A stretch of DNA of 64,000 nucleotides from Burkholderiaceae bacterium (GTDB lineage Bacteria > Pseudomonadota > Gammaproteobacteria > Burkholderiales > Burkholderiaceae): assembly GCA_947452535.1 (NCBI GenBank), contig CANGCM010000004.1, forward strand, positions 30,998 to 94,997, given 5' to 3'. Shown piece after piece: positions 1 to 64,000 of this stretch (positions are counted from its first letter, which is position 1; each line of letters starts with the position of its first letter). A program made the position numbers and the translations under genes. The notes under the pieces are model-generated. The model worked only from the letters and a program-made list of their open reading frames with translations, did not search any database and had not been told where the DNA came from.

Positions 1-504
1 TGCATCTTTTGGAAACCGGAGATAACCAGTAATAAATTTACCTTCAAAAGGAATTTTTACTACTTCAGTTGGGATATCTTGTGTATTGAGATATTTGATA
101 TATGCATTAATCGCATTATCGTAAGAGGCCCGCTTACCTGGAGAGTTAGGCACTGGAAATTGTCCGAAGTAATAGAGGCGCCATGCACGTTTGAATGCAG
201 CTCCTGCCTCCACTTTGCTTTTAGCATTAGCCGCGGCAGCCATGTATTTGCTTGCTACTTTGTCAAAGCCCTGCGCCCAATCATCTGGTTCGCGAGTAGT
301 GATATAGGAAAATGCCTCCTCAATGTCTTTTTGGTCTAGGCCGCCTAGAGGGTATGAGCCTCTTTTTACTCGCTCTATAGATTCTTGTTTGATTTCATCA
401 ATACTGCGGTCAGTTACTTGCGCATAACTATTAGCGCCGCTTAAAAGTAGGGTGACACTAGTGGCAATCAGGAATACTTTTGAATAGATGCGCATGAGTT
501 GCAT
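1..504 (-). CDS. Alpha/beta hydrolase, N-terminal part (cut by window edge)
   Basis: This gene is absent from the ORF track because its stop lies outside the window. Reading the minus strand from the ATG at 504 gives 168 uninterrupted codons. AAGGAG lies 6 bases upstream, which decides this start over the in-frame ATG at 495. The product begins with a signal peptide (about residues 1-28, ending NSYAQ), so it is probably periplasmic. A helical stretch and a strand-like segment (EVVKIPFEGKFITGYLRFP) follow, resembling the cap-then-core order of the hydrolase at 1591-2820. The catalytic core is not visible. It is third in a minus-strand run after that hydrolase and a Bug protein (55-base gap). 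The hydrolase call is inferred from this layout. Confidence 0.7.
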   Translation of the reverse strand, partial: MQLMRIYSKVFLIATSVTLLLSGANSYAQVTDRSIDEIKQESIERVKRGSYPLGGLDQKDIEEAFSYITTREPDDWAQGFDKVASKYMAAAANAKSKVEAGAAFKRAWRLYYFGQFPVPNSPGKRASYDNAINAYIKYLNTQDIPTEVVKIPFEGKFITGYLRFPKDA

Positions 505-559
505 GCTGTTCTCCTTAAATAATGATTTGTTTTGATATTAAAAAATAAGCGGCTGTATG

Positions 560-1558
560 TTACTGCGGAACAATGCCGATTGCTTTGACTAAGTCGCCAT
601 ATCTCTTATGATCTTTTTTAATCAAGCTATCAAAATATTCTGCCGACTGCACAACTCCGAGTAAGCCGTAAGAGGCGAGTTTTTCTGAGGCGCCTGGAGA
701 CTGAATTGCTGTATTAATCGCTTGGTTCATCCGATTAACGATATCAACTGGCGTTTTAGCGGGAAAGACAAACCCAAACCAACCATTAACCACAAAACCG
801 GGAATCACTTCACTTAGGGTCGGAACACCAGGCCACTCTGCTGGGGGTGTGCCATTTGTGGTTGCCAGTAAACGTATATTTCCTCCTTTAACAAAGGGCG
901 CGAATCCAGAAATACCATCTACTGCCGCCATGATCTCGCCCGCACCTAAATCTGTTGCTAAGCTAGCTGTACCTTTGTATGGAATATGAGTGTAAGCAAT
1001 TCCCAGCTGACGACTAAAGTCCTCAAACCATAAATGTGAAAAGCCTCCCTCACCAGTACTGCCAACAGTGAGTTTATTGGGGTTTGCTTTGGCCCAAGCA
1101 ACCATTTGCTGTAATGTTTTAAATGGGGCGTTATTGGAGCCCCCTAATGCGTTGTAATTCCAGGCGGACACTGTAACCGGAGCAAAGTCCGTAATAGTGT
1201 TGTAAGACAAGCCCTTGACTGTGTGTGGCTGAACAATCATGGGGCCGCCTTGAACTGCTCCCAGGGTATAGCCGTCGGGATTAGCGCGGGCAATTGCAGT
1301 CATACCAATACGCCCATACGCTCCACCAACATTCTCAATGATGACGGATTGATCTAGCACTTCGCTAACTTTGTTTTGCACTAGTCTTGCTAAGGTATCA
1401 ATCGTATTCCCTGGTGGGAATGGAACAATAATTCGAATAGGCTTGACCTTGGGCCACGCGGTTTGTGAAAAGCCATATCGAGAGAGTGGCGCAAGCCCAG
1501 AAGCTAACGCCACCTTCAATATTGTGCGGCGATTAAAGATATTTCGATTACCCGTCAT
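560..1558 (-). CDS. Bug/TctC-family solute-binding protein with Tat-like signal
   Basis: 332 residues. Bug (TctC) proteins are periplasmic receptors, mostly for carboxylates, of tripartite tricarboxylate transporters. The family landmarks are present: KPIRIIVPFPPG with TIDTLAR near residue 40, ENVGGAYGRIG, NPDGYTLG and HIPYKG. The leader NRRTILKVALASGL has twin arginines, suggesting export by Tat rather than Sec. The GG of the usual PGG ligand loop is GN here, so the pocket may differ. AAGGAG lies 7 bases before the ATG. It sits 32 bases after the hydrolase at 1591-2820 and 55 bases before a partial hydrolase, so it probably delivers a substrate for those enzymes. The ligand cannot be read from sequence. 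Confidence 0.93.
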   Translation of the reverse strand: MTGNRNIFNRRTILKVALASGLAPLSRYGFSQTAWPKVKPIRIIVPFPPGNTIDTLARLVQNKVSEVLDQSVIIENVGGAYGRIGMTAIARANPDGYTLGAVQGGPMIVQPHTVKGLSYNTITDFAPVTVSAWNYNALGGSNNAPFKTLQQMVAWAKANPNKLTVGSTGEGGFSHLWFEDFSRQLGIAYTHIPYKGTASLATDLGAGEIMAAVDGISGFAPFVKGGNIRLLATTNGTPPAEWPGVPTLSEVIPGFVVNGWFGFVFPAKTPVDIVNRMNQAINTAIQSPGASEKLASYGLLGVVQSAEYFDSLIKKDHKRYGDLVKAIGIVPQ

Positions 1559-1590
1559 CAGGATGCTCCTTTATTGGCAATCAAAATATA

Positions 1591-2820
1591 CTAAAAGTAA
1601 GCTTCGCCACGCTCTACCGGTGGCTCCCATTCACAGTCAGACCATGGGCCATCACCATTCTCTTTAATGTAAGAAATACTACCGTCTTTAGTGGGTTTAT
1701 GTGAACCATTAAAGAAATTTTGGAGCCAGTCAAAGACATAATCATGACAATCCATGCCACCTAAGTTTGCAATACTCCACAGTGGATGGTATTGATTTTC
1801 AAAAACCCACATCTCCTTTGGAACCTTTAGGTCTTCATATGCCTCAATCGCATCTTCTAGAGGACAAAGAGGATCAAACTCACCAGTAACTAATAGGGTT
1901 GGACATTTAATCTTGTCTAAATGACCTCGGACGGTCATATTCTTTGCAACCTCTTCATCGAAGCGCGCTTCATCTTCGTATCCAGCCATATACATAAACA
2001 TTTGTTTAAAGCGTGGAGAGGATTGAGTAAAGATGGTGTTATTAGGATTAAAGCAAGCAACCGAAGACACTACAACTGCAGCACGATGATCGTAGCTTGA
2101 TAATCTGAGTGACCAATAACTTCCCATGCTGATGCCGTAGATAGCAATCTTATCTTTATCCACTTCAGGGCGAGTCATCAGGTAACTGATCACTGCGGCG
2201 CCTGCCCGCTCATAGTTATCGCCTACTGCTCTAATTTTTTGGATATTTGAGTTTCCTTGACCTGGGCCATCCATTGCAAGAACGTGGAACCCTCGTGCTA
2301 AGCCGATGTTGTGATAAGCCTTAGGAAATACTTCTTTTGTTTGATCCATTCCAGGAACATAGATTACGACTGGTGCTTTGCGACGATCTGGTAGGAGGTG
2401 CAAGAGGCAAGATATTGTTTTACCGTCGTCAAATTCAACCTCTACGCGCTCAATTGGATAGTCAGCAGTTTGATTACGTAAATCCACCATCTCTGATAGC
2501 TTTGCATATAACTTCTTCTTAACTGGATGGTCATCAAAATAAATCGGATGCTGAGCATGGCGATAAGATTCGATTGCATGATCAAAATGGTAAGTGGCAG
2601 AGGAGTTTGCACCACGCGCCTGAGCGGCCTTAGCTAAGCGCTCATGCCTCTCGGCGGCTTCAAGCCATACCTTTGGCAGCATTCGATAATTTCTTGCCCG
2701 CTTGCCTGTAGGGACTTCAATATCATCGCGTTCAAAGTTCTGAACACGTCCGCGCATATTCAACGCAAGATCCAGCATCCACTGCTGATTATCACGCTCT
2801 GTTCTGAGTTTTTTTAGCAT
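1591..2820 (-). CDS. Alpha/beta hydrolase of the FrsA/DHPONH type
   Basis: 409 residues with no signal peptide, so cytoplasmic. An N-terminal helical region (about 1-130) precedes the hydrolase core. The nucleophile elbow is GISMG, the likely acid is the Asp of TGEFDPLCP, and the base is the His of NQYHPLW; an early core motif reads VIYVPGMDQ. The large N-terminal cap and the length match the family that includes 2,6-dihydroxypseudooxynicotine hydrolase, a carbon-carbon bond hydrolase, and the DUF1100/FrsA proteins. Ester or C-C hydrolysis are both possible. GGGGAC precedes the ATG. It is first in a minus-strand unit followed by a Bug protein and a second, exported hydrolase. The promoter region is shared with the divergent Bug gene at 2994. 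Confidence 0.85.
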   Translation of the reverse strand: MLKKLRTERDNQQWMLDLALNMRGRVQNFERDDIEVPTGKRARNYRMLPKVWLEAAERHERLAKAAQARGANSSATYHFDHAIESYRHAQHPIYFDDHPVKKKLYAKLSEMVDLRNQTADYPIERVEVEFDDGKTISCLLHLLPDRRKAPVVIYVPGMDQTKEVFPKAYHNIGLARGFHVLAMDGPGQGNSNIQKIRAVGDNYERAGAAVISYLMTRPEVDKDKIAIYGISMGSYWSLRLSSYDHRAAVVVSSVACFNPNNTIFTQSSPRFKQMFMYMAGYEDEARFDEEVAKNMTVRGHLDKIKCPTLLVTGEFDPLCPLEDAIEAYEDLKVPKEMWVFENQYHPLWSIANLGGMDCHDYVFDWLQNFFNGSHKPTKDGSISYIKENGDGPWSDCEWEPPVERGEAYF

Positions 2821-2925
2821 GTTGTCCCCATTAAAAATAGTCTTTCTGATTTAATTTTATTTTCAGACAATAATCATATACATTATTGATAACGACATGA
2901 GAAATATTTGCTGGCCTCATATATT

Positions 2926-2940
2926 TATTGCATTGCAATA
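2926..2940. promoter_or_regulatory. Inverted repeat TATTGCA-T-TGCAATA between divergent genes
   Basis: A perfect 7-base inverted repeat around a single T lies in the 173-base gap between the hydrolase gene (minus, from 2820) and the Bug gene (plus, from 2994). Its place between two divergent starts suggests a regulator-binding site. No regulator gene lies next to it. Confidence 0.35.
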
Positions 2941-2993
2941 TTTACTACGATATGAATCAGCATGAATAACTAATCACGAAAGAATTAATCAAG

Positions 2994-4019
2994 ATGAAAA
3001 AACATTCGCATATTCCTAGCGCATCCTTACTACGACTGTTCCTGCTTAGTTTCTTTGTGCCTTTATTAGGAACACTATTTTCTTTGCAAACTGCTTTCGC
3101 GCAAGATGCAAGCTTTCCAAATAGGCCAATTAAATTAGTCGTTCCATTGGCTCCAGGCGGCGCAACTGATACCGTCGCTCGCATTTATGCAAAACAACTT
3201 TCATCCAAGCTAAACACCCCGGTTGTAGTAGAAAATCGCGTGGGTGCTGGCGGAATGATCGCGCTAGATTCCATGTCCAAGGCTCCTGCTGATGGTTACA
3301 CTATTTTTGTAGGGAATCTTAGTACCAATGCCTTGAATGAGACCGTTTTCGCTGAAAAGATCAAGCGTAAGCCATCTGAATACTTGACAGGGATTACCAC
3401 TCTAGCAATCATCCCCCATATTTTCGTTGCTTCCGCTCAGCTAGGTATCAATAGTATTCCTGAGCTCATTAACTATGCCAAGCGCAATCCTGATGCGATC
3501 AATCATGCCTCGCCCGGTGTTGGCACCTACTCTATGTTGGACATGCTCAACTTTGAAAAGGCCGCGGGATTGAAGATGACCCATGTTCCCTATAACGGTG
3601 GCGCCGGTCAATATATTGTTCCAATGGTTAGCAACGAAGTTCAAATTGCATTTATTAATGCATCCTCTGTCATTGAAATGATTCGCGCTCAAAAGTTACG
3701 TGCCTTAGCAGTGACAACGGAAAAGAGATTGCCTGAACTACCAAATACTCCCACCATGGGTGAGGTAGGTTTTCCAGGAGTTGGGACTAATGCATGGCAA
3801 GCAATATTTGTACCGGTAGGCACTCCAAAAGCAACTATAGATAAATTATTTAATGCAAGCATAGATGCTTTAAATACCGAAGAGCTAAAAGAGGCATTCA
3901 AAAAGCAATTGATTAATCCTGCTTATAGTAAATCACCGGAAGATTTCAATCGCTTCGTACAGCAAGAAGTCAATCGGTGGGCGGCCATATTGAGTAATTT
4001 AAATGTCAAGGCAGAGTAG
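2994..4019 (+). CDS. Bug/TctC-family solute-binding protein
   Basis: 341 residues. A long Sec signal (about residues 1-37, ending QTAFAQ) is followed by RPIKLVVPLAPGGATD, the ligand-loop signature with both glycines and the Asp. VENRVGAGG, PADGYTIF and HVPYNGG come next. YNGG in place of the usual YKGG is shared with the protein at 32544. The Shine-Dalgarno sequence is weak. It is transcribed alone, divergent from the hydrolase operon, and ends 37 bases before the convergent membrane protein at 4057. The divergent arrangement suggests one signal controls it and the hydrolase. Ligand unknown. Confidence 0.92.
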   Translation: MKKHSHIPSASLLRLFLLSFFVPLLGTLFSLQTAFAQDASFPNRPIKLVVPLAPGGATDTVARIYAKQLSSKLNTPVVVENRVGAGGMIALDSMSKAPADGYTIFVGNLSTNALNETVFAEKIKRKPSEYLTGITTLAIIPHIFVASAQLGINSIPELINYAKRNPDAINHASPGVGTYSMLDMLNFEKAAGLKMTHVPYNGGAGQYIVPMVSNEVQIAFINASSVIEMIRAQKLRALAVTTEKRLPELPNTPTMGEVGFPGVGTNAWQAIFVPVGTPKATIDKLFNASIDALNTEELKEAFKKQLINPAYSKSPEDFNRFVQQEVNRWAAILSNLNVKAE

Positions 4020-4056
4020 TAAATCCACTAGCCAGCATCTTACGTAAGCTGAATTT

Positions 4057-4839
4057 TTATGATGAAGGCTGAGGCGTTAATTTTGCCGTCAACTTGACGA
4101 TCAATTGGACTAGCACTTGAGCAAGGATTGCGGATAGCACTGAAGATAGAGCAGCTATCAAGATAGAGCTCATTGGCAGCAAGAGTGACAGGGTGACAAA
4201 AAATGCGGTAAATGAATAGAAACCCTTAACCATTCCTCTGTAAACCTGTGTGACATAGGCTGGCCCTAATGTATTGTGGGTAAAAACAGCTAGTACTAAT
4301 CCAATCACTGGAAAAACTGCAAGGATGCCACTCCAAGTCTCACCCAAAAGTGTTGCTAAGGTAGTAACGGAAAGGGTTAATAAAGCGCCCACTAGCATGC
4401 GCCATGGAAGATCGTGCAGTTTTGTCCTGGGCGGTGCAATTATCTTCATTTTTGGCAAAAGATAAGGCGTAACTAAAAGAGAGCCAATTGCTATTGCAAT
4501 GGAAGTCTCCAAGCCGGGCGAGCACGTGGCCAAAATAAATGCTGAGACAAACCATGCAGATAGTGCAATCAGTAGGGCTAATGGCCAATCAAAGCGAATA
4601 CAACTCCATGAATAGGCTATCCCAAAAAGCATTAAGCAGGTAGTCGCAGAGATTGCTGACACTGCTGTCAATGTAGCAAATATAGAGCCTTGCTCAAGTG
4701 CGATGAAAATAACAATAGGCCCTGCAACTACTGGGAAGGCGCCCATTAATCCTGCAATTCCAGATCCCCATTTCCGACCTGCTAAGGTAATTAAGCCAAT
4801 AAATAAGGGGACTATGCAAAGTTTGAGTATGAGGATCAC
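4057..4839 (-). CDS. Integral membrane protein with internal duplication, function unknown
   Basis: 260 residues, nearly all hydrophobic, with about 7-8 predicted membrane spans. The start appears to be GTG; no clear ribosome site is seen. The two halves look related: TLAGRKWGSGIAGLMGAFPV near the N-terminus resembles TLATLLGETWSGILAVFPVI in the second half, each with the WSGI/GSGI...FPV pattern. Such duplication is common in small transporters (AbrB- or GlpM-like proteins). I do not recognise the family with certainty. It stands alone between a convergent Bug gene and a divergent SUMF1-like gene. Confidence 0.7.
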   Translation of the reverse strand: MILILKLCIVPLFIGLITLAGRKWGSGIAGLMGAFPVVAGPIVIFIALEQGSIFATLTAVSAISATTCLMLFGIAYSWSCIRFDWPLALLIALSAWFVSAFILATCSPGLETSIAIAIGSLLVTPYLLPKMKIIAPPRTKLHDLPWRMLVGALLTLSVTTLATLLGETWSGILAVFPVIGLVLAVFTHNTLGPAYVTQVYRGMVKGFYSFTAFFVTLSLLLPMSSILIAALSSVLSAILAQVLVQLIVKLTAKLTPQPSS

Positions 4840-4933
4840 TGGTAAATTATAGATAGAGAGATTGATCCCTAGAGTAGCATATTAAGAACCCTATTTATTT
4901 GATCATCTTATTTTGATTGTTTAAAAAATCATC

Positions 4934-5776
4934 ATGTTAAAAAAAATCACAAAAGCAAATTTGCTTAGGCAAGGGTGCCAAGCTGTTTTTATCTTTTTTA
5001 CTTGTCTAGCTGTGGTTCATGCTCAAGGAAACTCTAAAGATCTGAGATCGTTAAAAACGATGGCGCTCATTCCAGGCGGATCTTTTGTTATGGGGTCTAG
5101 TAATGGCCCCGATGATGAAAAGCCACAACATACTGTCTTTGTAAAAGCATTCCTGATGGATATTCTCCCTGTAAGCAATGCTGATTTTGCACAATTTCTG
5201 AATGCTCGAGGTCTTCAAAATCAGCAGGCCGAGACTTTTTATGATCATCAGGATAGCGATGCCAAAATCCATCAGCGTAATTCAGTATGGCAAGCTGATC
5301 TTACTTATGAATTACATGCAGCAAATGAAGTGAGTTGGGTGGGCGCGCGCGATTACTGTACTTGGTTCAATAAGCGATTACCCACTGAGGCTGAGTGGGA
5401 AAAGGCAGCGCGCGGTATTGATGGTCGGAAATACCCTTGGGGTAATGCGCCACCGAATGCAAAGTTTGCTCTTTTTGGGGCGCCCTATAACTCATCGGCA
5501 CCCGTTGATGCATTTCCGGACGGGGCAAGCCCTTATGGCATTTTAGATATGGCTGGAAATCAATGGGAATGGGTATCCAGTGCCTATCAACCCTACCCCT
5601 ATAGGGCGGATGATGGCAGGGAAAACCAGAATGCTGGGCCGGTCCGATCCACTCGTGGGGGTGGGCATGATTCAAATGCGGAGGAGATTAGTGCTACTCA
5701 GCGAGGCAGATTTTTATCCCGCAACCCGAAGGCTGGGCACCACAATATCGGTTTTCGTTGCGCAAGTAATTACTAA
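4934..5776 (+). CDS. Exported SUMF1/FGE-like (formylglycine-generating-enzyme fold) protein
   Basis: 280 residues. A Sec signal (to about residue 31, VVHAQ) is followed by one FGE-sulfatase domain: ALIPGGSFVMGS, RLPTEAEWEKAARG, YPWGN, YGILDMAGNQWEWVSS, and the closing GFRCAS. Genuine formylglycine enzymes carry a catalytic cysteine pair shortly after the RGGS motif. Here that stretch reads RGGGHDSNAEEISATQRG and has no cysteine. The protein is therefore probably not a sulfatase activator; it may be a non-haem-iron EgtB/PvdO-like enzyme or a binding protein. No sulfatase gene is nearby. It is monocistronic, 96 bases before the GlcG-like gene. Confidence 0.88.
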   Translation: MLKKITKANLLRQGCQAVFIFFTCLAVVHAQGNSKDLRSLKTMALIPGGSFVMGSSNGPDDEKPQHTVFVKAFLMDILPVSNADFAQFLNARGLQNQQAETFYDHQDSDAKIHQRNSVWQADLTYELHAANEVSWVGARDYCTWFNKRLPTEAEWEKAARGIDGRKYPWGNAPPNAKFALFGAPYNSSAPVDAFPDGASPYGILDMAGNQWEWVSSAYQPYPYRADDGRENQNAGPVRSTRGGGHDSNAEEISATQRGRFLSRNPKAGHHNIGFRCASNY

Positions 5777-5872
5777 TCGAATGCTTTAATTAAGTTGTAC
5801 TATCTTTTAATATTTAGCTCAATCAGCGATATCATGCTTGAGTGAATCTTTTTAATAAATTATGAGGCTGAC

Positions 5873-6328
5873 ATGACAATATCTATTCAAACAATATCGA
5901 TTAAATCCGCATTAACGATTGCTCAAAATACATTGGAGTGCGCAAGGTCAGAAGGTATGCACCCAATTGCTGTTGTTGTATTGGATGTGCGCGGGGCTGT
6001 AAAGGCTTATTTGGCTGATGATGGAACTAGCTTACTCAGGTTTGATATTGCTCTCGGCAAAGCTGCTGGTACCTTAGGTATGGGTCTTGGGGGTCGTGAG
6101 CTTGAGCGGAAAGCAATTGCGGCACCTCATTTTATGAGCTCCCTGCCAGCTCTATCTAGCAAGGGAATGGTGCCTGTGCGAGGCGGTGTTTTGATAAAAA
6201 ATCAACAGGGCGAAATTATTGGGTCTGTTGGGGTTAGCGGGGACACTTCTGTTAATGATGAGATTTGCGCCCTAAAAGGGATTCAGAGTGCTGGCCTACT
6301 GGCAGATCATGGTGATAAAGAGAGCTAA
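5873..6328 (+). CDS. GlcG/HbpS family (DUF336) haem-binding-like protein
   Basis: 151 residues, no signal peptide. The family pattern is clear: an N-terminal helix, VVVLDVRGAVKAYLADDGT, an alanine-rich helix with LGKAAGTLGMG, then PVRGGVLIKNQQGEIIGSVGVSG. GlcG/HbpS proteins bind haem or cobalamin-like ligands or act in small-molecule catabolism, and they are often found beside glycolate or hydroxyacid genes. Two hydroxyacid-dehydrogenase-type genes follow. GAGG lies just before the ATG. Its stop codon sits inside a strong hairpin shared with the convergent gene at 6376. Confidence 0.85.
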   Translation: MTISIQTISIKSALTIAQNTLECARSEGMHPIAVVVLDVRGAVKAYLADDGTSLLRFDIALGKAAGTLGMGLGGRELERKAIAAPHFMSSLPALSSKGMVPVRGGVLIKNQQGEIIGSVGVSGDTSVNDEICALKGIQSAGLLADHGDKES

Positions 6329-6358
6329 GTAAGAGAAAAATATACGTCTTACTTAGCT
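6323..6358. terminator. Hairpin between convergent genes
   Basis: AGCTAAGTAAGA and TCTTACTTAGCT form a perfect 12-base stem around a 12-base loop, covering the stop codon of the GlcG-like gene. There is no run of T on either side, so it is not a textbook intrinsic terminator. It may protect mRNA ends or stop transcription in both directions. Confidence 0.45.
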
Positions 6359-6375
6359 TGTCCAACTATCGCAAT

Positions 6376-7305
6376 TTATTTTAGTTTGCTCATCCTGCGC
6401 AGGACATCGTAAACGGCCGCCGTATCATTTTCCGCATGACCTGCACCCATTGCGGCATTATAAATAGCTTGTGATGCAGCAAATAGGGGTGCGGGTGTAT
6501 TGGTCTGGGCAAGTGCTGCAGTAATGAGTTTCATATCCTTTTGCCAGATTGAAACTTTCATCGTTGCTTCATCCCAATTTTCTTTTACCATCATTGGGCC
6601 GCGAACGCTAAACATCCTCGAACCACCAGCCCCGTCAGCTAACACCTTAACAGTCGTTGCGGGATCAATACCCCAATTTTTCCCCATTAGGATGGCTTCA
6701 GCTGTTGAGACATTGTGAATTGCAACTAATAGATTGGCCATGAGCTTTAACTTCATGCCATTTCCAAAGCTACCTACGTTGTAATTCGCTTTTGCAAAGC
6801 CAAAAAACACTGGCTCCATTTTTTTGATGGCTGCAGATTGCCCGCTAGAGTAAATTGAAAGATCTTTTGTTTTGGCTTGAGCGCCCGTTCCAGAAAGCGG
6901 GCAGTCCAACAGAATGATGCCTTTGGCGTCCAGAATTTTCTTGGCGGCCATCTTATCTTCTAGATCAAGAGTGCTTGCTTCAGCAATAATGAGCCCCTTC
7001 TTTCCGCTTGTAGCAATCGCCTTAGCGTTCTCAATGAGTGCGCTGGGGCTTGGTAGTGAGGAGATGATATAGGTCGCTTCCTTACCAAGATCGCCCGCTG
7101 ATTTAGCTATTCTGCCGCCGGCCTTAATCAATCTTTTTTGGCAACGGGGGTCTGGATCAAATCCAATGACATCGAATCCAGCTACCAGAAGATTGCTTGA
7201 AATGGCTGATCCCATAATGCCTAAACCAAGCACGCCAACGGTCTCTTTTGAATTCTGAGTATTTTTAGGTTCAGCTTTTTTAGAAGCCTTTTTTATCTTG
7301 GTCAT
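6376..7305 (-). CDS. NAD(P)-dependent beta-hydroxyacid dehydrogenase (HIBADH family)
   Basis: 309 residues. A lysine-rich N-terminal tail of about 20 residues precedes the Rossmann motif VLGLGIMGSAISSNL. The substrate loop reads LLDCPLSGTGAQAK and the catalytic-lysine helix GNGMKLKLMANLLVAIHN, with the Lys in the family position. Such enzymes oxidise 3-hydroxyacids (3-hydroxyisobutyrate, tartronate semialdehyde and similar) or reduce imines. The N-terminal tail is unusual and may not be folded. It runs divergently from a second family member at 7507; the gap holds a candidate operator. The exact substrate is not predictable. Confidence 0.88.
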   Translation of the reverse strand: MTKIKKASKKAEPKNTQNSKETVGVLGLGIMGSAISSNLLVAGFDVIGFDPDPRCQKRLIKAGGRIAKSAGDLGKEATYIISSLPSPSALIENAKAIATSGKKGLIIAEASTLDLEDKMAAKKILDAKGIILLDCPLSGTGAQAKTKDLSIYSSGQSAAIKKMEPVFFGFAKANYNVGSFGNGMKLKLMANLLVAIHNVSTAEAILMGKNWGIDPATTVKVLADGAGGSRMFSVRGPMMVKENWDEATMKVSIWQKDMKLITAALAQTNTPAPLFAASQAIYNAAMGAGHAENDTAAVYDVLRRMSKLK

Positions 7306-7433
7306 GGTTATCTCTGATGAATAAAAAATGAATAATAGCGGAAATCTGAAAGGAGCTTGCCTTGAGAGGGGGCTGCAATTGATTATGAATAGTTAGGGCT
7401 TGCACTCATTTAATCATAAATTGATATAGTGAC

Positions 7434-7448
7434 CATACTATTAGTATG
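7434..7448. promoter_or_regulatory. Inverted repeat CATACT-ATT-AGTATG in divergent promoter
   Basis: A perfect 6-base inverted repeat with a 3-base spacer lies about 60 bases upstream of the 7507 start, between two divergent dehydrogenase genes. TATAGT (7425-7430) just before it could be a -10 element, which would put the start of transcription inside the repeat, a usual place for a repressor site. This is inference. Confidence 0.35.
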
Positions 7449-7506
7449 TCGGCAATGAGGGCGGTAATTTTTGCTCTCGATCATGAAAAGAAAACAAGGA
7501 GATAGA

Positions 7507-8394
7507 ATGAAAATAGGTCTAATTGGCACCGGAAGGCTTGGTGGGGGGATGGTCGAGCGACTAATTAATGTAGGCCATGATGTTTATATTTGGAACCGTT
7601 CACCAGAAAAAGCTCAGCCCCTAGTCAAATTGGGCGCAACTTTAATGTCCTCGCCTGCCATGGTGGCTGAAGCGGCCGAAATTATCTTGTCCGTACTAAC
7701 CGATGCTATCGCAATTGATGCTGCTTACTCAGGCCAAAATGGTATTTTGTCTGCAAATTTGAAAGGCAAAGTACTCGTTGAGATGAGTACCGTGCGACCT
7801 GAAACGCAAATTGCTTTGGCTGCTAAGGTAATTACTGCTGGGGGTGAATTTGTCGAGTGTCCAGTCGGGGGCTCAGTGATGCCTGCAAAAGAGGGGACTT
7901 TGTTAGGTTTGGTCGGGGGTGAGGATCTTTCCGTCAAAAAAGTGATGCCACTATTGCAGCAAATGTGCCGTCGTGTAGAGCACGTTGGCCCAGTAGGATC
8001 GGGATCTAGCTTAAAGCTGGCAATTAATTTGCCGCTCTTGGTTTATTGGGAGTCTCTCTCAGAGGCGGTTGCACTTGCCCAGCACATTGGATTAGATCCT
8101 GAGCGTTTACTAGACATCTTGGCTGATACTTCTGGGGCTCCGAATGTAATGAAGGCGCGCTCACCCAAAATAGCAGCCGCGCTTAAAAGTGGACAGGCGG
8201 GCGCCACTTTTTTTAATATCGATTCAATTCGTAAAGATTTGCGAACGATGGTTGAGGAGGGGCAAAGCCTGGGTTATTCATTACCGGTTGCCCAGGCTGC
8301 ATTAAGTTCCTATGACCGCTCTTCAGAAGCCGGCTATGGTAATTGTGATGGCTCAGAATTGGTTACGTCTTGGCTTGCAATAGCAAAAAAGTAA
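7507..8394 (+). CDS. NAD(P)-dependent beta-hydroxyacid dehydrogenase (HIBADH family)
   Basis: 295 residues from the ATG at 7507, chosen because AAGGAG lies 5 bases upstream and the Rossmann fold begins at once (KIGLIGTGRLGGGMVERL). The longer track ORF uses a TTG with no ribosome site. Further motifs are FVECPVGGSVMPAKEGTL and GSGSSLKLAINLPLLVYWE with the catalytic Lys. It is a distant paralogue of the gene at 6376, so the pair could act on related hydroxyacids or be isozymes. The next gene downstream, after 144 bases, is a Bug binding protein. Confidence 0.9.
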   Translation: MKIGLIGTGRLGGGMVERLINVGHDVYIWNRSPEKAQPLVKLGATLMSSPAMVAEAAEIILSVLTDAIAIDAAYSGQNGILSANLKGKVLVEMSTVRPETQIALAAKVITAGGEFVECPVGGSVMPAKEGTLLGLVGGEDLSVKKVMPLLQQMCRRVEHVGPVGSGSSLKLAINLPLLVYWESLSEAVALAQHIGLDPERLLDILADTSGAPNVMKARSPKIAAALKSGQAGATFFNIDSIRKDLRTMVEEGQSLGYSLPVAQAALSSYDRSSEAGYGNCDGSELVTSWLAIAKK

Positions 8395-8436
8395 GGTTAT
8401 GAGTTCTGGAGGGGGTAATGCCCTTAGTGATATTGC

Positions 8437-8454
8437 ATGCGATTAATGTCGCAT
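8437..8454. promoter_or_regulatory. Inverted repeat ATGCGA-n6-TCGCAT upstream of Bug gene
   Basis: ATGCGA TTAATG TCGCAT is a perfect inverted repeat with a 6-base spacer, 85 bases upstream of the 8539 start. With its flanks (TTGC...GCAA) the symmetry runs further, with one extra base. It could be an operator for the Bug gene or a weak terminator for the dehydrogenase. No T run follows. Confidence 0.3.
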
Positions 8455-8538
8455 TGCAACATTGGTTAATTCTACTTTTTATGCATAATAAGGATTAGCG
8501 TCCTCGATTAGAAGGACGAAATAATTGGAGTCAAATTC

Positions 8539-9528
8539 ATGATTACAAGTTGTCGATCTCATTTAACAAAGCTTTCTTTCATCGTGCTTACAGGCTTATG
8601 TGCCATTACGGCCACGAGTGTCTTTGCACAAGCATTCCCTTCTAAGCCGGTACGGCTAATCGTGACTTATCCACCTGGTGGTAGCTCAGATTTAATGGGT
8701 CGCTTAATGGGGAAGAAGCTCAGTGAGCTTTGGGGGCAACCTGTCATTGTTGAGAATAAGGGTGGTGCAGCGGGCTCTATAGGTATGGAATATGCATCAC
8801 GACAGGCGCCAGACGGTTATTCATTTGTATTGGGTAACTTTGGCCCCGCCTTGGTTAATCCGCTTATGAGTAAGGTGAGTTACAGCATGGATAAGGACTT
8901 TATGCCTATTTCCTTGACTGCATCTGGTCCAAACGTGTTGGTTGTGCCAGCCAACTCTCCATACAAGAACTTACAAGAGTTATTGGATGCGGCGAAAGCA
9001 AAACCTAATGCACTGAATTTTGGAACTAGCGGCCCAGGCAGTATGTCGCATATAGCAACCGAGATGATTATGCGTCAGACCGGCGTTCAAATGACTCACG
9101 TTCCTTACAAGGGCGGTGGCTTAGCGTTAATTGATTTAATGGCAGGGCAGATTGATTTTATTATTTCTGATGCCTTGCCTGCAGCTGAGCATATTAAGTC
9201 TGGAAAATTGCGCCCCTTGGCAATTACTAGTGGCTCAAGAACGTCTCTAGTTCCAGGAGTTCCTACTTTTTCTGAGGCAGGATTACCTGGCTTTGTTGCG
9301 TTAACTTGGTGGGGTGTCTATTTACCAACGGGCACACCTAAGGATATACAGGATAAGTATTACTCTGCATTAGTAAAGGTGATGGGTGATCCTGAGATCA
9401 AGGAGCGCTTTGCAGGAATGGGAGTCCAAGCCCAAGCTACAACTCCAGATGAGTTCAAGACCTACCTGACATCTGAAAATAACCGCTATGCAAAATTAAT
9501 CTCTGATAACAAGATTAAGGCGGATTAG
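8539..9528 (+). CDS. Bug/TctC-family solute-binding protein
   Basis: 329 residues with a Sec signal ending TSVFAQ (about residue 31). SKPVRLIVTYPPGGSSD carries the complete ligand loop; VENKGGAAGSIG, APDGYSF and HVPYKGGG follow. GGAG lies 8 bases before the ATG. It is co-oriented with the hydroxyacid dehydrogenase at 7507, and may be read with it or from its own promoter in the 144-base gap. It ends in a hairpin shared with the convergent amidohydrolase. Confidence 0.93.
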   Translation: MITSCRSHLTKLSFIVLTGLCAITATSVFAQAFPSKPVRLIVTYPPGGSSDLMGRLMGKKLSELWGQPVIVENKGGAAGSIGMEYASRQAPDGYSFVLGNFGPALVNPLMSKVSYSMDKDFMPISLTASGPNVLVVPANSPYKNLQELLDAAKAKPNALNFGTSGPGSMSHIATEMIMRQTGVQMTHVPYKGGGLALIDLMAGQIDFIISDALPAAEHIKSGKLRPLAITSGSRTSLVPGVPTFSEAGLPGFVALTWWGVYLPTGTPKDIQDKYYSALVKVMGDPEIKERFAGMGVQAQATTPDEFKTYLTSENNRYAKLISDNKIKAD

Positions 9529-9558
9529 TCTAATACCGCCCAGCGATATTAGACTTTT
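9528..9558. terminator. Intrinsic-type terminator between convergent genes
   Basis: GTCTAATA and TATTAGAC form an 8-base stem around an 11-base loop, followed on the plus strand by TTTTATTTT. The stem overlaps the stop codons of both the Bug gene and the amidohydrolase gene. The T run favours termination of the plus-strand transcript. Confidence 0.65.
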
Positions 9559-10778
9559 ATTTTCAGAAGCTTCATTGCATTCAACCCTTGGATTTTTTGA
9601 CGATCCTCTTTAGTCAGTTTCTTGACTGAGTTGATTAATCCAAGGGGGTCTACTTCACCCATATCATAGGGATAATCAGTCCCTAGCAAAACATGATCAG
9701 CGCCGTAGACATCAATTAGATGCTTAAGCATAGTTGGATCAAATGTGATGGTATCGAAATAGATTTTCTTAAGGTAGCTAGAAGGTTTGGATTTGATAAT
9801 CGTCCGACAATCAGGACGTGCGCGCCAAGCATGATCCATCCGCGCCCAATAATGCGCTAGATAGCCGCCGCCGTGGGCTGCAATAAATTTAATCTTTGGA
9901 TTTTTGGCGATCACACCATCAAAAATGAGGTGACTCACTGCCAGCGTAGTATCCATGGGATTGCCGATAATATTATTGAAGTAATGATTAACGAGGCGAT
10001 CGGCTTGAGAGGTCCCAACAGGATGCATGAAAATGGCAATGCCTAGTTCATTGGCCTTAGCAAAGAATTTATCGAGCTTTAGGCGTGGGTCAGTCAAGTC
10101 CATCCCATTGACGTTCGTATTTATTTCTACGCCACGCAAGCCTAATTTTTTGACTGCATATTCTAATTCTTTTACAGCCAATTCAGCGTTTTGCAGTGGT
10201 ACTGATCCGAGTCCAACAAATCGATCTGGATGATCGGCCACGATTTTGGCTATACCTTCATTCACCTCTCGAGCAAGACCGGCCCCCAGGTCTGGTTCCG
10301 TAAAATAAAAGTATTGAAATGGAGCTGGGCACACCGCTTGAATATCGATGCCCATTTTGTCCATGTCACGCATGCGTTCATCAATCCCTGTAAGCTTGGA
10401 TGCTCGATCTGCCATTTGCTTGACATTCGTTTGGCGCGTTAAGTCATTGGCGAAAATAATTGAATTGTCATATTTTTCAGCCCCTAAGGATGCCGTTTTC
10501 TTAGCAACTTCAGGGTTAAGGTAGTGGCAGTGAATATCGACTACCTTTAACTTCCCTTTACTGTTTTTACTGATAACGCGGGTCGTCTCATTCGGCTTTA
10601 TTTTTTTCTTTGTTGAAACGGCGTTTATTTTTTTGCTTGCATTGCCTGCTTTGATTCTATCTTTGAGGGCGGCAATAGTAAGGTCTGCTAAATTTTCTTG
10701 TGATTTTGCAGAAAAGTGATCATCAGTCGAGTGCTGGTGAGTATGGTCGCTACAAAATGGGCCGCAGTTAAAAAACAT
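9549..10778 (-). CDS. ACMSD-type amidohydrolase with Cys/His-rich N-terminal extension
   Basis: 409 residues. The catalytic domain starts near residue 78: VVDIHCHYLNPE provides the HxH zinc ligands (H83, H85), followed by a His in IFMHPVG, a His in IAAHGGGY, and the Asp of LLGTDYPYDMG. This is the amidohydrolase-2 family of 2-amino-3-carboxymuconate-6-semialdehyde decarboxylase and gamma-resorcylate decarboxylase, which decarboxylate or hydrolyse aromatic-derived acids. The first 77 residues are extra: CGPFCSDHTHQHSTDDH, then a lysine-rich linker. GAGGG lies 6 bases before the ATG, so the extension appears to be translated. It runs divergently from the MFS gene. Confidence 0.9.
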   Translation of the reverse strand: MFFNCGPFCSDHTHQHSTDDHFSAKSQENLADLTIAALKDRIKAGNASKKINAVSTKKKIKPNETTRVISKNSKGKLKVVDIHCHYLNPEVAKKTASLGAEKYDNSIIFANDLTRQTNVKQMADRASKLTGIDERMRDMDKMGIDIQAVCPAPFQYFYFTEPDLGAGLAREVNEGIAKIVADHPDRFVGLGSVPLQNAELAVKELEYAVKKLGLRGVEINTNVNGMDLTDPRLKLDKFFAKANELGIAIFMHPVGTSQADRLVNHYFNNIIGNPMDTTLAVSHLIFDGVIAKNPKIKFIAAHGGGYLAHYWARMDHAWRARPDCRTIIKSKPSSYLKKIYFDTITFDPTMLKHLIDVYGADHVLLGTDYPYDMGEVDPLGLINSVKKLTKEDRQKIQGLNAMKLLKIKV

Positions 10779-10899
10779 GGTTTTCCCTCACAAAAAGTTA
10801 ATAAATTCTATATCAATTTTTTAGAGTGTAAACGCAACTTCTATATTTAGTTAAATAACAGCATCTTTATGAGGTATCCGACTAGAAATTGTTGTGTAA

Positions 10900-10919
10900 T
10901 AGAACAATATTGCGTTCTA
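10900..10919. promoter_or_regulatory. Inverted repeat TAGAAC-n8-GTTCTA between amidohydrolase and MFS genes
   Basis: A perfect 6-base inverted repeat with an 8-base spacer lies in the 230-base gap between the divergent amidohydrolase and exporter genes. Spacing and symmetry fit a dimeric repressor site of the TetR or MarR kind. No such regulator lies in the window. Nothing else was seen in this gap. Confidence 0.35.
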
Positions 10920-11008
10920 CGGGATAAATAGTGGGATCGCTATATTCATTGATGTGAACTATTTACAAATTATGCGGGTAGCCCCTACTCCGAATTGAGG
11001 CTGTATGA

Positions 11009-12415
11009 TTGTCAAAAATGACGCCCAAAAAATTTGATCTCGTTATCTATTTAGTAGCAGCTACATTCTTTATGGAGAATTTAGACGGCACTGTTATTAC
11101 TACAGCATTACCGTCAATGGCAAAAGACTTTAATGTAAATCCCATAGATGTAGCTTCGGGTATTACGAGTTATTTATTGACTTTGGCCATCTTGATCCCT
11201 GTGAGCGGGTGGTTTTCTGATCGGTTTGGGGCTCGTCGTGTCTTTACTTTAGCTATTGCCATTTTTACTGCAGCATCCGTTCTCTGTGGTTTAAGTGAAT
11301 CTCTTTCTATGTTCATTTTTTCCAGGGTATTGCAGGGGGTGGGTGGCGCACTCATGGTTCCCGTTGGTCGATCTGTTGTATTGCGTGGGACTCCAAAAGA
11401 TGGGGTGATACGAGCGATTGCATTAATTACTTGGCCCGGTTTAATTGCTCCCGTACTTGGTCCAGCCATTGGCGGATTTATTGCGACATATGCAAGTTGG
11501 CATTGGATATTTTTTATCAATGTCCCCTTAGGACTTATCGGAATTTTGATGAGTTTATCCCTGCTCGAGTCCGATAAAGAGCTTCAGCGCAAGCCCTTTG
11601 ACTACCTTGGATTCATTTTTAGCGGCTTAGCTTTGGCCACCTTAATATATGGACTTGAGTTATCCCAGCATCTTGAACAGAATTACTTAATAGTATTCGC
11701 TCTGATCTTCGTCTCTGGGCTAAGTGCTTATTTCACATACCATCACTTACGTCATTGCGCGCATCCTTTGGTAGATTTAAAGTTATTGAATATCCCAACT
11801 TTTGCCATCAGTATTCATGCCGGACTTTTCTTTAGATCTGCATTGAGTGCAGTACCTTTTTTGATGCCCTTAATTTTTCAGCTGGAATTCGGAATGGATC
11901 CTTTTTCGGCGGGCTTAATGGTCTTAAGTATTTTTATTGGCAATCTAGCAATGAAGGCCGCTACTTCCCCCATTTTGCATCGTTTTGGGTTCAAGCCAGT
12001 CATGCTCATTAATGGAGTTTTATCAATCCTCTCCATTATTGCCTGTGCCTTGATAAGCCCAGCTATGCCGATTCCTATTATTTTTGCGGTCTTATTTTTA
12101 AATGGTGTTTTTAGATCTATGCAATTTACTTCTATTAATACCCTTGGCTTTGCAGATCTTTCATCAGAGCAGATTAGCTCTGCATCTGCGATTACCAGTG
12201 CATCCATGCAATTAAGCAACACCCTTGGGGTTGCTCTGGCATCTCTGGGTTTGGTAATTGCACATAGTTTTGTTAGTTCACAGTCCGCCACCTTGACCCT
12301 GAAAGATTTTCATCTAACGTTGATTTTCATCGCCCTCATCAGTTTGGCAGGACTAGTTTGCTTGTTAAAGCTTCCGGCTAATGCTGGCCAATCGATTAGA
12401 AAGAGTCAGGGCTAA
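11009..12415 (+). CDS. MFS transporter, DHA2 (EmrB-like) drug exporter family
   Basis: About 468 residues, with hydrophobic segments consistent with 14 spans. DHA2 motifs are clear: NLDGTVITTALPSMAKDF in the first span, GWFSDRFGARRVF, LQGVGGALMVPVGRS, and GPAIGGFIA...WHWIFFINVPLG. Such proteins export drugs or organic anions in exchange for protons. The start is uncertain: TTG at 11009 has GAGG 8 bases upstream, while ATG at 11018 has no ribosome site. It is divergent from the amidohydrolase, so the two may be co-induced by one aromatic compound. Its 3' end overlaps the convergent PrpD gene by 4 bases. Confidence 0.92.
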   Translation: MSKMTPKKFDLVIYLVAATFFMENLDGTVITTALPSMAKDFNVNPIDVASGITSYLLTLAILIPVSGWFSDRFGARRVFTLAIAIFTAASVLCGLSESLSMFIFSRVLQGVGGALMVPVGRSVVLRGTPKDGVIRAIALITWPGLIAPVLGPAIGGFIATYASWHWIFFINVPLGLIGILMSLSLLESDKELQRKPFDYLGFIFSGLALATLIYGLELSQHLEQNYLIVFALIFVSGLSAYFTYHHLRHCAHPLVDLKLLNIPTFAISIHAGLFFRSALSAVPFLMPLIFQLEFGMDPFSAGLMVLSIFIGNLAMKAATSPILHRFGFKPVMLINGVLSILSIIACALISPAMPIPIIFAVLFLNGVFRSMQFTSINTLGFADLSSEQISSASAITSASMQLSNTLGVALASLGLVIAHSFVSSQSATLTLKDFHLTLIFIALISLAGLVCLLKLPANAGQSIRKSQG

Positions 12416-13812
12416 GTTGTCGTTGATTTTGCAAAGTCTCCAGCACTAGGTAGTTCGGCCATACGCCATGTATCTGCAAGCAGCCTTTTGCATTTATCGA
12501 TAGGTAAAATATCTACGGTCAAATCTAAAAATTTCTCATCTAGCTGTTCGTTAGTCATCGGGTTTTCAAGACCTCCCACAGCGCTCTCAATGACTTTATT
12601 GAGTATTCTTCCGTCATTGAGAGTGATCGTCACCTCACCAGATTTTTTATGAAGACTATTATCTGTTTCAACGGTAATTTTGTCTCGGAGTGCAATTGTT
12701 TGTGGATTACGTACAGCCTCATCTGAATACTGCTTTTCACCCGCGCGACCATCGATTAATGCAATGGCAACTGAGTGATAAACGCTGAATTTTCCTTCTA
12801 GTCCTGTCTGCGGTGTTTTTTTACCGCATAGCTCTAATTGATATGGATTAGCTTTGATATGGATTGATTTGATTTGATCCGGCTGCAGGCTATATTGATC
12901 TCTCAGTTGTATAGCGCCGTCGATTGCAGGATGAATCACGATGCCACAGGCATACGGTTTATAGGTATCTTTTGCGATTTCAAAGCGAGAGCCAAGATCC
13001 CCCAGCATTTCCCGATAGTCTTGCTTGGTACTCATGGAGTTTGCCCAGCCAATACGAGACTCAATCATTTGATTTGAGCTTGTAAAGTTATTTTGAGCCA
13101 ATAAAGCTGAGAAGAGGCCATTTTCTGCTGCTCGGCCAGGATTAAAGCTCTTATTCATAGAGCCAAAAGAATCCCGAAATCCAACTGGTTGTGAGGCGGC
13201 AAGACCAAGAGCCCAAATCATCTGTTGTTCGCTAAGGCGCATCAGTCTTCCAACTGCTGCTGCGGCGCCTATGGTTGGGTGAGTGCCAGAGACGTGCCAG
13301 CCAACATCTGCGTGATTGGGTGCTAATGAATTCGAGAGACGAATAGTGTATTCGACGCCCAAATAGAAGGCATTCATAAATTCACGGCCACTAACTGGCT
13401 TTAATTCTGAGTAAGCTAGCAAAACTGCGGCAATCGGCCCGGCAGCATGAACATTGGTAACTAGATGAGTGTCATCGAAATCAAATACATGGCTGCTCAC
13501 GCCATTGATGAATGCGGCGTTTAGTGGATCAAAGCGCTCTTTTCGCCCCAATATGCTTGCCTGATTAGAGTTAGAGATTGGTCTCAGGCTATTGATAGAA
13601 ATATTGACAGCCTCGTGTTGGCAGCTGCCAACAGTGACGCCGACAAAGTTTACAAATGCTCTAGAAGCCTCTCTTTGAATATTCTCGGGTAAATCTTCAT
13701 ATTGGGTGTTTAGCGCGTATTGCGCAAGCAGTCTAGTCGCATCTTTGCCGTTTTCATATTGTGGATTTTTCCCAATATCAGCGCTACTAGATTCTGTGTG
13801 CTTAATACTCAT
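12412..13812 (-). CDS. MmgE/PrpD family protein
   Basis: 466 residues, cytoplasmic. The N-terminal helical domain has FVNFVGVTVGSC, then the family hallmark VFDFDDTHLVTNVHAAGP with the DDTH acid/base motif, and HVSGTHPTIGAAAAVGRL. The C-terminal domain carries KPYACGIVIHPAID. Characterised members include 2-methylcitrate dehydratase (PrpD), cis-aconitate decarboxylase and iminodisuccinate epimerase, so dehydration, decarboxylation or epimerisation of a polycarboxylic acid is expected. No other methylcitrate gene is present, so a propionate role is unlikely. GGAG lies 8 bases before the ATG. It is divergent from a Bug gene, with a strong palindrome between. Confidence 0.9.
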   Translation of the reverse strand: MSIKHTESSSADIGKNPQYENGKDATRLLAQYALNTQYEDLPENIQREASRAFVNFVGVTVGSCQHEAVNISINSLRPISNSNQASILGRKERFDPLNAAFINGVSSHVFDFDDTHLVTNVHAAGPIAAVLLAYSELKPVSGREFMNAFYLGVEYTIRLSNSLAPNHADVGWHVSGTHPTIGAAAAVGRLMRLSEQQMIWALGLAASQPVGFRDSFGSMNKSFNPGRAAENGLFSALLAQNNFTSSNQMIESRIGWANSMSTKQDYREMLGDLGSRFEIAKDTYKPYACGIVIHPAIDGAIQLRDQYSLQPDQIKSIHIKANPYQLELCGKKTPQTGLEGKFSVYHSVAIALIDGRAGEKQYSDEAVRNPQTIALRDKITVETDNSLHKKSGEVTITLNDGRILNKVIESAVGGLENPMTNEQLDEKFLDLTVDILPIDKCKRLLADTWRMAELPSAGDFAKSTTT

Positions 13813-13864
13813 CGTGAGGTCTCCGGATTGATATTTTTTATGTAAACTTGGCTACAGTATACTA

Positions 13865-13884
13865 ATTTAAACGCTTGTTTAAAT
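13865..13884. promoter_or_regulatory. Perfect palindrome ATTTAAACGCTTGTTTAAAT, likely operator
   Basis: An 8-base perfect inverted repeat (ATTTAAAC / GTTTAAAT) with a GCTT spacer lies between the divergent PrpD (start 13812) and Bug (start 13993) genes, 53 and 109 bases from the two starts. AAAC-n4-GTTT symmetry of this size is typical for TetR-family operators. It is the strongest operator candidate among the metabolic genes of the window. The cognate regulator is not adjacent. Confidence 0.5.
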
Positions 13885-13992
13885 GTGGTCATAGTACGGT
13901 AATTTCTGCCCGCTTTAGAGGATGCTGAAGTGTTAAAGTCAAACTTGCTAAATATAACAACCTTGTAAAAATTAAAAACTACAGCAAATTAT

Positions 13993-14985
13993 ATGAATCT
14001 ACTATTTCAAACTACATTTAAACGAATCTTGCTTAGCTTCAGTTTTTTAGGCCTCCTCTTTGGTTCTAGCTCGATCATCCGTGCGCAGGATTTCCCCAAT
14101 CGAACTATCAAGGTGGTGATTCCATCTTCTCCAGGCGGACCCTCTGATATTTTTGGTCGATCACTCATGCAGCAGCTTAGTGAAAACCTTGGCAAGCCAA
14201 TTATTATTGAGAATAAGCCAGGAGCTGGCTCTAAGATTGGTATTCAACAAGTTGCAAAATCTGCGCCAGATGGATACACCCTGTTATTGGTGAGCAGTAC
14301 CTTTGTTATTAATCCCTCGCTATATGCTGATCCAGGATTTGAGGCGCTGAAGGATTTTGTGCCGGTTGCCTTGCCGGTGAGCTCTCCAAATGTCATTGTT
14401 GTGCACCCCAGCTTTCCAGCAAAAGACATTAAAGAATTTTTTGCCATTGTTAAAGCCAATCCCGGTAAATACAATTACGCCTCTCCAGGCGGTGGTACCG
14501 GTCCTCATCTCAGTGCTGAATTATTAAAGCTCAAAATGAATTTAGATATTGCCCATATTCCATACAAGGGCGGTGGACCAGCATTACAAGCTGTGCTTGC
14601 GAATCAAGTGCCTGTTGGTTTGTCAGCAATTCCTCCTGCAACACCCCAAGTAAAAGCTGGCGCACTCAGAGCGCTAGCCTTAACGAGTAGTACCCGCTCA
14701 ACATCCTTACCAGAGGTGCCAACTCTCAATGAATCGGGGGTCACTGATTTTGAAGGAGATACCTTGAGTTTTATTATGGCTCCGGCAGGAACTCCTCCAG
14801 CAATTGTTCAGAAGCTGAATCGAGAGATCACTAAGGCGCTGGAAAACTCAGAATTGCGTAATAAGTTAACGGGGATGGGTTATCAAATTTATAGCAGCAC
14901 CCCAGAACAAGTGGCGCAAAAAATTAAATTCGATATTGATAAATGGGCTAAGGTGATTAAAAGCGGAAATATCAAGCCAGATTAA
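13993..14985 (+). CDS. Bug/TctC-family solute-binding protein
   Basis: 330 residues with a Sec signal ending SSIIRAQ (about residue 32). RTIKVVIPSSPGGPSD holds the ligand loop; IENKPGAGSKIG, APDGYTLL and HIPYKGGG follow. The Shine-Dalgarno sequence is weak. It is divergent from the PrpD gene and separated from it by a large palindrome, which suggests that its ligand is the substrate, or a relative of the substrate, of that enzyme. Confidence 0.93.
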   Translation: MNLLFQTTFKRILLSFSFLGLLFGSSSIIRAQDFPNRTIKVVIPSSPGGPSDIFGRSLMQQLSENLGKPIIIENKPGAGSKIGIQQVAKSAPDGYTLLLVSSTFVINPSLYADPGFEALKDFVPVALPVSSPNVIVVHPSFPAKDIKEFFAIVKANPGKYNYASPGGGTGPHLSAELLKLKMNLDIAHIPYKGGGPALQAVLANQVPVGLSAIPPATPQVKAGALRALALTSSTRSTSLPEVPTLNESGVTDFEGDTLSFIMAPAGTPPAIVQKLNREITKALENSELRNKLTGMGYQIYSSTPEQVAQKIKFDIDKWAKVIKSGNIKPD

Positions 14986-15026
14986 TAATTTCACCTGCTT
15001 TATCAACCGCTGATACTTATTCCCTA

Positions 15027-16097
15027 TTACTTCATCAGGCCGAAATGCTTTAGGCGATGATAGAGCGGCTCAGCCAGAAATAGAACGGCAATAATTCGGC
15101 AGGCCTGTAAGGCCGTCACAATTGCGACTCCTAATTGCATCACTTTTGCAGTAATGGCCATCTCCGCAATGCCGCCTGGTGCAGACGCCAAAATAATAGT
15201 TGCTGTTGGCAGCGGAATCAGCATATTAAGACCAAAGCTTGCTAGTGCGCACAGGACCATCATGGCAAAGGTGCCAATAGCCACACTAAATAACCAGCGT
15301 GGTGCTGAATGAATAAATTCAGGCCTAAAGCGAACTCCAAGACTAATGCCAATCGCTATTTGCGCTGCGTTTGTGAGCCAAGACGGAATGCTAGAGAGTT
15401 CAACTTGATTAATGGCTAGGGCAATAGAAACAATTAAGGGTCCAATAAACCATGCATTTGATCGACCTAGCATTTTCATCGCCAATCCACCAAGCCCCGT
15501 TAGCAGACCTAGGGTCAGAATACCCATGGTGTCGAATAGGTGGATATTCGGTGGGGTGATATCTAGGCCGTGCCATCCAATCCACTTTACGGCGAAGGGT
15601 ATCGTGATAGTTACGATGAGAACTCGTAGTGTGTGCGCAGAGGCAACCAAATCTGTGCGCGCATGCTCTCGCTCAGCCAGCAAAGTCATTTCAGATGCTC
15701 CGCCAACTACGCTAGCAAAGTACGCTGTAGTGCGATCTAGTTTGGGAAAGCGAGATGCGTTAAACCAATAGAGCCATAAGCCATAGCCATAGCCAATGGC
15801 TAATGACCAAGCAATACTCAGAATTACAAGCCACCACAAGCTGACAACTAGGGCGCTCACTTGGGGAGTGAAGTAAAGCCCTAGGGCTGAGGCAATTATC
15901 CATTGCGCGCCATTACGAAATGGGTCGTAGCTTAAGGTCTTGATGCCCAAGATGGAGAGCCCGGCAGTGATCAATAAGGGGCCAATCATCCACGGAATGG
16001 GTGTTTTTAGAAATACACATGCCAATGCTGCAATATATCCCGCCAATAAGGTGCATACGACTTGTAGGGTGGAAATTAGCAGTTGACGGGAAATCAT
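15027..16097 (-). CDS. AbrB-family membrane protein (putative permease)
   Basis: 356 residues from the ATG at 16097; the track start at 16106 is TTG, and neither has a clear ribosome site. The protein is hydrophobic, with about ten spans, in two repeats of the AbrB duplication: PWMIGPLLITAGLSILGI with ALGLYFTPQV in the first half, and AWFIGPLIVSIALAINQVEL with AIGISLGVRF in the second. Each repeat is followed by a conserved ASVVGGASEMTLLA or ASAPGGIAEMAITA motif. Members have been called ammonia-monooxygenase-like or AidB regulators, but the fold suggests a small-molecule transporter. It is convergent with the Bug gene at 13993. Confidence 0.85.
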   Translation of the reverse strand: MISRQLLISTLQVVCTLLAGYIAALACVFLKTPIPWMIGPLLITAGLSILGIKTLSYDPFRNGAQWIIASALGLYFTPQVSALVVSLWWLVILSIAWSLAIGYGYGLWLYWFNASRFPKLDRTTAYFASVVGGASEMTLLAEREHARTDLVASAHTLRVLIVTITIPFAVKWIGWHGLDITPPNIHLFDTMGILTLGLLTGLGGLAMKMLGRSNAWFIGPLIVSIALAINQVELSSIPSWLTNAAQIAIGISLGVRFRPEFIHSAPRWLFSVAIGTFAMMVLCALASFGLNMLIPLPTATIILASAPGGIAEMAITAKVMQLGVAIVTALQACRIIAVLFLAEPLYHRLKHFGLMK

Positions 16098-16246
16098 CTC
16101 ATTCAATAAGTAGCAGTAGGCGAAAAATCTATTCCTTGCCTACATTGTAGACGGAGGAGCCTCGACTTAATGACAAGTGATACAGCCCTGAAATTTTTTC
16201 AAGAGAATACTGCTAGAGGATGCCGCTAGATTTGCTATCAAGTTAA

Positions 16247-16981
16247 CTAGATTAAAGGTGCAACTGAAGCCCCAAAAATATGATGTCTTTTAAGCGATTC
16301 AGCGATAAAACCACTGGCCTTCATTTCTTCAACAAACTCAGACAATAGTCGAGACGCCACTTCACCTCGGCTCTTAGGTAAGCCCATTGCCTGCTGAATC
16401 ACCATAAATCGCCCAGGCAAAATGCGTAAACCAGTGTTTTTAGCGGCATCTGATTCAAGTTGCTGACGTACGCCAGCAGCTACCTCATAAGCTCCCTTCA
16501 GGAAGACATCCACCACTGTTGGGGATGTGGGAGACCGCACAATTTCTGCTAATTTTATTTCTCTACTCAGAAATAGATCATAGGCACTACCTTTGCCTAC
16601 CACTACCCGTACACCCTGAGTATCTACCTCACCATTTTCTTGGATTGGAGAATCTTCTTTCACAAGATAGGCGCCTTCAATTAATACATAGGCTGCTGTA
16701 AATGCAATTCCTTCGCCTCGCAATGGATCAATGGCAAAGAAGCCCATATCTGCTTCTTCTTGTGTAACCGCCTCCACCGATTTCCCGGCTGAATCAAAAA
16801 CAACTAATTCAAGATCAAGCCCTAATTTTTTTGCATAGGCATGCGCTAAGTCAACCGAGACGCCAAATGGTTTTCCAGAAGCGGAATCTTTATTTGCCAA
16901 AATTGGATTGCCCAAGTTAATCGAGGCGCGTAATTTTCCTGTAGGGGCAATCTTCTGAAGTAGTTCTTGGGATAAGGGCAT
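16247..16981 (-). CDS. Family-3 solute-binding-fold protein without signal peptide
   Basis: 244 residues. The fold is recognisable: APTGKLRASINLGNPILA, GKPFGVSVDLAHAYAKKLGLD, ADMGFFAIDPLRGEGIAFT, then a second lobe ending GFIAESLKRH. ABC receptors of this family are exported, but this one starts MPLSQELLQKIAPTG with no signal peptide or lipobox, and no longer in-frame start reaches one. It may be a cytoplasmic binding protein or an enzyme on this fold, as in cyclohexadienyl dehydratase (PheC), though PheC itself is exported. It follows the MBL hydrolase by 18 bases as the last gene of the minus-strand operon. No ABC permease is nearby. Confidence 0.82.
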   Translation of the reverse strand: MPLSQELLQKIAPTGKLRASINLGNPILANKDSASGKPFGVSVDLAHAYAKKLGLDLELVVFDSAGKSVEAVTQEEADMGFFAIDPLRGEGIAFTAAYVLIEGAYLVKEDSPIQENGEVDTQGVRVVVGKGSAYDLFLSREIKLAEIVRSPTSPTVVDVFLKGAYEVAAGVRQQLESDAAKNTGLRILPGRFMVIQQAMGLPKSRGEVASRLLSEFVEEMKASGFIAESLKRHHIFGASVAPLI

Positions 16982-16999
16982 ATAAGTAAATTAAAAAGT

Positions 17000-17755
17000 T
17001 TAAGGGTGGGTGAGGTCAATTGAATCCGAATGCTCGATACTTTCAGTAAACCAAACCCGAATTCCAGCCTCACGCACTCCTAGGTATTGGGGTTGGCCTT
17101 CTGAGTCTAATGACATTGTTAAATCATGTCCGGGGATCAATAAATTGCCAGGCTTTTTTCTCCAATGCTGCCAAATCAATTCAATAGACTGAGCGCTCTC
17201 TGCGGCATCATCAGTGTCAATTACTTTTCTAGAGAGGAGTTCTGCTCGATTTTTTGCAGAATCACCCGTAAACAAAATATCCTGCCCGCCGTTGTTTAAG
17301 ACAAAGAGCAGGTGTCCAGGAGTGTGACCGGGAACGGCATACGCATAAATCCCCGGGATAAATTCTTGTCCAGATGTCACTTTAGTAAGCTGCTTAGAGC
17401 GAACCAGTTCTTGCACATACAGCTCTGGTAAAGGATTGAAGCCAGGCGGCTGAGCGGCGGCCCAATCCATCTCAATTTCACCAATCCAGATCCTTGCCTT
17501 AGGGAAGAGTGTGAAATTCACTATGTGGTCATAGTGCGCGTGAGTTAATACCACATCAGTAACGTCTTCTGGATTAACTGAGAATTCATTAAGTCGCCGC
17601 TCTAGAGGCTTACGCATACCAAATGCACCAACATCAAGCAGGATGGTGCGGCCTTCGCCACGAATGAGGGTGACCGTACTCCATCCTAGACCACCATGAC
17701 AAATAGATCTACCCGGAAACCCTTGGATCAGAACATCAACTTGATAGCGATGCAT
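17000..17755 (-). CDS. Metallo-beta-lactamase-fold hydrolase
   Basis: 251 residues from the ATG at 17755, which has GAGAG 5 bases upstream; the track start is a TTG 12 bases earlier. The zinc motif THAHYDHI is present. It is followed by a His in VPGHTPGHL, an Asp in LFTGDSAKN, and a His in IPGHD, which together complete a two-metal site. The overall form resembles N-acyl-homoserine lactonases and other lactone or thioester hydrolases. It lies between a Bug gene (29 bases) and the signal-less binding protein (18 bases), so it probably hydrolyses an intermediate made from the imported acid. Confidence 0.87.
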   Translation of the reverse strand: MHRYQVDVLIQGFPGRSICHGGLGWSTVTLIRGEGRTILLDVGAFGMRKPLERRLNEFSVNPEDVTDVVLTHAHYDHIVNFTLFPKARIWIGEIEMDWAAAQPPGFNPLPELYVQELVRSKQLTKVTSGQEFIPGIYAYAVPGHTPGHLLFVLNNGGQDILFTGDSAKNRAELLSRKVIDTDDAAESAQSIELIWQHWRKKPGNLLIPGHDLTMSLDSEGQPQYLGVREAGIRVWFTESIEHSDSIDLTHP

Positions 17756-17784
17756 GCTTACTCTCAATAAAAAAGATTACGACA

Positions 17785-18792
17785 TTACTCTGCATTAATA
17801 TTCGCCGCTGTAATGAGCTTGCCATATAAGCGCAAGTCAGATTGAATTTGTTGTGCAAATTCCGCTGGTGTTCCACCAACAATTTCATTGCCACCATCAT
17901 CCACTAAGCGACGAATCACGGCGGGGGACTTCAATGCCTTTACAGCCTCAGCATTGAGGCGACGAATAATGGCAGGATCAGTTCCTGCGGGCGCTAATAA
18001 ACCCTGAAACTGAGTGATATCAAAGCCTTTATAACCCAACTCATTCATTGTGGGGAGATTGGGTATTCCTTTACTTCGCTTTATGCCAGAGACAGCAAAA
18101 CCTCGTAACTTATTTGCCTTGATCATCGGAATTCCGGTAACCAATGGTTCAAATGTAAACGTCAGCTGGCCACCTAATAAATCTGCTAAAGCTGGTGCAG
18201 CGCCTTTATACGGAACATGTGTAAATTCGGCATTAGCTAATAAGCCAAATAGTTCGCCGGCTAAATGACCGCCACCGCCAATACCAGTTGAGCCATAACT
18301 AAATTCTTTTGGTTTAGCTTTAGCGCCTGCAACCAACTGCCCAATATTTTGAATCGGGGAGGCGTACGGCACAGCCAAAACATACTGATAAGTAATCAGC
18401 ATGCTAATGGGAGAAAAGTCTTTTACGGGGTCAAAAGGAACCTTTTTATACAGTACAGGATTGATTACCAAAGGTCCGCTCGCTGTGAGCAATAGGGTAT
18501 AGCCGTCTGGCGCAGCCTTGGCCACTAAGTCTGAGCCTATAGTTCCATTAGCGCCAGGTCGATTTTCAACCACCACGGTTTGCCCCATGCTCTCAGACAT
18601 TGACTGAGCAACTAAACGTGCTGTGATGTCGGCAGCGCCGCCTGCCACATAAGGAACAATCATCTTGATTGGCCTGTCAGGGTAATTTGAGGATGCAGTC
18701 GTCGATTGCGCAGCTAGGAATTGAGAGGTCGAAAAGAGGGCGCTACCAACCAAAAATATTCGTAATAAACGAGCAAAAAATAATGACTTCAT
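17785..18792 (-). CDS. Bug/TctC-family solute-binding protein
   Basis: 335 residues with a Sec signal ending QFLAAQ (about residue 29). DRPIKMIVPYVAGGAAD, VENRPGANGTIG, APDGYTLL and HVPYKGAA are all in place. GGAGA lies 8 bases before the ATG. The gene begins 4 bases after the stop of the Ldh-type dehydrogenase, so the two are co-transcribed and possibly translationally coupled. Confidence 0.93.
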   Translation of the reverse strand: MKSLFFARLLRIFLVGSALFSTSQFLAAQSTTASSNYPDRPIKMIVPYVAGGAADITARLVAQSMSESMGQTVVVENRPGANGTIGSDLVAKAAPDGYTLLLTASGPLVINPVLYKKVPFDPVKDFSPISMLITYQYVLAVPYASPIQNIGQLVAGAKAKPKEFSYGSTGIGGGGHLAGELFGLLANAEFTHVPYKGAAPALADLLGGQLTFTFEPLVTGIPMIKANKLRGFAVSGIKRSKGIPNLPTMNELGYKGFDITQFQGLLAPAGTDPAIIRRLNAEAVKALKSPAVIRRLVDDGGNEIVGGTPAEFAQQIQSDLRLYGKLITAANINAE

Positions 18793-18796
18793 ATTC

Positions 18797-19840
18797 TTAT
18801 TCTCCGGCGTATTGTTTTAACAGCTCCAATGTTTCAGAACTCATCTCAATTCCATCTCTACGTTGTCGCTCTAGTTTAGCCAGCTCAATCATTCCGGGAA
18901 CGATCACTGGCTTACTTGGATCAGCGGGAGGGCTCTCCATTAAGATATTAGCAAAATCAATCATGCGCTCGCTTAACCATTGGCTTGATCCTAGGCGCTT
19001 GGTATCAACTAAGATAAAGAAGTGACCAAGATTCTGGGGCTCATCAGGAGCATCCTGCCAAGACTTAATGTGAGTTAAGTAAGCAGCATTCGATAAAAGA
19101 CCGGCGAATAGGTCAACCATGAGGGCTAGTCCATAACCTTTATGTCCACCAATAGGCAATAAAAATCCATCTAAAGCCGCTTTAGGATCCGTTGTTGCAT
19201 TGCCCTTTGCATCTGTGCCCCAAGTATTTGGGATTTGCTCGCCGAACTTTAGTGCGTTTCTAATTTTTGCGCGCGCCACTACGCTCATGGCCATATCCAA
19301 AAGAAATGGCTTTCCATTTGGATTGGGAACACCAAAGCCCAATGGACTGTTGCCTAAGCGGGCATCCGAACCACCCCATGGGGCAATCGTAGTAGTGGCA
19401 TTGCTACCAATGATGCTAGCAAAACCTTTATCCGCAGCAATCAAGGAGTAGGGAGAGATTGGGCCAAAATGATTGCTACCACGAGCGAACGCAATAGCAA
19501 TCCCAAATTCTGTAGCTGCTTCCATAGCAGCATTGAGAGTGCGCATACCCACTACTGGACCAACACCGTTATCGCCATTTACTCCAATAATGGCTGGGGC
19601 CAAACGCTCAATTTGAATATGCGGTTGGGAATTGATACCGCCAATCTTTAAGCGATCGCCATATGATTCAATGCGACTTAAGCCGTGGGTGGATAAACCA
19701 AATAAATCTGCCAATACCAAAATGCGCGTCAAATCATCAGTGTCTTGATCGCTCATACCAAGCTTTAAAAAGGCACGTTTCCCCAGCGCATGAAGCTCTG
19801 ATTCTTGAATAATTTGGTTTTTGCTGGCTTTGGTGTTCAT
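18797..19840 (-). CDS. Ldh-family (malate/L-lactate/sulfolactate type) dehydrogenase
   Basis: 347 residues, normal for the family. Motifs: LFGLSTHGLSRIESY, IAIAFARGSNHFGPISPYS with the conserved His, SPLGFGVPNPNGKPFLLDMA and the glycine-rich GGHKGYGLALMVDLFAGLLS. These enzymes use NAD(P)H to interconvert 2-hydroxyacids and 2-oxoacids (malate, ureidoglycolate, 3-sulfolactate, 2,3-diketogulonate). The operon context, with two binding proteins and an MBL hydrolase, suggests catabolism of an imported hydroxyacid. It lies 21 bases after the ModA-like gene and 4 bases before the Bug gene. Confidence 0.9.
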   Translation of the reverse strand: MNTKASKNQIIQESELHALGKRAFLKLGMSDQDTDDLTRILVLADLFGLSTHGLSRIESYGDRLKIGGINSQPHIQIERLAPAIIGVNGDNGVGPVVGMRTLNAAMEAATEFGIAIAFARGSNHFGPISPYSLIAADKGFASIIGSNATTTIAPWGGSDARLGNSPLGFGVPNPNGKPFLLDMAMSVVARAKIRNALKFGEQIPNTWGTDAKGNATTDPKAALDGFLLPIGGHKGYGLALMVDLFAGLLSNAAYLTHIKSWQDAPDEPQNLGHFFILVDTKRLGSSQWLSERMIDFANILMESPPADPSKPVIVPGMIELAKLERQRRDGIEMSSETLELLKQYAGE

Positions 19841-19861
19841 GGATGTTGAGATCTGAAAGAA

Positions 19862-20662
19862 TTATTTAGAAGGCTTGGTAGGTAGTAAGCCAGCATTGAT
19901 GATAACTTCGCGAGCGCTTGGCGAGCTTAAAAAACGAATGAGCGCTGCTGCTGCCTCGGGCTGAGTAGACTTAGAGGTGATGGCGCCAGCAAAGCTAAAC
20001 CCAGGTTGCATCTCTGGAGGAATCGGCCCTAAATAGCTAATGCCCGGCGTATGAATAACTTCGCTCACTTGCTGGAAGCCAATCTCCACCTCACCCCGTG
20101 CAACTACTGAAGCGACTGCCTCGCCCGATGGAGGTCCGCGCACCTTGATACTTTTGTCTTTAACTTGATCCAAAATACCTAGCTTCTTAAACATGGTGTT
20201 GGAAATGTAAGTACCACTGCCACTATCAGAATAGCCAATTGATTTTGCCGCTAGTAATGTTTTACGAAATGCATCTACAGTACTGATGTCGGGCTTGGGT
20301 GCGCCTAACTTTACCGCACCACCTATTTGCGATAGAGCCAGAATCACAACAGAATCATGCTTAACAAATCCAAGTTTTTCGAGATTTTCTGCAGACTCAC
20401 CATCCAAAATTACCATATCTGCCTGCTGACCCTGAGCCAGGCGAGTAGGAATCGCTTCTGGAGAATCTCCAATAGATGGTCCGCGGATAGTAATCAGTTT
20501 ATTTCCTGTATTGCGTTCAAACACAGGGGCAAGCTGTTCATATGCCCCATAAAAACCAGCTGAGATCATGATCTTAAGATCGGCAGCCAGAGCATGGCCT
20601 CCTAAAATCAACATCAAAAAACATGAATACAGAAAATATTTCAGCGTCAATTTTGGTTTCAT
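19862..20662 (-). CDS. ModA-like periplasmic substrate-binding protein
   Basis: 266 residues with a Sec signal ending GHALAA (about residue 26). LKIMISAGFYGAYEQLAPVFE opens the first lobe, followed by GQQADMVILDG, SIGYSDSGSGTYISNTMFKKLG and GFQQVSEVIHTPGI, the ordering of molybdate-type (SBP_bac_11) receptors. No molybdate permease or ATPase is nearby. Relatives in catabolic operons of Burkholderiales are common and may bind organic anions. It seems to be the first gene of the operon that runs to 16247, 141 bases after the upstream PrpD gene. Confidence 0.85.
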   Translation of the reverse strand: MKPKLTLKYFLYSCFLMLILGGHALAADLKIMISAGFYGAYEQLAPVFERNTGNKLITIRGPSIGDSPEAIPTRLAQGQQADMVILDGESAENLEKLGFVKHDSVVILALSQIGGAVKLGAPKPDISTVDAFRKTLLAAKSIGYSDSGSGTYISNTMFKKLGILDQVKDKSIKVRGPPSGEAVASVVARGEVEIGFQQVSEVIHTPGISYLGPIPPEMQPGFSFAGAITSKSTQPEAAAALIRFLSSPSAREVIINAGLLPTKPSK

Positions 20663-20803
20663 TACGATGCCCTTTTCGTCTCTAAGAGTACTTTTTAATG
20701 ATGATTGCTATTAACGATATTGCTCATCGCTATTGGCATTTATTTAGTATTGATATTAGCATTTTTACAGGGCTAATGAACTGAGGAGAGGGATTTGACC
20801 TAC

Positions 20804-22189
20804 TTAACTTTTTAATAGATTCCCAAGTAGAGAAACATCGGGCATCGATGGCAGGGAAATAACTGCATCAATGAATTGACTCAACTTCTCTTTTGGTAGG
20901 CGACTGCTCAACTCGGATTCCGCCCTAAAAATATGATCCTCGATGGTGAAGGGTCTGGCAATACTCCCTTTGGGGGATATTACAAATGCACTCAATTGTT
21001 GACCATTTCTCATTGTCACAATTACCTTCGCACTAACGGACTCTTCTGAGCTGGTCTTTTCAACTTCGTCATCTAGCTTACATTTTACTAATTGGGTTAG
21101 TTGCATCACTCTTGAGTCTTGCAATCCGATTACAAAATCATCCACCCCAAAAGAAAATGTAGTGCTACTAGATTGACGTAACAAACTGAGAGCGACTGCA
21201 AAAGGGGCGCTCATTTGAGCTGCCTGTAAATCAGTAGGATGGTTAGTTGTTAGACGCCCTTGAATGACCTTGGGTATCCCCAGATAGATCGATTGAATCT
21301 CGGAGGGATCAAAGGTAGGTTGATTACGAATTTCAGTACTGGCCTCAATCGCTGAAAGCACACGAGCACTGCAAGCATGCGGCTTCACAGCTACTTCTGC
21401 AATTCGATAGCTATCTCCCAGGCCATTTTCTAGTAAGGTGAAATCGACTGCATCAGCATACGCCCTAGCGAAACCATCTTTACCCTCAAAAATATCATGC
21501 GGTCCCGTAAAGCCAGACTCTACAAGTAGGGCCGCTTTGGTTCCTGAACTCGCTGCCTGTGCAGCATGCAAACGTTTCACAGTGGAACCAGAATGATAAA
21601 ACTGGGTTAACCCACCCGCGAAAGAGGCAGCAATACCTAAACTGGCTGCGATTGATTTTTCGCCTGCAGATCCGGGAAAGAGTAACTTGGCTGCGGTGAC
21701 TGCCGCGCCAAACACGCCCATAGTGGAGGTGCTCTGAAAGCCTCGACTAAAGTGGCTGGGTTGAATGCACAGTGCTAAACGGATCATCGCTTCATAGCCC
21801 GCAGCAATGGCCGCTAAAACTTCTGCGCCAGATTGACGTCGCGCTTGGCCAATTGCTAATCCCGTTGAAAACATAATGCAACCAGGATGCAGCATTGCAC
21901 CCACATGGACATCGTCTGCATCTAAGCTGCCGGCATATAAGCTATTTAGAAAAGCTGCACTAACTGGATCGTAATGGGTATCAGAGAATAAAACGGGACT
22001 AGATCCATTTCCTGCAGTGCTTTGGGCATAGCGACGCCCCCACTGACTCCACTCCATACGCTCACCAATAGAAGCTACACGAAAGTAATCTAAGGCGAAA
22101 TGAATTAATGAATTTTGTATGGGCGCCGGCAAATCAGAAAAACTTAAGTTTGCCGAGAATTGAGAAATAATCTGAGTTGCTTGAGTCAT
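20804..22189 (-). CDS. MmgE/PrpD family protein, tandem copy 2
   Basis: 461 residues. The DADDVHVGAMLHPG motif carries the conserved DD.H residues. FGAAVTAAKLLF and KPHACSARVLSAIEA mark the rest of the fold. It closely resembles the next gene upstream (22208-23602) along its whole length, including the shared IQP.H..RGFQ.T.T.GVFGAA stretch, and differs more from the one at 12412, so the adjacent pair arose by tandem duplication. Gap to its partner: 18 bases. The Shine-Dalgarno sequence is poor, suggesting coupling to the upstream gene. The pair may form a hetero-oligomer or act on two stereoisomers. Confidence 0.9.
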   Translation of the reverse strand: MTQATQIISQFSANLSFSDLPAPIQNSLIHFALDYFRVASIGERMEWSQWGRRYAQSTAGNGSSPVLFSDTHYDPVSAAFLNSLYAGSLDADDVHVGAMLHPGCIMFSTGLAIGQARRQSGAEVLAAIAAGYEAMIRLALCIQPSHFSRGFQSTSTMGVFGAAVTAAKLLFPGSAGEKSIAASLGIAASFAGGLTQFYHSGSTVKRLHAAQAASSGTKAALLVESGFTGPHDIFEGKDGFARAYADAVDFTLLENGLGDSYRIAEVAVKPHACSARVLSAIEASTEIRNQPTFDPSEIQSIYLGIPKVIQGRLTTNHPTDLQAAQMSAPFAVALSLLRQSSSTTFSFGVDDFVIGLQDSRVMQLTQLVKCKLDDEVEKTSSEESVSAKVIVTMRNGQQLSAFVISPKGSIARPFTIEDHIFRAESELSSRLPKEKLSQFIDAVISLPSMPDVSLLGNLLKS

Positions 22190-22207
22190 TTATTGGGGGT
22201 CGTTAAT

Positions 22208-23602
22208 TTATTTTCTTAGAGCAAATAGGGGGTTTAAGTCTTTTAAGCGCTCTATCCTAAAAGCCTCTTCAAGCCACGCCTTACATTCTGTTTCACCTAA
22301 CATCTGTGCGCTTAAGGCCAAAAAGCGCTCCGCCACTTCTGCCGTTGTCATCGGGTTTTGTGGACAGCCCTTAGGACTAATCTCAAAATACTCTTGATTG
22401 CGACCATCATGCAGGTGCACGGTCACTCTTCCTGCAACAGACTCAGTAGTCGTTTGCTGTTCTACTTCTTGGTCTACTACACAGCTTGTACGTCGACATA
22501 AATTCCAGACAGAATCCATATTGAGTGCAGATTCATAATCATCAACCGACAAAGCTAGCGGACTCGGCTTACTTGGAGCCATCACAAAAGCCATGGCAAC
22601 TGCAAATGGGGTACTCAATTGAGCCTGCTGAATATCAATTGGATTATTTGATGCCAACTTACTCATCATGGCCCCATGCACGCCGATCGTGATGGACTCT
22701 ATATCTTGAGCTCTTACGCCTGATTTTGATAAATAGTTGGCCGCCTCAATAGCTGCTTGCATGCGTACGCTACCAACATGAGGCTTTAATGAAACCCATT
22801 CAGTTGGAAACGCTGAGCCCAAATTTTCGATACATACCTTAGGATCAAATCGATCAGAAAATGCTCGCGCGAAACCCTGTGTTCCTTCAATCGCATCATG
22901 TGGACCAGTGAGCCCAGCATGTGCTAATAATGCAGCCTCGACACCATTAGCAGCAGCTTTACCAGCATGAAAACGCTTAATATCAGAGCCAGAGACAAAG
23001 AATTGCGAGAGGCCACAAGAAAAGGTAGCAGCAATACCAAGTGCATTGCTACAGCCCTCGGGGGATAACTTTAGTAAACGCGCGCACGCAGCTGCTGCGC
23101 CAAATACACCGCAGGTAGGCGTACCTTGAAAACCTCGCAGTGAATGCTCTGGCTGGATTGACATTCCAATCCGGATAGCAGACTCATAGCCTACCAAGAC
23201 CGCAGTAAGCAATTCTTCTCCTGTGCATTTGACTATCTCTGCCATCGCCAAAGCTGCTGGCCAAATAACTACCCCAGGATGAATAATGGCAGCCACATGA
23301 GAATCATCCCAGTCTAAACTACCAGCAGCCACACCATTAATGAATGCAGCTCTAGCGACATCTACCTGAGTGCCTGCATATAAAATACTAGCCTCTCGAT
23401 TTGATACGTGAGATTGGTAAAGCTGAGTAACTGCATTTGTCCATGAGCGATCTTGTCCCGCTGACAAAGCGCGAAAAAAATCAATCATCAACACTGGCAT
23501 CAAACTTTTTACTTTAGGACTCGCTTCGGACCACTGAAAGGTAGAAACAAATCTACCTAATGCTTGAGTGACAGGTAGAGTAGTTGATGAGGCATGATTC
23601 AT
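22208..23602 (-). CDS. MmgE/PrpD family protein, tandem copy 1
   Basis: 464 residues. DWDDSHVAAIIHPGVVIWP contains the acid/base motif; RGFQGTPTCGVFGAAAACARLL and KPHVGSVRMQAAIEA follow. AAGGT lies upstream of the ATG. It lies 10 bases after the Bug gene at 23613-24587, so the order of transcription is Bug, PrpD, PrpD. As with the other copies, a polycarboxylate dehydratase, decarboxylase or epimerase is likely and a methylcitrate role is not supported by the neighbours. Confidence 0.9.
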   Translation of the reverse strand: MNHASSTTLPVTQALGRFVSTFQWSEASPKVKSLMPVLMIDFFRALSAGQDRSWTNAVTQLYQSHVSNREASILYAGTQVDVARAAFINGVAAGSLDWDDSHVAAIIHPGVVIWPAALAMAEIVKCTGEELLTAVLVGYESAIRIGMSIQPEHSLRGFQGTPTCGVFGAAAACARLLKLSPEGCSNALGIAATFSCGLSQFFVSGSDIKRFHAGKAAANGVEAALLAHAGLTGPHDAIEGTQGFARAFSDRFDPKVCIENLGSAFPTEWVSLKPHVGSVRMQAAIEAANYLSKSGVRAQDIESITIGVHGAMMSKLASNNPIDIQQAQLSTPFAVAMAFVMAPSKPSPLALSVDDYESALNMDSVWNLCRRTSCVVDQEVEQQTTTESVAGRVTVHLHDGRNQEYFEISPKGCPQNPMTTAEVAERFLALSAQMLGETECKAWLEEAFRIERLKDLNPLFALRK

Positions 23603-23612
23603 AAAAGTAACC

Positions 23613-24587
23613 TTAATTAGAGACGATATTGCCAGCTTTAACTACCTTGCCCCATTTCGCAAAATCTACTTGCAAATAAGAACTTAAATCTGCGGGGCTA
23701 CCACCACCAATCTCTATTCCTTCTTCGGCAAAACGCTTCCTTAGCTCTGGTGACTTCAGTGCTTTATTCAACTCCAGATTCAAGCGAGCTACTATTTCAG
23801 GCGGCATATCAGCCGGGCCAAAAAGACCCCACCACTGGTTTGATTCAAAACCTGGCAAGCCAGACTCTGCCAAGGTTGGCAGTTCGGGTGCAATTTTGAT
23901 ACGCTTTACACTTGTTACACCCAGAGCCTTTAATTTCCCAGCCTTCACCATTGGACCTACGCTTGCATATGCAGCAAACAATAGTGAAACTTGCCCACCT
24001 GCAACATCTACGACGGCTGGCGCAGCTCCCTTATAAGGCACGTGTAAAAAATCAACACCACCAGCTTGCTTATAAAGCTCACCAGTAAGATGACTGAGCG
24101 TCCCGCTACCATTTGATGCAAAGGTATAAAAATTAGGTTTTGCTTTTGCTGCGGCAATCAACTCGGACGAATTCTTAAATGGCAGAGTAGGATTAATCAC
24201 TAAAACGTTTGGGGAGTAGCCAATAAATCCAATCGGTGCGAAACTTTTTAAGGGGTCAAATCCGAGCTTTGCGCTTAAATGCGGATTGATTGACATTGTG
24301 CTACTTGAGGTTAAGAGCAGGGTGTAACCATCTGGTGCTGCTCGCGACACAAATTGCGCGCCTATTGCACCACCAGCACCTGGTTTGTTATCAACCACAA
24401 ATGAACTCTTAAAACCTTCGGTCAATTGTTGGGTAACTAATCGCACAACCACATCCGCCGCACCACCTGGAGGAAATGGCACCACCACTTGAACTGGTCG
24501 ACTTGGATAAGCATCCGCTAAAGTTAAACCCGGATAAATAAGGGCAAGAAAAAATAAGAAAAATTTATATTGAGTAAATAGGCGCAT
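23613..24587 (-). CDS. Bug/TctC-family solute-binding protein
   Basis: 324 residues with a Sec signal ending GLTLADA (about residue 25). SRPVQVVVPFPPGGAAD, VDNKPGAGGAIG, APDGYTLL and HVPYKGAA are present. No clear ribosome site precedes the ATG. It heads the operon with the two PrpD paralogues, so its ligand is probably their substrate. A hairpin at 24627-24653 lies in its leader and may end transcription from the upstream Bug gene. Confidence 0.93.
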   Translation of the reverse strand: MRLFTQYKFFLFFLALIYPGLTLADAYPSRPVQVVVPFPPGGAADVVVRLVTQQLTEGFKSSFVVDNKPGAGGAIGAQFVSRAAPDGYTLLLTSSSTMSINPHLSAKLGFDPLKSFAPIGFIGYSPNVLVINPTLPFKNSSELIAAAKAKPNFYTFASNGSGTLSHLTGELYKQAGGVDFLHVPYKGAAPAVVDVAGGQVSLLFAAYASVGPMVKAGKLKALGVTSVKRIKIAPELPTLAESGLPGFESNQWWGLFGPADMPPEIVARLNLELNKALKSPELRKRFAEEGIEIGGGSPADLSSYLQVDFAKWGKVVKAGNIVSN

Positions 24588-24626
24588 TTGTTTTTTGTGA
24601 ATTGGTTTGTATCTGACATTCTATAA

Positions 24627-24653
24627 CGCCCAGCTCTAAGTTGTAGCTGGGCG
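24627..24653. terminator. Strong hairpin between two Bug genes
   Basis: CGCCCAGCT and AGCTGGGCG pair perfectly around a 9-base loop. It lies after the stop of the Bug gene at 24804 and 40 bases before the start of the next, both on the minus strand. The minus-strand tail (TTATAG) is not a real T run, so it may be an attenuating or processing hairpin. Confidence 0.45.
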
Positions 24654-24803
24654 CATTCTTTATTCAGTCTTGCTGAAATAAAAAAACTCAACGACCTGGG
24701 CGTTTGAAAAATAGAATACTATTGGCCGATGAGTTTGCAGAAACGAATCTTTTCACTATTTAGGGTGAATAGATGTTTGGTGGATACATGGAGCTCAAAA
24801 AGT

Positions 24804-25781
24804 TTAATTTTTGCTCTTAGACTTCACTTCCTTAATCGTTTTATCCCAGCGGTCTGTTTCAGAGAGAATGTAGTCAGTAGTTTGTTTAATGCTGCCCCCA
24901 AAAGGAAGTAAGTCGTTCTGATCAAACTTCTCCAGTAGGTCTGGATATGTCAAGGCACGATTGATTGCTTGGTTCATTTTCTCTTTTATATCTGCTGGAG
25001 TCTTAGCTGGCGCAAATATAGCGGTCCACAAATCATCTCTTAGATTTGGATATCCCAGTTCAACTACCGTTGGCACATTTGGTAGGCTAGCCAAGCGCTT
25101 ATCGCTCGAGACTGCTAATACCTTAACTTTACCTTGCTTCGCAAAAGGGGTAACTCCTGTCATTGCTCCACAGGTAATTGGCGTCTCTCCAGCAACGGTT
25201 GCTAATAATGCGGGGCCAGAACCTTTGTATGGAATATGAGTTACATCTGCTTTCCAAATTAAGCGAAACAAGTTTTCACAGGTAATGCTTGGTGGCGTTC
25301 CGTTTCCTGCGGTGGCAAACGACAGATTTTCTTTGCTTGCCAACTGCTGTAATTCTGACAAGGTATTGGCATTGACTTTTTCCCCAACAAAAATTCCCAT
25401 CGGGAGCGTACTTGCCATTGAGACTGCTGCAAAGTCTTTTTCAGGGTTGTAGCCAGCAGATCCACTCCAAGCTGGGTTTACTAAGAATGCTGGCGATGTT
25501 ACTAAAAATGTATAGCCGTCTGGAGCGGCGCTGGCCACAGCTTGGACACCAATGCTGGCTCCAGCACCAGCTCGATTCTCAACAAAAACGGGTTGCTTGA
25601 GTATTTCGGTGAGTTTTTGCGCTAAGACACGAGCGGTAACGTCTGTAGACCCGCCGGGCGCAAAAGGAACAATAAAGCGTATCGGCTTATTCGGATATGT
25701 TCCCGATTGAGCAAACACCGTTGATGCGATTGGAGAAAACCCTAAGAGCAAAACTAATAAAGATAAGATCTTGCGATACAT
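24804..25781 (-). CDS. Bug/TctC-family solute-binding protein
   Basis: 325 residues from the ATG at 25781, chosen over the track start at 25952: GGAGG lies 5 bases upstream and the protein then begins directly with a Sec signal (MYRKILSLLVLLLGF... ending TVFAQ). The longer form would put 57 unlikely residues before it and overlap the divergent gene. NKPIRFIVPFAPGGSTD, VENRAGAGASIG, APDGYTFL and HIPYKGSG are present. It is divergent from the esterase operon at 25886, with an inverted repeat between them. Confidence 0.92.
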   Translation of the reverse strand: MYRKILSLLVLLLGFSPIASTVFAQSGTYPNKPIRFIVPFAPGGSTDVTARVLAQKLTEILKQPVFVENRAGAGASIGVQAVASAAPDGYTFLVTSPAFLVNPAWSGSAGYNPEKDFAAVSMASTLPMGIFVGEKVNANTLSELQQLASKENLSFATAGNGTPPSITCENLFRLIWKADVTHIPYKGSGPALLATVAGETPITCGAMTGVTPFAKQGKVKVLAVSSDKRLASLPNVPTVVELGYPNLRDDLWTAIFAPAKTPADIKEKMNQAINRALTYPDLLEKFDQNDLLPFGGSIKQTTDYILSETDRWDKTIKEVKSKSKN

Positions 25782-25845
25782 GCCTGCCTCCCGACCAATA
25801 GTTTTTTTGATAGTAATGTATTTTAGGCATAGAATGAAAAAAAAT

Positions 25846-25864
25846 TGCCAGACACGTTCTGGCA
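25846..25864. promoter_or_regulatory. Inverted repeat TGCCAGA-n5-TCTGGCA in divergent promoter
   Basis: A perfect 7-base inverted repeat with a 5-base spacer lies between the divergent Bug (25781) and esterase (25886) genes, 11 bases upstream of the esterase ribosome site. Being this close to the start it could act as an operator at the transcription start or as an mRNA hairpin. Confidence 0.4.
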
Positions 25865-25885
25865 TTAAAAAATTCAGGAGACAAT

Positions 25886-26782
25886 TTGTTTGCGACCTTT
25901 GCTGAGGCTGCCCATGAGCAGTCCCTTTCTGGATTATCGGCGGCCGATCCATTGCTATCCCCGATTGAGGAAGCTCGTGCCAAGCAAGATCTTTATTTTC
26001 AAACTTTGAATCAGAACTTGCCTGAAGTGAGCTCTGTAAAGGATCTCGAGATTAGTGGACCAGTTGGTAATATCCCTATTCGATTAGTCTATCCAATGGC
26101 ATCTGGTCCGCTCCCCTGTATTATTTTTATTAGAGGCTCAGGATTTTGGGCTGGCTCACTTGATTCTCATGCGAGAACGATGCGCAGCCTATCCTTGCTT
26201 AGTAATTGTGTGGTGTGCGCTATTGACTATCGCCGTACACCTGAATTTCAATACCCAACCCAAAGAGATGAGGTCTTGCAACTTATTTCTTGGCTAAAGC
26301 AAAATGGTAACCAGTTTGGTATTAGCCAAAAGTTCGCATTGTTTGGAGAATCTGCAGGGGCAACGATCGCGCTCTCTTGCGCACTTTCTTTGAGGGATAG
26401 AGGTGATCAAGACATCTCTGGGTTAACGCTGTTCTATAACAATGCTGGCGGCCCAAATCCAACTGCTAGAGCCTACTCGCAATGGGTTTGGAAGCAATAT
26501 CTTGGTCACGATGGATTATCAACAAATTCAAATGCAGTGCCGCTCTTGGATGATCTGCATGGTCTTCCGCCTGTCTGGCTTGGAGTTGGCGAGGATGACC
26601 CATTAATGAAAGATACCCTTGAAGTGAATAGCAAAATTATTGCTTCCGGCGGAAAGTCGACTCTCGTAAGTTACCCAAAACTCCCGCATGCTTTTGTGAT
26701 GTATAGCGGCACCTTAAAGCCTGCTTATGAGGCGCTTGAAGCGGCCGCACTTGCATCTAAAAATTTTCTGAAGCACTCATAG
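25886..26782 (+). CDS. HSL-type alpha/beta hydrolase (esterase-like)
   Basis: 298 residues. The start is TTG; AGGAG 5 bases upstream supports it. The elbow reads FGESAGA, the acid is likely the Asp of GVGEDDPLM and the base the His of LPHAFV, a full triad of the hormone-sensitive-lipase family. The oxyanion motif, usually HGGG, is RGSG here (IFIRGSGFWAG), which could change activity. It is first in a plus-strand operon that reaches at least to 34488. Ester or lactone hydrolysis of an imported compound is the likely role. Confidence 0.87.
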   Translation: MFATFAEAAHEQSLSGLSAADPLLSPIEEARAKQDLYFQTLNQNLPEVSSVKDLEISGPVGNIPIRLVYPMASGPLPCIIFIRGSGFWAGSLDSHARTMRSLSLLSNCVVCAIDYRRTPEFQYPTQRDEVLQLISWLKQNGNQFGISQKFALFGESAGATIALSCALSLRDRGDQDISGLTLFYNNAGGPNPTARAYSQWVWKQYLGHDGLSTNSNAVPLLDDLHGLPPVWLGVGEDDPLMKDTLEVNSKIIASGGKSTLVSYPKLPHAFVMYSGTLKPAYEALEAAALASKNFLKHS

Positions 26783-26824
26783 ATAAAATTCACGCAAGAT
26801 CAATACTTTATTAAGGGAATCCTA

Positions 26825-27412
26825 ATGGAACGTTGGACACCAACTCAAGAAGAGATGAAATCTCGGATTGCGCGCTTTAAAGAAGTAGCTTCGGTAAAAA
26901 AATTACATCTAGAGGAAAAAGGAATTCCTCCTGATGTCCTAGAGATGATTATGGCTAAGACTACGCGCAACATTATGTCGCCAGGACCTCTGCCGGGTCA
27001 GTTATCGCCAAAGCCAGCTGTTGAAGGCGGTGATTCTGGGGTCTTCCGTCTTGGTATTGCAACTTGCCCCCCTAATCAAGGTCCAGGACTGCATGTCCAT
27101 TACTACACCCATGAAACTTTTATGGCGCTAACAGGGAAATGGGAAGTGCAGTGGGGTGATCATGGTGAAGAATCCGTAATACTGGATCACCTTGATTTAA
27201 TTGCAGTGCCCCCCCGTGTAACCAGACGATTTATTAATCGCTCAAATGAAGATGCGCATCTGATGGTCATTATTCAAGGTCAGCGAGAAGAGTTTGATGA
27301 TGTAGATCGAGTCCCTGAGACAGCTGAAGCTATTGCAAAAAAATATGGCCAGGGTATGGTCGATAAATTAGAGAATCTGGGTTGGAAATTTACGATTGGA
27401 AGGGAGCTCTGA
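26825..27412 (+). CDS. Cupin-domain protein
   Basis: 195 residues. A single cupin core in the second half: GPGLHVHYYTHETFMALTGKW gives the HxH...E metal-ligand pattern, followed by DLIAVPPRVTRRFINRSNEDAHLMV as the second motif. The N-terminal 60 residues are helical and charged. Cupins of this type are metal-dependent dioxygenases, isomerases or sensors. It lies 42 bases after the esterase; its stop is one base before the ATG of the next Bug gene, so the two are coupled. Confidence 0.85.
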   Translation: MERWTPTQEEMKSRIARFKEVASVKKLHLEEKGIPPDVLEMIMAKTTRNIMSPGPLPGQLSPKPAVEGGDSGVFRLGIATCPPNQGPGLHVHYYTHETFMALTGKWEVQWGDHGEESVILDHLDLIAVPPRVTRRFINRSNEDAHLMVIIQGQREEFDDVDRVPETAEAIAKKYGQGMVDKLENLGWKFTIGREL

Positions 27413-27413
27413 A

Positions 27414-28433
27414 ATGAGCCTAAATGATCGCGCAGATACAAAACGTAGATTAGTTATCAAAGGTGTAGGAGCAGCCTTAACAGGAATGGCGACTGGATAC
27501 CCAGTTGTTTCAGGCGCTCAGTCATCCTACCCAAACAAACCCATTCGTATTGTTATCCCATTTGCTGCAGGTGGAACTTTGGATGTTGCTGTCCGCCCCC
27601 TCAGTCAACAAATGTCAAGCATTCTTGGTCAGAACGTCTATCTGGATAATCGCGCAGGCGCAAATGGAGTGATTGCCGCAGAATATGTGGCTAATGCACC
27701 TGCGGATGGTTATACCCTGATAGCGACGTCAGCCTCTTTTGTATTAAATCCAAGTATTTATAAAAACCTCAAATATGATGTGCTGCAAGATTTCACGCCA
27801 ATCTCCGCACTAATGCAAGGGGTCGGCTTTGTTGTGATTGTTAATAGCGCAGTGCCCGCTAATTCGCTGCAAGAGCTGATCGCTCTAGGTAAAAAAAGTG
27901 GTAACAATATGACCTATAGTTCGCCCGGCATTGGAAATACTATCCATATTGCAAGTGAACTATTTAATCAAAAGGCCGGCACCGATTTTTTACATGTTCC
28001 TTATAAGGGTAGCGCTCCATCCCTAAACGCCATTCTCTCTGGGGAAGCTCAAATAGGCATCATGCCTCCAGGCATTGTGATGCAATTTATTCGTACTGGA
28101 CAGTTAAAGGCTTTGGCATTTACAGGCAAAAAACGCTTGTCTGATTTGCCGGATGTACCAATTATGGCGGAGGCTGGATTAAATGATTTTGTCTTTGAGG
28201 GTACGTGGATGGGCATGCTTGGGCCTAAGGGTCTTTCGCCAGCCATCGTCAATCGTTTGCACCAGGCTGTTACTAAATCGATCCAGCAACCCGCATTAAA
28301 ACAATCCTGGGCTAGTGGGGTGTCTGGATATGTGGCTGATGGCAGCACTCCGGTTGAGTTTGCAAAACAGCTCAAGGATGATGTGCGTCGTTACAGCGAC
28401 ATCATGAAAAAAATCAATATTCAACCTAGCTAA
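27414..28433 (+). CDS. Bug/TctC-family solute-binding protein with Tat-like signal
   Basis: 339 residues from the ATG at 27414 (AGGGAG 7 bases upstream); the track start is an unsupported TTG inside the cupin gene. The leader has KRRLVIKGVGAALTGMATG, a twin-arginine pattern. NKPIRIVIPFAAGGTLD, LDNRAGANGVIA, PADGYTLI and HVPYKGSA follow. It is the second Bug protein of the window with an apparent Tat leader, the other being at 560-1558. Lying between a cupin gene and a ThDP-enzyme gene, it is an integral part of this operon. Confidence 0.92.
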   Translation: MSLNDRADTKRRLVIKGVGAALTGMATGYPVVSGAQSSYPNKPIRIVIPFAAGGTLDVAVRPLSQQMSSILGQNVYLDNRAGANGVIAAEYVANAPADGYTLIATSASFVLNPSIYKNLKYDVLQDFTPISALMQGVGFVVIVNSAVPANSLQELIALGKKSGNNMTYSSPGIGNTIHIASELFNQKAGTDFLHVPYKGSAPSLNAILSGEAQIGIMPPGIVMQFIRTGQLKALAFTGKKRLSDLPDVPIMAEAGLNDFVFEGTWMGMLGPKGLSPAIVNRLHQAVTKSIQQPALKQSWASGVSGYVADGSTPVEFAKQLKDDVRRYSDIMKKINIQPS

Positions 28434-28456
28434 TCACTAATCCTCAAGGAAGAGAA

Positions 28457-30133
28457 ATGTCGAACAAGATGACTGGAGCAAAGTACTTTGCAAAACTATT
28501 GGAAGCCTATGGTGTTACCCATATTTTCTTTATGGACGCAATTTTGCGTCGCGCTTTGGCAGAAGTAGAAGATACAAAAATCGTGCGCGTACTTGGTCAC
28601 TCAGAAAAAGGGGTTGGCTATATGGCTGATGGTTATGCGCGGATTTCTGGTCGTCCAGGAATTTGCATGGCGCAGTCTGTTGGTGCAGCCAATTTAGCTG
28701 CTTCCATGCAGGATCCCTATCTTGGTCATTCGCCTGTGATTGCCTTGACGGGTAGGCATATTGCAGCAATGCAATATCGCAATTCTTATCAAGAAGTGGA
28801 GCATGGCCCGCTATTTACGCCAGTGACTAAATTTCACGCACAAATGGAGGTTGTCGAGCAAATGCCCCATTTGATTCGCCAGGCATTCCGTGAAGCGACA
28901 ACTGCCACTCCAAGGCCGGTTCATCTTGATGTTGCTGGATTTACTGGTGACGCATTAACGCCTCTAGAGCTTGATGCGGATCTTTCGGTTGATGATTGCC
29001 ATACCAAGTTTCCAGCCTTCAGGCCTGCGCCTGATGTTGGCTCAATTGATCGCGCGGTAAAAGCAATTCAAGTTAGCAAAAAACCGATCATCATTGCTGA
29101 TCGTGGCGTCATTATTTCTGGTGCAAGGGATGCTCTAAAGGCGCTGGGAGAAAAAATTCAAGCTCCGATTGCCGCAACGCTAGATGCTAAGTCGGCTATC
29201 TTGGAAACGGATCCTCTCTTTAGGGGGATGGTCGGCTTATATGGTCGCAGCTGTACTAATCACATAGTAGATGAAGCAGATCTCATTATTTATGCTGGTA
29301 GTAATACTAGTGATCACACTACAGCCAATTGGAAGTTACCAAAAATGGGTACTCCAATTATTCAGATTGATTTAGATCCTGTTGAGATTGGTAGAAATTA
29401 TCCGGGTACGATTGGCATCCAGAGTGATGTAAAGCAAGGGCTAGAAGTGCTAAGCAGTAAAGCGGTGGCTGCCAAACGTGATGAATGGCTTAAGCATACT
29501 CAATCTCTGGTGGATGATTGGAAGGCTCAAATGCATAAAGAGCTGACTCGGACTGAGATTCCAATGCAACCACAGAGACTTTGTCATGAACTCACTAAGG
29601 TGCTTCCGAGCGATGCAATTTTGGTTGCCGATACTGGATACTCCGCCCTTTGGACTGGAAATTTAGTAGATATGCTTCATCCAGGTCAAACCTATATGCG
29701 CGCAGCGGGTTCATTGGGGTGGTCTTTTCCTGCCTCCATTGGTGCAAAGGCAGCGGCTCCTAAGAGGACTGTAGTTTGCTTTACAGGCGATGGTGGCTTT
29801 TCATACCACTTGCCTGAACTTGAAACAGCTAAACGCATGGGCTTAAATGTGATCGTGATTGTGAATAACAATGAATGTCTGTCGCAAGGCGTGAAGAATC
29901 TCAATATTGCTTACGGTAATAGGCCTGAAGGACGCAAGGCTGAATGCTATGTTTACGAAAAAACAGATTTTGCAAAGATTGCACAGGCATTTAATTGCTT
30001 TGGTACTACCGTTGAAGATCCCAAGGACTTTAAGGCTGCATTTGATGCAGCAGTAGCGAGTAATTTACCTGCCGTGATTGACGTTAAAACAGAGTTTGCT
30101 TATCAAGCTCAAATGGCCTGGGTACCTGCGTAA
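28457..30133 (+). CDS. ThDP-dependent enzyme (acetolactate synthase/benzoylformate decarboxylase superfamily)
   Basis: 558 residues in three domains. The N-terminal pyrimidine-binding domain has LGHSEKGVGYMADGYAR with the activating Glu (E50). The central domain starts near 200. The C-terminal domain carries the ThDP/Mg motif GDGGFSYHLPELETAKRMG ending in NNN. The family includes acetolactate synthase, oxalyl-CoA and benzoylformate decarboxylases and sulfoacetaldehyde acetyltransferase. I see no sign of FAD-specific or acetolactate regulatory-subunit partners, so a catabolic 2-oxoacid decarboxylase or carboligase is more likely. Its stop overlaps the start of the next gene by one base (TAATG). 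Confidence 0.9.
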   Translation: MSNKMTGAKYFAKLLEAYGVTHIFFMDAILRRALAEVEDTKIVRVLGHSEKGVGYMADGYARISGRPGICMAQSVGAANLAASMQDPYLGHSPVIALTGRHIAAMQYRNSYQEVEHGPLFTPVTKFHAQMEVVEQMPHLIRQAFREATTATPRPVHLDVAGFTGDALTPLELDADLSVDDCHTKFPAFRPAPDVGSIDRAVKAIQVSKKPIIIADRGVIISGARDALKALGEKIQAPIAATLDAKSAILETDPLFRGMVGLYGRSCTNHIVDEADLIIYAGSNTSDHTTANWKLPKMGTPIIQIDLDPVEIGRNYPGTIGIQSDVKQGLEVLSSKAVAAKRDEWLKHTQSLVDDWKAQMHKELTRTEIPMQPQRLCHELTKVLPSDAILVADTGYSALWTGNLVDMLHPGQTYMRAAGSLGWSFPASIGAKAAAPKRTVVCFTGDGGFSYHLPELETAKRMGLNVIVIVNNNECLSQGVKNLNIAYGNRPEGRKAECYVYEKTDFAKIAQAFNCFGTTVEDPKDFKAAFDAAVASNLPAVIDVKTEFAYQAQMAWVPA

Positions 30134-30699
30134 TGACAATATCACCAAAACGTTTTGCACCCATTCCTCTTGAGGAGATGACTCAAGAGCAGAAGATTGC
30201 CGCAAATGAGTTAATTAATGGCCCGCGCGGAGGAATTCGGGGGCCATTCAATGCGCTCTTACGTAATCCAAAGTTGGCTGATCGTGTTCGTCAACTCGGT
30301 GACAGTATTCGTTTTGAAAATTCTCTCCCTGCAGCGTTAAGAGAGTTTGCAATTTTGATCACAGCGCGATTCTGGTCAGCAAGATATGAATGGCATGCCC
30401 ATAGCAAACTTGCTCTGGAGCTAGGAATCAGTCAAGAAGCTATCGATGCAATTGGCGTGGGCGAGGTACCTAAAAATCTCACCGAAGATCAGGCCCTCAT
30501 TTATCAATTCTGTTCGGAGATTCTGAACGATAAAGATATTAGCGATGCAACTTATGCGGCAAGTGTGGCAAGATTTGGCGAGCTTACCGTGCTCGATATT
30601 TTGGCTACTACCGCCTATTTTGGATTCGTCTCCGTCATACTGAATGCCATTCGCCAGCCTGTACCTGAGGGCGGGATTCAAATGCCGTCGCTGAAATAA
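30133..30699 (+). CDS. Carboxymuconolactone decarboxylase (CMD)-family protein
   Basis: 188 residues. The CMD core is visible as LREFAILITARFWSARYEWHAHSKLALELGIS, followed by a second helical pair with TVLDILATTAYFGFVSVIL. The AhpD-type CxxC pair is absent (EWHAHS), which places it with 4-carboxymuconolactone-decarboxylase-like members rather than peroxidase reductants. In the beta-ketoadipate pathway CMD acts just before an enol-lactone hydrolase; here an alpha/beta hydrolase gene follows directly with a one-base overlap. That parallel is suggestive only. Confidence 0.87.
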   Translation: MTISPKRFAPIPLEEMTQEQKIAANELINGPRGGIRGPFNALLRNPKLADRVRQLGDSIRFENSLPAALREFAILITARFWSARYEWHAHSKLALELGISQEAIDAIGVGEVPKNLTEDQALIYQFCSEILNDKDISDATYAASVARFGELTVLDILATTAYFGFVSVILNAIRQPVPEGGIQMPSLK

Positions 30700-31493
30700 T
30701 GGGCTTTATAGAACTTGGGCAGGATTCCAAATTATTCTACTCAGTAGATGACAACACCAATCCATGGGAAGAGCCTGAAACCATCATTTTTGTCCATGGC
30801 TATACAGAAAGCACTGAGGCGTGGCGTTGCTTCATTCCCCATTTCTCTAGAAACTTTCGTGCGGTTCGATTTGATCAAAGAGGTTTTGGTCGCTCGGGAG
30901 CAGTTGAGCAGTCTTTCCATTATTCAACTGAGCTCTTGGTGAATGATTTATTCCAACTCATTCAAGCAGTATCACCAAACAAACCGGTACATTTAGTAGG
31001 AGGCAAGAGCGGTAATATTTGCGCTATTGCAACTGCTCTAAAGCACCCTCATCGGGTGAAGACCATCTCTATGGTGAGCCCTGCGATCAAGGCTCCAGAA
31101 TCTTCAGGATGGCTAGACCATATTGATCAGAATGGAGTAGCTAGCTGGGCCAGATGGACAATGGGGGCAAGGCTGGGTAGCAAGATGCCTAAGGAGGGAG
31201 TTGAGTGGTGGATCAATCTCATGGGGCAAACCGCTAGCAGCACAACTCATGCCTATCTGAGATGGGTGTCAGGTATTAACTTGGAAACAAGCTTGCATGC
31301 GTTACAGCAACCCATATTGATTGTTGGTAATGAATCACAGCGTCGGGGACGTGCTCAGTTTGAGCAATATGCCAACGCAATACCAAACTCTGAGCTCGTC
31401 ATGATTGATGTCGATGGCTACCATACGGGCGCCGTTGCGCCCGATCAATGCAGTCAAGCCATCCTTCGCTTTCTGGCAAAACATCCTATTTAA
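30699..31493 (+). CDS. Alpha/beta hydrolase (PcaD/MhpC-like)
   Basis: 264 residues. IIFVHGYTESTEAW gives the HG oxyanion motif, RFDQRGFGRSG follows, and the elbow reads GGKSGN, where the last small residue is Asn rather than Gly. The likely base is the His of DGYHTGAV. Size and layout match enol-lactone hydrolases and C-C hydrolases. It is tightly coupled to the CMD-like gene before it and 11 bases before the next Bug gene. Confidence 0.86.
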   Translation: MGFIELGQDSKLFYSVDDNTNPWEEPETIIFVHGYTESTEAWRCFIPHFSRNFRAVRFDQRGFGRSGAVEQSFHYSTELLVNDLFQLIQAVSPNKPVHLVGGKSGNICAIATALKHPHRVKTISMVSPAIKAPESSGWLDHIDQNGVASWARWTMGARLGSKMPKEGVEWWINLMGQTASSTTHAYLRWVSGINLETSLHALQQPILIVGNESQRRGRAQFEQYANAIPNSELVMIDVDGYHTGAVAPDQCSQAILRFLAKHPI

Positions 31494-31504
31494 AAGCGAA
31501 TGAA

Positions 31505-32479
31505 ATGAAGTGTATCTATCGAAATATTTTTTGCTATAGCTTGATTATTTTTGGCTTACTATTTGTGCCGCATGCAAATGCAGTATTCCCTGACCATCCA
31601 ATTCGCTTGGTTGTTCCCTCGGGTGCTGGTGGCATCACTGACAGCTTGGCGCGCCTATTAGCTACAGAGCTGAGTCAAAATTTAGGTCAGCAAGTTTTTG
31701 TGGAAAATCGACCTGGTGCTAGTGGTATTGCCGGCACCCAATTTGTTGCTAGTTCGCCTCCTGATGGCTACACACTTTTAATGGTGTTCCCTTCTCACGT
31801 ATCCAATCCCTCATTATTTAGCAAACTTCCTTACGACACCATTAAGGCTTTTGCGCCCATCTCCATGGTGAGTAATGTCTCGATGGTTTTTGTGGTGCCA
31901 AAAGATTCCCCGGCTAATAACATCAAAGAATTCATACTCTATGCAAAATCCAATCCTGGGAAATTAAATTTTGCAACAGTGGGCAGCGGTAGTTTGGGGC
32001 ATCTTGGGGCTGAACTATTTAATTCAATGGCAGGTACCTCTATTGCCCATATTCCTTATAAAGGGAGTCCTCAGGCAATGACAGCATTAATCAGTGGTGA
32101 GGCCAATATGTATTTGGTTGCATCCGCTAGTAGCGCGCTACCACTCATTAATGCCAAGCAAATTAAAGCCCTGGGTGTTAGTACAAAAGAGAAGTTACCC
32201 ATTTTGCCAAATACCCAACCCATCTCTGAAACTGTTAAGGGTTATGACGTACAAGGTTGGAATGGAATTATGGCGCCAGCTGGAACATCGCCAGAGATCA
32301 TTGAAAAGTTAAATAAGGCAATTATTAAATCCGTTGCCTCTGAAGAGTTCGCAAAAAAATTACGTCAAGAGGGTGCAACTGGGTTTACTAGCACACCGGC
32401 AGAATTTCAAAATCTGATTATGAGAGATATTGCGAAATGGGCGAAGGTCATTAAGAATGCAAATATACAATTAGATTAA
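31505..32479 (+). CDS. Bug/TctC-family solute-binding protein
   Basis: 324 residues from the ATG at 31505; the track start lies inside the preceding hydrolase gene and would add 19 residues before the signal. The Sec signal ends PHANAV (about residue 23). DHPIRLVVPSGAGGITD, VENRPGASGIAG, PPDGYTLL and HIPYKGSP are present. The ribosome site is weak, as expected for a gene coupled to one ending 11 bases earlier. Confidence 0.92.
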   Translation: MKCIYRNIFCYSLIIFGLLFVPHANAVFPDHPIRLVVPSGAGGITDSLARLLATELSQNLGQQVFVENRPGASGIAGTQFVASSPPDGYTLLMVFPSHVSNPSLFSKLPYDTIKAFAPISMVSNVSMVFVVPKDSPANNIKEFILYAKSNPGKLNFATVGSGSLGHLGAELFNSMAGTSIAHIPYKGSPQAMTALISGEANMYLVASASSALPLINAKQIKALGVSTKEKLPILPNTQPISETVKGYDVQGWNGIMAPAGTSPEIIEKLNKAIIKSVASEEFAKKLRQEGATGFTSTPAEFQNLIMRDIAKWAKVIKNANIQLD

Positions 32480-32543
32480 TGTGCCCTAAATAAGCTTGTA
32501 ATTTATAGTTAGGCATAAAAAAATATTTATAGATGGAGGAAAT

Positions 32544-33515
32544 ATGTGGCAATTAAGAATGCAAGGTGTGCTGGCCTGCCTTATGTTACTGATGATTCAG
32601 GGCGTTCATTCAGCAGAGTCTTCCGATAAGAATGTAAGATTAATTGTGCCGCTGGCTCCTGGTGGAATAGCAGACATTACTGCGAGACCATTAGCAGTTC
32701 CCTTATCTAGGGAGCTGGGTCAGTCAGTGATTGTTGAAAATAAAATTGGCGCTGGTGGAGCTATAGGGATGGCTTATGCGGCAAATCAAAAGCCTGACGG
32801 AAATACTCTATTGATGGCCTTGTCTAGCATCTTGATTATTCCAGAGGCAGATAAAGTATCGGGTAGACCGCAGTCTTATACGATGGCCAATTTCACTCCG
32901 ATTGCTTTGGTTAGTGCTGATCCTACTGTTCTAGTGGTTCGAGCTGATAGCCCGTGGAAAACCGTAAATGATTTAATCAGAGATGCTAGGGAAAACCCCA
33001 AAAAATATTCCTATAGCTCTTCCGGAATCTATGGGACTACCCATGTTGCACAAGCCATGTTGTGGCAGGCTGCTGGGGTAGACCTTTTGCATGTTCCGTA
33101 TAACGGAGGTGGCCCATCTTTGACGGCCTTGCTAGCTGGGCAGGTTGACGTAGTAGCTCAAGCCCCTGGAACTGCCGCTGCACAACAAAAAGCAGGAACG
33201 GTTCGATATCTAGGTACCTGGGGGGCTGACCGCTTAAAAGCATATCCAGATTTGCCGACAATGAAAGAGCAGGGCTATGATGTTGAGTTCTATATTTGGT
33301 CTGGCTTATTTTCTCCAGCAGGCTTGACTCAAGAAAAATTGGTGCAATTACGTAGGGCCGCTAAAAGTTCAATCAATGATCCTGGATTTATCGCTGCAAT
33401 GGGCGGCATGAATACTCCTATCAAATACCTTGATGGCCCTGATCTTGAAAAATTTATTTCTCAAGATCAAAAACGCTTAGCTACTGTAATTAAGAATATG
33501 GGTAAATTAGAATAA
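32544..33515 (+). CDS. Bug/TctC-family solute-binding protein
   Basis: 323 residues. GGAGG lies close to the ATG, and a Sec signal ends GVHSAE (about residue 24). KNVRLIVPLAPGGIAD, VENKIGAGGAIG, KPDGNTLL (N in place of the usual Y) and HVPYNGGG follow. It is the third Bug gene of the operon and lies 64 bases after the second, so different ligands, or a recent local duplication followed by divergence, should be considered. The FAA-hydrolase gene follows after 13 bases. Confidence 0.92.
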   Translation: MWQLRMQGVLACLMLLMIQGVHSAESSDKNVRLIVPLAPGGIADITARPLAVPLSRELGQSVIVENKIGAGGAIGMAYAANQKPDGNTLLMALSSILIIPEADKVSGRPQSYTMANFTPIALVSADPTVLVVRADSPWKTVNDLIRDARENPKKYSYSSSGIYGTTHVAQAMLWQAAGVDLLHVPYNGGGPSLTALLAGQVDVVAQAPGTAAAQQKAGTVRYLGTWGADRLKAYPDLPTMKEQGYDVEFYIWSGLFSPAGLTQEKLVQLRRAAKSSINDPGFIAAMGGMNTPIKYLDGPDLEKFISQDQKRLATVIKNMGKLE

Positions 33516-33528
33516 AAAGGATGTTGCG

Positions 33529-34488
33529 ATGAAGTTAGTCAGATTTTCAAAGAAGAATGATCCTAATACTATTTTTTTAGGTGTTCAATTAATGGATGGT
33601 GTTGCTCAAATACACCTTCCTGTAGATGATGGCCTGCTTTACTCAGGAGATATGGCCGGATTAATTAAGCTATCCAATGAGGGGAAAATCGATTTACGAG
33701 CCATTCAAAAAGATATTGTCTCGAATACTCAAAAGACATATCCTTGGGAAGAGGTTCGCTTGCTCGCCCCAATGATTCCAAGCACTATTCTTTGCTCCGG
33801 AAGTAATTACCACTCACACAATAAAGAGAAGGCGAATGCCCCTTTATCAGGAAAAGAGCCAGAATTCTTTGTGAAAACGGGGGATTGCGTAGTAGGTCCT
33901 AATGAATCAATCATCTTTGATGCTTTGTTAACCGAGAAGTTAGATTCTGAAACTGAATTGGCCATTGTGATTGGTAAACCAGGCAGACATATTCCTGTGG
34001 AGTCCGCCTTAGACCATGTTTTCGGTTACACCATCGTTAATGATGTGACGGCGCGTGATCGTCAAGTTCGTTTCAAGCCAGACGGCAGCACTTGGTATGA
34101 GTTAGGTAGAGGCAAAGCATTTGACTCCTCAGCACCATTGGGTCCTTGTATTGTTACTTCAGATGAAATTAGGGATCCACAAAATTTGCATTTGAGAACT
34201 CGGATTAATGGAGAACTTCGCCAGTCAGGAAATACTAAGGATATGATTTGGTCCTGCGCAGAACTTGTTCACTTTTTCTCAATTAATTTCACATTACGCC
34301 CTGGCATGGTCATTATTACTGGTACTCCAGCAGGCACTGCCTGGTCATCAGATAAATCCTTGGGTGGGAATTGGATCCCATCGGAGGATGGTGAAAAGTT
34401 AATTCCCGCAAAGGACTATAACCGCCCTGGCGATATTGTTGAATCTGAGATTGAAGGAATTGGTGTTCTGATTAATCCGGTGGCTTAA
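33529..34488 (+). CDS. Fumarylacetoacetate hydrolase (FAA)-family enzyme
   Basis: 319 residues. The C-terminal catalytic domain begins near residue 80 with ILCSGSNYHSHNKE. The metal ligands are the ExE of SETELAIVIGK and the Asp of GYTIVNDVTARD; RPGMVIITGTPAGTAW closes the active site. Family members hydrolyse or decarboxylate 2,4-dioxoacids, 2-hydroxyhepta-2,4-dienedioate, acylpyruvates and oxaloacetate. It is the last enzyme of this operon and fits a final cleavage giving central metabolites. Confidence 0.9.
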   Translation: MKLVRFSKKNDPNTIFLGVQLMDGVAQIHLPVDDGLLYSGDMAGLIKLSNEGKIDLRAIQKDIVSNTQKTYPWEEVRLLAPMIPSTILCSGSNYHSHNKEKANAPLSGKEPEFFVKTGDCVVGPNESIIFDALLTEKLDSETELAIVIGKPGRHIPVESALDHVFGYTIVNDVTARDRQVRFKPDGSTWYELGRGKAFDSSAPLGPCIVTSDEIRDPQNLHLRTRINGELRQSGNTKDMIWSCAELVHFFSINFTLRPGMVIITGTPAGTAWSSDKSLGGNWIPSEDGEKLIPAKDYNRPGDIVESEIEGIGVLINPVA

Positions 34489-34595
34489 CGGATGGTTTGG
34501 TAAAAACTTTAGGGTAAATGGAGGTAGCGAATTGTGAAAAGATTGAGGTGTAATAGCCTTAGTTGCCTCTTCGCCTTTTAAATCTAAATCCAATC

Positions 34596-35333
34596 ATGTT
34601 CGAATTAGTACTGATTAATGCCCTTTTAGGTTTCCTGGGCTTCCTTGCTGGAATTTTCGGTGGTGTCATTGGATTTGGCACCGCCATTATTCTGATGCCT
34701 GCATTGGTTTATTTTTACGGCCCAATTCAAGCAATTCCAGTGATGGCAATTACTGCAACCGTAGCGAATCTATCCCGTGTATTTTTATGGTGGCGCCTGA
34801 TTGATTGGAAGGTCTGCTTAGTTTATAGCGTAACCGCTATACCCGCTGTTGCATTAGGCGCTAATACTCTGGTATCCCTTAATGAGACCTTGGTGCAACT
34901 CATACTCGGCCTTTTTCTGATCGCGCTTATTCCGGTGAGGCGTTGGATGCGCAAGCAAAATTTTACTTTGCGCTTATGGCATATGGCACTTGTTGGTCTA
35001 TTCATTGGTTACCTCACGGGTATCGTTGCTACTACCGGGGCAATTAATACGCCATTCTTCTTGGCATATGGCCTGAGTAAAGGGGCTTTTCTGGGTACAG
35101 AAGCTACTAGTACTTTATCCATCTTATTTACCAAGGGAATCGTATTCCACCGCCTTGGATTACTAGACTCTACATCCACAGTTCAAGGTTTAATGATTGG
35201 CTGCTTTGTTCTATTGGGCTCTATTTTTTCTAAAAAAATTGTTCTAGCGCTCTCGGAAAAACAATTTTTGCAATTGATGGAGTTAGTGATGTTGACTTCT
35301 GGCGTCCTAATCATCGTTATGGCTTTTAAATAA
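34596..35333 (+). CDS. TauE/SafE (TSUP) family membrane exporter
   Basis: 245 residues from the ATG at 34596, which gives the usual N-terminus (MFELVLINALLGFLGFLAG). The track start at 34563 is TTG with poor support. The family motif GIFGGVIGFGTAIILMPALVYFYG appears in the first repeat, and GIVATTGAINTPFFLAYG in the second, with about eight spans. TSUP proteins export organosulfur compounds, sulfite or organic anions. It follows the FAA gene by 107 bases and may end the operon. It is convergent with the LysR gene, 19 bases away. Confidence 0.88.
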   Translation: MFELVLINALLGFLGFLAGIFGGVIGFGTAIILMPALVYFYGPIQAIPVMAITATVANLSRVFLWWRLIDWKVCLVYSVTAIPAVALGANTLVSLNETLVQLILGLFLIALIPVRRWMRKQNFTLRLWHMALVGLFIGYLTGIVATTGAINTPFFLAYGLSKGAFLGTEATSTLSILFTKGIVFHRLGLLDSTSTVQGLMIGCFVLLGSIFSKKIVLALSEKQFLQLMELVMLTSGVLIIVMAFK

Positions 35334-35352
35334 CTTCTGAAGTATTTTTTTG

Positions 35353-36261
35353 TTATTTTGCTTTAGCTAAAGATGGATCTTTAAAGCTTTCTACTAAAAA
35401 ATCAACTAAAGCGCGTACTGCAGCAGACATGTTATTTTTTTCTGGAAAAACTAGGGAGATATTGGCTGATGGTAAGGTCCAGTCGGTCAGTATTTGCTGT
35501 AGCCTGCCCGTTCGCAAGTGCGTATCGACCTCCCAAATAGATCGCATTAAAACACCATGACCCTCCAGTGCCCATGCGGTTGCTGATTCCCCATCATTCG
35601 TAGTAAGTTGCCCACGAACTTTAATCGTTTCATGCTTATTGCCTGAGTATAAATGCCAGGTGCCGAACGTTTCATTACTTTCCCTGAGGAAGATGCATTG
35701 ATGCTGTGTAAGATCCTTGGGGGTTTGGGGTACGCCCTGTCGAAGGAGATATTTTGGAGATGCACATAAAATACGTTTGTTGGGGATCAAAGTCCGGGAG
35801 GTTAATCTGGTGTCCGGTAAATTACCAAAATGGATAAATAAGTCTATATTTTGCTCAAGGGCATTAATCGGCTTGTCTGTAAGATGCAGCTGTATTTCAA
35901 CATCTTGAAACGTACGTACAAATTTAGATAATGCCGGAGCAATATATTTTCGGCCAAAGCCGAGGGTTGCGCCCATACGAATAGTTCCTCTTGGGGTCGC
36001 TTTTCTTCTGGCTATAGATTGCTCCAAGGCCTCTAGATCATCTAACACCTTACCCCCTTCTATTAGGTAGATATCACCCTCTGGAGTCAGGCTAATGCGT
36101 CGAGTGGTTCTATTGAGCAATCTCACTCCCAGGCGAGCCTCAAGGTTTGCAAGGCGTTTACTCACTGCTGGCGGCGTGACTCCCATCTCTTGAGCTGCGC
36201 TGTAAAGACTTCCTTTTTTGATCAGGAGCGAGAAAAAGGCAATGTCAGAAAATGGATTCAT
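35353..36261 (-). CDS. LysR-family transcriptional regulator
   Basis: 302 residues. The N-terminal winged helix reads SLYSAAQEMGVTPPAVSKRLANLEARLGVRLLNRTTRRISLT; the effector domain follows (RGTIRMGATLGFGRKYIAPAL and on). LysR proteins usually activate a divergent operon in response to a pathway metabolite. This one is divergent from the PdxA-like gene at 36403, with a 141-base AT-rich gap between, so it most likely controls that operon. It is the only dedicated metabolic regulator in the whole Bug-rich region. Confidence 0.93.
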   Translation of the reverse strand: MNPFSDIAFFSLLIKKGSLYSAAQEMGVTPPAVSKRLANLEARLGVRLLNRTTRRISLTPEGDIYLIEGGKVLDDLEALEQSIARRKATPRGTIRMGATLGFGRKYIAPALSKFVRTFQDVEIQLHLTDKPINALEQNIDLFIHFGNLPDTRLTSRTLIPNKRILCASPKYLLRQGVPQTPKDLTQHQCIFLRESNETFGTWHLYSGNKHETIKVRGQLTTNDGESATAWALEGHGVLMRSIWEVDTHLRTGRLQQILTDWTLPSANISLVFPEKNNMSAAVRALVDFLVESFKDPSLAKAK

Positions 36262-36402
36262 TCGTAATTTAAAGTTATTAAAGTGATAAATTAATGTTAA
36301 CTATAAACTCAATTTCATCAGTTAATATGCTTAAAACGTATGCAATTGCCACTGCTTTTGTATAAAAGATACTTAAATAACTATTTCACTGAAGGGTATT
36401 TC

Positions 36403-37410
36403 ATGATTCAAAAGCCAATTATTGGCCTAATGTTGGGTGATGTCACCGGTATTGGCCCCGAGGTTGCTGTGAAACTGCTTGCTGATCCAGCCACGCATGA
36501 GCATGCCAAAGTTTTAGTAGTTGGGGATCGCCGAGTTCTTGAGCTTGGTCTGGCTGATGCTAAGGCGCAGTTACCAGTTAATGTCGTAAGTGATGTTGAC
36601 TCTGTCGATTGGTCGCAGCCTGGGATTCAGATGATTGATTTGAAAAATATCGACCCTAGCCAGATTGAGCGTGGCTTAACTTCTATTGAATCGGGGCGGC
36701 TGACTGGTGAAACCCTTAAAGTAATGACGGATATGGTTCATGCTGGAAAAATTGATGCAGTGTGCTTTGCACCTCTTAATAAAGGCGCACTGAACAAGGG
36801 TGGTTGGAAGTATAGGGATGAGCATGAGATGTTTGCCAAGTGGAATGATCACGAGGGCTATTACGGCGAAGTGAATTTAATCAAACTATTTTGTACTTTC
36901 CGAGTCACCTCACACGTTAGTCTTCGTCAAGCGGTTGATTTGGTTATCCCTGAAAGAATAGAGGGCGCATTGCGCTTAGCTCATGAGACTATGCGCGGTC
37001 TTGGAAAGGCGCAACCCCGAATTGGAGTGGCTGCTTTAAATCCCCATAACGGAGAGGGCGGTTTATTTGGCACAGAAGAAATTGAAATCATTAGGCCCAC
37101 CCTAGAGAGACTGCGCACAGAAAATCTTCCATCCGAAGGCCCATTTCCATCTGATACCGTTTTTCTAAAGGCGCGTGCAGGAGATTTTGATGCGGTTGTG
37201 ATCATGTATCACGACCAGGGTCAGATTGCTACCAAGTTATTAGGCTTTACTGAGGGTGTCACTTTGACAGGTGGTCTTAAGACTTTGTACACCACTCCTT
37301 CACATGGCACTGCATACGATATCGTTGGCAAAGGAATTGCGGATGTTGGTGCTATGAAAAGAGCTTTTGATGTGATTGTTAATCTTGCTACTGCAAGAAA
37401 AAATAAGTAA
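36403..37410 (+). CDS. PdxA-family 4-phosphohydroxyacid dehydrogenase
   Basis: 335 residues from the ATG at 36403 (GAAGGG 6 bases upstream; the track start adds 21 unsupported residues). Family motifs: GDVTGIGPEV, NKGALNKGG, DEHEMF, ALNPHNGEGGLFG, YHDQGQIATK, TPSHGTAYDIVGKG. The three metal-binding His (DEHEMF, NPHNGE, YHDQ) are kept. PdxA makes pyridoxine precursor, but relatives oxidise 4-phospho-D-threonate or -erythronate (PdxA2) or aromatic cis-diols (TphB). Its position in a LysR-controlled catabolic operon favours a PdxA2- or TphB-like role. No kinase gene of the DUF1537 type, the usual PdxA2 partner, is in the window. Confidence 0.85.
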   Translation: MIQKPIIGLMLGDVTGIGPEVAVKLLADPATHEHAKVLVVGDRRVLELGLADAKAQLPVNVVSDVDSVDWSQPGIQMIDLKNIDPSQIERGLTSIESGRLTGETLKVMTDMVHAGKIDAVCFAPLNKGALNKGGWKYRDEHEMFAKWNDHEGYYGEVNLIKLFCTFRVTSHVSLRQAVDLVIPERIEGALRLAHETMRGLGKAQPRIGVAALNPHNGEGGLFGTEEIEIIRPTLERLRTENLPSEGPFPSDTVFLKARAGDFDAVVIMYHDQGQIATKLLGFTEGVTLTGGLKTLYTTPSHGTAYDIVGKGIADVGAMKRAFDVIVNLATARKNK

Positions 37411-37421
37411 GGGAGAGGCTC

Positions 37422-38372
37422 ATGTCCAGAAAAAAAATCCTCACTCCTGCGGATGTTGAGTCCTTAGAATTTGATGCGCTCATTCCGTACAACACAAACC
37501 TCATGGAGGGTTTTAAGCCCTTTAAGTTACCAGGCGATGGCGTCAATATTAATGGTGTTATTGGTGGTAGCGGCCCGCCGCTGTTATTAATTCATGGAAA
37601 TCCACTGACTCATGTTACTTGGCACAAGGTTGCGCCAACATTAGCTCGGCACTTTACTGTCGTGGCGATTGACCTGCGAGGTTATGGTGATAGCGATAAG
37701 CCCTTGGGCGGCGGCGATCATTCGGAATACTCATTTCGTTCGATGGCCAATGATGCTGTAAAGGTCATGGCTCAGTTAGGCTTTGAGAAATTTCCCGTAG
37801 TTGGACATGATCGAGGTGCGCGCGTTGGCTTTAGAATGTGTTTGGATCATCCTGGGGTCGTAACTAAATTTATACCCTTAGATATTGTGCCTACTCATGA
37901 GGTGTTGAATAAGGTAACGATGGGTTGGGGTCTTGAATCCTACCATTGGTTTTTCATGGCTCAAAAAGAGCCCTTTCCAGAGCGCTTGATCTGTGCAGAT
38001 CTGAACTATTACATCAATTACAAGCTGAATAAAAAGGGCGTAGGATTAAAAATATTTGCCCCAGAAGCATTTGCTGAATATGCTCGCTGTACTACTCCAG
38101 AACAAATTCACGCTATCTGCGAGGACTATCGTGCTACGGTATCAATTGATCTTGAGATGGATACTGCCGACCTAGCAAATAATAAGAAAATTACCTGTCC
38201 AGTAATGGTTCTGTGGGGGAGCAACAGTCACTGTGGAAGGCACTTCACGCCAATGGCGGCTTGGAGTAAGTGGGCCGATGAGCTTGAGGGCACTGATATT
38301 CCCACAGGACATTACCCTCAGGAAGAGCGCCCAGATTTAATTTATAAAGCCATTCGATCTTTTATTGCTTAG
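37422..38372 (+). CDS. Fluoroacetate/haloacetate-dehalogenase-like alpha/beta hydrolase
   Basis: 316 residues. The nucleophile is Asp: VVGHDRGARVGFRM gives D130 with R131 and R134, the arginines that hold the carboxylate in fluoroacetate dehalogenase. LDIVPT supplies D154, SYHWFF supplies H175-W176 of the halide pocket, EDYRA has the Tyr (Y237), and TGHYPQ the catalytic H297. Spacing matches D110, R111, R114, D134, H155, W156, Y219 and H280 of the Rhodopseudomonas enzyme, recalled from memory. Hydrolytic removal of halide from a 2-haloacid is therefore plausible; epoxide hydrolases are the nearest alternative. It starts 11 bases after the PdxA-like gene. Confidence 0.88.
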   Translation: MSRKKILTPADVESLEFDALIPYNTNLMEGFKPFKLPGDGVNINGVIGGSGPPLLLIHGNPLTHVTWHKVAPTLARHFTVVAIDLRGYGDSDKPLGGGDHSEYSFRSMANDAVKVMAQLGFEKFPVVGHDRGARVGFRMCLDHPGVVTKFIPLDIVPTHEVLNKVTMGWGLESYHWFFMAQKEPFPERLICADLNYYINYKLNKKGVGLKIFAPEAFAEYARCTTPEQIHAICEDYRATVSIDLEMDTADLANNKKITCPVMVLWGSNSHCGRHFTPMAAWSKWADELEGTDIPTGHYPQEERPDLIYKAIRSFIA

Positions 38373-38427
38373 CTTATCAATAAGCTGAGATCCATTCTCC
38401 ATTTCCGCTTCCTCTTTATTTGAGATC

Positions 38428-39399
38428 ATGATGACTATTAGATCAACTATTCTTTTCTTACTATGCTGCTTCTCTTTGAATGGGTATGCCGATGATGCCT
38501 ACCCCACAAAACCAATCCGCTTGTATGTAGGATTTGCACCTGGTGGTGGTACAGATATTGCTGCAAGGATTATTGCCCCCTATGTATCAAAGGAATTGGG
38601 ACAATCCATCATTATTGAGAATAAGCCTGGAGTTGGTGGAAATATTGCTACGGATATCATTTCAAAGTCAGCGCCTGATGGCTATCTGATTATGTTGAGT
38701 TCAGTAGGACCCTTAGCTTATAGCCCACATATTTATAAGCTAGGTTATGACCCATTAAAAGATCTCACCCCACTTGGCTTGGGCGTATCTTCAGGCAATG
38801 CTTTAATCGTAAATCCCCAGGTGTTAAAGACAAAAACTTTGGCTGAGTATGTTGCTATTGCAGACAAAACACCCGGCGGATTGGCATATGGTAGCTCAGG
38901 CTCTGGTAGTGGCGGTCATTTGGCTGGTGAGTTATTCGCGGCAACCGCAAAAATAAAATTAATCCATATTGGCTATCGTGGCGGAGGCCCTGCAATTAAT
39001 GATTTACTGGGCGGCACTGTACCTTCGTTATTTGCGACGATTATCACTGCAAAGCAGTTAATTGAATCTGGAAAAGTAGATGCATTGGCAGTTACTAGTC
39101 GCCAACGTTCAAAGGCTTTGCCGAATGTGCCAACCATAGCAGAGTTAGGTTACCCAGGATATGAGGCTGCAAATTGGTATGCCTTTGTTGCCCCGCCTAA
39201 AATGCCGCCAGCTATTGTTAATAAGTTGAATGCTGCCATCAATAAGGCCCTGCGAGATCCGCAAATTAGGGAGAGGTTAATTATGCAAGGTCTCGATCCT
39301 ACGCCTTCAACCCCAGATGAAATGGCTGTTTATATGAAAAAAGAATACAACCTTTGGGGTAATGTGATTACTAAGGCTGGAATAAAGGTGGATAACTAA
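38428..39399 (+). CDS. Bug/TctC-family solute-binding protein
   Basis: 323 residues with a short Sec signal ending NGYADD (about residue 23). TKPIRLYVGFAPGGGTD, IENKPGVGGNIA, APDGYLIM and HIGYRGGG (in place of HVPYKGGG) mark a subgroup that also includes the protein at 45864. Two ATGs in tandem (38428 and 38431) could serve as start. It lies 55 bases after the dehalogenase-like gene, so a carboxylate, possibly halogenated, is a reasonable ligand guess. Confidence 0.92.
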   Translation: MMTIRSTILFLLCCFSLNGYADDAYPTKPIRLYVGFAPGGGTDIAARIIAPYVSKELGQSIIIENKPGVGGNIATDIISKSAPDGYLIMLSSVGPLAYSPHIYKLGYDPLKDLTPLGLGVSSGNALIVNPQVLKTKTLAEYVAIADKTPGGLAYGSSGSGSGGHLAGELFAATAKIKLIHIGYRGGGPAINDLLGGTVPSLFATIITAKQLIESGKVDALAVTSRQRSKALPNVPTIAELGYPGYEAANWYAFVAPPKMPPAIVNKLNAAINKALRDPQIRERLIMQGLDPTPSTPDEMAVYMKKEYNLWGNVITKAGIKVDN

Positions 39400-39454
39400 T
39401 CCATGGACGATCATGCTAGTTCAATGGTGTTGCTAATGATTGCAGAGGCCTGAT

Positions 39455-40858
39455 ATGGCTTCGAAAACCTTGTATCAGAAATTAGTTGATTCACATACAG
39501 TGGCTGTATTAGATCAGGAGAATGTACTTCTTTTTTGTGATTTGCATTTAATGAACGAGTACACGAGCCCACAAGCCTTTGCAGGGCTGGAGGAGAAGGG
39601 ATACTCGGTCGCCGTCCCTGGCCAGAATGTGGCTGTAGTTAGTCATATCATTCCAACACATCACACTTCTCCGAGACTAATTGCTGATCCGGCTTCTGCA
39701 TTGCAGGCAAGATTTCTAAAGCGAAATTGCGACAGATATCACATTCCTTTATTTGATACGAATGATCGGCTGCAAGGTATTGAGCATGTAGTTTCACCAG
39801 AGCACGGAATGATTAGGCCAGGAATGGTGGTGATTTGCGGAGATAGTCACACAACGACCTATGGTGCATTAGGAGCCTTAGGTTTTGGTATTGGTACATC
39901 AGAGGTTGAGCATGTTCTTGCAACTCAGACCTTGGTTTATCGCCTTGCTAAGAATATGAGAATTACCGTCAGTGGCGTTTTACCGCTTGGTAGCACATCT
40001 AAAGATTTAATTTTAATGATCATTAGCAAAATCGGAGCTAAAGGTGCTATTGGTTGCGTTATTGAATTTTGTGGAAGCGCTATTGAGGCACTTAGCATTG
40101 AGGCCCGATTTACTCTGTGCAATATGGCTGTTGAGGCAGGTGCGCGCGGCGCATTAATTTCTCCTGATCAAGTGGCTATTAATTATGTGCTGCAACGTGC
40201 TAAAGATATTACGGGCGAGATTCAAGATCAGGCGCTTCTATTTTGGGGTGGCCTGCAATCTGATCTAGGCGCTAAATTTGATATTGAATATCAATTTGAT
40301 GCTAGCAATATTGCCCCCCATGTTACTTGGGGTACAAGTCCTGATCAGGCTGTGGAGATTGGTTTGCCTTTGCCCCATCAAAATTCCTTTTCTGACCCCG
40401 TTGAAAATTTAAGTCTTGAGCAGGCATTGCGGTACACCCAGTTGCAAGCTGGGCAAACACTTGAGGGCGTTCCAATTCAGCATGTATTTATTGGGTCTTG
40501 TACGAATGGTCGCATTGAGGATTTGAGAAGTGTTGTGCAGGTCATTGGCAATCGAAAAGTAGCTAAAGGCATCCGTGCAATGGTTGTACCTGGCTCTGGG
40601 GCCGTTAAAGAGCAGGCCGAGGCCGAGGGCATTGCGGATATTTTAATTTCTGCAGGCTTTGAATGGCGTAATCCGGGTTGCTCGATGTGTCTCGCTATGA
40701 ATGATGATGTGCTCAAACCAGGGGTCCGCTGTGCCTCAACAACGAATCGCAACTTTGAAGGGCGCCAGGGGCGAGGGGCAATTACCCATCTCATGAGTCC
40801 AGCCATGGCCGCAGCCGCAGCTATTACTGGAAAAATTACCGACGTTCGTAAATTGTAA
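39455..40858 (+). CDS. LeuC-like large subunit of an isopropylmalate/citraconate-type dehydratase
   Basis: 467 residues from the ATG at 39455 (AGAGG about 6 bases upstream; the track start is TTG). The aconitase-fold motifs are CGDSHTTTYGALGALGFGIGTSEVEHVLATQT and GSCTNGRIEDLR, with NPGCSMCLAMN completing the three cysteines for a 4Fe-4S cluster. It resembles bacterial LeuC, but no leuB or leuA is nearby and the genes lie with catabolic CoA-transferases. A citraconate/D-citramalate hydratase or related hydro-lyase is therefore a real alternative. It is followed 13 bases later by its small subunit. Confidence 0.9.
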   Translation: MASKTLYQKLVDSHTVAVLDQENVLLFCDLHLMNEYTSPQAFAGLEEKGYSVAVPGQNVAVVSHIIPTHHTSPRLIADPASALQARFLKRNCDRYHIPLFDTNDRLQGIEHVVSPEHGMIRPGMVVICGDSHTTTYGALGALGFGIGTSEVEHVLATQTLVYRLAKNMRITVSGVLPLGSTSKDLILMIISKIGAKGAIGCVIEFCGSAIEALSIEARFTLCNMAVEAGARGALISPDQVAINYVLQRAKDITGEIQDQALLFWGGLQSDLGAKFDIEYQFDASNIAPHVTWGTSPDQAVEIGLPLPHQNSFSDPVENLSLEQALRYTQLQAGQTLEGVPIQHVFIGSCTNGRIEDLRSVVQVIGNRKVAKGIRAMVVPGSGAVKEQAEAEGIADILISAGFEWRNPGCSMCLAMNDDVLKPGVRCASTTNRNFEGRQGRGAITHLMSPAMAAAAAITGKITDVRKL

Positions 40859-40871
40859 GAAGGCGATCTAA

Positions 40872-41522
40872 ATGCCCCATCAAACCATTATTCAAGGCTA
40901 TGCCGCTCCCTTACGAATTGCAAATTTTGATACTGATCAGGTAATGCCTAAGCAGTTTTTACGCGGTATTGATAAGTCCGGCTTAAAGGATGGCCTTTTT
41001 TATGACTTACGCTTTGATGATCAGGGGCAATTAAGGCCAGACTTCTTTTTAAATCAGCCCACCTACGCTTTGACAGATGTATTAATTGCAGGTCCAAACT
41101 ATGGATGTGGGTCTAGTCGCGAGCATGCGGTTTGGGGGATGCAGCAATATGGCTTTAAAGCGGTCATTGCCTCTAGTTTTGCAGAGATTTTTTATTCCAA
41201 TGCAATGGGCAATCGCTTGCTATTAGTTGTGTTGCCGGAGGATCAGGTACAAGCTTTGATGAAAGAGGCTGATGACGAATCCGGCCCCATTAAGGTAGAG
41301 ATTGATATTGAGAATGGTGTTGTACGGACACTAAAGCATCAGTTCACATTTTTAATGTCTGAAAGACATCATCGGATGTTTTTAGAGGGCTTAGATGTGA
41401 TTGGCCTCACTTTGAAATATCAAAGTCAGATTGACAATTTTTCCCAGTTGCATTGGAATGCTCATCCATGGCTTAATAATGTAGCTCGTAGTGTAGTAGA
41501 TCGATTGGCTCAATCTGAATAA
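40872..41522 (+). CDS. LeuD-like small subunit of the dehydratase
   Basis: 216 residues. Motifs: NFDTDQVMPKQFLRGIDKSGL and GPNYGCGSSREHAVWGMQQYGFKAVIASSFAEIFYSNA, the swivelling-domain signature of LeuD. YGCGSSREHA carries the active-site loop. It is a normal-length, full small subunit coded directly after the large one, so the two form the active heterodimer. Its substrate choice would follow that of the LeuC-like subunit. Confidence 0.92.
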   Translation: MPHQTIIQGYAAPLRIANFDTDQVMPKQFLRGIDKSGLKDGLFYDLRFDDQGQLRPDFFLNQPTYALTDVLIAGPNYGCGSSREHAVWGMQQYGFKAVIASSFAEIFYSNAMGNRLLLVVLPEDQVQALMKEADDESGPIKVEIDIENGVVRTLKHQFTFLMSERHHRMFLEGLDVIGLTLKYQSQIDNFSQLHWNAHPWLNNVARSVVDRLAQSE

Positions 41523-41609
41523 GTGACTTCCATTTGAATTTGAAGTATTAACGGTGATACCTATGACGTCACAGCAATTTACTGCATTCATTGATAAGGA
41601 CGCTAGCAA

Positions 41610-42656
41610 ATGAAACAAATTAGTGAAGGATCGTGGCATAGAAGTAGATGGCACATAACTCGCTCTCTGTTGAATGATTTTTTGAAGATGAGGTTTATTA
41701 AAGTCACCTTAATTACAGTGATGATGTGTACGTTAACTAATACGTATGCTAGCGACTATCCTGATAGACCTATTAAGTTGATTGTGGGTTATGCCCCAGG
41801 CGGCGGAACAGATTTAGTTGCTAGATTAGTAGGGCCTTCTCTTGGGCGTGCTCTTGGACAATCTATCGTAATCGAAAATAAGCCCGGAGCGGGAGGTTCC
41901 GCTGCAGCATCTTATGTCTCCAAGTCTAAGCCTGATGGATACACATTATTAATTTCAAGCGCTAGTAGCGTCTCAATTTACCCTGCTTTAAGTGCTAAAG
42001 CTGACTATCGTCAGAATCAATTTGCTCCTGTATCGCAGTTAACTATTGCCCCATTGGTTTTGGTAGTGAATAAGGATTTAGGGGTTCGCTCCGTTTCTGA
42101 CCTAGTCAAGCTTGCAAAGGCATCCCCTGGAAAGTTAAATTATTCCAGTTCAGGAATTGGTTCTGGGCCTCATTTTGCTGGCGTGTTGTTCAATGAAGTA
42201 GCAAATGTACAAATGACTCATGTGCCATTTAAGAGCGGCTCACCAGCGGTGATTTCAGTGGTTGGCGGAGAATCGCAATTAACTTTTGCTACAACTCCGA
42301 CCGTAATGCAGTTGATACGAGCAGGGCAGCTAACCGGCCTAGCCGTCACAAGCAAAGAGTCATCTCCTTTGGTCGAAGGCCTCCCTGGAATGAAGGCCGC
42401 CGGTTTGCTTGGGTATGAAATATTCCAATGGAATGCTATTTTTGCTCCGGCGGGAACACCACCCGAGGTGCTCAATAAACTATATGCCGGAATTAAGACA
42501 GCGATGAGTAATCCAGCTGTGAAGCAGTCTCTGGAGTCAGAGGGAACCGAGGTATTCGTTTCCAGTTCACCAGAAGCATTTAAAAATTTCTTAAAAAACG
42601 ATACCAAGTTTTGGGAGAGGTTAATTAATTCCGGTGGTATTAAAGCATTTGAGTAA
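41610..42656 (+). CDS. Bug/TctC-family solute-binding protein
   Basis: 348 residues as drawn. The ATG at 41610 has AAGGA 9 bases upstream, but the Sec signal itself begins at the internal ATG at 41688 (MRFIKVTLITVMMCTLTNTYAS), so the true protein may be 322 residues. DRPIKLIVGYAPGGGTD, IENKPGAGGSAA, KPDGYTLL and HVPFKSGS are present; the last replaces YKG by FKS, unlike all other copies here. It lies 87 bases after LeuD and 43 before the CoA-transferase. Confidence 0.9.
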   Translation: MKQISEGSWHRSRWHITRSLLNDFLKMRFIKVTLITVMMCTLTNTYASDYPDRPIKLIVGYAPGGGTDLVARLVGPSLGRALGQSIVIENKPGAGGSAAASYVSKSKPDGYTLLISSASSVSIYPALSAKADYRQNQFAPVSQLTIAPLVLVVNKDLGVRSVSDLVKLAKASPGKLNYSSSGIGSGPHFAGVLFNEVANVQMTHVPFKSGSPAVISVVGGESQLTFATTPTVMQLIRAGQLTGLAVTSKESSPLVEGLPGMKAAGLLGYEIFQWNAIFAPAGTPPEVLNKLYAGIKTAMSNPAVKQSLESEGTEVFVSSSPEAFKNFLKNDTKFWERLINSGGIKAFE

Positions 42657-42699
42657 TTTTCTGCTGTAGGATAATTTTTGTTTGAGAGAAAGATAAGGT

Positions 42700-43908
42700 A
42701 TGCAAGCTTTTAGTGGAATTAGAGTTCTAGATGTAACGCGAGTATTGGCTGGACCTTATGCTTCTTATCAGCTAGCGCTTTTGGGTGCTGACGTCATTAA
42801 GATTGAGCCAGTAAAGAAGGGAGAATCTACACGCTGGCGCTCTGAGGGTGATGCAAAATTAGGTGACATTGGAATGTCTCCTTCATTTCTAACCCAGGGC
42901 GCCAATAAAAGCTCATTAACCCTAAACTTAGATAGCAAAGAAGGTCAGGAGATTTTTTTGAGATTGGCGGCTACAGCCGATGTTATTGTTGAAAACTTGC
43001 GCGCTGGTTCAATGGAAAAACGAAATATTGGCTATGAGCAAGTTTGCAAGGTTAAGCCCGATATCATTTATTGCTCAATGACTGGCTACGGCCAAACAGG
43101 CCCTAAATCACGCTACCCTGCATACGATAGTGTCATTCAGGCTGCGGCTGGATTTATGAGTATTACAGGCACCCCAGAGAGTGGTCCTTTAAAGTCTGGG
43201 CCTCCTGTGGTTGATTACGCCATGGGAATGTCTGGTGCTTATGCTATTTCAGCGGCTTTATTTCAGAGATTTCGCAATGGAACTGGTCAGCATATCGATA
43301 TTTCAATGCTTGATAGTTGTATGGCGTTGATGTCAAGTATTCTGACTGCTTACATGAATACTGGAAATCCTCCTGGATTGCGAGGAAATGAAGCGCCAAG
43401 TCGTTCGCCTGCTTCAACGACTTTTGAAACTGCCGATGGATTACTTGCAATCGCGATTAACGAGCAGCACCAATTTGTCAATTTACTGGAGTCTATTGGT
43501 TTGGCTGACATGCTATTGGACGAGCGGTTCAAGGATGCGGCTAGCAGAAGAAGTCATACTCAAATTCTACGTGATGCGATTCAAGAGGCTTTGATGGGTA
43601 ATACTGCCAGTAATTGGGAGCCTGTCATTAATGGGGCTGGAGTGCCAGCTGCAAAAGTGCTCAGCATTCCAGAGGTCATGAAAACAGCGCAAGTAATAGA
43701 TCGCGAATTTTTTGGAAAAATTGCTCAAGAAGAATCTGGTTTAGATCGAGATCTGCAGCTACCTAAAGCCGCATTTCAATTTCGCAACAATGGACCAGCT
43801 TTGCGTTCGCCACCGCCACGTATTGGCGCTGACACCCAATCTATCTTAGAGTATTTGGGATATATTCCTGATGAGATTGAGTCACTTAGAAAGTCTGGGA
43901 TTGTTTAA
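42700..43908 (+). CDS. Class III CoA-transferase (CaiB/BaiF family)
   Basis: 402 residues. RVLDVTRVLAGPYASYQLALLGADVIKIE is the N-terminal CoA-binding signature, ANKSSLTLNL and GYGQTGPKSRYPAYDSVIQA follow. The Asp of PAYD (D143) is at the position of the catalytic aspartate that forms the acyl anhydride, so transferase activity is expected. Donor and acceptor cannot be read; carboxylic acids such as oxalate, malate, citramalate or carnitine are handled by relatives. A second family member lies at 46915. Together with the LeuCD genes it supports a pathway through CoA thioesters. Confidence 0.92.
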   Translation: MQAFSGIRVLDVTRVLAGPYASYQLALLGADVIKIEPVKKGESTRWRSEGDAKLGDIGMSPSFLTQGANKSSLTLNLDSKEGQEIFLRLAATADVIVENLRAGSMEKRNIGYEQVCKVKPDIIYCSMTGYGQTGPKSRYPAYDSVIQAAAGFMSITGTPESGPLKSGPPVVDYAMGMSGAYAISAALFQRFRNGTGQHIDISMLDSCMALMSSILTAYMNTGNPPGLRGNEAPSRSPASTTFETADGLLAIAINEQHQFVNLLESIGLADMLLDERFKDAASRRSHTQILRDAIQEALMGNTASNWEPVINGAGVPAAKVLSIPEVMKTAQVIDREFFGKIAQEESGLDRDLQLPKAAFQFRNNGPALRSPPPRIGADTQSILEYLGYIPDEIESLRKSGIV

Positions 43909-44031
43909 TGCGCTCAGTGAGATGAGTTAAGAATCAGTCAGGAGATAATCTTCATTAGAACTGCCAAGGTTTTTTTGAGTGCCTATACCAGCTGTTTCTA
44001 TACATACTTTTAATTATCTGAAATATAAGAA

Positions 44032-44685
44032 ATGAATATCAACGCTGATTACAGTAAAAGAGTGGTGATCAATTACCATAATTTACCTTGGGTCCCCAGT
44101 CCCGAGTCAGGTGTTGAGAGATGCATGCTTGAGCGGATGGGCGATGAGGTGGCTAAAGCAACTTCCATTGTGCGCTATCAACCTGGCGCTCAATTTAAAA
44201 CGCATTTCCATGAATTTGGTGAAGAGATATTGGTTTTAGAGGGTGTCTTTAGTGATGAGCTCGGTGATTATCCAGCCGGAACGTACATCATGAATCCACC
44301 GGGATCTTCACATGCGCCGCATAGCAAAATGGGCTGCATTCTTTTTGTGAAGCTGCGATATCTTGGTATGGATCAAGTAGAGCGAGAAGTGCTTAATACT
44401 AAAACAGCTGCTTGGTATCAAGGTATGGTGCCAGGTCTGAATGTGATGCCACTCATGAAACAGGGCAGTGGATCAACTTTAGTTCGGTGGGCTCCCCAAA
44501 CCTACTTCAATCCCCATAAGCACTATGGTGGTGAAGAGATCTTTGTCGTTGAAGGCGTATTTGAGGATGAGTATGGGCGCTATCCTGCTGGCTCCTGGAT
44601 TAGAAGTCCCCACATGAGCCTGCATCAACCTTTTAGTAAAGAGGGATGTACCATTTTTGTCAAGACTGGGCACCTACTGGACTAA
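44032..44685 (+). CDS. ChrR-like bicupin protein
   Basis: 217 residues made of two cupin repeats: YQPGAQFKTHFHEFGEEILVLEGVFSDE (about 50-75) and WAPQTYFNPHKHYGGEEIFVVEGVFEDEYG (about 150-180). Both keep the HxH...E metal-ligand pattern and are followed by YPAG..I..P and a C..FVK ending. Similar domains occur in ChrR anti-sigma factors, but the N-terminal zinc-binding anti-sigma domain is missing and no sigma factor is nearby. An enzymatic or sensing role, perhaps in acetylacetone- or oxidation-type chemistry, is open. It is separated from its neighbours by 123 and 161 bases. Confidence 0.85.
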   Translation: MNINADYSKRVVINYHNLPWVPSPESGVERCMLERMGDEVAKATSIVRYQPGAQFKTHFHEFGEEILVLEGVFSDELGDYPAGTYIMNPPGSSHAPHSKMGCILFVKLRYLGMDQVEREVLNTKTAAWYQGMVPGLNVMPLMKQGSGSTLVRWAPQTYFNPHKHYGGEEIFVVEGVFEDEYGRYPAGSWIRSPHMSLHQPFSKEGCTIFVKTGHLLD

Positions 44686-44846
44686 TGCATCGACTTTATT
44701 CGGTCCAGTTAGACAATGCGAGTATTGGCTTAATCCCTTGGCCTTAGCTCTAAACTAAATAGAGCTTCATTGTGGGTAATAATGCGGTATCGAGGAATGC
44801 TCTATTACTATCAATCAGGGGCCCTCAAACAATTAGGAGAATTTTG

Positions 44847-45806
44847 GTGAAAAATGGATTTATAGCTTTAGCGATGTTGATTTCATCAGGACTTGCATTG
44901 GCCGACTATCCAGAGAAATCGATCCGTTTGGTTGTGCCATTTGCCACTGGTGGAACCTCCGAGATTGTTGCAAGATCAGTTGCAAGTAGTCTCAGCACAA
45001 GCATGGGCCAATCAGTGTATGTCGATAACAAACCTGGTGGCGCTGGCAATATTGCGATGGAGGAAGTGAAGCGCGCCAATCCTGATGGCTACACTTTAAT
45101 GCTAGGTCACGTAGGAACCTTAGCGGTCAATCCAGCTTTGTTCGGTAAAAAATTACCCTATGACCCCAATAAAGACTTTATGCCAGTTACCTTGGTGGCA
45201 AAAGTGCCTAATGTCATTGCGGTGAGTGAAAAAAGCCCCTATAAAACTTTAGCTGATTTGGTTGCGGATGCTAAAAAAAATCCCGCAAAAATTAACTATG
45301 GTTCAGCTGGTAACGGTAGTGCTGGGCATTTAGCGATGGAATACTTTTCTTCTGAGGCGGGAATTGATTTAGTGCATGTTCCTTATAAGGGCTCTGGCCC
45401 GATGCTGACAGATTTAATTGGCGGACAGATTCAAGCAACTTTTAATGGCCTACCCTCATTGATGGGGCAGATTAAAGGGGGCACTTTACGTCCACTCGCC
45501 GTTGGCTCTGCTGACAGATCCAAAGTCTTGCCTAATGTACCCACCTTATCCGAGTCGGGCTACAAAGGATTTGAGACCTCTCAGTGGTATGGAATTATTG
45601 TTCCCGCTGGAACGCCTCAGCCAATTATCGATAGATTGCAGAGAGAGATTGCTAAGTCTCTAAAGTCCAAAGAAGACTCAAAGAGGATGCTGGAGGATGG
45701 TGCCGTGTTAATTGGTGATACGCCAGCTCAATTTGCTGCATTTATTAAGTCAGAGCAAAATCGCTGGACTAAGGTTATTGAAAAAGCAAAAATAACGATT
45801 GATTAA
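44847..45806 (+). CDS. Bug/TctC-family solute-binding protein, GTG start
   Basis: 319 residues from the GTG at 44847, which has AGGAGA 6 bases upstream and opens directly into a Sec signal (VKNGFIALAMLISSGLALAD). The track start 75 bases earlier gives an unlikely leader. EKSIRLVVPFATGGTSE has Glu where all other copies here have the ligand-loop Asp. VDNKPGGAGNIA, NPDGYTLM and HVPYKGSG are normal. The Asp-to-Glu change may move the second carboxylate-binding water. Confidence 0.92.
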   Translation: MKNGFIALAMLISSGLALADYPEKSIRLVVPFATGGTSEIVARSVASSLSTSMGQSVYVDNKPGGAGNIAMEEVKRANPDGYTLMLGHVGTLAVNPALFGKKLPYDPNKDFMPVTLVAKVPNVIAVSEKSPYKTLADLVADAKKNPAKINYGSAGNGSAGHLAMEYFSSEAGIDLVHVPYKGSGPMLTDLIGGQIQATFNGLPSLMGQIKGGTLRPLAVGSADRSKVLPNVPTLSESGYKGFETSQWYGIIVPAGTPQPIIDRLQREIAKSLKSKEDSKRMLEDGAVLIGDTPAQFAAFIKSEQNRWTKVIEKAKITID

Positions 45807-45863
45807 ACCGTTGTATTTCCTAATGCCCATATGCTTGGCTTTAATAGAGGATGGTTACTAATA

Positions 45864-46835
45864 ATGAAAAAAAATACATTGAATATTTTCTTGTGCATTA
45901 CGTTAGGCTTATTAGGCCACTCAGTGAGCGCACAAGAATTCCCGCCTAAAAAAACAATCACCATGATTGTGGGTTTTGCAGCTGGTGGTGCCGCTGATAC
46001 ATCGGCTCGGATTATCGCAAAAAAGCTGGGTGAGAATATTGGTGCAAGTGTAGTGGTTGATAATCGTGGTGGTGCCGGCGGAAATATTGCTCACCAATTT
46101 GCTGCTAATGGCCCCACAGATGGCAGTACGATATTGTTTGGTTCGGTTGGCCCGCTGACCATTGCGCCGCACATGATGAAGCTCCCTTACGATCCATTTA
46201 AAGATCTTTCGCCGATCTCTATGGCCGTTAACTTCCCAAATGTTTTGGTGGTGAATTCTGGCACAGGGATCAAAACATTCGCGGAGTACATTGCTTACGC
46301 TAAGAAAAACCCTAAAAAACTGGAGTATGCGTCTACTGGGCCTGGTTCTGCGTCCCATCTTGCAGGCGAGTTATTAGATGAGATGGCAAGTATTGATACG
46401 GTACACATTCCCTACAAGGGCGGTGCACCTGCAATGCAGGATTTGTTGGGTGAGCGCGTGGCAGCTTACTTTTCAACCTACAGCACAGCACAAGCTTACA
46501 TTGAGAATGGCAAGCTCAACGCCTTAGCTGTAACCGGCCCGCAACGACTCAAATCACTCCCTAAGATTCCCACTATTGCTGAATCGGGCTACCCTGGGTT
46601 TAATGCAACAAATTGGTATGCTTTTGTTGCTTCCTCAAAGGTCCCTGCTTCAATACTGGATCGGTGGAATACCGAGATCGTGAAGGCATTAAAGTCCCCT
46701 GATGTATTGAAGCAACTCAATGATCATGGTCTTACACCATTGCCTGGCACACGTGATGAACTTGCAAAATATATGAGCAAGGAATCTGAAACGTGGGGGC
46801 GCATTATCCGCGAAAGAAAAATCACAGGCGAATAA
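45864..46835 (+). CDS. Bug/TctC-family solute-binding protein
   Basis: 323 residues from the ATG at 45864, where the Sec signal starts (MKKNTLNIFLCITLGLLGHS, ending VSAQE). The track start adds 11 residues and has no ribosome site; AGAGG is 13 bases from the chosen ATG, which is rather far. KTITMIVGFAAGGAAD, VDNRGGAGGNIA, PTDGSTILF (S in place of Y) and HIPYKGGA are present. It follows the Bug gene at 44847 by 57 bases: two binding proteins in tandem just before the second CoA-transferase. Confidence 0.91.
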   Translation: MKKNTLNIFLCITLGLLGHSVSAQEFPPKKTITMIVGFAAGGAADTSARIIAKKLGENIGASVVVDNRGGAGGNIAHQFAANGPTDGSTILFGSVGPLTIAPHMMKLPYDPFKDLSPISMAVNFPNVLVVNSGTGIKTFAEYIAYAKKNPKKLEYASTGPGSASHLAGELLDEMASIDTVHIPYKGGAPAMQDLLGERVAAYFSTYSTAQAYIENGKLNALAVTGPQRLKSLPKIPTIAESGYPGFNATNWYAFVASSKVPASILDRWNTEIVKALKSPDVLKQLNDHGLTPLPGTRDELAKYMSKESETWGRIIRERKITGE

Positions 46836-46914
46836 ATTACGTACTGTTTTAGTCGGGGCAGAAGGTAAGGTTGAGGATAACGAAGTTTTAAGTCATCTTT
46901 GAGTAGAGAAATTC

Positions 46915-48108
46915 ATGGAGCCATTAGCAAAACTAAAAGTCATTGAAATGGGGCAATTAATTGCCGGACCATTTGCGGCCAAGACCTTGGCAGACTTTGG
47001 GGCTGACGTGATCAAGATTGAGCCTCCGAAGGTAGGTGATGCATTGCGTAAGTGGCGCCTATTAAAAGACGGTACTTCAGTATGGTGGCAAGTGCAGTCT
47101 CGCAATAAGCGATCACTTTCTTTGGACCTCAGACAATCTGAAGCTCAAGACATTGTCAGAACCTTAATCACTGAAGCAGATATCTTGATTGAAAATTTTC
47201 GTCCGGGTACTTTAGAGGGGTGGGGTCTTGATCCTGAGCGCTTGCTAGAGCTCAATCCCAAACTCATTATTTTAAGAATCAGTGGTTATGGTCAGACTGG
47301 CCCTTATCGAGATAAGCCAGGTTTTGGGGTCGTGGCAGAAGCCATGGGGGGTCTACGACACTTAACCGCAGAGCCCGGCAGAATTCCTGTTCGAGTGGGC
47401 GTTAGTATCGGCGATACCTTGGCCTCATTGCATGGCGTGATTGGAATTTTATTGGCGCTACAAGAACGTCATCAGAGTGGCAAAGGTCAGGTGATTGATG
47501 TCGCCTTGTATGAGGCGGTATTTAATTGTATGGAAAGCTTACTTCCTGAATACAGCGCTTTTGGAGAGGTCAGACAAGCTGGCGGTAGTGCCTTACCGGG
47601 CATCGCACCAAGTAATGCCTATCTTTGTGCTGATGGTGGTTATGTATTAGTTGCTGGCAATGGCGATAGTATTTTCAAGCGGCTCATGGATATGATTGGC
47701 CGAAACGATTTAGCGAATGATCCAGCGCTAGAGAGTAACGATGGCAGGGTAGCGCGTGTTGCTGAGTTAGACCAAGCTATTGGTGAGTGGGCTAAAAAAA
47801 TGACCACCGAGCAAGCCTTGCAGCTCCTCGATTCTGTAGCAGTACCCGCTGGAAAAATTTATACCGTTGCCGATATTGCTCATGATCCCCATTACAAAGC
47901 CCGCGGCAATATTGAAACGATTCGGATGCGCGATGGAACGGCATTAGATGTTCCAGGTGTGATTCCGAAGCTCTCGCGTACGCCAGGATCAATCAAGACC
48001 CTAGCCCCGGACATTGGCGAGAACACGGATGCTATCTTGCGTGACATTGGATTAACAGATGATCAGGTGACATCATTAAAAGCACGCGGTATTGCCTTTA
48101 CTCAATAA
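46915..48108 (+). CDS. Class III CoA-transferase-like protein, catalytic Asp position changed
   Basis: 397 residues. KVIEMGQLIAGPFAAKTLADFGADVIKIE, RNKRSLSLDLR and ISGYGQTGPYRDKPGFGVVAEAMGG are the family motifs. Where the sister protein has PAYD, this one has PGFG (G138); a Glu follows four residues later (E142, in AEAMGG). This pattern seems typical of a subgroup, in which the acid may be supplied by another residue. The HMG-CoA-lyase-like gene follows after 30 bases, an arrangement like that of succinyl-CoA:D-citramalate CoA-transferase with D-citramalyl-CoA lyase in Chloroflexus (recalled, not checked). Confidence 0.88.
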   Translation: MEPLAKLKVIEMGQLIAGPFAAKTLADFGADVIKIEPPKVGDALRKWRLLKDGTSVWWQVQSRNKRSLSLDLRQSEAQDIVRTLITEADILIENFRPGTLEGWGLDPERLLELNPKLIILRISGYGQTGPYRDKPGFGVVAEAMGGLRHLTAEPGRIPVRVGVSIGDTLASLHGVIGILLALQERHQSGKGQVIDVALYEAVFNCMESLLPEYSAFGEVRQAGGSALPGIAPSNAYLCADGGYVLVAGNGDSIFKRLMDMIGRNDLANDPALESNDGRVARVAELDQAIGEWAKKMTTEQALQLLDSVAVPAGKIYTVADIAHDPHYKARGNIETIRMRDGTALDVPGVIPKLSRTPGSIKTLAPDIGENTDAILRDIGLTDDQVTSLKARGIAFTQ

Positions 48109-48138
48109 TGCATTGCGTTCACAAAGCGACAGAATGAT

Positions 48139-49056
48139 ATGACCCGAATTTACTTCAATGATGTAGTCACTAGGGATGGCTTTCAGATTGAGCCAAATTT
48201 TATTCCGACGGAAGATAAAATCAAGCTGGTTAATGAGCTAAGCCAATGCGGCTTTGCAAAAATTGAGGTAACTTCTTTTACTTCGCCTAAGGCAATCCCG
48301 ATGTTGCGTGATGCCGAGGAAGTGATGGGGAGAATCTTGCGGGTACCTGGTGTTGAGTACACAGTATTAGTGCCAAACTTACGCGGCGCCGAGCGCGCCT
48401 TCGAATCCCGCGCCGATGAATTTAATTTAGTGATGTCTACTTCTGAGACTCATAACTTGGCTAATCTGCGCATGACTCGTGAGAAAAGTTTTGCTGGTTT
48501 AGCAGAGGTCATTCGCTATGTGGATGGTAGAACACCAATCAATGTTTCTTTATCGACTGCCTTTGGTTGTCCTATGGAGGGAGATGTACCCCAAGCGGTA
48601 GTTAAAGAGTTTGTAGAGCGCTTTGTAGATTTGGGTGTACGTGGAGTCACGATTTGCGATACCACCGGCATGGCTCATCCTGCGCAGGTTGCAACGATGG
48701 CGGATGATCTACAAAAGCAGTTTTCAGAACTGCAACTCACTTTCCACTTTCATAATACCCGGGGAATGGGTCTTGCTAACGTCCTTGCATCAGTTCAATC
48801 TGGCATCATCCGTTTTGATGGCTCGCTTGGTGGATTGGGTGGCTGCCCTTATGCGCCAGGCGCTAGCGGCAATATCTCGAGTGAGGATGCTATCCATATG
48901 CTTGATGCTATGGGATATGACACTGGGATAAACATCCCTAAGTTAATAGGCTTGGCTCGGGAGCTACCGCTGATTGTGGGGCATCCTGTGCCTGGACAGG
49001 TTGCCAAGGCTGGCAGTATAAGCCAGCTACATCCAGCTCCAACCATGGGCCAATGA
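48139..49056 (+). CDS. HMG-CoA-lyase-family acyl-CoA lyase
   Basis: 305 residues. VTRDGFQIEPN gives the catalytic R12-D13, THNLANLRM follows, H203 and H205 (FHFHNTRG) are metal ligands, and GGLGGCPYAPGASGNISSED carries the signature cysteine C236. All active-site residues of 3-hydroxy-3-methylglutaryl-CoA lyase are present. The family also includes D-citramalyl-CoA lyase and other 3-hydroxyacyl-CoA lyases that release acetyl-CoA. No leucine-degradation genes (isovaleryl-CoA dehydrogenase, MCC subunits) are nearby, so a citramalyl-CoA-type substrate is as likely as HMG-CoA. It is the last gene of the plus-strand set. Confidence 0.9.
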   Translation: MTRIYFNDVVTRDGFQIEPNFIPTEDKIKLVNELSQCGFAKIEVTSFTSPKAIPMLRDAEEVMGRILRVPGVEYTVLVPNLRGAERAFESRADEFNLVMSTSETHNLANLRMTREKSFAGLAEVIRYVDGRTPINVSLSTAFGCPMEGDVPQAVVKEFVERFVDLGVRGVTICDTTGMAHPAQVATMADDLQKQFSELQLTFHFHNTRGMGLANVLASVQSGIIRFDGSLGGLGGCPYAPGASGNISSEDAIHMLDAMGYDTGINIPKLIGLARELPLIVGHPVPGQVAKAGSISQLHPAPTMGQ

Positions 49057-49068
49057 AAGTCTTTGGGT

Positions 49069-49440
49069 TTAAAGCTGAATTTCTCTGTAATGTCTATACA
49101 GATTGGCGATTGATGCAAATCCCATAACAACAATCAGAACAGCAAATAAATAATCAATCGTCAGGTAGGTAAATATGCCTGCCTGTATTGCGAGGGCGGC
49201 AGCAATAAATGCAGCGATTGCTCCGAACACTACTAATTTGAAGTTCGGAATAAAGGCGCCTAAGGTAATTGCTACAAATAGTAAAATGAGCTCAGACACT
49301 AGCTGATCAGCAATAAGAAAAATACTATTTGTCCACTCTGGGTTGGTGATTTTCCCAAGGATGGCAAGTATCAAAATACTGGCAAGTACAGCAAAATTCA
49401 GCTTGGCTTTGTTAAAAATTACTTTGAATTGGTCATTCAT
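49069..49440 (-). CDS. Small membrane protein, unknown function
   Basis: 123 residues, with about four membrane spans (AVLASILILAILGKI, LVSELILLFVAITLGAFI, LVVFGAIAAFIAAALAI, YLFAVLIVVMGFASIANL). I do not recognise a family. It is on the minus strand, convergent with the lyase gene, and 29 bases after the next small membrane gene, so the two probably share a transcript. Confidence 0.65.
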   Translation of the reverse strand: MNDQFKVIFNKAKLNFAVLASILILAILGKITNPEWTNSIFLIADQLVSELILLFVAITLGAFIPNFKLVVFGAIAAFIAAALAIQAGIFTYLTIDYLFAVLIVVMGFASIANLYRHYREIQL

Positions 49441-49469
49441 GATGATTGGGCTCGCTAACTCTTTGGGTC

Positions 49470-49697
49470 TTAGTAATTCGGGCTGCCACTAAATACGAGG
49501 CTCATACCAATCCACAAAATAATAAAAGCGACCAAGATGGTGCCGCCCAGTTTCTTGAGGAAATATTCCAAAGTATCCATATAGGCTTGATCATTGCGGC
49601 CAAAGTATTGATCAAAACGCTTCCATACTAAGCGCCCTACAAAGAGGGGTAAGAGCATGGCAATAATGCCCAAAACAACCGTAAAAGTAGTGTCCAT
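49470..49697 (-). CDS. Small two-span membrane protein, unknown function
   Basis: 75 residues with two hydrophobic segments (TTFTVVLGIIAMLLPLFVG and GTILVAFIILWIGMSLVF) joined by a charged loop (KRFDQYFGRNDQAYMDTLEYFLKKL). No known motif. It is probably the first gene of a two-gene unit with 49069-49440. The 200 bases upstream (49698-49898) hold no feature I can support beyond its likely promoter. Confidence 0.6.
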   Translation of the reverse strand: MDTTFTVVLGIIAMLLPLFVGRLVWKRFDQYFGRNDQAYMDTLEYFLKKLGGTILVAFIILWIGMSLVFSGSPNY

Positions 49698-49898
49698 GTG
49701 AGGGTGCTATTCCTTATTACTCAATTTAGTCATATTCCCTAGCTGAAAGCAGGTAAGTGATATAGGATACATGGGTTATCGACCAGAATGTTTTTTCTTG
49801 GGATTGGACGGCCTATCCAGAAAGTAGTTCGTGCTTACCTAATTTGGCTACTTGATCTTTAACTCAATAATTGCATAAATAACTGAAGTGTTGCTGGA

Positions 49899-50072
49899 AT
49901 GAAAAAAACTGACTTATATAAAAATCTCGCTTTGGCCACTGCCCAGAAAATGAAAAATGCCACCAAGGTACCTAAACCTGGTGCGGCAGATGATGTTGCT
50001 AAGACCAAGAAAGAGTTGGCCAGCAGCAATCCTTTGCTGGCATCTTTAATGGGTAAAACTAAATCTAAATAG
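49899..50072 (+). CDS. Small basic protein of 57 residues, unknown function
   Basis: This ORF is too short for the track. It reads MKKTDLYKNLALATAQKMKN and continues through KVPKPGAADD to end LLASLMGKTKSK. It is rich in Lys and Ala, with no membrane span and no signal. Its stop (50070-50072) directly abuts the TTG proposed for the acyltransferase, so the two could be coupled. The ribosome site is weak. Coding is supported by composition and spacing only. Confidence 0.5.
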   Translation: MKKTDLYKNLALATAQKMKNATKVPKPGAADDVAKTKKELASSNPLLASLMGKTKSK

Positions 50073-51161
50073 TTGCGACAACTTTTGAAGCAATCATCCC
50101 CGCTATTTTTGATAGACCTTCTCAAGGTCTTTGCAGCACTCCTCATTATTCTTCATCACTTGTCCAGTTATGGGCAGATGGCTGTAGATGCGCGCTCCGA
50201 ATTGCCTGGGCTCATGACATGGCTATTTGAATACGGGCGTTTTGCTGTGCAAATCTTCTTGGTCATTGCCGGTTACTTGGCTACGCAATCACTTACGCGA
50301 TTTGCTAATGCGAAATTCAGTAGCCAAAACTTATTGCGAGTCATCATTAATCGCTATTTGCGTTTATTTGCGCCCTTTATTGTCGCTTTGATTTTTACGA
50401 TTCTCTGTGCCTCGGCAGCACGTTTTTGGGTTTTTGATGAATTCGTAGGTCAAACTGAGACCTTAAGTCAATTTATAGCCCACCTATTTTTTTTGCAAGG
50501 CATCCTTGGGTTGGACTCGATTTCTGCCGGCGCTTGGTATGTGGCAATTGATTGGCAACTCTATTCGGTACTCGCTATATTGCTCATCTCTTTTTCTTCA
50601 TATCAGGCGCTGATTTGGTTATTAACTATTGCGGCTGTCAGCTCTTTGCTGTACTTCAATCGTTCGGCCCAGTACGAGGCATACTTTATTTACTTTATAG
50701 GCTCTTACGGTCTCGGAGTGTTAGCTTGCTTAGCTAAAAACTTTGCAGATCAAAAGATTCAGAGTTTCGCTAAAATGGCACTCATCTTTATCGGAGTAAT
50801 TATTGCGATCTCATCATTACATCAAGTGTGGTTGCGTAATTTCTTAGCCTGGTTTGTAGCGTTACTTTTATTGCAGTGGGGTAATGCTAGTTATCCTAAA
50901 GTAGAGTCTGCTACTTCTGTGTGGAAGACGAAAATACTGCATGCCATCGCCTGGGCTAGTCGCCGCTCTTACTGTGCGTTCTTAATTCACTTTGCTTTTA
51001 TCTTGCTGGCGAATACGCTTTATATAGCCTCTGGATTACATGTTCATGAGAGTGGACCAATTGCAATCGGCTTGATGGTCGGAGTATTGGTGTTTAGCAG
51101 TATTACTGCCCAATATATGTACCGCTGGGTAGAGAAGCCATCAGGAAGACTAAAGATCTAG
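50073..51161 (+). CDS. Acyltransferase family 3 membrane protein
   Basis: 362 residues with about ten spans. LKVFAALLIILHHLSSYG holds the conserved His of span 1, FAVQIFLVIAGYLATQS the second motif, and the last span is followed by YRWVEKPSGRLKI, the usual C-terminal end. Members O-acylate lipopolysaccharide, exopolysaccharide or other glycans at the inner membrane. The TTG start is uncertain; it lies immediately after the stop of the small ORF at 49899. It is convergent with darP, with a long palindrome over the stop codon. Confidence 0.88.
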   Translation: MRQLLKQSSPLFLIDLLKVFAALLIILHHLSSYGQMAVDARSELPGLMTWLFEYGRFAVQIFLVIAGYLATQSLTRFANAKFSSQNLLRVIINRYLRLFAPFIVALIFTILCASAARFWVFDEFVGQTETLSQFIAHLFFLQGILGLDSISAGAWYVAIDWQLYSVLAILLISFSSYQALIWLLTIAAVSSLLYFNRSAQYEAYFIYFIGSYGLGVLACLAKNFADQKIQSFAKMALIFIGVIIAISSLHQVWLRNFLAWFVALLLLQWGNASYPKVESATSVWKTKILHAIAWASRRSYCAFLIHFAFILLANTLYIASGLHVHESGPIAIGLMVGVLVFSSITAQYMYRWVEKPSGRLKI

Positions 51162-51171
51162 CGCTAGATCT
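51154..51171. terminator. Palindrome AGATCTAGCGCTAGATCT between convergent genes
   Basis: A perfect 18-base palindrome includes the stop codon of the acyltransferase and ends 4 bases before the stop of darP. As RNA it can fold with a 7-base stem and a 4-base loop in either strand. There is no T run; a role as a bidirectional stop is possible but weak. Confidence 0.35.
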
Positions 51172-51174
51172 AAA

Positions 51175-51702
51175 TTAAATACCCATATCTTTTAAGACGC
51201 GGAAAATTTCGCGATAGGCCTTGGGGGGTTTGTTACCTTCTTTTTCCTTGCGGGCATTCCGAATGAGAGTGCGCATATTCTGAATATCCATATCGGGATA
51301 TTGCTCAATCATTTTGGTAAAGGTTTCATCGTTAGCAATCAATCTATCGCGATAGGACTCGAGATGATGGAGCTTGGCGGTTTCTGCTTTGCTGATACCT
51401 TGAATGGCATCCAAGCGTTTCTGAATAGTATCAAGCTCGCTATCATCCAAGAAACGCATGAGCTTGCCAAGATATTGCTTATGACGTCGAATCGCTTCAA
51501 AACTTTTGATCTTATTGGTTTCTGCAATGGCGGCTTTAATGGCCTCATCCATGGGGATAGTCTTTAAAGCATCGCTACTAAGAGCGGCCAAAACTTCAGC
51601 TAGCTTCTGGCGCTCGGTCATCTGGCGCTTTAGCTCGGACTTACTTGGCCCTTGGTTAAGATCTTCTTTCTTGGGAGTCCGGTTCTTTTCATTGACATGC
51701 AT
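51175..51702 (-). CDS. darP: Ribosome biogenesis factor DarP (DUF615, YjgA)
   Basis: 175 residues, normal for the family. Characteristic stretches are GPSKSELKRQMTERQKLAEVL at the N-terminus, RRHKQYLGKLMRFLD in the middle and DMDIQNMRTLIRNARKE with PPKAYREIFRVLK at the end. DarP assists late assembly of the 50S ribosomal subunit in the cytoplasm. It has no functional link to its neighbours and marks the return to ordinary chromosomal genes. Confidence 0.93.
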   Translation of the reverse strand: MHVNEKNRTPKKEDLNQGPSKSELKRQMTERQKLAEVLAALSSDALKTIPMDEAIKAAIAETNKIKSFEAIRRHKQYLGKLMRFLDDSELDTIQKRLDAIQGISKAETAKLHHLESYRDRLIANDETFTKMIEQYPDMDIQNMRTLIRNARKEKEGNKPPKAYREIFRVLKDMGI

Positions 51703-51749
51703 GAAGCTATTTTAAACTCTATTGGGTATTTAGCGCAGGATGCCTAGCT

Positions 51750-52061
51750 CTACTTCAGCTTCTGCTTGAGTTTGCGCAAATCGTTAGTGGCAAATAGCTG
51801 GCTCCTACCAATCACCTGTTGAGGCTGTATTTTCCCTGATTGAACATAGCGGCGAAAAGTTGGCATCGAAACCTCTAAATACTCTGCAGCTTCTTCGGCG
51901 AAGAATGTGTCATTTCGTAAATGCCCAAATACTTGTTCGTGAGTAAAGTTATTTTCTTGAAATGCATTAATTGCAATTAATGAGAAGAATTTAACGCGCT
52001 CCTTTGTCGGCATTTTTTTGACTTGATCAAACATGTCTTCAGCTGTGATTGCGAAACTCAT
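51750..52061 (-). CDS. Antitoxin-like helix-turn-helix protein
   Basis: 103 residues. The C-terminal half carries an excisionase-like helix-turn-helix: FFAEEAAEYLEVSMPTFRRYVQSGKIQPQQVIGRSQLF. The N-terminal half is helical and probably binds the toxin. Its start overlaps the end of the RelE/ParE-like gene by 4 bases (ATGA). Toxin-first order resembles HigBA. It should neutralise the toxin and repress the shared promoter at 52400-52428. Confidence 0.85.
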   Translation of the reverse strand: MSFAITAEDMFDQVKKMPTKERVKFFSLIAINAFQENNFTHEQVFGHLRNDTFFAEEAAEYLEVSMPTFRRYVQSGKIQPQQVIGRSQLFATNDLRKLKQKLK

Positions 52062-52393
52062 TTTTCCACTCCTTGGATCTTCTTGACTACCGGCTCTTGT
52101 TGCAAATAACGCTTTAATTGACTGTAGAAATTTTCATGACTACCTATTTGATAAAAGTTAATCCAAATAAGGTCTGCCCCTTTTTTGGCCTGCCCAAACC
52201 TGTAGGCCATTAAATACTCTTGGCTATTAAATCGAAACTTATAAACCCAAATTTCCCGCAAATCCCCCGTCTTTTGCTCGCCAATGTCGGGATCCGTACA
52301 AATCTCCAAAACTCTATCTTCAATTGCAAGCTGGAAAGGCTTGCTAACCTTTTTTACAAATCGTGCAAAAGGTTTTTTATAGCTTATGTTCAT
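52058..52393 (-). CDS. RelE/ParE-superfamily toxin
   Basis: 111 residues. KPFARFVKKVSKPFQLAIEDRVLEI, then IGEQKTGDLREIWVYKFRF, YLMAYRFGQ and IWINFYQIGSHENFY give the compact RelE/ParE fold. RelE-type members cut mRNA in the ribosome; ParE-type members poison gyrase; the sequence does not decide between them. It lacks a ribosome site, and a -10 element ends 6 bases before the ATG, so the mRNA may be leaderless. It is followed by its antitoxin with a 4-base overlap. Confidence 0.87.
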   Translation of the reverse strand: MNISYKKPFARFVKKVSKPFQLAIEDRVLEICTDPDIGEQKTGDLREIWVYKFRFNSQEYLMAYRFGQAKKGADLIWINFYQIGSHENFYSQLKRYLQQEPVVKKIQGVEK

Positions 52394-52430
52394 GATCTAA
52401 TATTAGATCAAATTTGATTCTATATCAAAT
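52393..52430. promoter_or_regulatory. Two palindromic operators of the toxin-antitoxin operon
   Basis: TGATCTAATATTAGATCA (52393-52410) is a perfect 18-base palindrome touching the toxin start codon. ATTTGAT-n5-ATCAAAT (52412-52430) is a second perfect inverted repeat next to it. One covers the -10 and the other the -35 element. Such paired sites fit autoregulation by the antitoxin or the toxin-antitoxin complex. Confidence 0.6.
52400..52428 (-). promoter_or_regulatory. Sigma-70-type promoter of the toxin-antitoxin operon
   Basis: On the minus strand TTGATA and TAATAT are separated by exactly 17 bases, a good -35/-10 pair. The predicted start of transcription falls at or within a base or two of the toxin ATG, so the transcript would be leaderless. 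Confidence 0.55.
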
Positions 52431-52493
52431 CAACAAAAGTGACAAGAATTACCTGATTTGCCAGGATGGTGAATAATGAGAGGAAGGCTTCTA

Positions 52494-52517
52494 ATGTATA
52501 TAAAAACAGAGACATGA
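52494..52517 (+). CDS. Possible 7-codon leader peptide before the GMC gene
   Basis: ATG at 52494 is preceded by AGGAAGG, the best ribosome site in the area, and reads MYIKTET before TGA. That stop overlaps the ATG of the GMC oxidoreductase (ATGA). Since the GMC start has no good site of its own, translation could depend on this leader by coupling. Alternatively it is chance. Confidence 0.35.
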   Translation: MYIKTET

Positions 52518-54157
52518 ATTCAGATTCTCCGCAAAACACCTACGACTACATCATTATTGGTGCTGGTAGCGCGGGTTGTATGCTGGCCAAGCGCTTGACT
52601 GAGAACCCTGCTAAGCGTGTGCTCTTAATCGAAGCTGGCAAGAACGATAATTACATTTGGATTCATGTTCCGGTGGGATATTTATATTGCATCGATAACC
52701 CTAGGGCGGATTGGCGTTTTAAGACCGCTGCCGAACGAGGGTTGAATGGTCGTTCATTACTCTATCCACGCGGTAGAGTAATGGGCGGCTGCTCTTCTAT
52801 TAACGGCATGATTTATATGCGTGGCCAAGAGGGTGATTACGCTACTTGGGTTCAGGCAACGGGCGATGATTCTTGGTCTTGGGAGCATGCCCTCAGACGT
52901 TATAAAGCATTCGAGGATTATCACGGCGCTGCTAATCAATGGCATGGTAAAGGCGGTGAATGGACTGTTTCTAAGCAGCGCTTACGTTGGCCCATCATGG
53001 ATATCTTTAAAGATGCTGCTATTGAGGCAGGCATTCCAGCATCGGATGACTTTAATCAAGGCGATAACTTTGGAGTTGGTTATTTTGATGTGAGTCAGCG
53101 TAAGGGTTGGCGACTCAATACTTCAAAAGCATTTTTGCATGATACCGCTAAGCGATCTAATCTCACAGTCATTACTGAGGCGATGGTCAATAAATTATTA
53201 ATTCATCCAGACTCTAAAGATTGCTATGGATTGCAATACTTTAAGGATGGAAAAATGGTAGAGGTGCTTTGCAGTAAAGGCAATGCCGCTAATCAAGGCG
53301 AGGTTATCTTAAGTGCAGGTAGCATTGGTAGTGTGCAGATTTTAGAGCGCTCGGGCGTCGGTTCAGCTACCCACCTCAGTGGGTTGGGCATCCCAGTGAT
53401 TGCCGATTTACCAGGCGTGGGCGAAAACTTGCAAGACCATTTGCAATTACGCATGATCTACAAAGTGAGGGGTATTCAAACGCTCAATACGAGGGCAAAT
53501 TCTTTGCTGGGCAAACTGATGATTGGTATGGAGTATGTATTTAAGCGCTCGGGACCGATGTCCATGGCGCCATCACAGCTCGGTGCTTTTGCATATAGCT
53601 CACCCGATCAAAAGTCCGCTAATTTGGAGTATCACGTTCAGCCTTTATCACTTGAAAAATTTGGTGAAAATTTACATTCATTTAATGCGATTACGGCAAG
53701 CGTTTGTAACTTACGACCCACATCTCGCGGGAGTGTGCATATCAATTCTATTGATCCAGAGGCGCCCCCCGTGATTGCGCCTAATTATTTATCGACCGAT
53801 GAGGATCGTAAGGTAGCCGCAGACTCATTGCGCCTAACGCGTAAGATTGTTGAGGGCTCCGCATTAAAGCCGTATATGCCGGATGAGTACAAACCTGGTA
53901 AGCAATATCAATCTGATGAGGAGTTGATTAAGGTGGCTGGTGATATTGGTACGACAATCTTTCATCCAGTGGGCACCTGTAAGATGGGGCGCGATGATGA
54001 TCCAATGGCAGTGCTTGATTCTCAATTACGAGTGAGGGGTATTCATCATCTGAGAGTGGTTGATGCATCGGCAATGCCTGTCATCACCTCAGGAAATACA
54101 GCGGCACCCACCATGATGATCGCGCAGCGTGCTGCTGAATTGCTAACTAGTGAGTAG
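52514..54157 (+). CDS. GMC-family FAD-dependent oxidoreductase (choline/alcohol dehydrogenase type)
   Basis: 547 residues from the ATG at 52514. The FAD-binding motif YDYIIIGAGSAGCMLAKRL begins about residue 10, GRVMGGCSSINGMIYMRG and AGSIGSVQILERSGVG are the two GMC signatures, and the C-terminus has HPVGTCKMG with the catalytic His and GNTAAPTMMIAQRAAELL. The family oxidises primary alcohols; choline, long-chain and polyethylene-glycol alcohols are typical. The track start at 52466 adds 16 residues with no support. It overlaps the EamA exporter gene by 8 bases, so they are co-translated. Confidence 0.92.
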   Translation: MNSDSPQNTYDYIIIGAGSAGCMLAKRLTENPAKRVLLIEAGKNDNYIWIHVPVGYLYCIDNPRADWRFKTAAERGLNGRSLLYPRGRVMGGCSSINGMIYMRGQEGDYATWVQATGDDSWSWEHALRRYKAFEDYHGAANQWHGKGGEWTVSKQRLRWPIMDIFKDAAIEAGIPASDDFNQGDNFGVGYFDVSQRKGWRLNTSKAFLHDTAKRSNLTVITEAMVNKLLIHPDSKDCYGLQYFKDGKMVEVLCSKGNAANQGEVILSAGSIGSVQILERSGVGSATHLSGLGIPVIADLPGVGENLQDHLQLRMIYKVRGIQTLNTRANSLLGKLMIGMEYVFKRSGPMSMAPSQLGAFAYSSPDQKSANLEYHVQPLSLEKFGENLHSFNAITASVCNLRPTSRGSVHINSIDPEAPPVIAPNYLSTDEDRKVAADSLRLTRKIVEGSALKPYMPDEYKPGKQYQSDEELIKVAGDIGTTIFHPVGTCKMGRDDDPMAVLDSQLRVRGIHHLRVVDASAMPVITSGNTAAPTMMIAQRAAELLTSE

Positions 54158-55079
54158 TTTAGATGCGCATCGCAGTTCAAACCCGCACAATCAGTTGCCG
54201 GTTAGCCATTTACTCCTGGCTTTAGGGATTGTTGCGGTATGGGGCACCAATTTTGTTGTGATTAAAAATAGCCTTACTGCATTCCCACCATTTTATTTTG
54301 CAGCCCTGCGCTACTTTTTTGCATTCTTACCCATGGTCTTTTTTGTGCCCAGACCAAAAGTATCCTGGAGCAATCTTTGTATCTATGGATTGGCTACAGG
54401 ACTAGGACAGTTTGGTGTGATGTATTACGCCATCAATGGTCAGATCTCTCCAGGTTTAGCGTCATTAGTGGTTCAGACCCAAGTCTTTTTTACCATTGGT
54501 TTTGCCATGCTCTTTGCCAAAGAGGGTCTTAAACTTTATCAAGCCATTGCGCTTACCGTAGCAATAACTGGTCTTGGAATTATTGCGCTGCATACTGATT
54601 CAACTACGACTTTCTTGGGTCTTGCCTTGGTGGTGTTTGCGGGCTTTTCCTGGGGCATTGCTAACACCGTGAGCCGCAAGGCCGGATCAATCAATATGCT
54701 GTCTTATGTCGTTTGGGCCAGCGCCTTCTCTACCCCGCCTTTAGTGCTGATTGCCCTAGTTTTCGAGGGCGGCTCGTTGCATCTCTGGGAAGTCACTCTC
54801 CAAGCTCCAGTTGGAGCTTGGATTGGGGTTCTTTGGCAGTCCTGGGGCAATACCTTATTTGGTTACGCTGCCTGGGGCTGGCTCCTGTCAAAACATCCTG
54901 CTACAGCGGTAGCACCCGCACCCTTACTAGTACCCATTTTTGGAATGGGGGCATCCGCCTTGTTTCTGGATGAGTCAATGCCCGCCTGGAAGATCATGGC
55001 TGCTAGTTTGGTCATTACAGGCCTCATAATCAACCTTTTTTGGCCTAGCCTGCGTCAGCAAATCCGGAGGTATTTTTAG
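54150..55079 (+). CDS. EamA/DMT-family transporter
   Basis: 309 residues with ten expected spans in two EamA repeats (LLLALGIVAVWGTNFVVIKNSL at the N-terminus; LGLALVVFAGFSWGIANTVSRKAG starts the second). The start is GTG inside the end of the GMC gene. DMT exporters move amino acids or small metabolites; the YdcZ/RarD branch is a nearer guess than multidrug SMR. The overlap ties it to the GMC dehydrogenase, perhaps exporting its product or a related metabolite. Confidence 0.88.
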   Translation: MSSLDAHRSSNPHNQLPVSHLLLALGIVAVWGTNFVVIKNSLTAFPPFYFAALRYFFAFLPMVFFVPRPKVSWSNLCIYGLATGLGQFGVMYYAINGQISPGLASLVVQTQVFFTIGFAMLFAKEGLKLYQAIALTVAITGLGIIALHTDSTTTFLGLALVVFAGFSWGIANTVSRKAGSINMLSYVVWASAFSTPPLVLIALVFEGGSLHLWEVTLQAPVGAWIGVLWQSWGNTLFGYAAWGWLLSKHPATAVAPAPLLVPIFGMGASALFLDESMPAWKIMAASLVITGLIINLFWPSLRQQIRRYF

Positions 55080-55095
55080 TTCTAAGTTTTATCCC

Positions 55096-55135
55096 AAAGG
55101 GCTAATGTAAAACCCTAATATAGGCCCCTTTTTTT
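55096..55135 (+). terminator. Possible intrinsic terminator after the EamA gene
   Basis: AAAGGG and CCCTTT, with part of CTA/TAG inside, can pair around a long loop, and seven T follow. The loop is longer than in good terminators, so the stem is only moderately convincing. Confidence 0.45.
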
Positions 55136-55225
55136 ACTCCAGCATTAACTGTAAGATAGATCTTCGTCTTAAGTTATACCCTTAAAAGAATTTATTTAAT
55201 TAGCATTTTTAGTCATGGAGACTTT

Positions 55226-56410
55226 ATGAACATTCGTCATCATATTTTTGCGGTAGCTGCTGCTGCAATGTTATCAACCGGCGCTTATGCTGCCGATATT
55301 AAAGTAGGTGTTGCAGGTCCATTTACTGGCGGCTCATCTTCTATGGGTGTAAGTATGCGTGATGGTGTGCGCCTTGCTACCAAAGAAATCAATGCTGCAG
55401 GTGGCGTTAACGGCAATAAGATTGTTTTAGTTGAGCGTGACGATGAAGCAAAAAACGAGCGTGGCGTTCAAATTGCTCAAGAGCTAATTAATAATGAGAA
55501 AGTAGTCGCTACTCTGGGTTATATCAATACTGGCGTTGCCCTAGCTTCACAGCGTTTTTATCAAGATGCCAAGATTCCGGTATTGAATAACGTGGCTACG
55601 GGTACTTTGATTACAAAACAATTCCCCAATGCCCCTGAAAATTACGTTTTCCGTAATGCTGCTGCTGACAATATTCAAGCTCCAATGATTGCTAAAGAGG
55701 CCGTTGAGAAGCGTGGCTTGAAAAGGGTGGCGATTTTGGCTGACTCTACAAACTATGGTCAGTTGGGTCGTGAGGACTTAGAGAAGGCGCTGAAGACTTA
55801 CGGTGTAACTCCTGTAGCTACTGAGAAGTTTAATATTGGTGACGTTGATATGACTTCCCAGTTGCTCAAAGCAAAAAATGCTGGTGCAGATGTGGTTCTA
55901 ACTTATGCAATTGGACCTGAATTGGCTCAAATTGCTAATGGTATGGCTAAATTAGGCTGGAAAAAGCCATTGATTGGTAGCTGGACTTTGTCTATGGCTA
56001 GCTTTATTGATACTGCTGGCAAAAACGGTAACGGTGCAACCATGCCTGAGACGTTTATTCAAAATCCTCCAACAACGGCAAAACGTAAAGTCTTTGTAGA
56101 TAACTATCTTAAAGAGTTCAAGCCAAAGAACGGCATCATTGCATCTCCAGTATCAGCAGCTCAAGGATACGATTCGGTATACCTATTAGCCGCTGCTATT
56201 AAACAAGCAAATAGCACGGAAGGTCCTAAGCTCTTAGCTGCATTACAGGACTTGAAGAGCCCAGTAGAAGGCGTAGTAATGACTTACAACAAGCCATTTT
56301 CTGCGGCTGATCATGAGGCAGTTAAGGCTAAAGACGTAGTCATGGGTATTGTTGAGAACGGCCGTGTTGAGTTCTTAAATGCCGAAGATGCTGTTGCTAA
56401 GAAGAAGTAA
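55226..56410 (+). CDS. Branched-chain amino-acid-type ABC transporter binding protein (LivJ-like)
   Basis: 394 residues with a Sec signal ending TGAYAA (about residue 22). ADIKVGVAGPFTGGSSSMG is the family N-terminus; the two-lobe type I receptor fold follows with NNEKVVATLGYINTGVALA and QGYDSVYLLAAAIKQA. GGAG lies 5 bases before the ATG. It heads the Liv cluster but is separated from livH by an intrinsic terminator, as is usual for a receptor needed in excess. The ligand may be branched-chain amino acids or other amides and organic acids. Confidence 0.92.
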   Translation: MNIRHHIFAVAAAAMLSTGAYAADIKVGVAGPFTGGSSSMGVSMRDGVRLATKEINAAGGVNGNKIVLVERDDEAKNERGVQIAQELINNEKVVATLGYINTGVALASQRFYQDAKIPVLNNVATGTLITKQFPNAPENYVFRNAAADNIQAPMIAKEAVEKRGLKRVAILADSTNYGQLGREDLEKALKTYGVTPVATEKFNIGDVDMTSQLLKAKNAGADVVLTYAIGPELAQIANGMAKLGWKKPLIGSWTLSMASFIDTAGKNGNGATMPETFIQNPPTTAKRKVFVDNYLKEFKPKNGIIASPVSAAQGYDSVYLLAAAIKQANSTEGPKLLAALQDLKSPVEGVVMTYNKPFSAADHEAVKAKDVVMGIVENGRVEFLNAEDAVAKKK

Positions 56411-56479
56411 TTTTGCTCTAGCGGGTAAGCGGTTTTAGTTTATACTGCACCGCAGCAATTAAAGTAGTAATACTGCCGA

Positions 56480-56505
56480 ACGCCGCCCCTTAAGGCGGCG
56501 TTTTG
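56480..56505 (+). terminator. Intrinsic terminator between livJ-like and livH-like genes
   Basis: ACGCCGCC and GGCGGCGT form an 8-base GC-rich stem with a CCTTAA loop, followed by TTTT. Its place between the receptor and the permease genes should let most transcripts end after the receptor, with some read-through or a second promoter serving the permease. Confidence 0.8.
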
Positions 56506-56565
56506 CTTACAATGTTCGATTCGTTAATAAAACAGTTTTAAGTATTTTCTTTTGGGCCAACAAAA

Positions 56566-57444
56566 ATGGACATGCTTGCACAAATCCTTTCAAGTGGTAT
56601 CGCGGTAGGGATGATCTACGCGGTGATCGCTTTCGGTTTTCAGCTAACTTTTGCTACCTCAGGTACATTGAATTTTGGACAGGGTGAGGCGCTGATGTTG
56701 GGTGCTTTAGTTGGTCTTACCTGTGTAGATACTTTTGGCATGAACTACTGGGTAATGATCCCGATTGTGTGCTTGTTTGGTATGGTCCAAGGTGGTTTTG
56801 TTGAGCTGATTGGTGTACGTCCCGCAATCAAAATTAAATCTGAGTTTGGTTGGATTATGTCCACGATTGCCCTCGGCATTATTTTCAAAAACGTGGCGGA
56901 AAATATCTGGGGCCGTGATGCATTGCCATTCCCATCCCCCTTGCCAATGGAGCCAATGAGTTTCTTGGGCGCAAATGTGTTGCCAATGGAAATTTTGGTA
57001 GTGGTTGGTGCTTTGGTCATGATGCTATTAGTTGAGTTCTTCAATCGCAAAACGATTTATGGCAAAGCAGTAGTCGCTACTGCAAACGATCGCGATGCTG
57101 CTGGCTTAATGGGCATCAATACCAGTATGGTCATTACTTTTTCCTATGCGCTGTCTTCCTTGACTGCTGCCTTTGCCGGCGTATTGATTGCGCCGTTGAC
57201 CTTAACGGGTGCAACGATGGGTGGAGCTTTAGGCTTGAAGGCTTTTGCGGTTGCGATTATTGGCGGCTTATCTAGCGGCCTCGGAATTATTGTTGGCGGT
57301 TTGATCTTGGGCATCGTAGAGACTGCAACTGGCTTTTACATCTCAACTGGTTATAAAGATGTTCCTGGTTTGATTTTGTTATTGCTGGTGTTGGCATACA
57401 AACCATCAGGTCTATTCGGCAAATCTGCGATTAAGAAAGTTTAA
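56566..57444 (+). CDS. livH: Branched-chain amino-acid-type ABC permease LivH
   Basis: 292 residues, about eight spans. SSGIAVGMIYAVIAFGFQLTFATSGTLNFGQGEALMLGAL is the LivH N-terminal signature, and LGLKAFAVAIIGGLSSGLGIIVGG the later EAA-like loop. It forms the inner-membrane channel with the LivM part of the next protein. Its stop overlaps the start of the next gene by one base. Confidence 0.93.
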   Translation: MDMLAQILSSGIAVGMIYAVIAFGFQLTFATSGTLNFGQGEALMLGALVGLTCVDTFGMNYWVMIPIVCLFGMVQGGFVELIGVRPAIKIKSEFGWIMSTIALGIIFKNVAENIWGRDALPFPSPLPMEPMSFLGANVLPMEILVVVGALVMMLLVEFFNRKTIYGKAVVATANDRDAAGLMGINTSMVITFSYALSSLTAAFAGVLIAPLTLTGATMGGALGLKAFAVAIIGGLSSGLGIIVGGLILGIVETATGFYISTGYKDVPGLILLLLVLAYKPSGLFGKSAIKKV

Positions 57445-59375
57445 TGATGAAATTGAAGTCTCTATTACCTCTATTCATTGCGATCGTAGGATTGTTTTGT
57501 TTGCCCCTATTTGTTCACAATCCTTATTACATTCACTTAGCTGAAACGATTCTGATTTACACCATTCTGTTATTCGGGCTGGATATTGTGGTGGGTTACA
57601 TAGGTCAGGTTTCCCTGGGGCATGCGGCCTTGTTCGGAATTGGCTCATACACTGCGGGTGTCATGTTCTTTCATTTTGGACTGCCTATTTGGGCAACCAT
57701 TCCCGCTTCTATTGTTGTAACTGCGTTTTTCGGTGGCATTCTAGCTTTACCAGCACTCAAGGTGATCGGCCCCTATTTGGCAATGGTGACTTTAGCCTTT
57801 GGAACGATTGGCCAGATCTTAATTAACGAGATGACTTGGTTAACTGAAGGCCCATTAGGTATCAAGATTCCCAAGCCTGAGCTCATGGGTGTTCCAATGA
57901 CTAAGGCGGAGTATTTCTGGCTAGTCTCTGCCATTCTGATTATTTCCTTAATCGTAGTGGACCGTTTTGTGAAATCACAAATGGGCCGCGCTTTTGAGGC
58001 CTTGCGTGATAGCCCAATTGCTTGTGACTGTATGGGCGTCTCGGTATATCGATTTAAGGTAATTGCATTTGTGATTAGCGCGGGCTTTGCGGGTTTGGCT
58101 GGTTGCTTGTACGCTTACTCTGAGCAATACATTTCTCCAAACACCTATAACAATGAACTGGCTGTACTCTTCTTGCTCGGCATCATCATGGGTGGGCGGA
58201 AGTCGCGCTTGGGTGCGGCGATTGGTGCAGCAATTATTGTGTTGTTGCCAAAACTCCTAGATGACATCAACCTATTCCGCATCGTCGCTTCGATCATCGC
58301 TATCGTAGTGGTACTTGGTGCGGCAATGGCCTTGTCCAAAAAAGTCACCACGCCAAGACGCGTTGCCATTCCGGTAGCAGGCGTTGTCGGTTTAGCAGCA
58401 TTTTCATTTTGGCTTAATAGCATTTCAGATTGGCGCTTGAGTATTTTCGGCTTCATGATTTTGTTAGTTGTTTACTATTTGCAAAATGGTATTGTTGGTT
58501 TTGCTAAGAGCTTTTATCAATCCATTCTCGGCAAAACGAAGACAACTCGTGGCGGTGATGCCGGGCAGGTAGATGACTCTATTAGCTTCATTAGCGCCGT
58601 TGGAACGCAAAATACCGGTACCGAGCTCTTAAAAGTGGATTCAGTCCTGATGCAGTTCGGCGGCTTGAAGGCATTGAATAACGTTGACTTAAGTATTAAG
58701 CGTGGCACGATTCATGGCTTGATCGGGCCTAACGGCTCAGGCAAGAGCACGATGATGAACGTTTTAACTGGCATCTATATACCTACTGCGGGTAATGTGC
58801 TGTATGCCGGTGAGAGTGTCATCGGTAAGACCTCGTCAGATATCGCTTTGTCAGGCATCGCACGTACTTTCCAGAACGTTCAACTCTTCGGTGAAATGAC
58901 GGCGATCCAAAATATTTTGGTTGGTCTACATCACACCTTTAAGTCAAACATGGTGGAGATTGCATTGCATCTGCCGCGTTACAAGAAGGAAGAGGCTGAA
59001 GCCCATGCTCGTGCAATGGCGCTCCTCAAATTCGTTGGCTTGGATGATTTGGCAAATGAAGAAGCGCGTAACCTGCCATACGGTAAGCAACGCTCTTTAG
59101 AAATCGCTCGCGCTTTGGCATTAGACCCAGAATTGCTCTTATTGGATGAGCCGGCTGCTGGCTTGACTGCACCAGATATTAAAGAGCTGTTGCGCATTAT
59201 TCGTAAGATCCGCGATAGCGGTATTACCTTCATCCTGATTGAGCATCACATGGATGTGGTGATGTCAGTATGCGATACCGTTTCTGTGTTGGACTTCGGC
59301 CAGAAGATTGCAGAAGGTAAACCCGCTGAAGTTCAGGCAAACGAGAAGGTGATTCATGCCTACTTGGGTACTTAA
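57444..59375 (+). CDS. Fused LivM permease - LivG ATPase
   Basis: 643 residues. Residues about 1-290 are LivM (YIGQVSLGHAALFGIGSYTAG, ALRDSPIACDCMGVSV). About 290-365 hold extra hydrophobic segments (ISDWRLSIFGFMILLVVYYL) beyond the usual LivM end. A linker leads to the ATPase from about 395: Walker A GPNGSGKST near 429, the LivG-type signature LPYGKQRSLEIARAL, Walker B LLLLDEPAAGL, and HHMDVVMSVCDTVSVLDFG. Permease and ATPase are normally separate chains, so the fusion fixes their 1:1 ratio. livF follows after 31 bases. Confidence 0.93.
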   Translation: MMKLKSLLPLFIAIVGLFCLPLFVHNPYYIHLAETILIYTILLFGLDIVVGYIGQVSLGHAALFGIGSYTAGVMFFHFGLPIWATIPASIVVTAFFGGILALPALKVIGPYLAMVTLAFGTIGQILINEMTWLTEGPLGIKIPKPELMGVPMTKAEYFWLVSAILIISLIVVDRFVKSQMGRAFEALRDSPIACDCMGVSVYRFKVIAFVISAGFAGLAGCLYAYSEQYISPNTYNNELAVLFLLGIIMGGRKSRLGAAIGAAIIVLLPKLLDDINLFRIVASIIAIVVVLGAAMALSKKVTTPRRVAIPVAGVVGLAAFSFWLNSISDWRLSIFGFMILLVVYYLQNGIVGFAKSFYQSILGKTKTTRGGDAGQVDDSISFISAVGTQNTGTELLKVDSVLMQFGGLKALNNVDLSIKRGTIHGLIGPNGSGKSTMMNVLTGIYIPTAGNVLYAGESVIGKTSSDIALSGIARTFQNVQLFGEMTAIQNILVGLHHTFKSNMVEIALHLPRYKKEEAEAHARAMALLKFVGLDDLANEEARNLPYGKQRSLEIARALALDPELLLLDEPAAGLTAPDIKELLRIIRKIRDSGITFILIEHHMDVVMSVCDTVSVLDFGQKIAEGKPAEVQANEKVIHAYLGT

Positions 59376-59406
59376 TCACTAGAACTATATTGAATCGGTA
59401 AACATC

Positions 59407-60135
59407 ATGTTATCTATTAAGAATCTTGAAGCAGGCTACGGCAAAGTAAAAGTTCTGCACGGCATCAACATCGAAGTTCCTAAGGGGCAAGTCATCACAT
59501 TGATCGGCTCGAATGGCGCCGGCAAAACAACAACGATGCGTGCCATTACTGGCATGATTAAGCCTACCAGCGGTGAAGTCACCTTAGGTGGCGAAAAAAT
59601 TGATGGTTACGACTCTCATAAAATTGCCCGCCTCGGTTTGGCGCATAGTCCAGAAGGTCGTCGTGTATTTACGACTATGTCCGTCAATGACAATCTCTTA
59701 TTGGGCGCATTCCCGCGTTTCACAGGTAGCCGCCCCAAGGGTGATATTCAGAGCGATTTAGAGCGCTCACTAGAAATGTTCCCACGCCTCAAAGAGCGTC
59801 GCAACCAATTGGCTGGAACTCTATCTGGTGGTGAGCAGCAGATGCTGGCAATGGCCCGTGCGGTGATGCTGAACCCCGAGATTATTCTCTTGGATGAGCC
59901 GTCAATGGGTCTTGCGCCAATTTTGGTTGAAGAAGTATTTAAGATCATTTCTAATCTCAAGTCACAAGGCGTCACCATGTTATTGGTGGAGCAATTTGCT
60001 GCAGCAGCCTTGAAGGTTGCCGACTATGGCTACGTGCTTGAGAATGGAAAAATTGCTACGCATGGTCCAGCAAACAAGTTAATGGATGATCCTGCAGTGA
60101 GAGCAGCCTACTTAGGTGGTGCTAGTAGTCACTAA
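59407..60135 (+). CDS. livF: Branched-chain amino-acid-type ABC ATPase LivF
   Basis: 242 residues, full length. Walker A GSNGAGKTT, signature LSGGEQQMLAMARA, Walker B IILLDEPSMGL, and the switch His region LLVEQFAAAALKVADYGYVLENG. It pairs with the ATPase half of the fused LivMG protein to drive uptake. It is the last gene of the cluster and is followed by a strong terminator. Confidence 0.94.
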   Translation: MLSIKNLEAGYGKVKVLHGINIEVPKGQVITLIGSNGAGKTTTMRAITGMIKPTSGEVTLGGEKIDGYDSHKIARLGLAHSPEGRRVFTTMSVNDNLLLGAFPRFTGSRPKGDIQSDLERSLEMFPRLKERRNQLAGTLSGGEQQMLAMARAVMLNPEIILLDEPSMGLAPILVEEVFKIISNLKSQGVTMLLVEQFAAAALKVADYGYVLENGKIATHGPANKLMDDPAVRAAYLGGASSH

Positions 60136-60160
60136 GTGCTATTAGTTTCGGTGTTCATGA

Positions 60161-60187
60161 AAAGGCCCTCGACTGAGGGCCTTTTTT
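60161..60187 (+). terminator. Intrinsic terminator after livF
   Basis: AAAGGCCCTC and GAGGGCCTTT pair over 10 bases around a GACT loop, followed by TTT. The leading AAA of the stem means it can also act on the minus strand, where it lies directly after the TSUP gene. It is a convincing bidirectional terminator. Confidence 0.88.
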
Positions 60188-60195
60188 CTATTGGA

Positions 60196-61011
60196 CTAGT
60201 GAAGCACGCCTTTAATCATTAGGCCAATAGCAATCACGAGGGTGAAGATAGAAAAAATGAGCTGAGTATGTGGGCCACTCAGTTTTTTTCCTAAAAGTAG
60301 TCCGACTAGCAAGCCACCTAAGGCTGCAAAAGCAAAAGGTGCTGCAACCATGATATTTAAGTTGCCGGTAATGGATGAGAAGATTGCGCCACCGCCTGTG
60401 ACGATAGCAAGCACTCCTAGAGAGGTTGCAACAATTGACTTTACTGGCAGATCGGTAAAGCGCTTAAGTGCTGGCACAATAATAAAACCACCACCAACAC
60501 CTAATAAGCCAGATAAAAAACCTGCAAGACCACCGGCAAATAAGAGGGCGCGCGCACAGGGTAGGGTCCATTGAAGTTTTCCAATAGCAGGATTCATCAG
60601 GCAAGGAGGAGGCTTTCTGTTTACTTCAGGAATACCTTTGATTTCATGATGCGCTTGTATAAACAAGCGAATACCCACATAGAGCAAGAGCAAGCTAAAC
60701 AGAATTTGTAAGGGTGTATTTGGAATCTTGGGTGCGAGCCAGAGACCTACTGGAGATAGAAGCAAACCAAAGATTGCCATAAAACCAGCCGCTTTATAGC
60801 GCAGGATCTTATTTTTTAAGCCGAGGATTGCACCAATGCTCGAAGCAAGGGCTACCGCACAAAGCGCTATCGGAGCTGCTTCTACAATAGGCATACCCAA
60901 GAAGAAGACTAAGAGGGGTACTGATAAGATTCCACCCCCAGCGCCGGTAAGGCCCATAAGCACGCCTACCAGAATGCCTAGTGCTGGGGTAATGAGGGTT
61001 GAATAGTCCAT
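60196..61011 (-). CDS. TauE/SafE (TSUP) family exporter, likely for sulfur oxyanions
   Basis: 271 residues in two repeats: GVLMGLTGAGGGILSVPLLVFFLG and GFLSGLLGVGGGFIIVPALKRF, the duplicated TSUP motif, with about eight spans. It is divergent from the persulfide-dioxygenase-like MBL gene at 61077 and shares with it an AT-rich promoter with repeated elements. TSUP genes beside persulfide dioxygenase and BigR-type regulators usually serve export of sulfite or thiosulfate formed from sulfide. It is distinct from the TSUP gene at 34596. Confidence 0.9.
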   Translation of the reverse strand: MDYSTLITPALGILVGVLMGLTGAGGGILSVPLLVFFLGMPIVEAAPIALCAVALASSIGAILGLKNKILRYKAAGFMAIFGLLLSPVGLWLAPKIPNTPLQILFSLLLLYVGIRLFIQAHHEIKGIPEVNRKPPPCLMNPAIGKLQWTLPCARALLFAGGLAGFLSGLLGVGGGFIIVPALKRFTDLPVKSIVATSLGVLAIVTGGGAIFSSITGNLNIMVAAPFAFAALGGLLVGLLLGKKLSGPHTQLIFSIFTLVIAIGLMIKGVLH

Positions 61012-61030
61012 AACAATTTATTTTAGATTA

Positions 61031-61056
61031 ATATAGTATATAAATATATATAGTAT
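61031..61056. promoter_or_regulatory. AT-rich direct repeats, candidate ArsR/BigR operator
   Basis: ATATAGTAT occurs twice (61031-61039 and 61048-61056) in a very AT-rich stretch between the divergent TSUP and MBL genes. BigR-type repressors bind AT-rich sites overlapping the promoter of such pairs. The second copy is 21 bases before the MBL start, where a repressor would block transcription. Confidence 0.45.
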
Positions 61057-61076
61057 TTATTCGATGAAAGAATGCA

Positions 61077-61949
61077 TTGAGCTTAAACCAAGCCCCGCTG
61101 ATTAAAGACTTTTTTGATCCAGAAACCTGGACTTATACCTACGTTGTATATGAGGGAGATGCTAGTCCTTGCGTCATTATCGACTCAGTACTGAACTATG
61201 ACCCTAAATCAGGTAGAACAAGCACCACTTCGGCAGATGAAATCATCACCTTTGTTAGGGCGCACCAACTCCAGACAGTCTGGATTTTAGAGACTCATGC
61301 GCATGCAGATCATTTAACGGCAGCCCCCTATTTACAGAGCCATTTAGGCGGCCAACTGGTGATCGGCGATCACATTACCAGTGTGCAGACTGTCTTTAAA
61401 GCAATTTTCAATTTAGATGAGCGTTTTCAGGTTGACGGCACGCAATTTGATCGCTTGTTGAAAGAAGGTGAGTCACTCACTTTTGGTAAGTGCTCCTTAA
61501 AAGCCCTCTTTGTACCAGGACATACTCCTGCATGCATGGCCTATGAAATTGGCAATGCAATTTTTGTGGGTGATACCTTATTTATGCCGGATGTTGGTAC
61601 TGCCCGTTGTGACTTTCCGGGCGGTGACGCTAAGAACCTCTATCGTTCCATTCAAAGAATCTTGTCATATCCTGCAAAAACCAAGCTGTATATGTGTCAC
61701 GATTACCCCCCTAATGATCGGCCTGTAGCATGCATGACAACCGTTGCAGAGGAGAGGATAGGCAATATTCATGTTCATGATGGTGTTAGTGAGGAGCAGT
61801 TTGTGCAAATGCGTACTGCACGAGATAAGAGTTTGGAGATGCCGGTGCTGATTCTGCCATCAATTCAGGTGAATATTCGTGCAGGACACTTTCCAGAGCC
61901 AGATGCCAATGGTATTGCCTATTTAAAAATTCCATTAAATGCGCTATGA
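61077..61949 (+). CDS. MBL-fold persulfide-dioxygenase-like protein (Blh/ETHE1 type)
   Basis: 290 residues, TTG start. TYTYVVYEGDASPCVIIDSVLNYDP opens the fold. TVWILETHAHADHLTAAPYL holds the HxHxDH motif; VPGHTPACMAYEIGNAIFVGDTLFMPDVGTARCDFPGG gives the next His and the Asp, and MCHDYPP the last His. The mononuclear-iron ETHE1/Blh group oxidises glutathione persulfide to sulfite in sulfide removal. Beta-lactamase-like Blh proteins are typically encoded with BigR. Its stop overlaps the start of the ArsR gene by 4 bases. Confidence 0.9.
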   Translation: MSLNQAPLIKDFFDPETWTYTYVVYEGDASPCVIIDSVLNYDPKSGRTSTTSADEIITFVRAHQLQTVWILETHAHADHLTAAPYLQSHLGGQLVIGDHITSVQTVFKAIFNLDERFQVDGTQFDRLLKEGESLTFGKCSLKALFVPGHTPACMAYEIGNAIFVGDTLFMPDVGTARCDFPGGDAKNLYRSIQRILSYPAKTKLYMCHDYPPNDRPVACMTTVAEERIGNIHVHDGVSEEQFVQMRTARDKSLEMPVLILPSIQVNIRAGHFPEPDANGIAYLKIPLNAL

Positions 61950-62281
61950 AAACAACTGCCACTAAAAATATGCCGATTTCTAAGGCGGAATTAAAAAAGA
62001 TGCAGTCTTCAGCTGATGATGCTTGCAAGCTGATGAAAGTCTTGTCTAACCGAGATCGAATGATGTTGTTATGTGAAATTGCTCAGGCAGAAAAATGTGT
62101 CGGTGAGTTAGAGCTTGCGCTGGATCTTCATCAGCCAACCCTCTCGCAGCAACTCACTGTTTTGCGCAAAGAGAAGCTGGTCAAAACACGACGAGAGGGC
62201 AAGCAAATTTACTACTCACTCTCCAGCCAGCCGGCAGTAGCGGTGATGAGCTCACTATATAAATACTACTGCAAAAAATAA
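61946..62281 (+). CDS. ArsR-family repressor, BigR/SqrR-like persulfide sensor
   Basis: 111 residues. The winged helix reads CVGELELALDLHQPTLSQQLTVLRKEKLVKTRREGKQIYYSL. Cysteines C43 (LLCEIAQ) and C109 (YYCKK) fall where BigR and SqrR have the pair that forms a tri- or tetrasulfide bridge; C27 and C51 are additional. Metal-type ArsR ligand motifs (CxCxx) are absent. It is coupled to the MBL gene (ATGA overlap) and should repress it and, through the shared intergenic region, the TSUP gene until persulfide appears. Confidence 0.87.
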   Translation: MKTTATKNMPISKAELKKMQSSADDACKLMKVLSNRDRMMLLCEIAQAEKCVGELELALDLHQPTLSQQLTVLRKEKLVKTRREGKQIYYSLSSQPAVAVMSSLYKYYCKK

Positions 62282-62299
62282 CTCAATCTAGTTTAGTGC

Positions 62300-62722
62300 T
62301 TACTGAGATTTTCTAGTACAAACACCGTGCAGTAAAAAAACTGTAAAGAATATTAGTCCGACTAGCCAGTGAGTCAGGATCAACGGCTCTCGGAATTCCG
62401 CAGGGCCGTAATAGAGTAGAGCGCCAGATATCAAGAGCGTTAGCAAAAATGCTAGCTGACTAAATCCACTGAGTAATTTTTTCTTCGACTTGAGGCCGGC
62501 TTTAAGATGAAACGGCAGTATCGTGCCTAAGGCAATGCTAGCTACTATGGCAGCTACCCCGTGCCACGCCAGTACTACATGTGTTCCAAGGAGCTCGCGT
62601 TGGATCTGAAACTCATGGCCCAGCAAATAAGCTGTGCCTGTGAGGGAGCAGCTGAGCATGCCTATGAGGACAAAATATCGTTGCCATGTAGGCATCTTAC
62701 CTAGACGATGCTTATTTTTCAT
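62300..62722 (-). CDS. Small membrane protein of a flavinylation operon (possible cytochrome-b-like)
   Basis: 140 residues with four likely spans. His residues lie in or beside spans (THVVLAWHGVAAI, LTHWLVGLIFF, LLHGVC), a pattern compatible with haem b ligation as in DUF4405/cytochrome b561-like proteins, but no firm family match can be claimed. Its start overlaps the end of apbE by 4 bases, and the FMN-binding protein precedes apbE, so it may pass electrons between the membrane and the covalent flavin. Confidence 0.7.
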   Translation of the reverse strand: MKNKHRLGKMPTWQRYFVLIGMLSCSLTGTAYLLGHEFQIQRELLGTHVVLAWHGVAAIVASIALGTILPFHLKAGLKSKKKLLSGFSQLAFLLTLLISGALLYYGPAEFREPLILTHWLVGLIFFTVFLLHGVCTRKSQ

Positions 62723-63558
62723 GCCTTTAGGGTGCTATTGATTTTGATTGCTTGAGCAGAGAATTGCTCTAAGCAGGGGTGATGAATGTCTCCTGAAATA
62801 CTCACGACCTTTGTGAGCGCATCAGCATATACACATTGATTTGCTATAACCGAGTACGACCCTGAAAAATTAATGTGCTCGTGATTGATGGGATTCACAA
62901 TGGGGCTGATCGAATGGGTGCTCCGTTTCACAAAGTAGAGACTGCTAGTGGCAATGGCAGCCTCAGACAGACTACCTAGATTGATCAACTCTTGAGGATT
63001 TGCTGGATTTCTAATATGGATAGCTTGTGCCTCTTCTCCAAAAACCCGGAGATCTCCGCCAGCATTTACGGAGCCGGACAGAACTCCCGCAGATTGAAGA
63101 ATATCAACCGCGAGATCCACAGCAAATCCCTTGGCAATTCCTCCAAGATCAAGGCAGAGCGGTAGATCTGATCGTACCAAATTTGAATCTAGAAATTGAA
63201 GATGCTCAATGCCGCCAAATGGATTTACTTTAGGAATAGATTGGGCATCCATGTGCTTAGGTAAAAGGCCCCTAGCTACTAAGTGATGTCCAATTCCACA
63301 ATTAAAGAGTCCGCCAGAGTGACGGTGGATCTCTTGGGCGATCATAAGCACCTTTGCTGTCCAAGGATGAATGCGAACAGCCTCAAGATGGCTGTGTGCA
63401 TTGATATTAGAGAGCTCACTATCGGGTCCATAAAAGCCCATTAAATCCTGTACTTCTGCAATGCCTACAAATGCATTCTCAATTGCTTTTGAAGATCGTG
63501 TTTCATCAGTAGTTAGTATTTCGACGAAGGTGCCTAACATTGCTTTGCATCGAATCAT
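62719..63558 (-). CDS. apbE: ApbE-family FAD:protein FMN transferase
   Basis: 279 residues. CLDLGGIAKGFAVD and SVNAGGDLRVFG are the FAD/Mg-binding motifs and YADALTKV the C-terminal one. No signal peptide or lipobox is seen (MIRCKAMLGTFVEIL), so the site of action may be cytoplasmic, or export may differ from the usual lipoprotein form. It attaches FMN to a Thr in target proteins; the target is very likely the FMN-binding protein coded just upstream, whose gene it overlaps by 4 bases. Confidence 0.92.
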   Translation of the reverse strand: MIRCKAMLGTFVEILTTDETRSSKAIENAFVGIAEVQDLMGFYGPDSELSNINAHSHLEAVRIHPWTAKVLMIAQEIHRHSGGLFNCGIGHHLVARGLLPKHMDAQSIPKVNPFGGIEHLQFLDSNLVRSDLPLCLDLGGIAKGFAVDLAVDILQSAGVLSGSVNAGGDLRVFGEEAQAIHIRNPANPQELINLGSLSEAAIATSSLYFVKRSTHSISPIVNPINHEHINFSGSYSVIANQCVYADALTKVVSISGDIHHPCLEQFSAQAIKINSTLKA

Positions 63559-64000
63559 TTTGCTTGGGAAGTTTGGGTTTGATTTTTAAGTGCTATGTCA
63601 TATAGAACTGCTACCCGTTTCACCCCATCTGTTAGATGCTTGCAAGATAGGGTGGCCCCGCCAATATTCTGAATATCTTTATTAAGCTTAATTGGATCGG
63701 CTGCTGTTTTTCCAATGAACTGATTGCGCCACTGGACTTCGGCTACCTCGTAACCATAAGACTCAACATAATCTAAGATCTCTATCCCAGTTACCGCACC
63801 TGTTGGACTTAGTGCTACTGCATAGGTAATCATTTCATGCTTACCTACCACCTCATCGACAATGAACCAGCCACCCTCTGCCGATTTCCAAATGCGATTG
63901 CCTTGAAAAGGGTGGCGAATACTTGAAGCAGAGCGCATCCTTTCTTGTAATGCATCAGTAATGATGATGGGATTTTTTGTGAGTGACTGCTTGGGGATTA
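63555..64000 (-). CDS. FMN-binding domain protein, N-terminus beyond the window
   Basis: The track shows 127 residues from an internal Met at 63938, but the frame stays open to the right edge (reading NPQAVTHKNPIIITDALQER before that Met), so the gene is cut by the window. EGGWFIVDEVVGKHEMITYAVAL and GIEILDYVESYGYEV are the FMN-binding domain (RnfG/NqrC-like). NIGGATLSCKHLTDGVKR holds the GAT motif whose Thr receives FMN from ApbE. It is the first visible gene of the apbE set. Confidence 0.88.
   Translation of the reverse strand, partial: IPKQSLTKNPIIITDALQERMRSASSIRHPFQGNRIWKSAEGGWFIVDEVVGKHEMITYAVALSPTGAVTGIEILDYVESYGYEVAEVQWRNQFIGKTAADPIKLNKDIQNIGGATLSCKHLTDGVKRVAVLYDIALKNQTQTSQAK

Follow-up and report, generated by a model that had tools for sequence, protein, structure and literature searches.

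Fluoroacetate dehalogenases (FAcDs) have attracted study for their ability to break C-F bonds, with bioremediation in view. Their chemistry combines an ester formed on an active-site Asp, a substrate carboxylate held by Arg residues, and a His-Trp-Tyr pocket for the leaving group (PMC11022551). RPA1163 (3R3U), FA1 (1Y37), DehH1, DAR3835 (8SDC), NOS0089/Alr0039 (3QYJ) and D4B (9C9F) share their fold with the hydrolase described here, together with the Asp-His-Asp triad, the Arg pair, the His-Trp-Tyr pocket, and the length and order of the motifs. The hydrolase differs from them in having Asn60 in place of an aromatic residue (His in D4B), Leu62 in place of Gln/Glu, Trp169, Lys201/204/205 in the region of RPA1163 Trp185, H270-x-x-R273-H274, and P299; it also belongs to a separate clade and lies in a neighbourhood of hydroxy-dicarboxylate enzymes. 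A further relative, the ‘probable epoxide hydrolase’ PA2086 of Pseudomonas aeruginosa (4BAT; monofluoroacetate complex, 4B9E), is about 41% identical to the hydrolase and has the complete FAcD catalytic set. Unlike the hydrolase, PA2086 lacks the clade signature, and it sits on a long branch elsewhere in the tree.

Cif-type epoxide hydrolases are not known to have the FAcD-type Arg pair. They resemble the hydrolase in their Asp nucleophile and, it appears, in their His-Tyr lid pair, and homology is detectable (1e-36), but overall similarity is much lower and the X of their HGxP motif is as a rule aromatic. These enzymes are described as closely related to FAcDs, and in epoxide hydrolases X ‘tends to be’ aromatic, a tendency that is not absolute (PMC8244358). 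The cis-epoxysuccinate hydrolases CESH[L] and CESH[D] share the reaction proposed below, from a dicarboxylate epoxide to tartrate. CESH[L], a relative of the haloacid dehalogenase family, also uses Asp ester chemistry, and converts epoxysuccinate to tartrate (PMC6429283, PMC10869282). It has a HAD/Rossmann fold and CESH[D] is a TIM barrel; neither is homologous to the hydrolase, which has an alpha/beta hydrolase fold.

The window, the whole stretch of 64,000 nucleotides analysed here, appears from the nearest relatives of the hydrolase to come from a freshwater betaproteobacterium of Polynucleobacter type. The genes around the hydrolase are as follows.

35353..36261, minus strand: LysR-type regulator, divergent; best NCBIfam model TtdR, 234.5 against a cut-off of 398
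36340..37410 (start possibly 36400), plus strand: PdxA-like hydroxyacid dehydrogenase; PF04166, 268 bits; 11 bp upstream of the hydrolase
37422..38372, plus strand: FAcD-like Asp-nucleophile alpha/beta hydrolase; D130/R131/R134/D154/H175/W176/Y236/H297; clade signature N60, L62, W169, K201, K204, K205, H270, R273, H274, P299
38428..39399, plus strand: Bug/TctC periplasmic receptor; PF03401, 244 bits; 55 bp downstream of the hydrolase
39440..40858, plus strand: LeuC-like large subunit (IPM isomerase/aconitase family), second copy in the genome; profile matches
40872..41522, plus strand: LeuD-like small subunit; profile matches
41610..42656, plus strand: Bug/TctC receptor, possibly in the transcription unit of the hydrolase
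42700..43908, plus strand: class III CoA-transferase (CaiB family), possibly in the transcription unit of the hydrolase

The plus-strand genes are separated by gaps of 11-87 bp, and the coupling of the hydrolase to a PdxA-like gene and a Bug receptor, part of the original prediction, is borne out. TtdR, the top NCBIfam model of the LysR gene at a score well under the cut-off, is an activator of L-tartrate utilisation; a LysR-type regulator is also found at two related loci (L001 and L002). A Bug/TctC receptor adjoins the hydrolase in most of the close Polynucleobacter-type loci (L001, L003-L006). A scan for promoters and terminators gave nothing that clearly exceeded shuffled sequences. Two conventional assignments were rejected: the PdxA-like gene is not a plain vitamin B6 enzyme, as it falls below every NCBIfam PdxA equivalog cut-off and travels with the hydrolase, and the LeuC/LeuD pair is not the leucine-biosynthesis set, as another, higher-scoring LeuC is encoded on contig C1.

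Six Bug/TctC receptor genes lie within 16 kb of the window (31448-33515, 38428-39399, 41610-42656 and 44772-46835), the members of the pairs 31448/32544 and 44772/45831 being side by side, and CoA-transferase, FAA hydrolase, HMGL-like and IPM-isomerase genes lie between them. The window also contains three MmgE/PrpD-family genes on the minus strand (12412-13812, 20804-22189 and 22208-23602). The genome (1.79 Mb, 75% complete) has 17 genes of this family, which seems many for its size.

The frame at 37422-38372, which encodes an alpha/beta hydrolase of 316 amino acids, is a genuine gene; the frame antisense to it has many stops. The protein is 40-48% identical to FAcDs with solved structures, and its phmmer matches in the PDB, among them Alr0039/NOS0089 (3qyj, 9.7e-86), D4B FAcD (9c9f, 1.5e-80), RPA1163 (3r3u, 1.1e-72) and FA1 (1y37, 6.8e-66), indicate homology far beyond chance. 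In an alignment whose RPA1163 and FA1 sequences are identical to 3R3U and 1Y37, the RPA1163 residues D110/R111/R114/D134/H155/W156/Y219/H280 correspond to D130/R131/R134/D154/H175/W176/Y236/H297 of the hydrolase. The triad D130-H297-D154 and the carboxylate-binding pair R131/R134 are thus present and invariant in the clade, the halide pocket is placed at H175, W176 and Y236, and none of the eight residues varies across 44 relatives. All eight active-site residues that had been predicted are therefore there, except that the Tyr had been placed one position too far along, at residue 237, which is Arg.

At the level of fold, the structural comparison with a known FAcD that had been suggested as a check points the same way. 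An AlphaFold model built from the alignment of relatives (mean pLDDT 89.5) has the alpha/beta hydrolase fold with an FAcD-type cap, and its best Foldseek matches are RPA1163 and D4B FAcD (TMq 0.85-0.86; RPA1163 at TMq 0.86 and 40% identity). The lid segment 205-210 is unreliable in this model (pLDDT <50). The FAcD-type catalytic machinery of the original prediction is thus upheld by fold, by residues matching those of RPA1163, and by their invariance in the 44 relatives. FAcD-type chemistry is well supported by sequence and model, and the protein is to all appearances a genuine FAcD-like enzyme with a complete active site; its membership of the FAcDs in function is a separate, putative matter.

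Close relatives of the hydrolase (62-94% identity) come from Polynucleobacter and further Burkholderiales, and more broadly from Rhizobiales and other Alphaproteobacteria. Within the genus the gene is rare, being found in its own genome and in 2 of the 36 relative genomes examined (84-85% identity), with further Polynucleobacter database entries at 89-94%. One contig of 37276 bases (L007) is filed under a Chloroflexota MAG, Thermoflexus hugenholtzii, but looks misfiled because both its length and its hydrolase sequence match a contig (G025:C7) of the window's own genus. In a tree of 81 sequences, made by a quick method with the clade sampled by identity and with some long reference branches, the 42 rows of the hydrolase clade are set apart by a branch with an SH-aLRT of 99. 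DehH1 and the six FAcD-like references, each characterised or structurally solved, fall outside, and no characterised FAcD lies within the 42 clade rows, so that the hydrolase does not group among the characterised enzymes; two more distant sequences (L095 and L107) sit just outside the clade. An FAcD-like paralogue, 43-48% identical, is common in the genus. The copy in the hydrolase's own genome (G000:C1:119140-120000; L082, L146) has the complete catalytic set and an HGFP motif, with an aromatic X; it is a better candidate than the hydrolase (P0001) for an ordinary haloacid dehalogenase.

Around the conserved machinery, the pocket of the clade is distinctive. Near-fixed positions are N60, L62, W169, K182, Y200, K201, N203, K204, K205, N268-S269-H270, G272, R273, H274 and P299, and the pocket and lid positions mostly differ from the six references, DehH1 and the Polynucleobacter paralogues. 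N60 and K205, at the pocket-lining positions where characterised FAcDs have Phe40 (or Tyr) and Trp185, are unlike all references, although the references themselves vary here (D4B has His/Arg at these positions). Asn is also the halide-binding residue of haloalkane dehalogenases, and thus Asn60 of the HGNP motif (residues 58-61), a non-aromatic X, does not decide the leaving group. The clade adds the basic residues K201, K204, K205, R273 and H274, which would be suited to a substrate bearing two or more carboxylates. K205 occupies the position of RPA1163 Trp185, a residue of the active-site pocket (PMC11465415). Since D4B FAcD (9c9f) is likewise without Trp185 and the HGxP aromatic, these differences are compatible with activity on fluoroacetate or chloroacetate.

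Gene neighbourhoods were compared within about 6 kb of the hydrolase at 85 clade loci and at 39 control FAcD-like loci, mostly Polynucleobacter paralogues. With loci treated as independent of kinship in the Fisher tests, a PdxA-like gene was present at 55 of 85 clade loci and 1 of 39 controls (p 4e-12), one MmgE/PrpD type (MmgE_b) at 52 of 85 and 0 of 39 (p 1e-12), and a tartrate dehydrogenase at 31 of 85 and 4 of 39 (p 0.002). Any marker neighbour was found at 68 of 85 clade loci versus 5 of 39 controls, and about 20% of the clade loci have none. Neighbours in relatives include PdxA-like, MmgE/PrpD, tartrate dehydrogenase and isocitrate/isopropylmalate-type dehydrogenase genes and Tct transporters; a further group of loci has an MR/MLE enolase-family gene adjoining the hydrolase. 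The linkage extends over many families belonging to two classes and takes two forms: most Betaproteobacteria have the pdxA-like gene upstream of the hydrolase and co-oriented with it, and in Rhizobiales the two genes are divergent, so that the PdxA-hydrolase link has survived rearrangement. The nearest solved relatives of the MmgE/PrpD neighbours are IDS-epimerase and cis-aconitate decarboxylase, and these neighbours, with the Tct transporters, point to polycarboxylates.

Two of the linked tartrate dehydrogenases scored 567 and 572 against the TIGR02089 curated cut-off of 470; enzymes of this type can also use D-malate. Across the genus a tartrate dehydrogenase is present in 36 of 61 genomes and does not track the hydrolase clade, so physical linkage alone is used as evidence here. 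In the genome under study the gene is on a separate contig, away from the hydrolase, and the best match to MmgE_b in this 75%-complete genome was 46%, no orthologue being found. Tartrate dehydrogenase genes also lie near some FAcD-like genes outside the clade (L150, L152, L153 and L090); L150, L153 and L090 hint that a role related to tartrate may extend more widely through the FAcD-like family. At three loci from other Polynucleobacter genomes (L154, L155 and L156; about 3930-6000), orthologues of the window's LeuC/LeuD genes (74-78%) adjoin a different, D4B-type FAcD-like gene, and IPM-isomerase-like pairs are therefore linked to FAcD-like enzymes twice. Among the open-access PMC literature we found no paper joining a haloacetate dehalogenase with tartrate dehydrogenase, PdxA or MmgE; a report on the Rhizobium rhizosphere (PMC3333776) mentions tartrate and dehalogenase genes, but these are unrelated ones.

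These results bear on whether the hydrolase is a true fluoroacetate/haloacetate dehalogenase that serves haloacid uptake and dehalogenation, as had been thought conceivable. Its catalytic and halide-pocket residues are all in place, including W176, whose FA1 counterpart Trp150 is required for defluorination (PMC11022551). Fluoroacetate activity has been reported for some of its best PDB relatives, and the genome encodes a CrcB fluoride exporter at another site. Set against this are the separate clade, the different, near-fixed pocket, the hydroxy-dicarboxylate enzymes next door and the more ordinary paralogue on contig C1. Neither crcB nor a fluoride riboswitch was found near the hydrolase, the window having no match to the riboswitch or to any other Rfam family, whereas on pUO1 dehH1 and crcB are 1.2 kb apart, separated by a transposase gene; within the clade, similarity searches found crcB near one locus only (L010). 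We consider this function unlikely, and the context lends no support to a role in taking up and dehalogenating a simple haloacid.

Because the clade forms a separate branch, has an altered, more positive pocket and adjoins genes for the breakdown of tartrate-like acids, a substrate other than fluoroacetate is favoured. The foremost candidate, to which we give an even chance, is a small halo- or epoxy-di/tricarboxylate, converted to a hydroxy acid of the tartrate or malate type. Judging by conservation, Arg131/Arg134 would hold a carboxylate of the substrate and Asp130 would attack the adjacent alpha carbon. His175/Trp176/Tyr236 would stabilise the leaving group, either halide or epoxide oxygen, and water that His297/Asp154 activate would hydrolyse the covalent ester. 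The resulting tartrate/malate-type acid could then be oxidised by the linked PdxA-like dehydrogenase or by tartrate dehydrogenase, which is linked in relatives and lies elsewhere in this genome. Another dehalogenase fold offers a precedent for such a shift in CESH[L]. A role in hydroxy-dicarboxylate catabolism is plausible.

A narrower form of this explanation is that the hydrolase acts on epoxysuccinate (cis or trans) and makes tartrate, as an alpha/beta counterpart of CESH[L]/CESH[D]. That the linked tartrate dehydrogenases score higher than the curated threshold would fit, although such enzymes may act on D-malate and most Polynucleobacter-type loci have no tartrate dehydrogenase beside the hydrolase. 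The extra basic residues offer a possible binding site for a second carboxylate, and trans-epoxysuccinate occurs naturally as a fungal metabolite (PMC12568646). His175 and Tyr236, placed by the FAcD alignment, resemble the ring-opening pair of Cif-type epoxide hydrolases, an equivalence drawn from PMC8244358 rather than from superposition; HGNP, however, is without the aromatic X usual in epoxide hydrolases. On balance we regard this specific substrate as possible but doubtful.

Cleavage of a different bond within this pathway, such as that of an ester or lactone, with the FAcD residues merely inherited, would be in keeping with substrate drift among alpha/beta hydrolases and with a reported esterase-dehalogenase that is weakly homologous to FAcDs; the nucleophile of that enzyme is Ser (PMC13230308), whereas the hydrolase has Asp130. 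As neither Asp130 nor any residue of the leaving-group set varies among 44 relatives, SN2 chemistry at carbon is favoured, and bond cleavage of the former kind appears very unlikely.

Extended from the halo- or epoxy-di/tricarboxylate reading, a tentative proposal is that this widespread proteobacterial clade might represent an unrecognised epoxysuccinate/halosuccinate-type hydrolase of the alpha/beta hydrolase fold, feeding tartrate-type dehydrogenases, and hence a third independent origin of epoxysuccinate hydrolysis. Annotation can give members of the clade the label of FAcDs, haloacetate dehalogenase (dehH), or call them plain alpha/beta hydrolases. If their substrates are naturally occurring epoxy- or halo-dicarboxylates, database records with the former label are wrong. 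In that case the clade would also reveal a natural pool of enzymes that may give rise to defluorinases, and would offer new, diverse scaffolds for trials of defluorination and tartrate synthesis.
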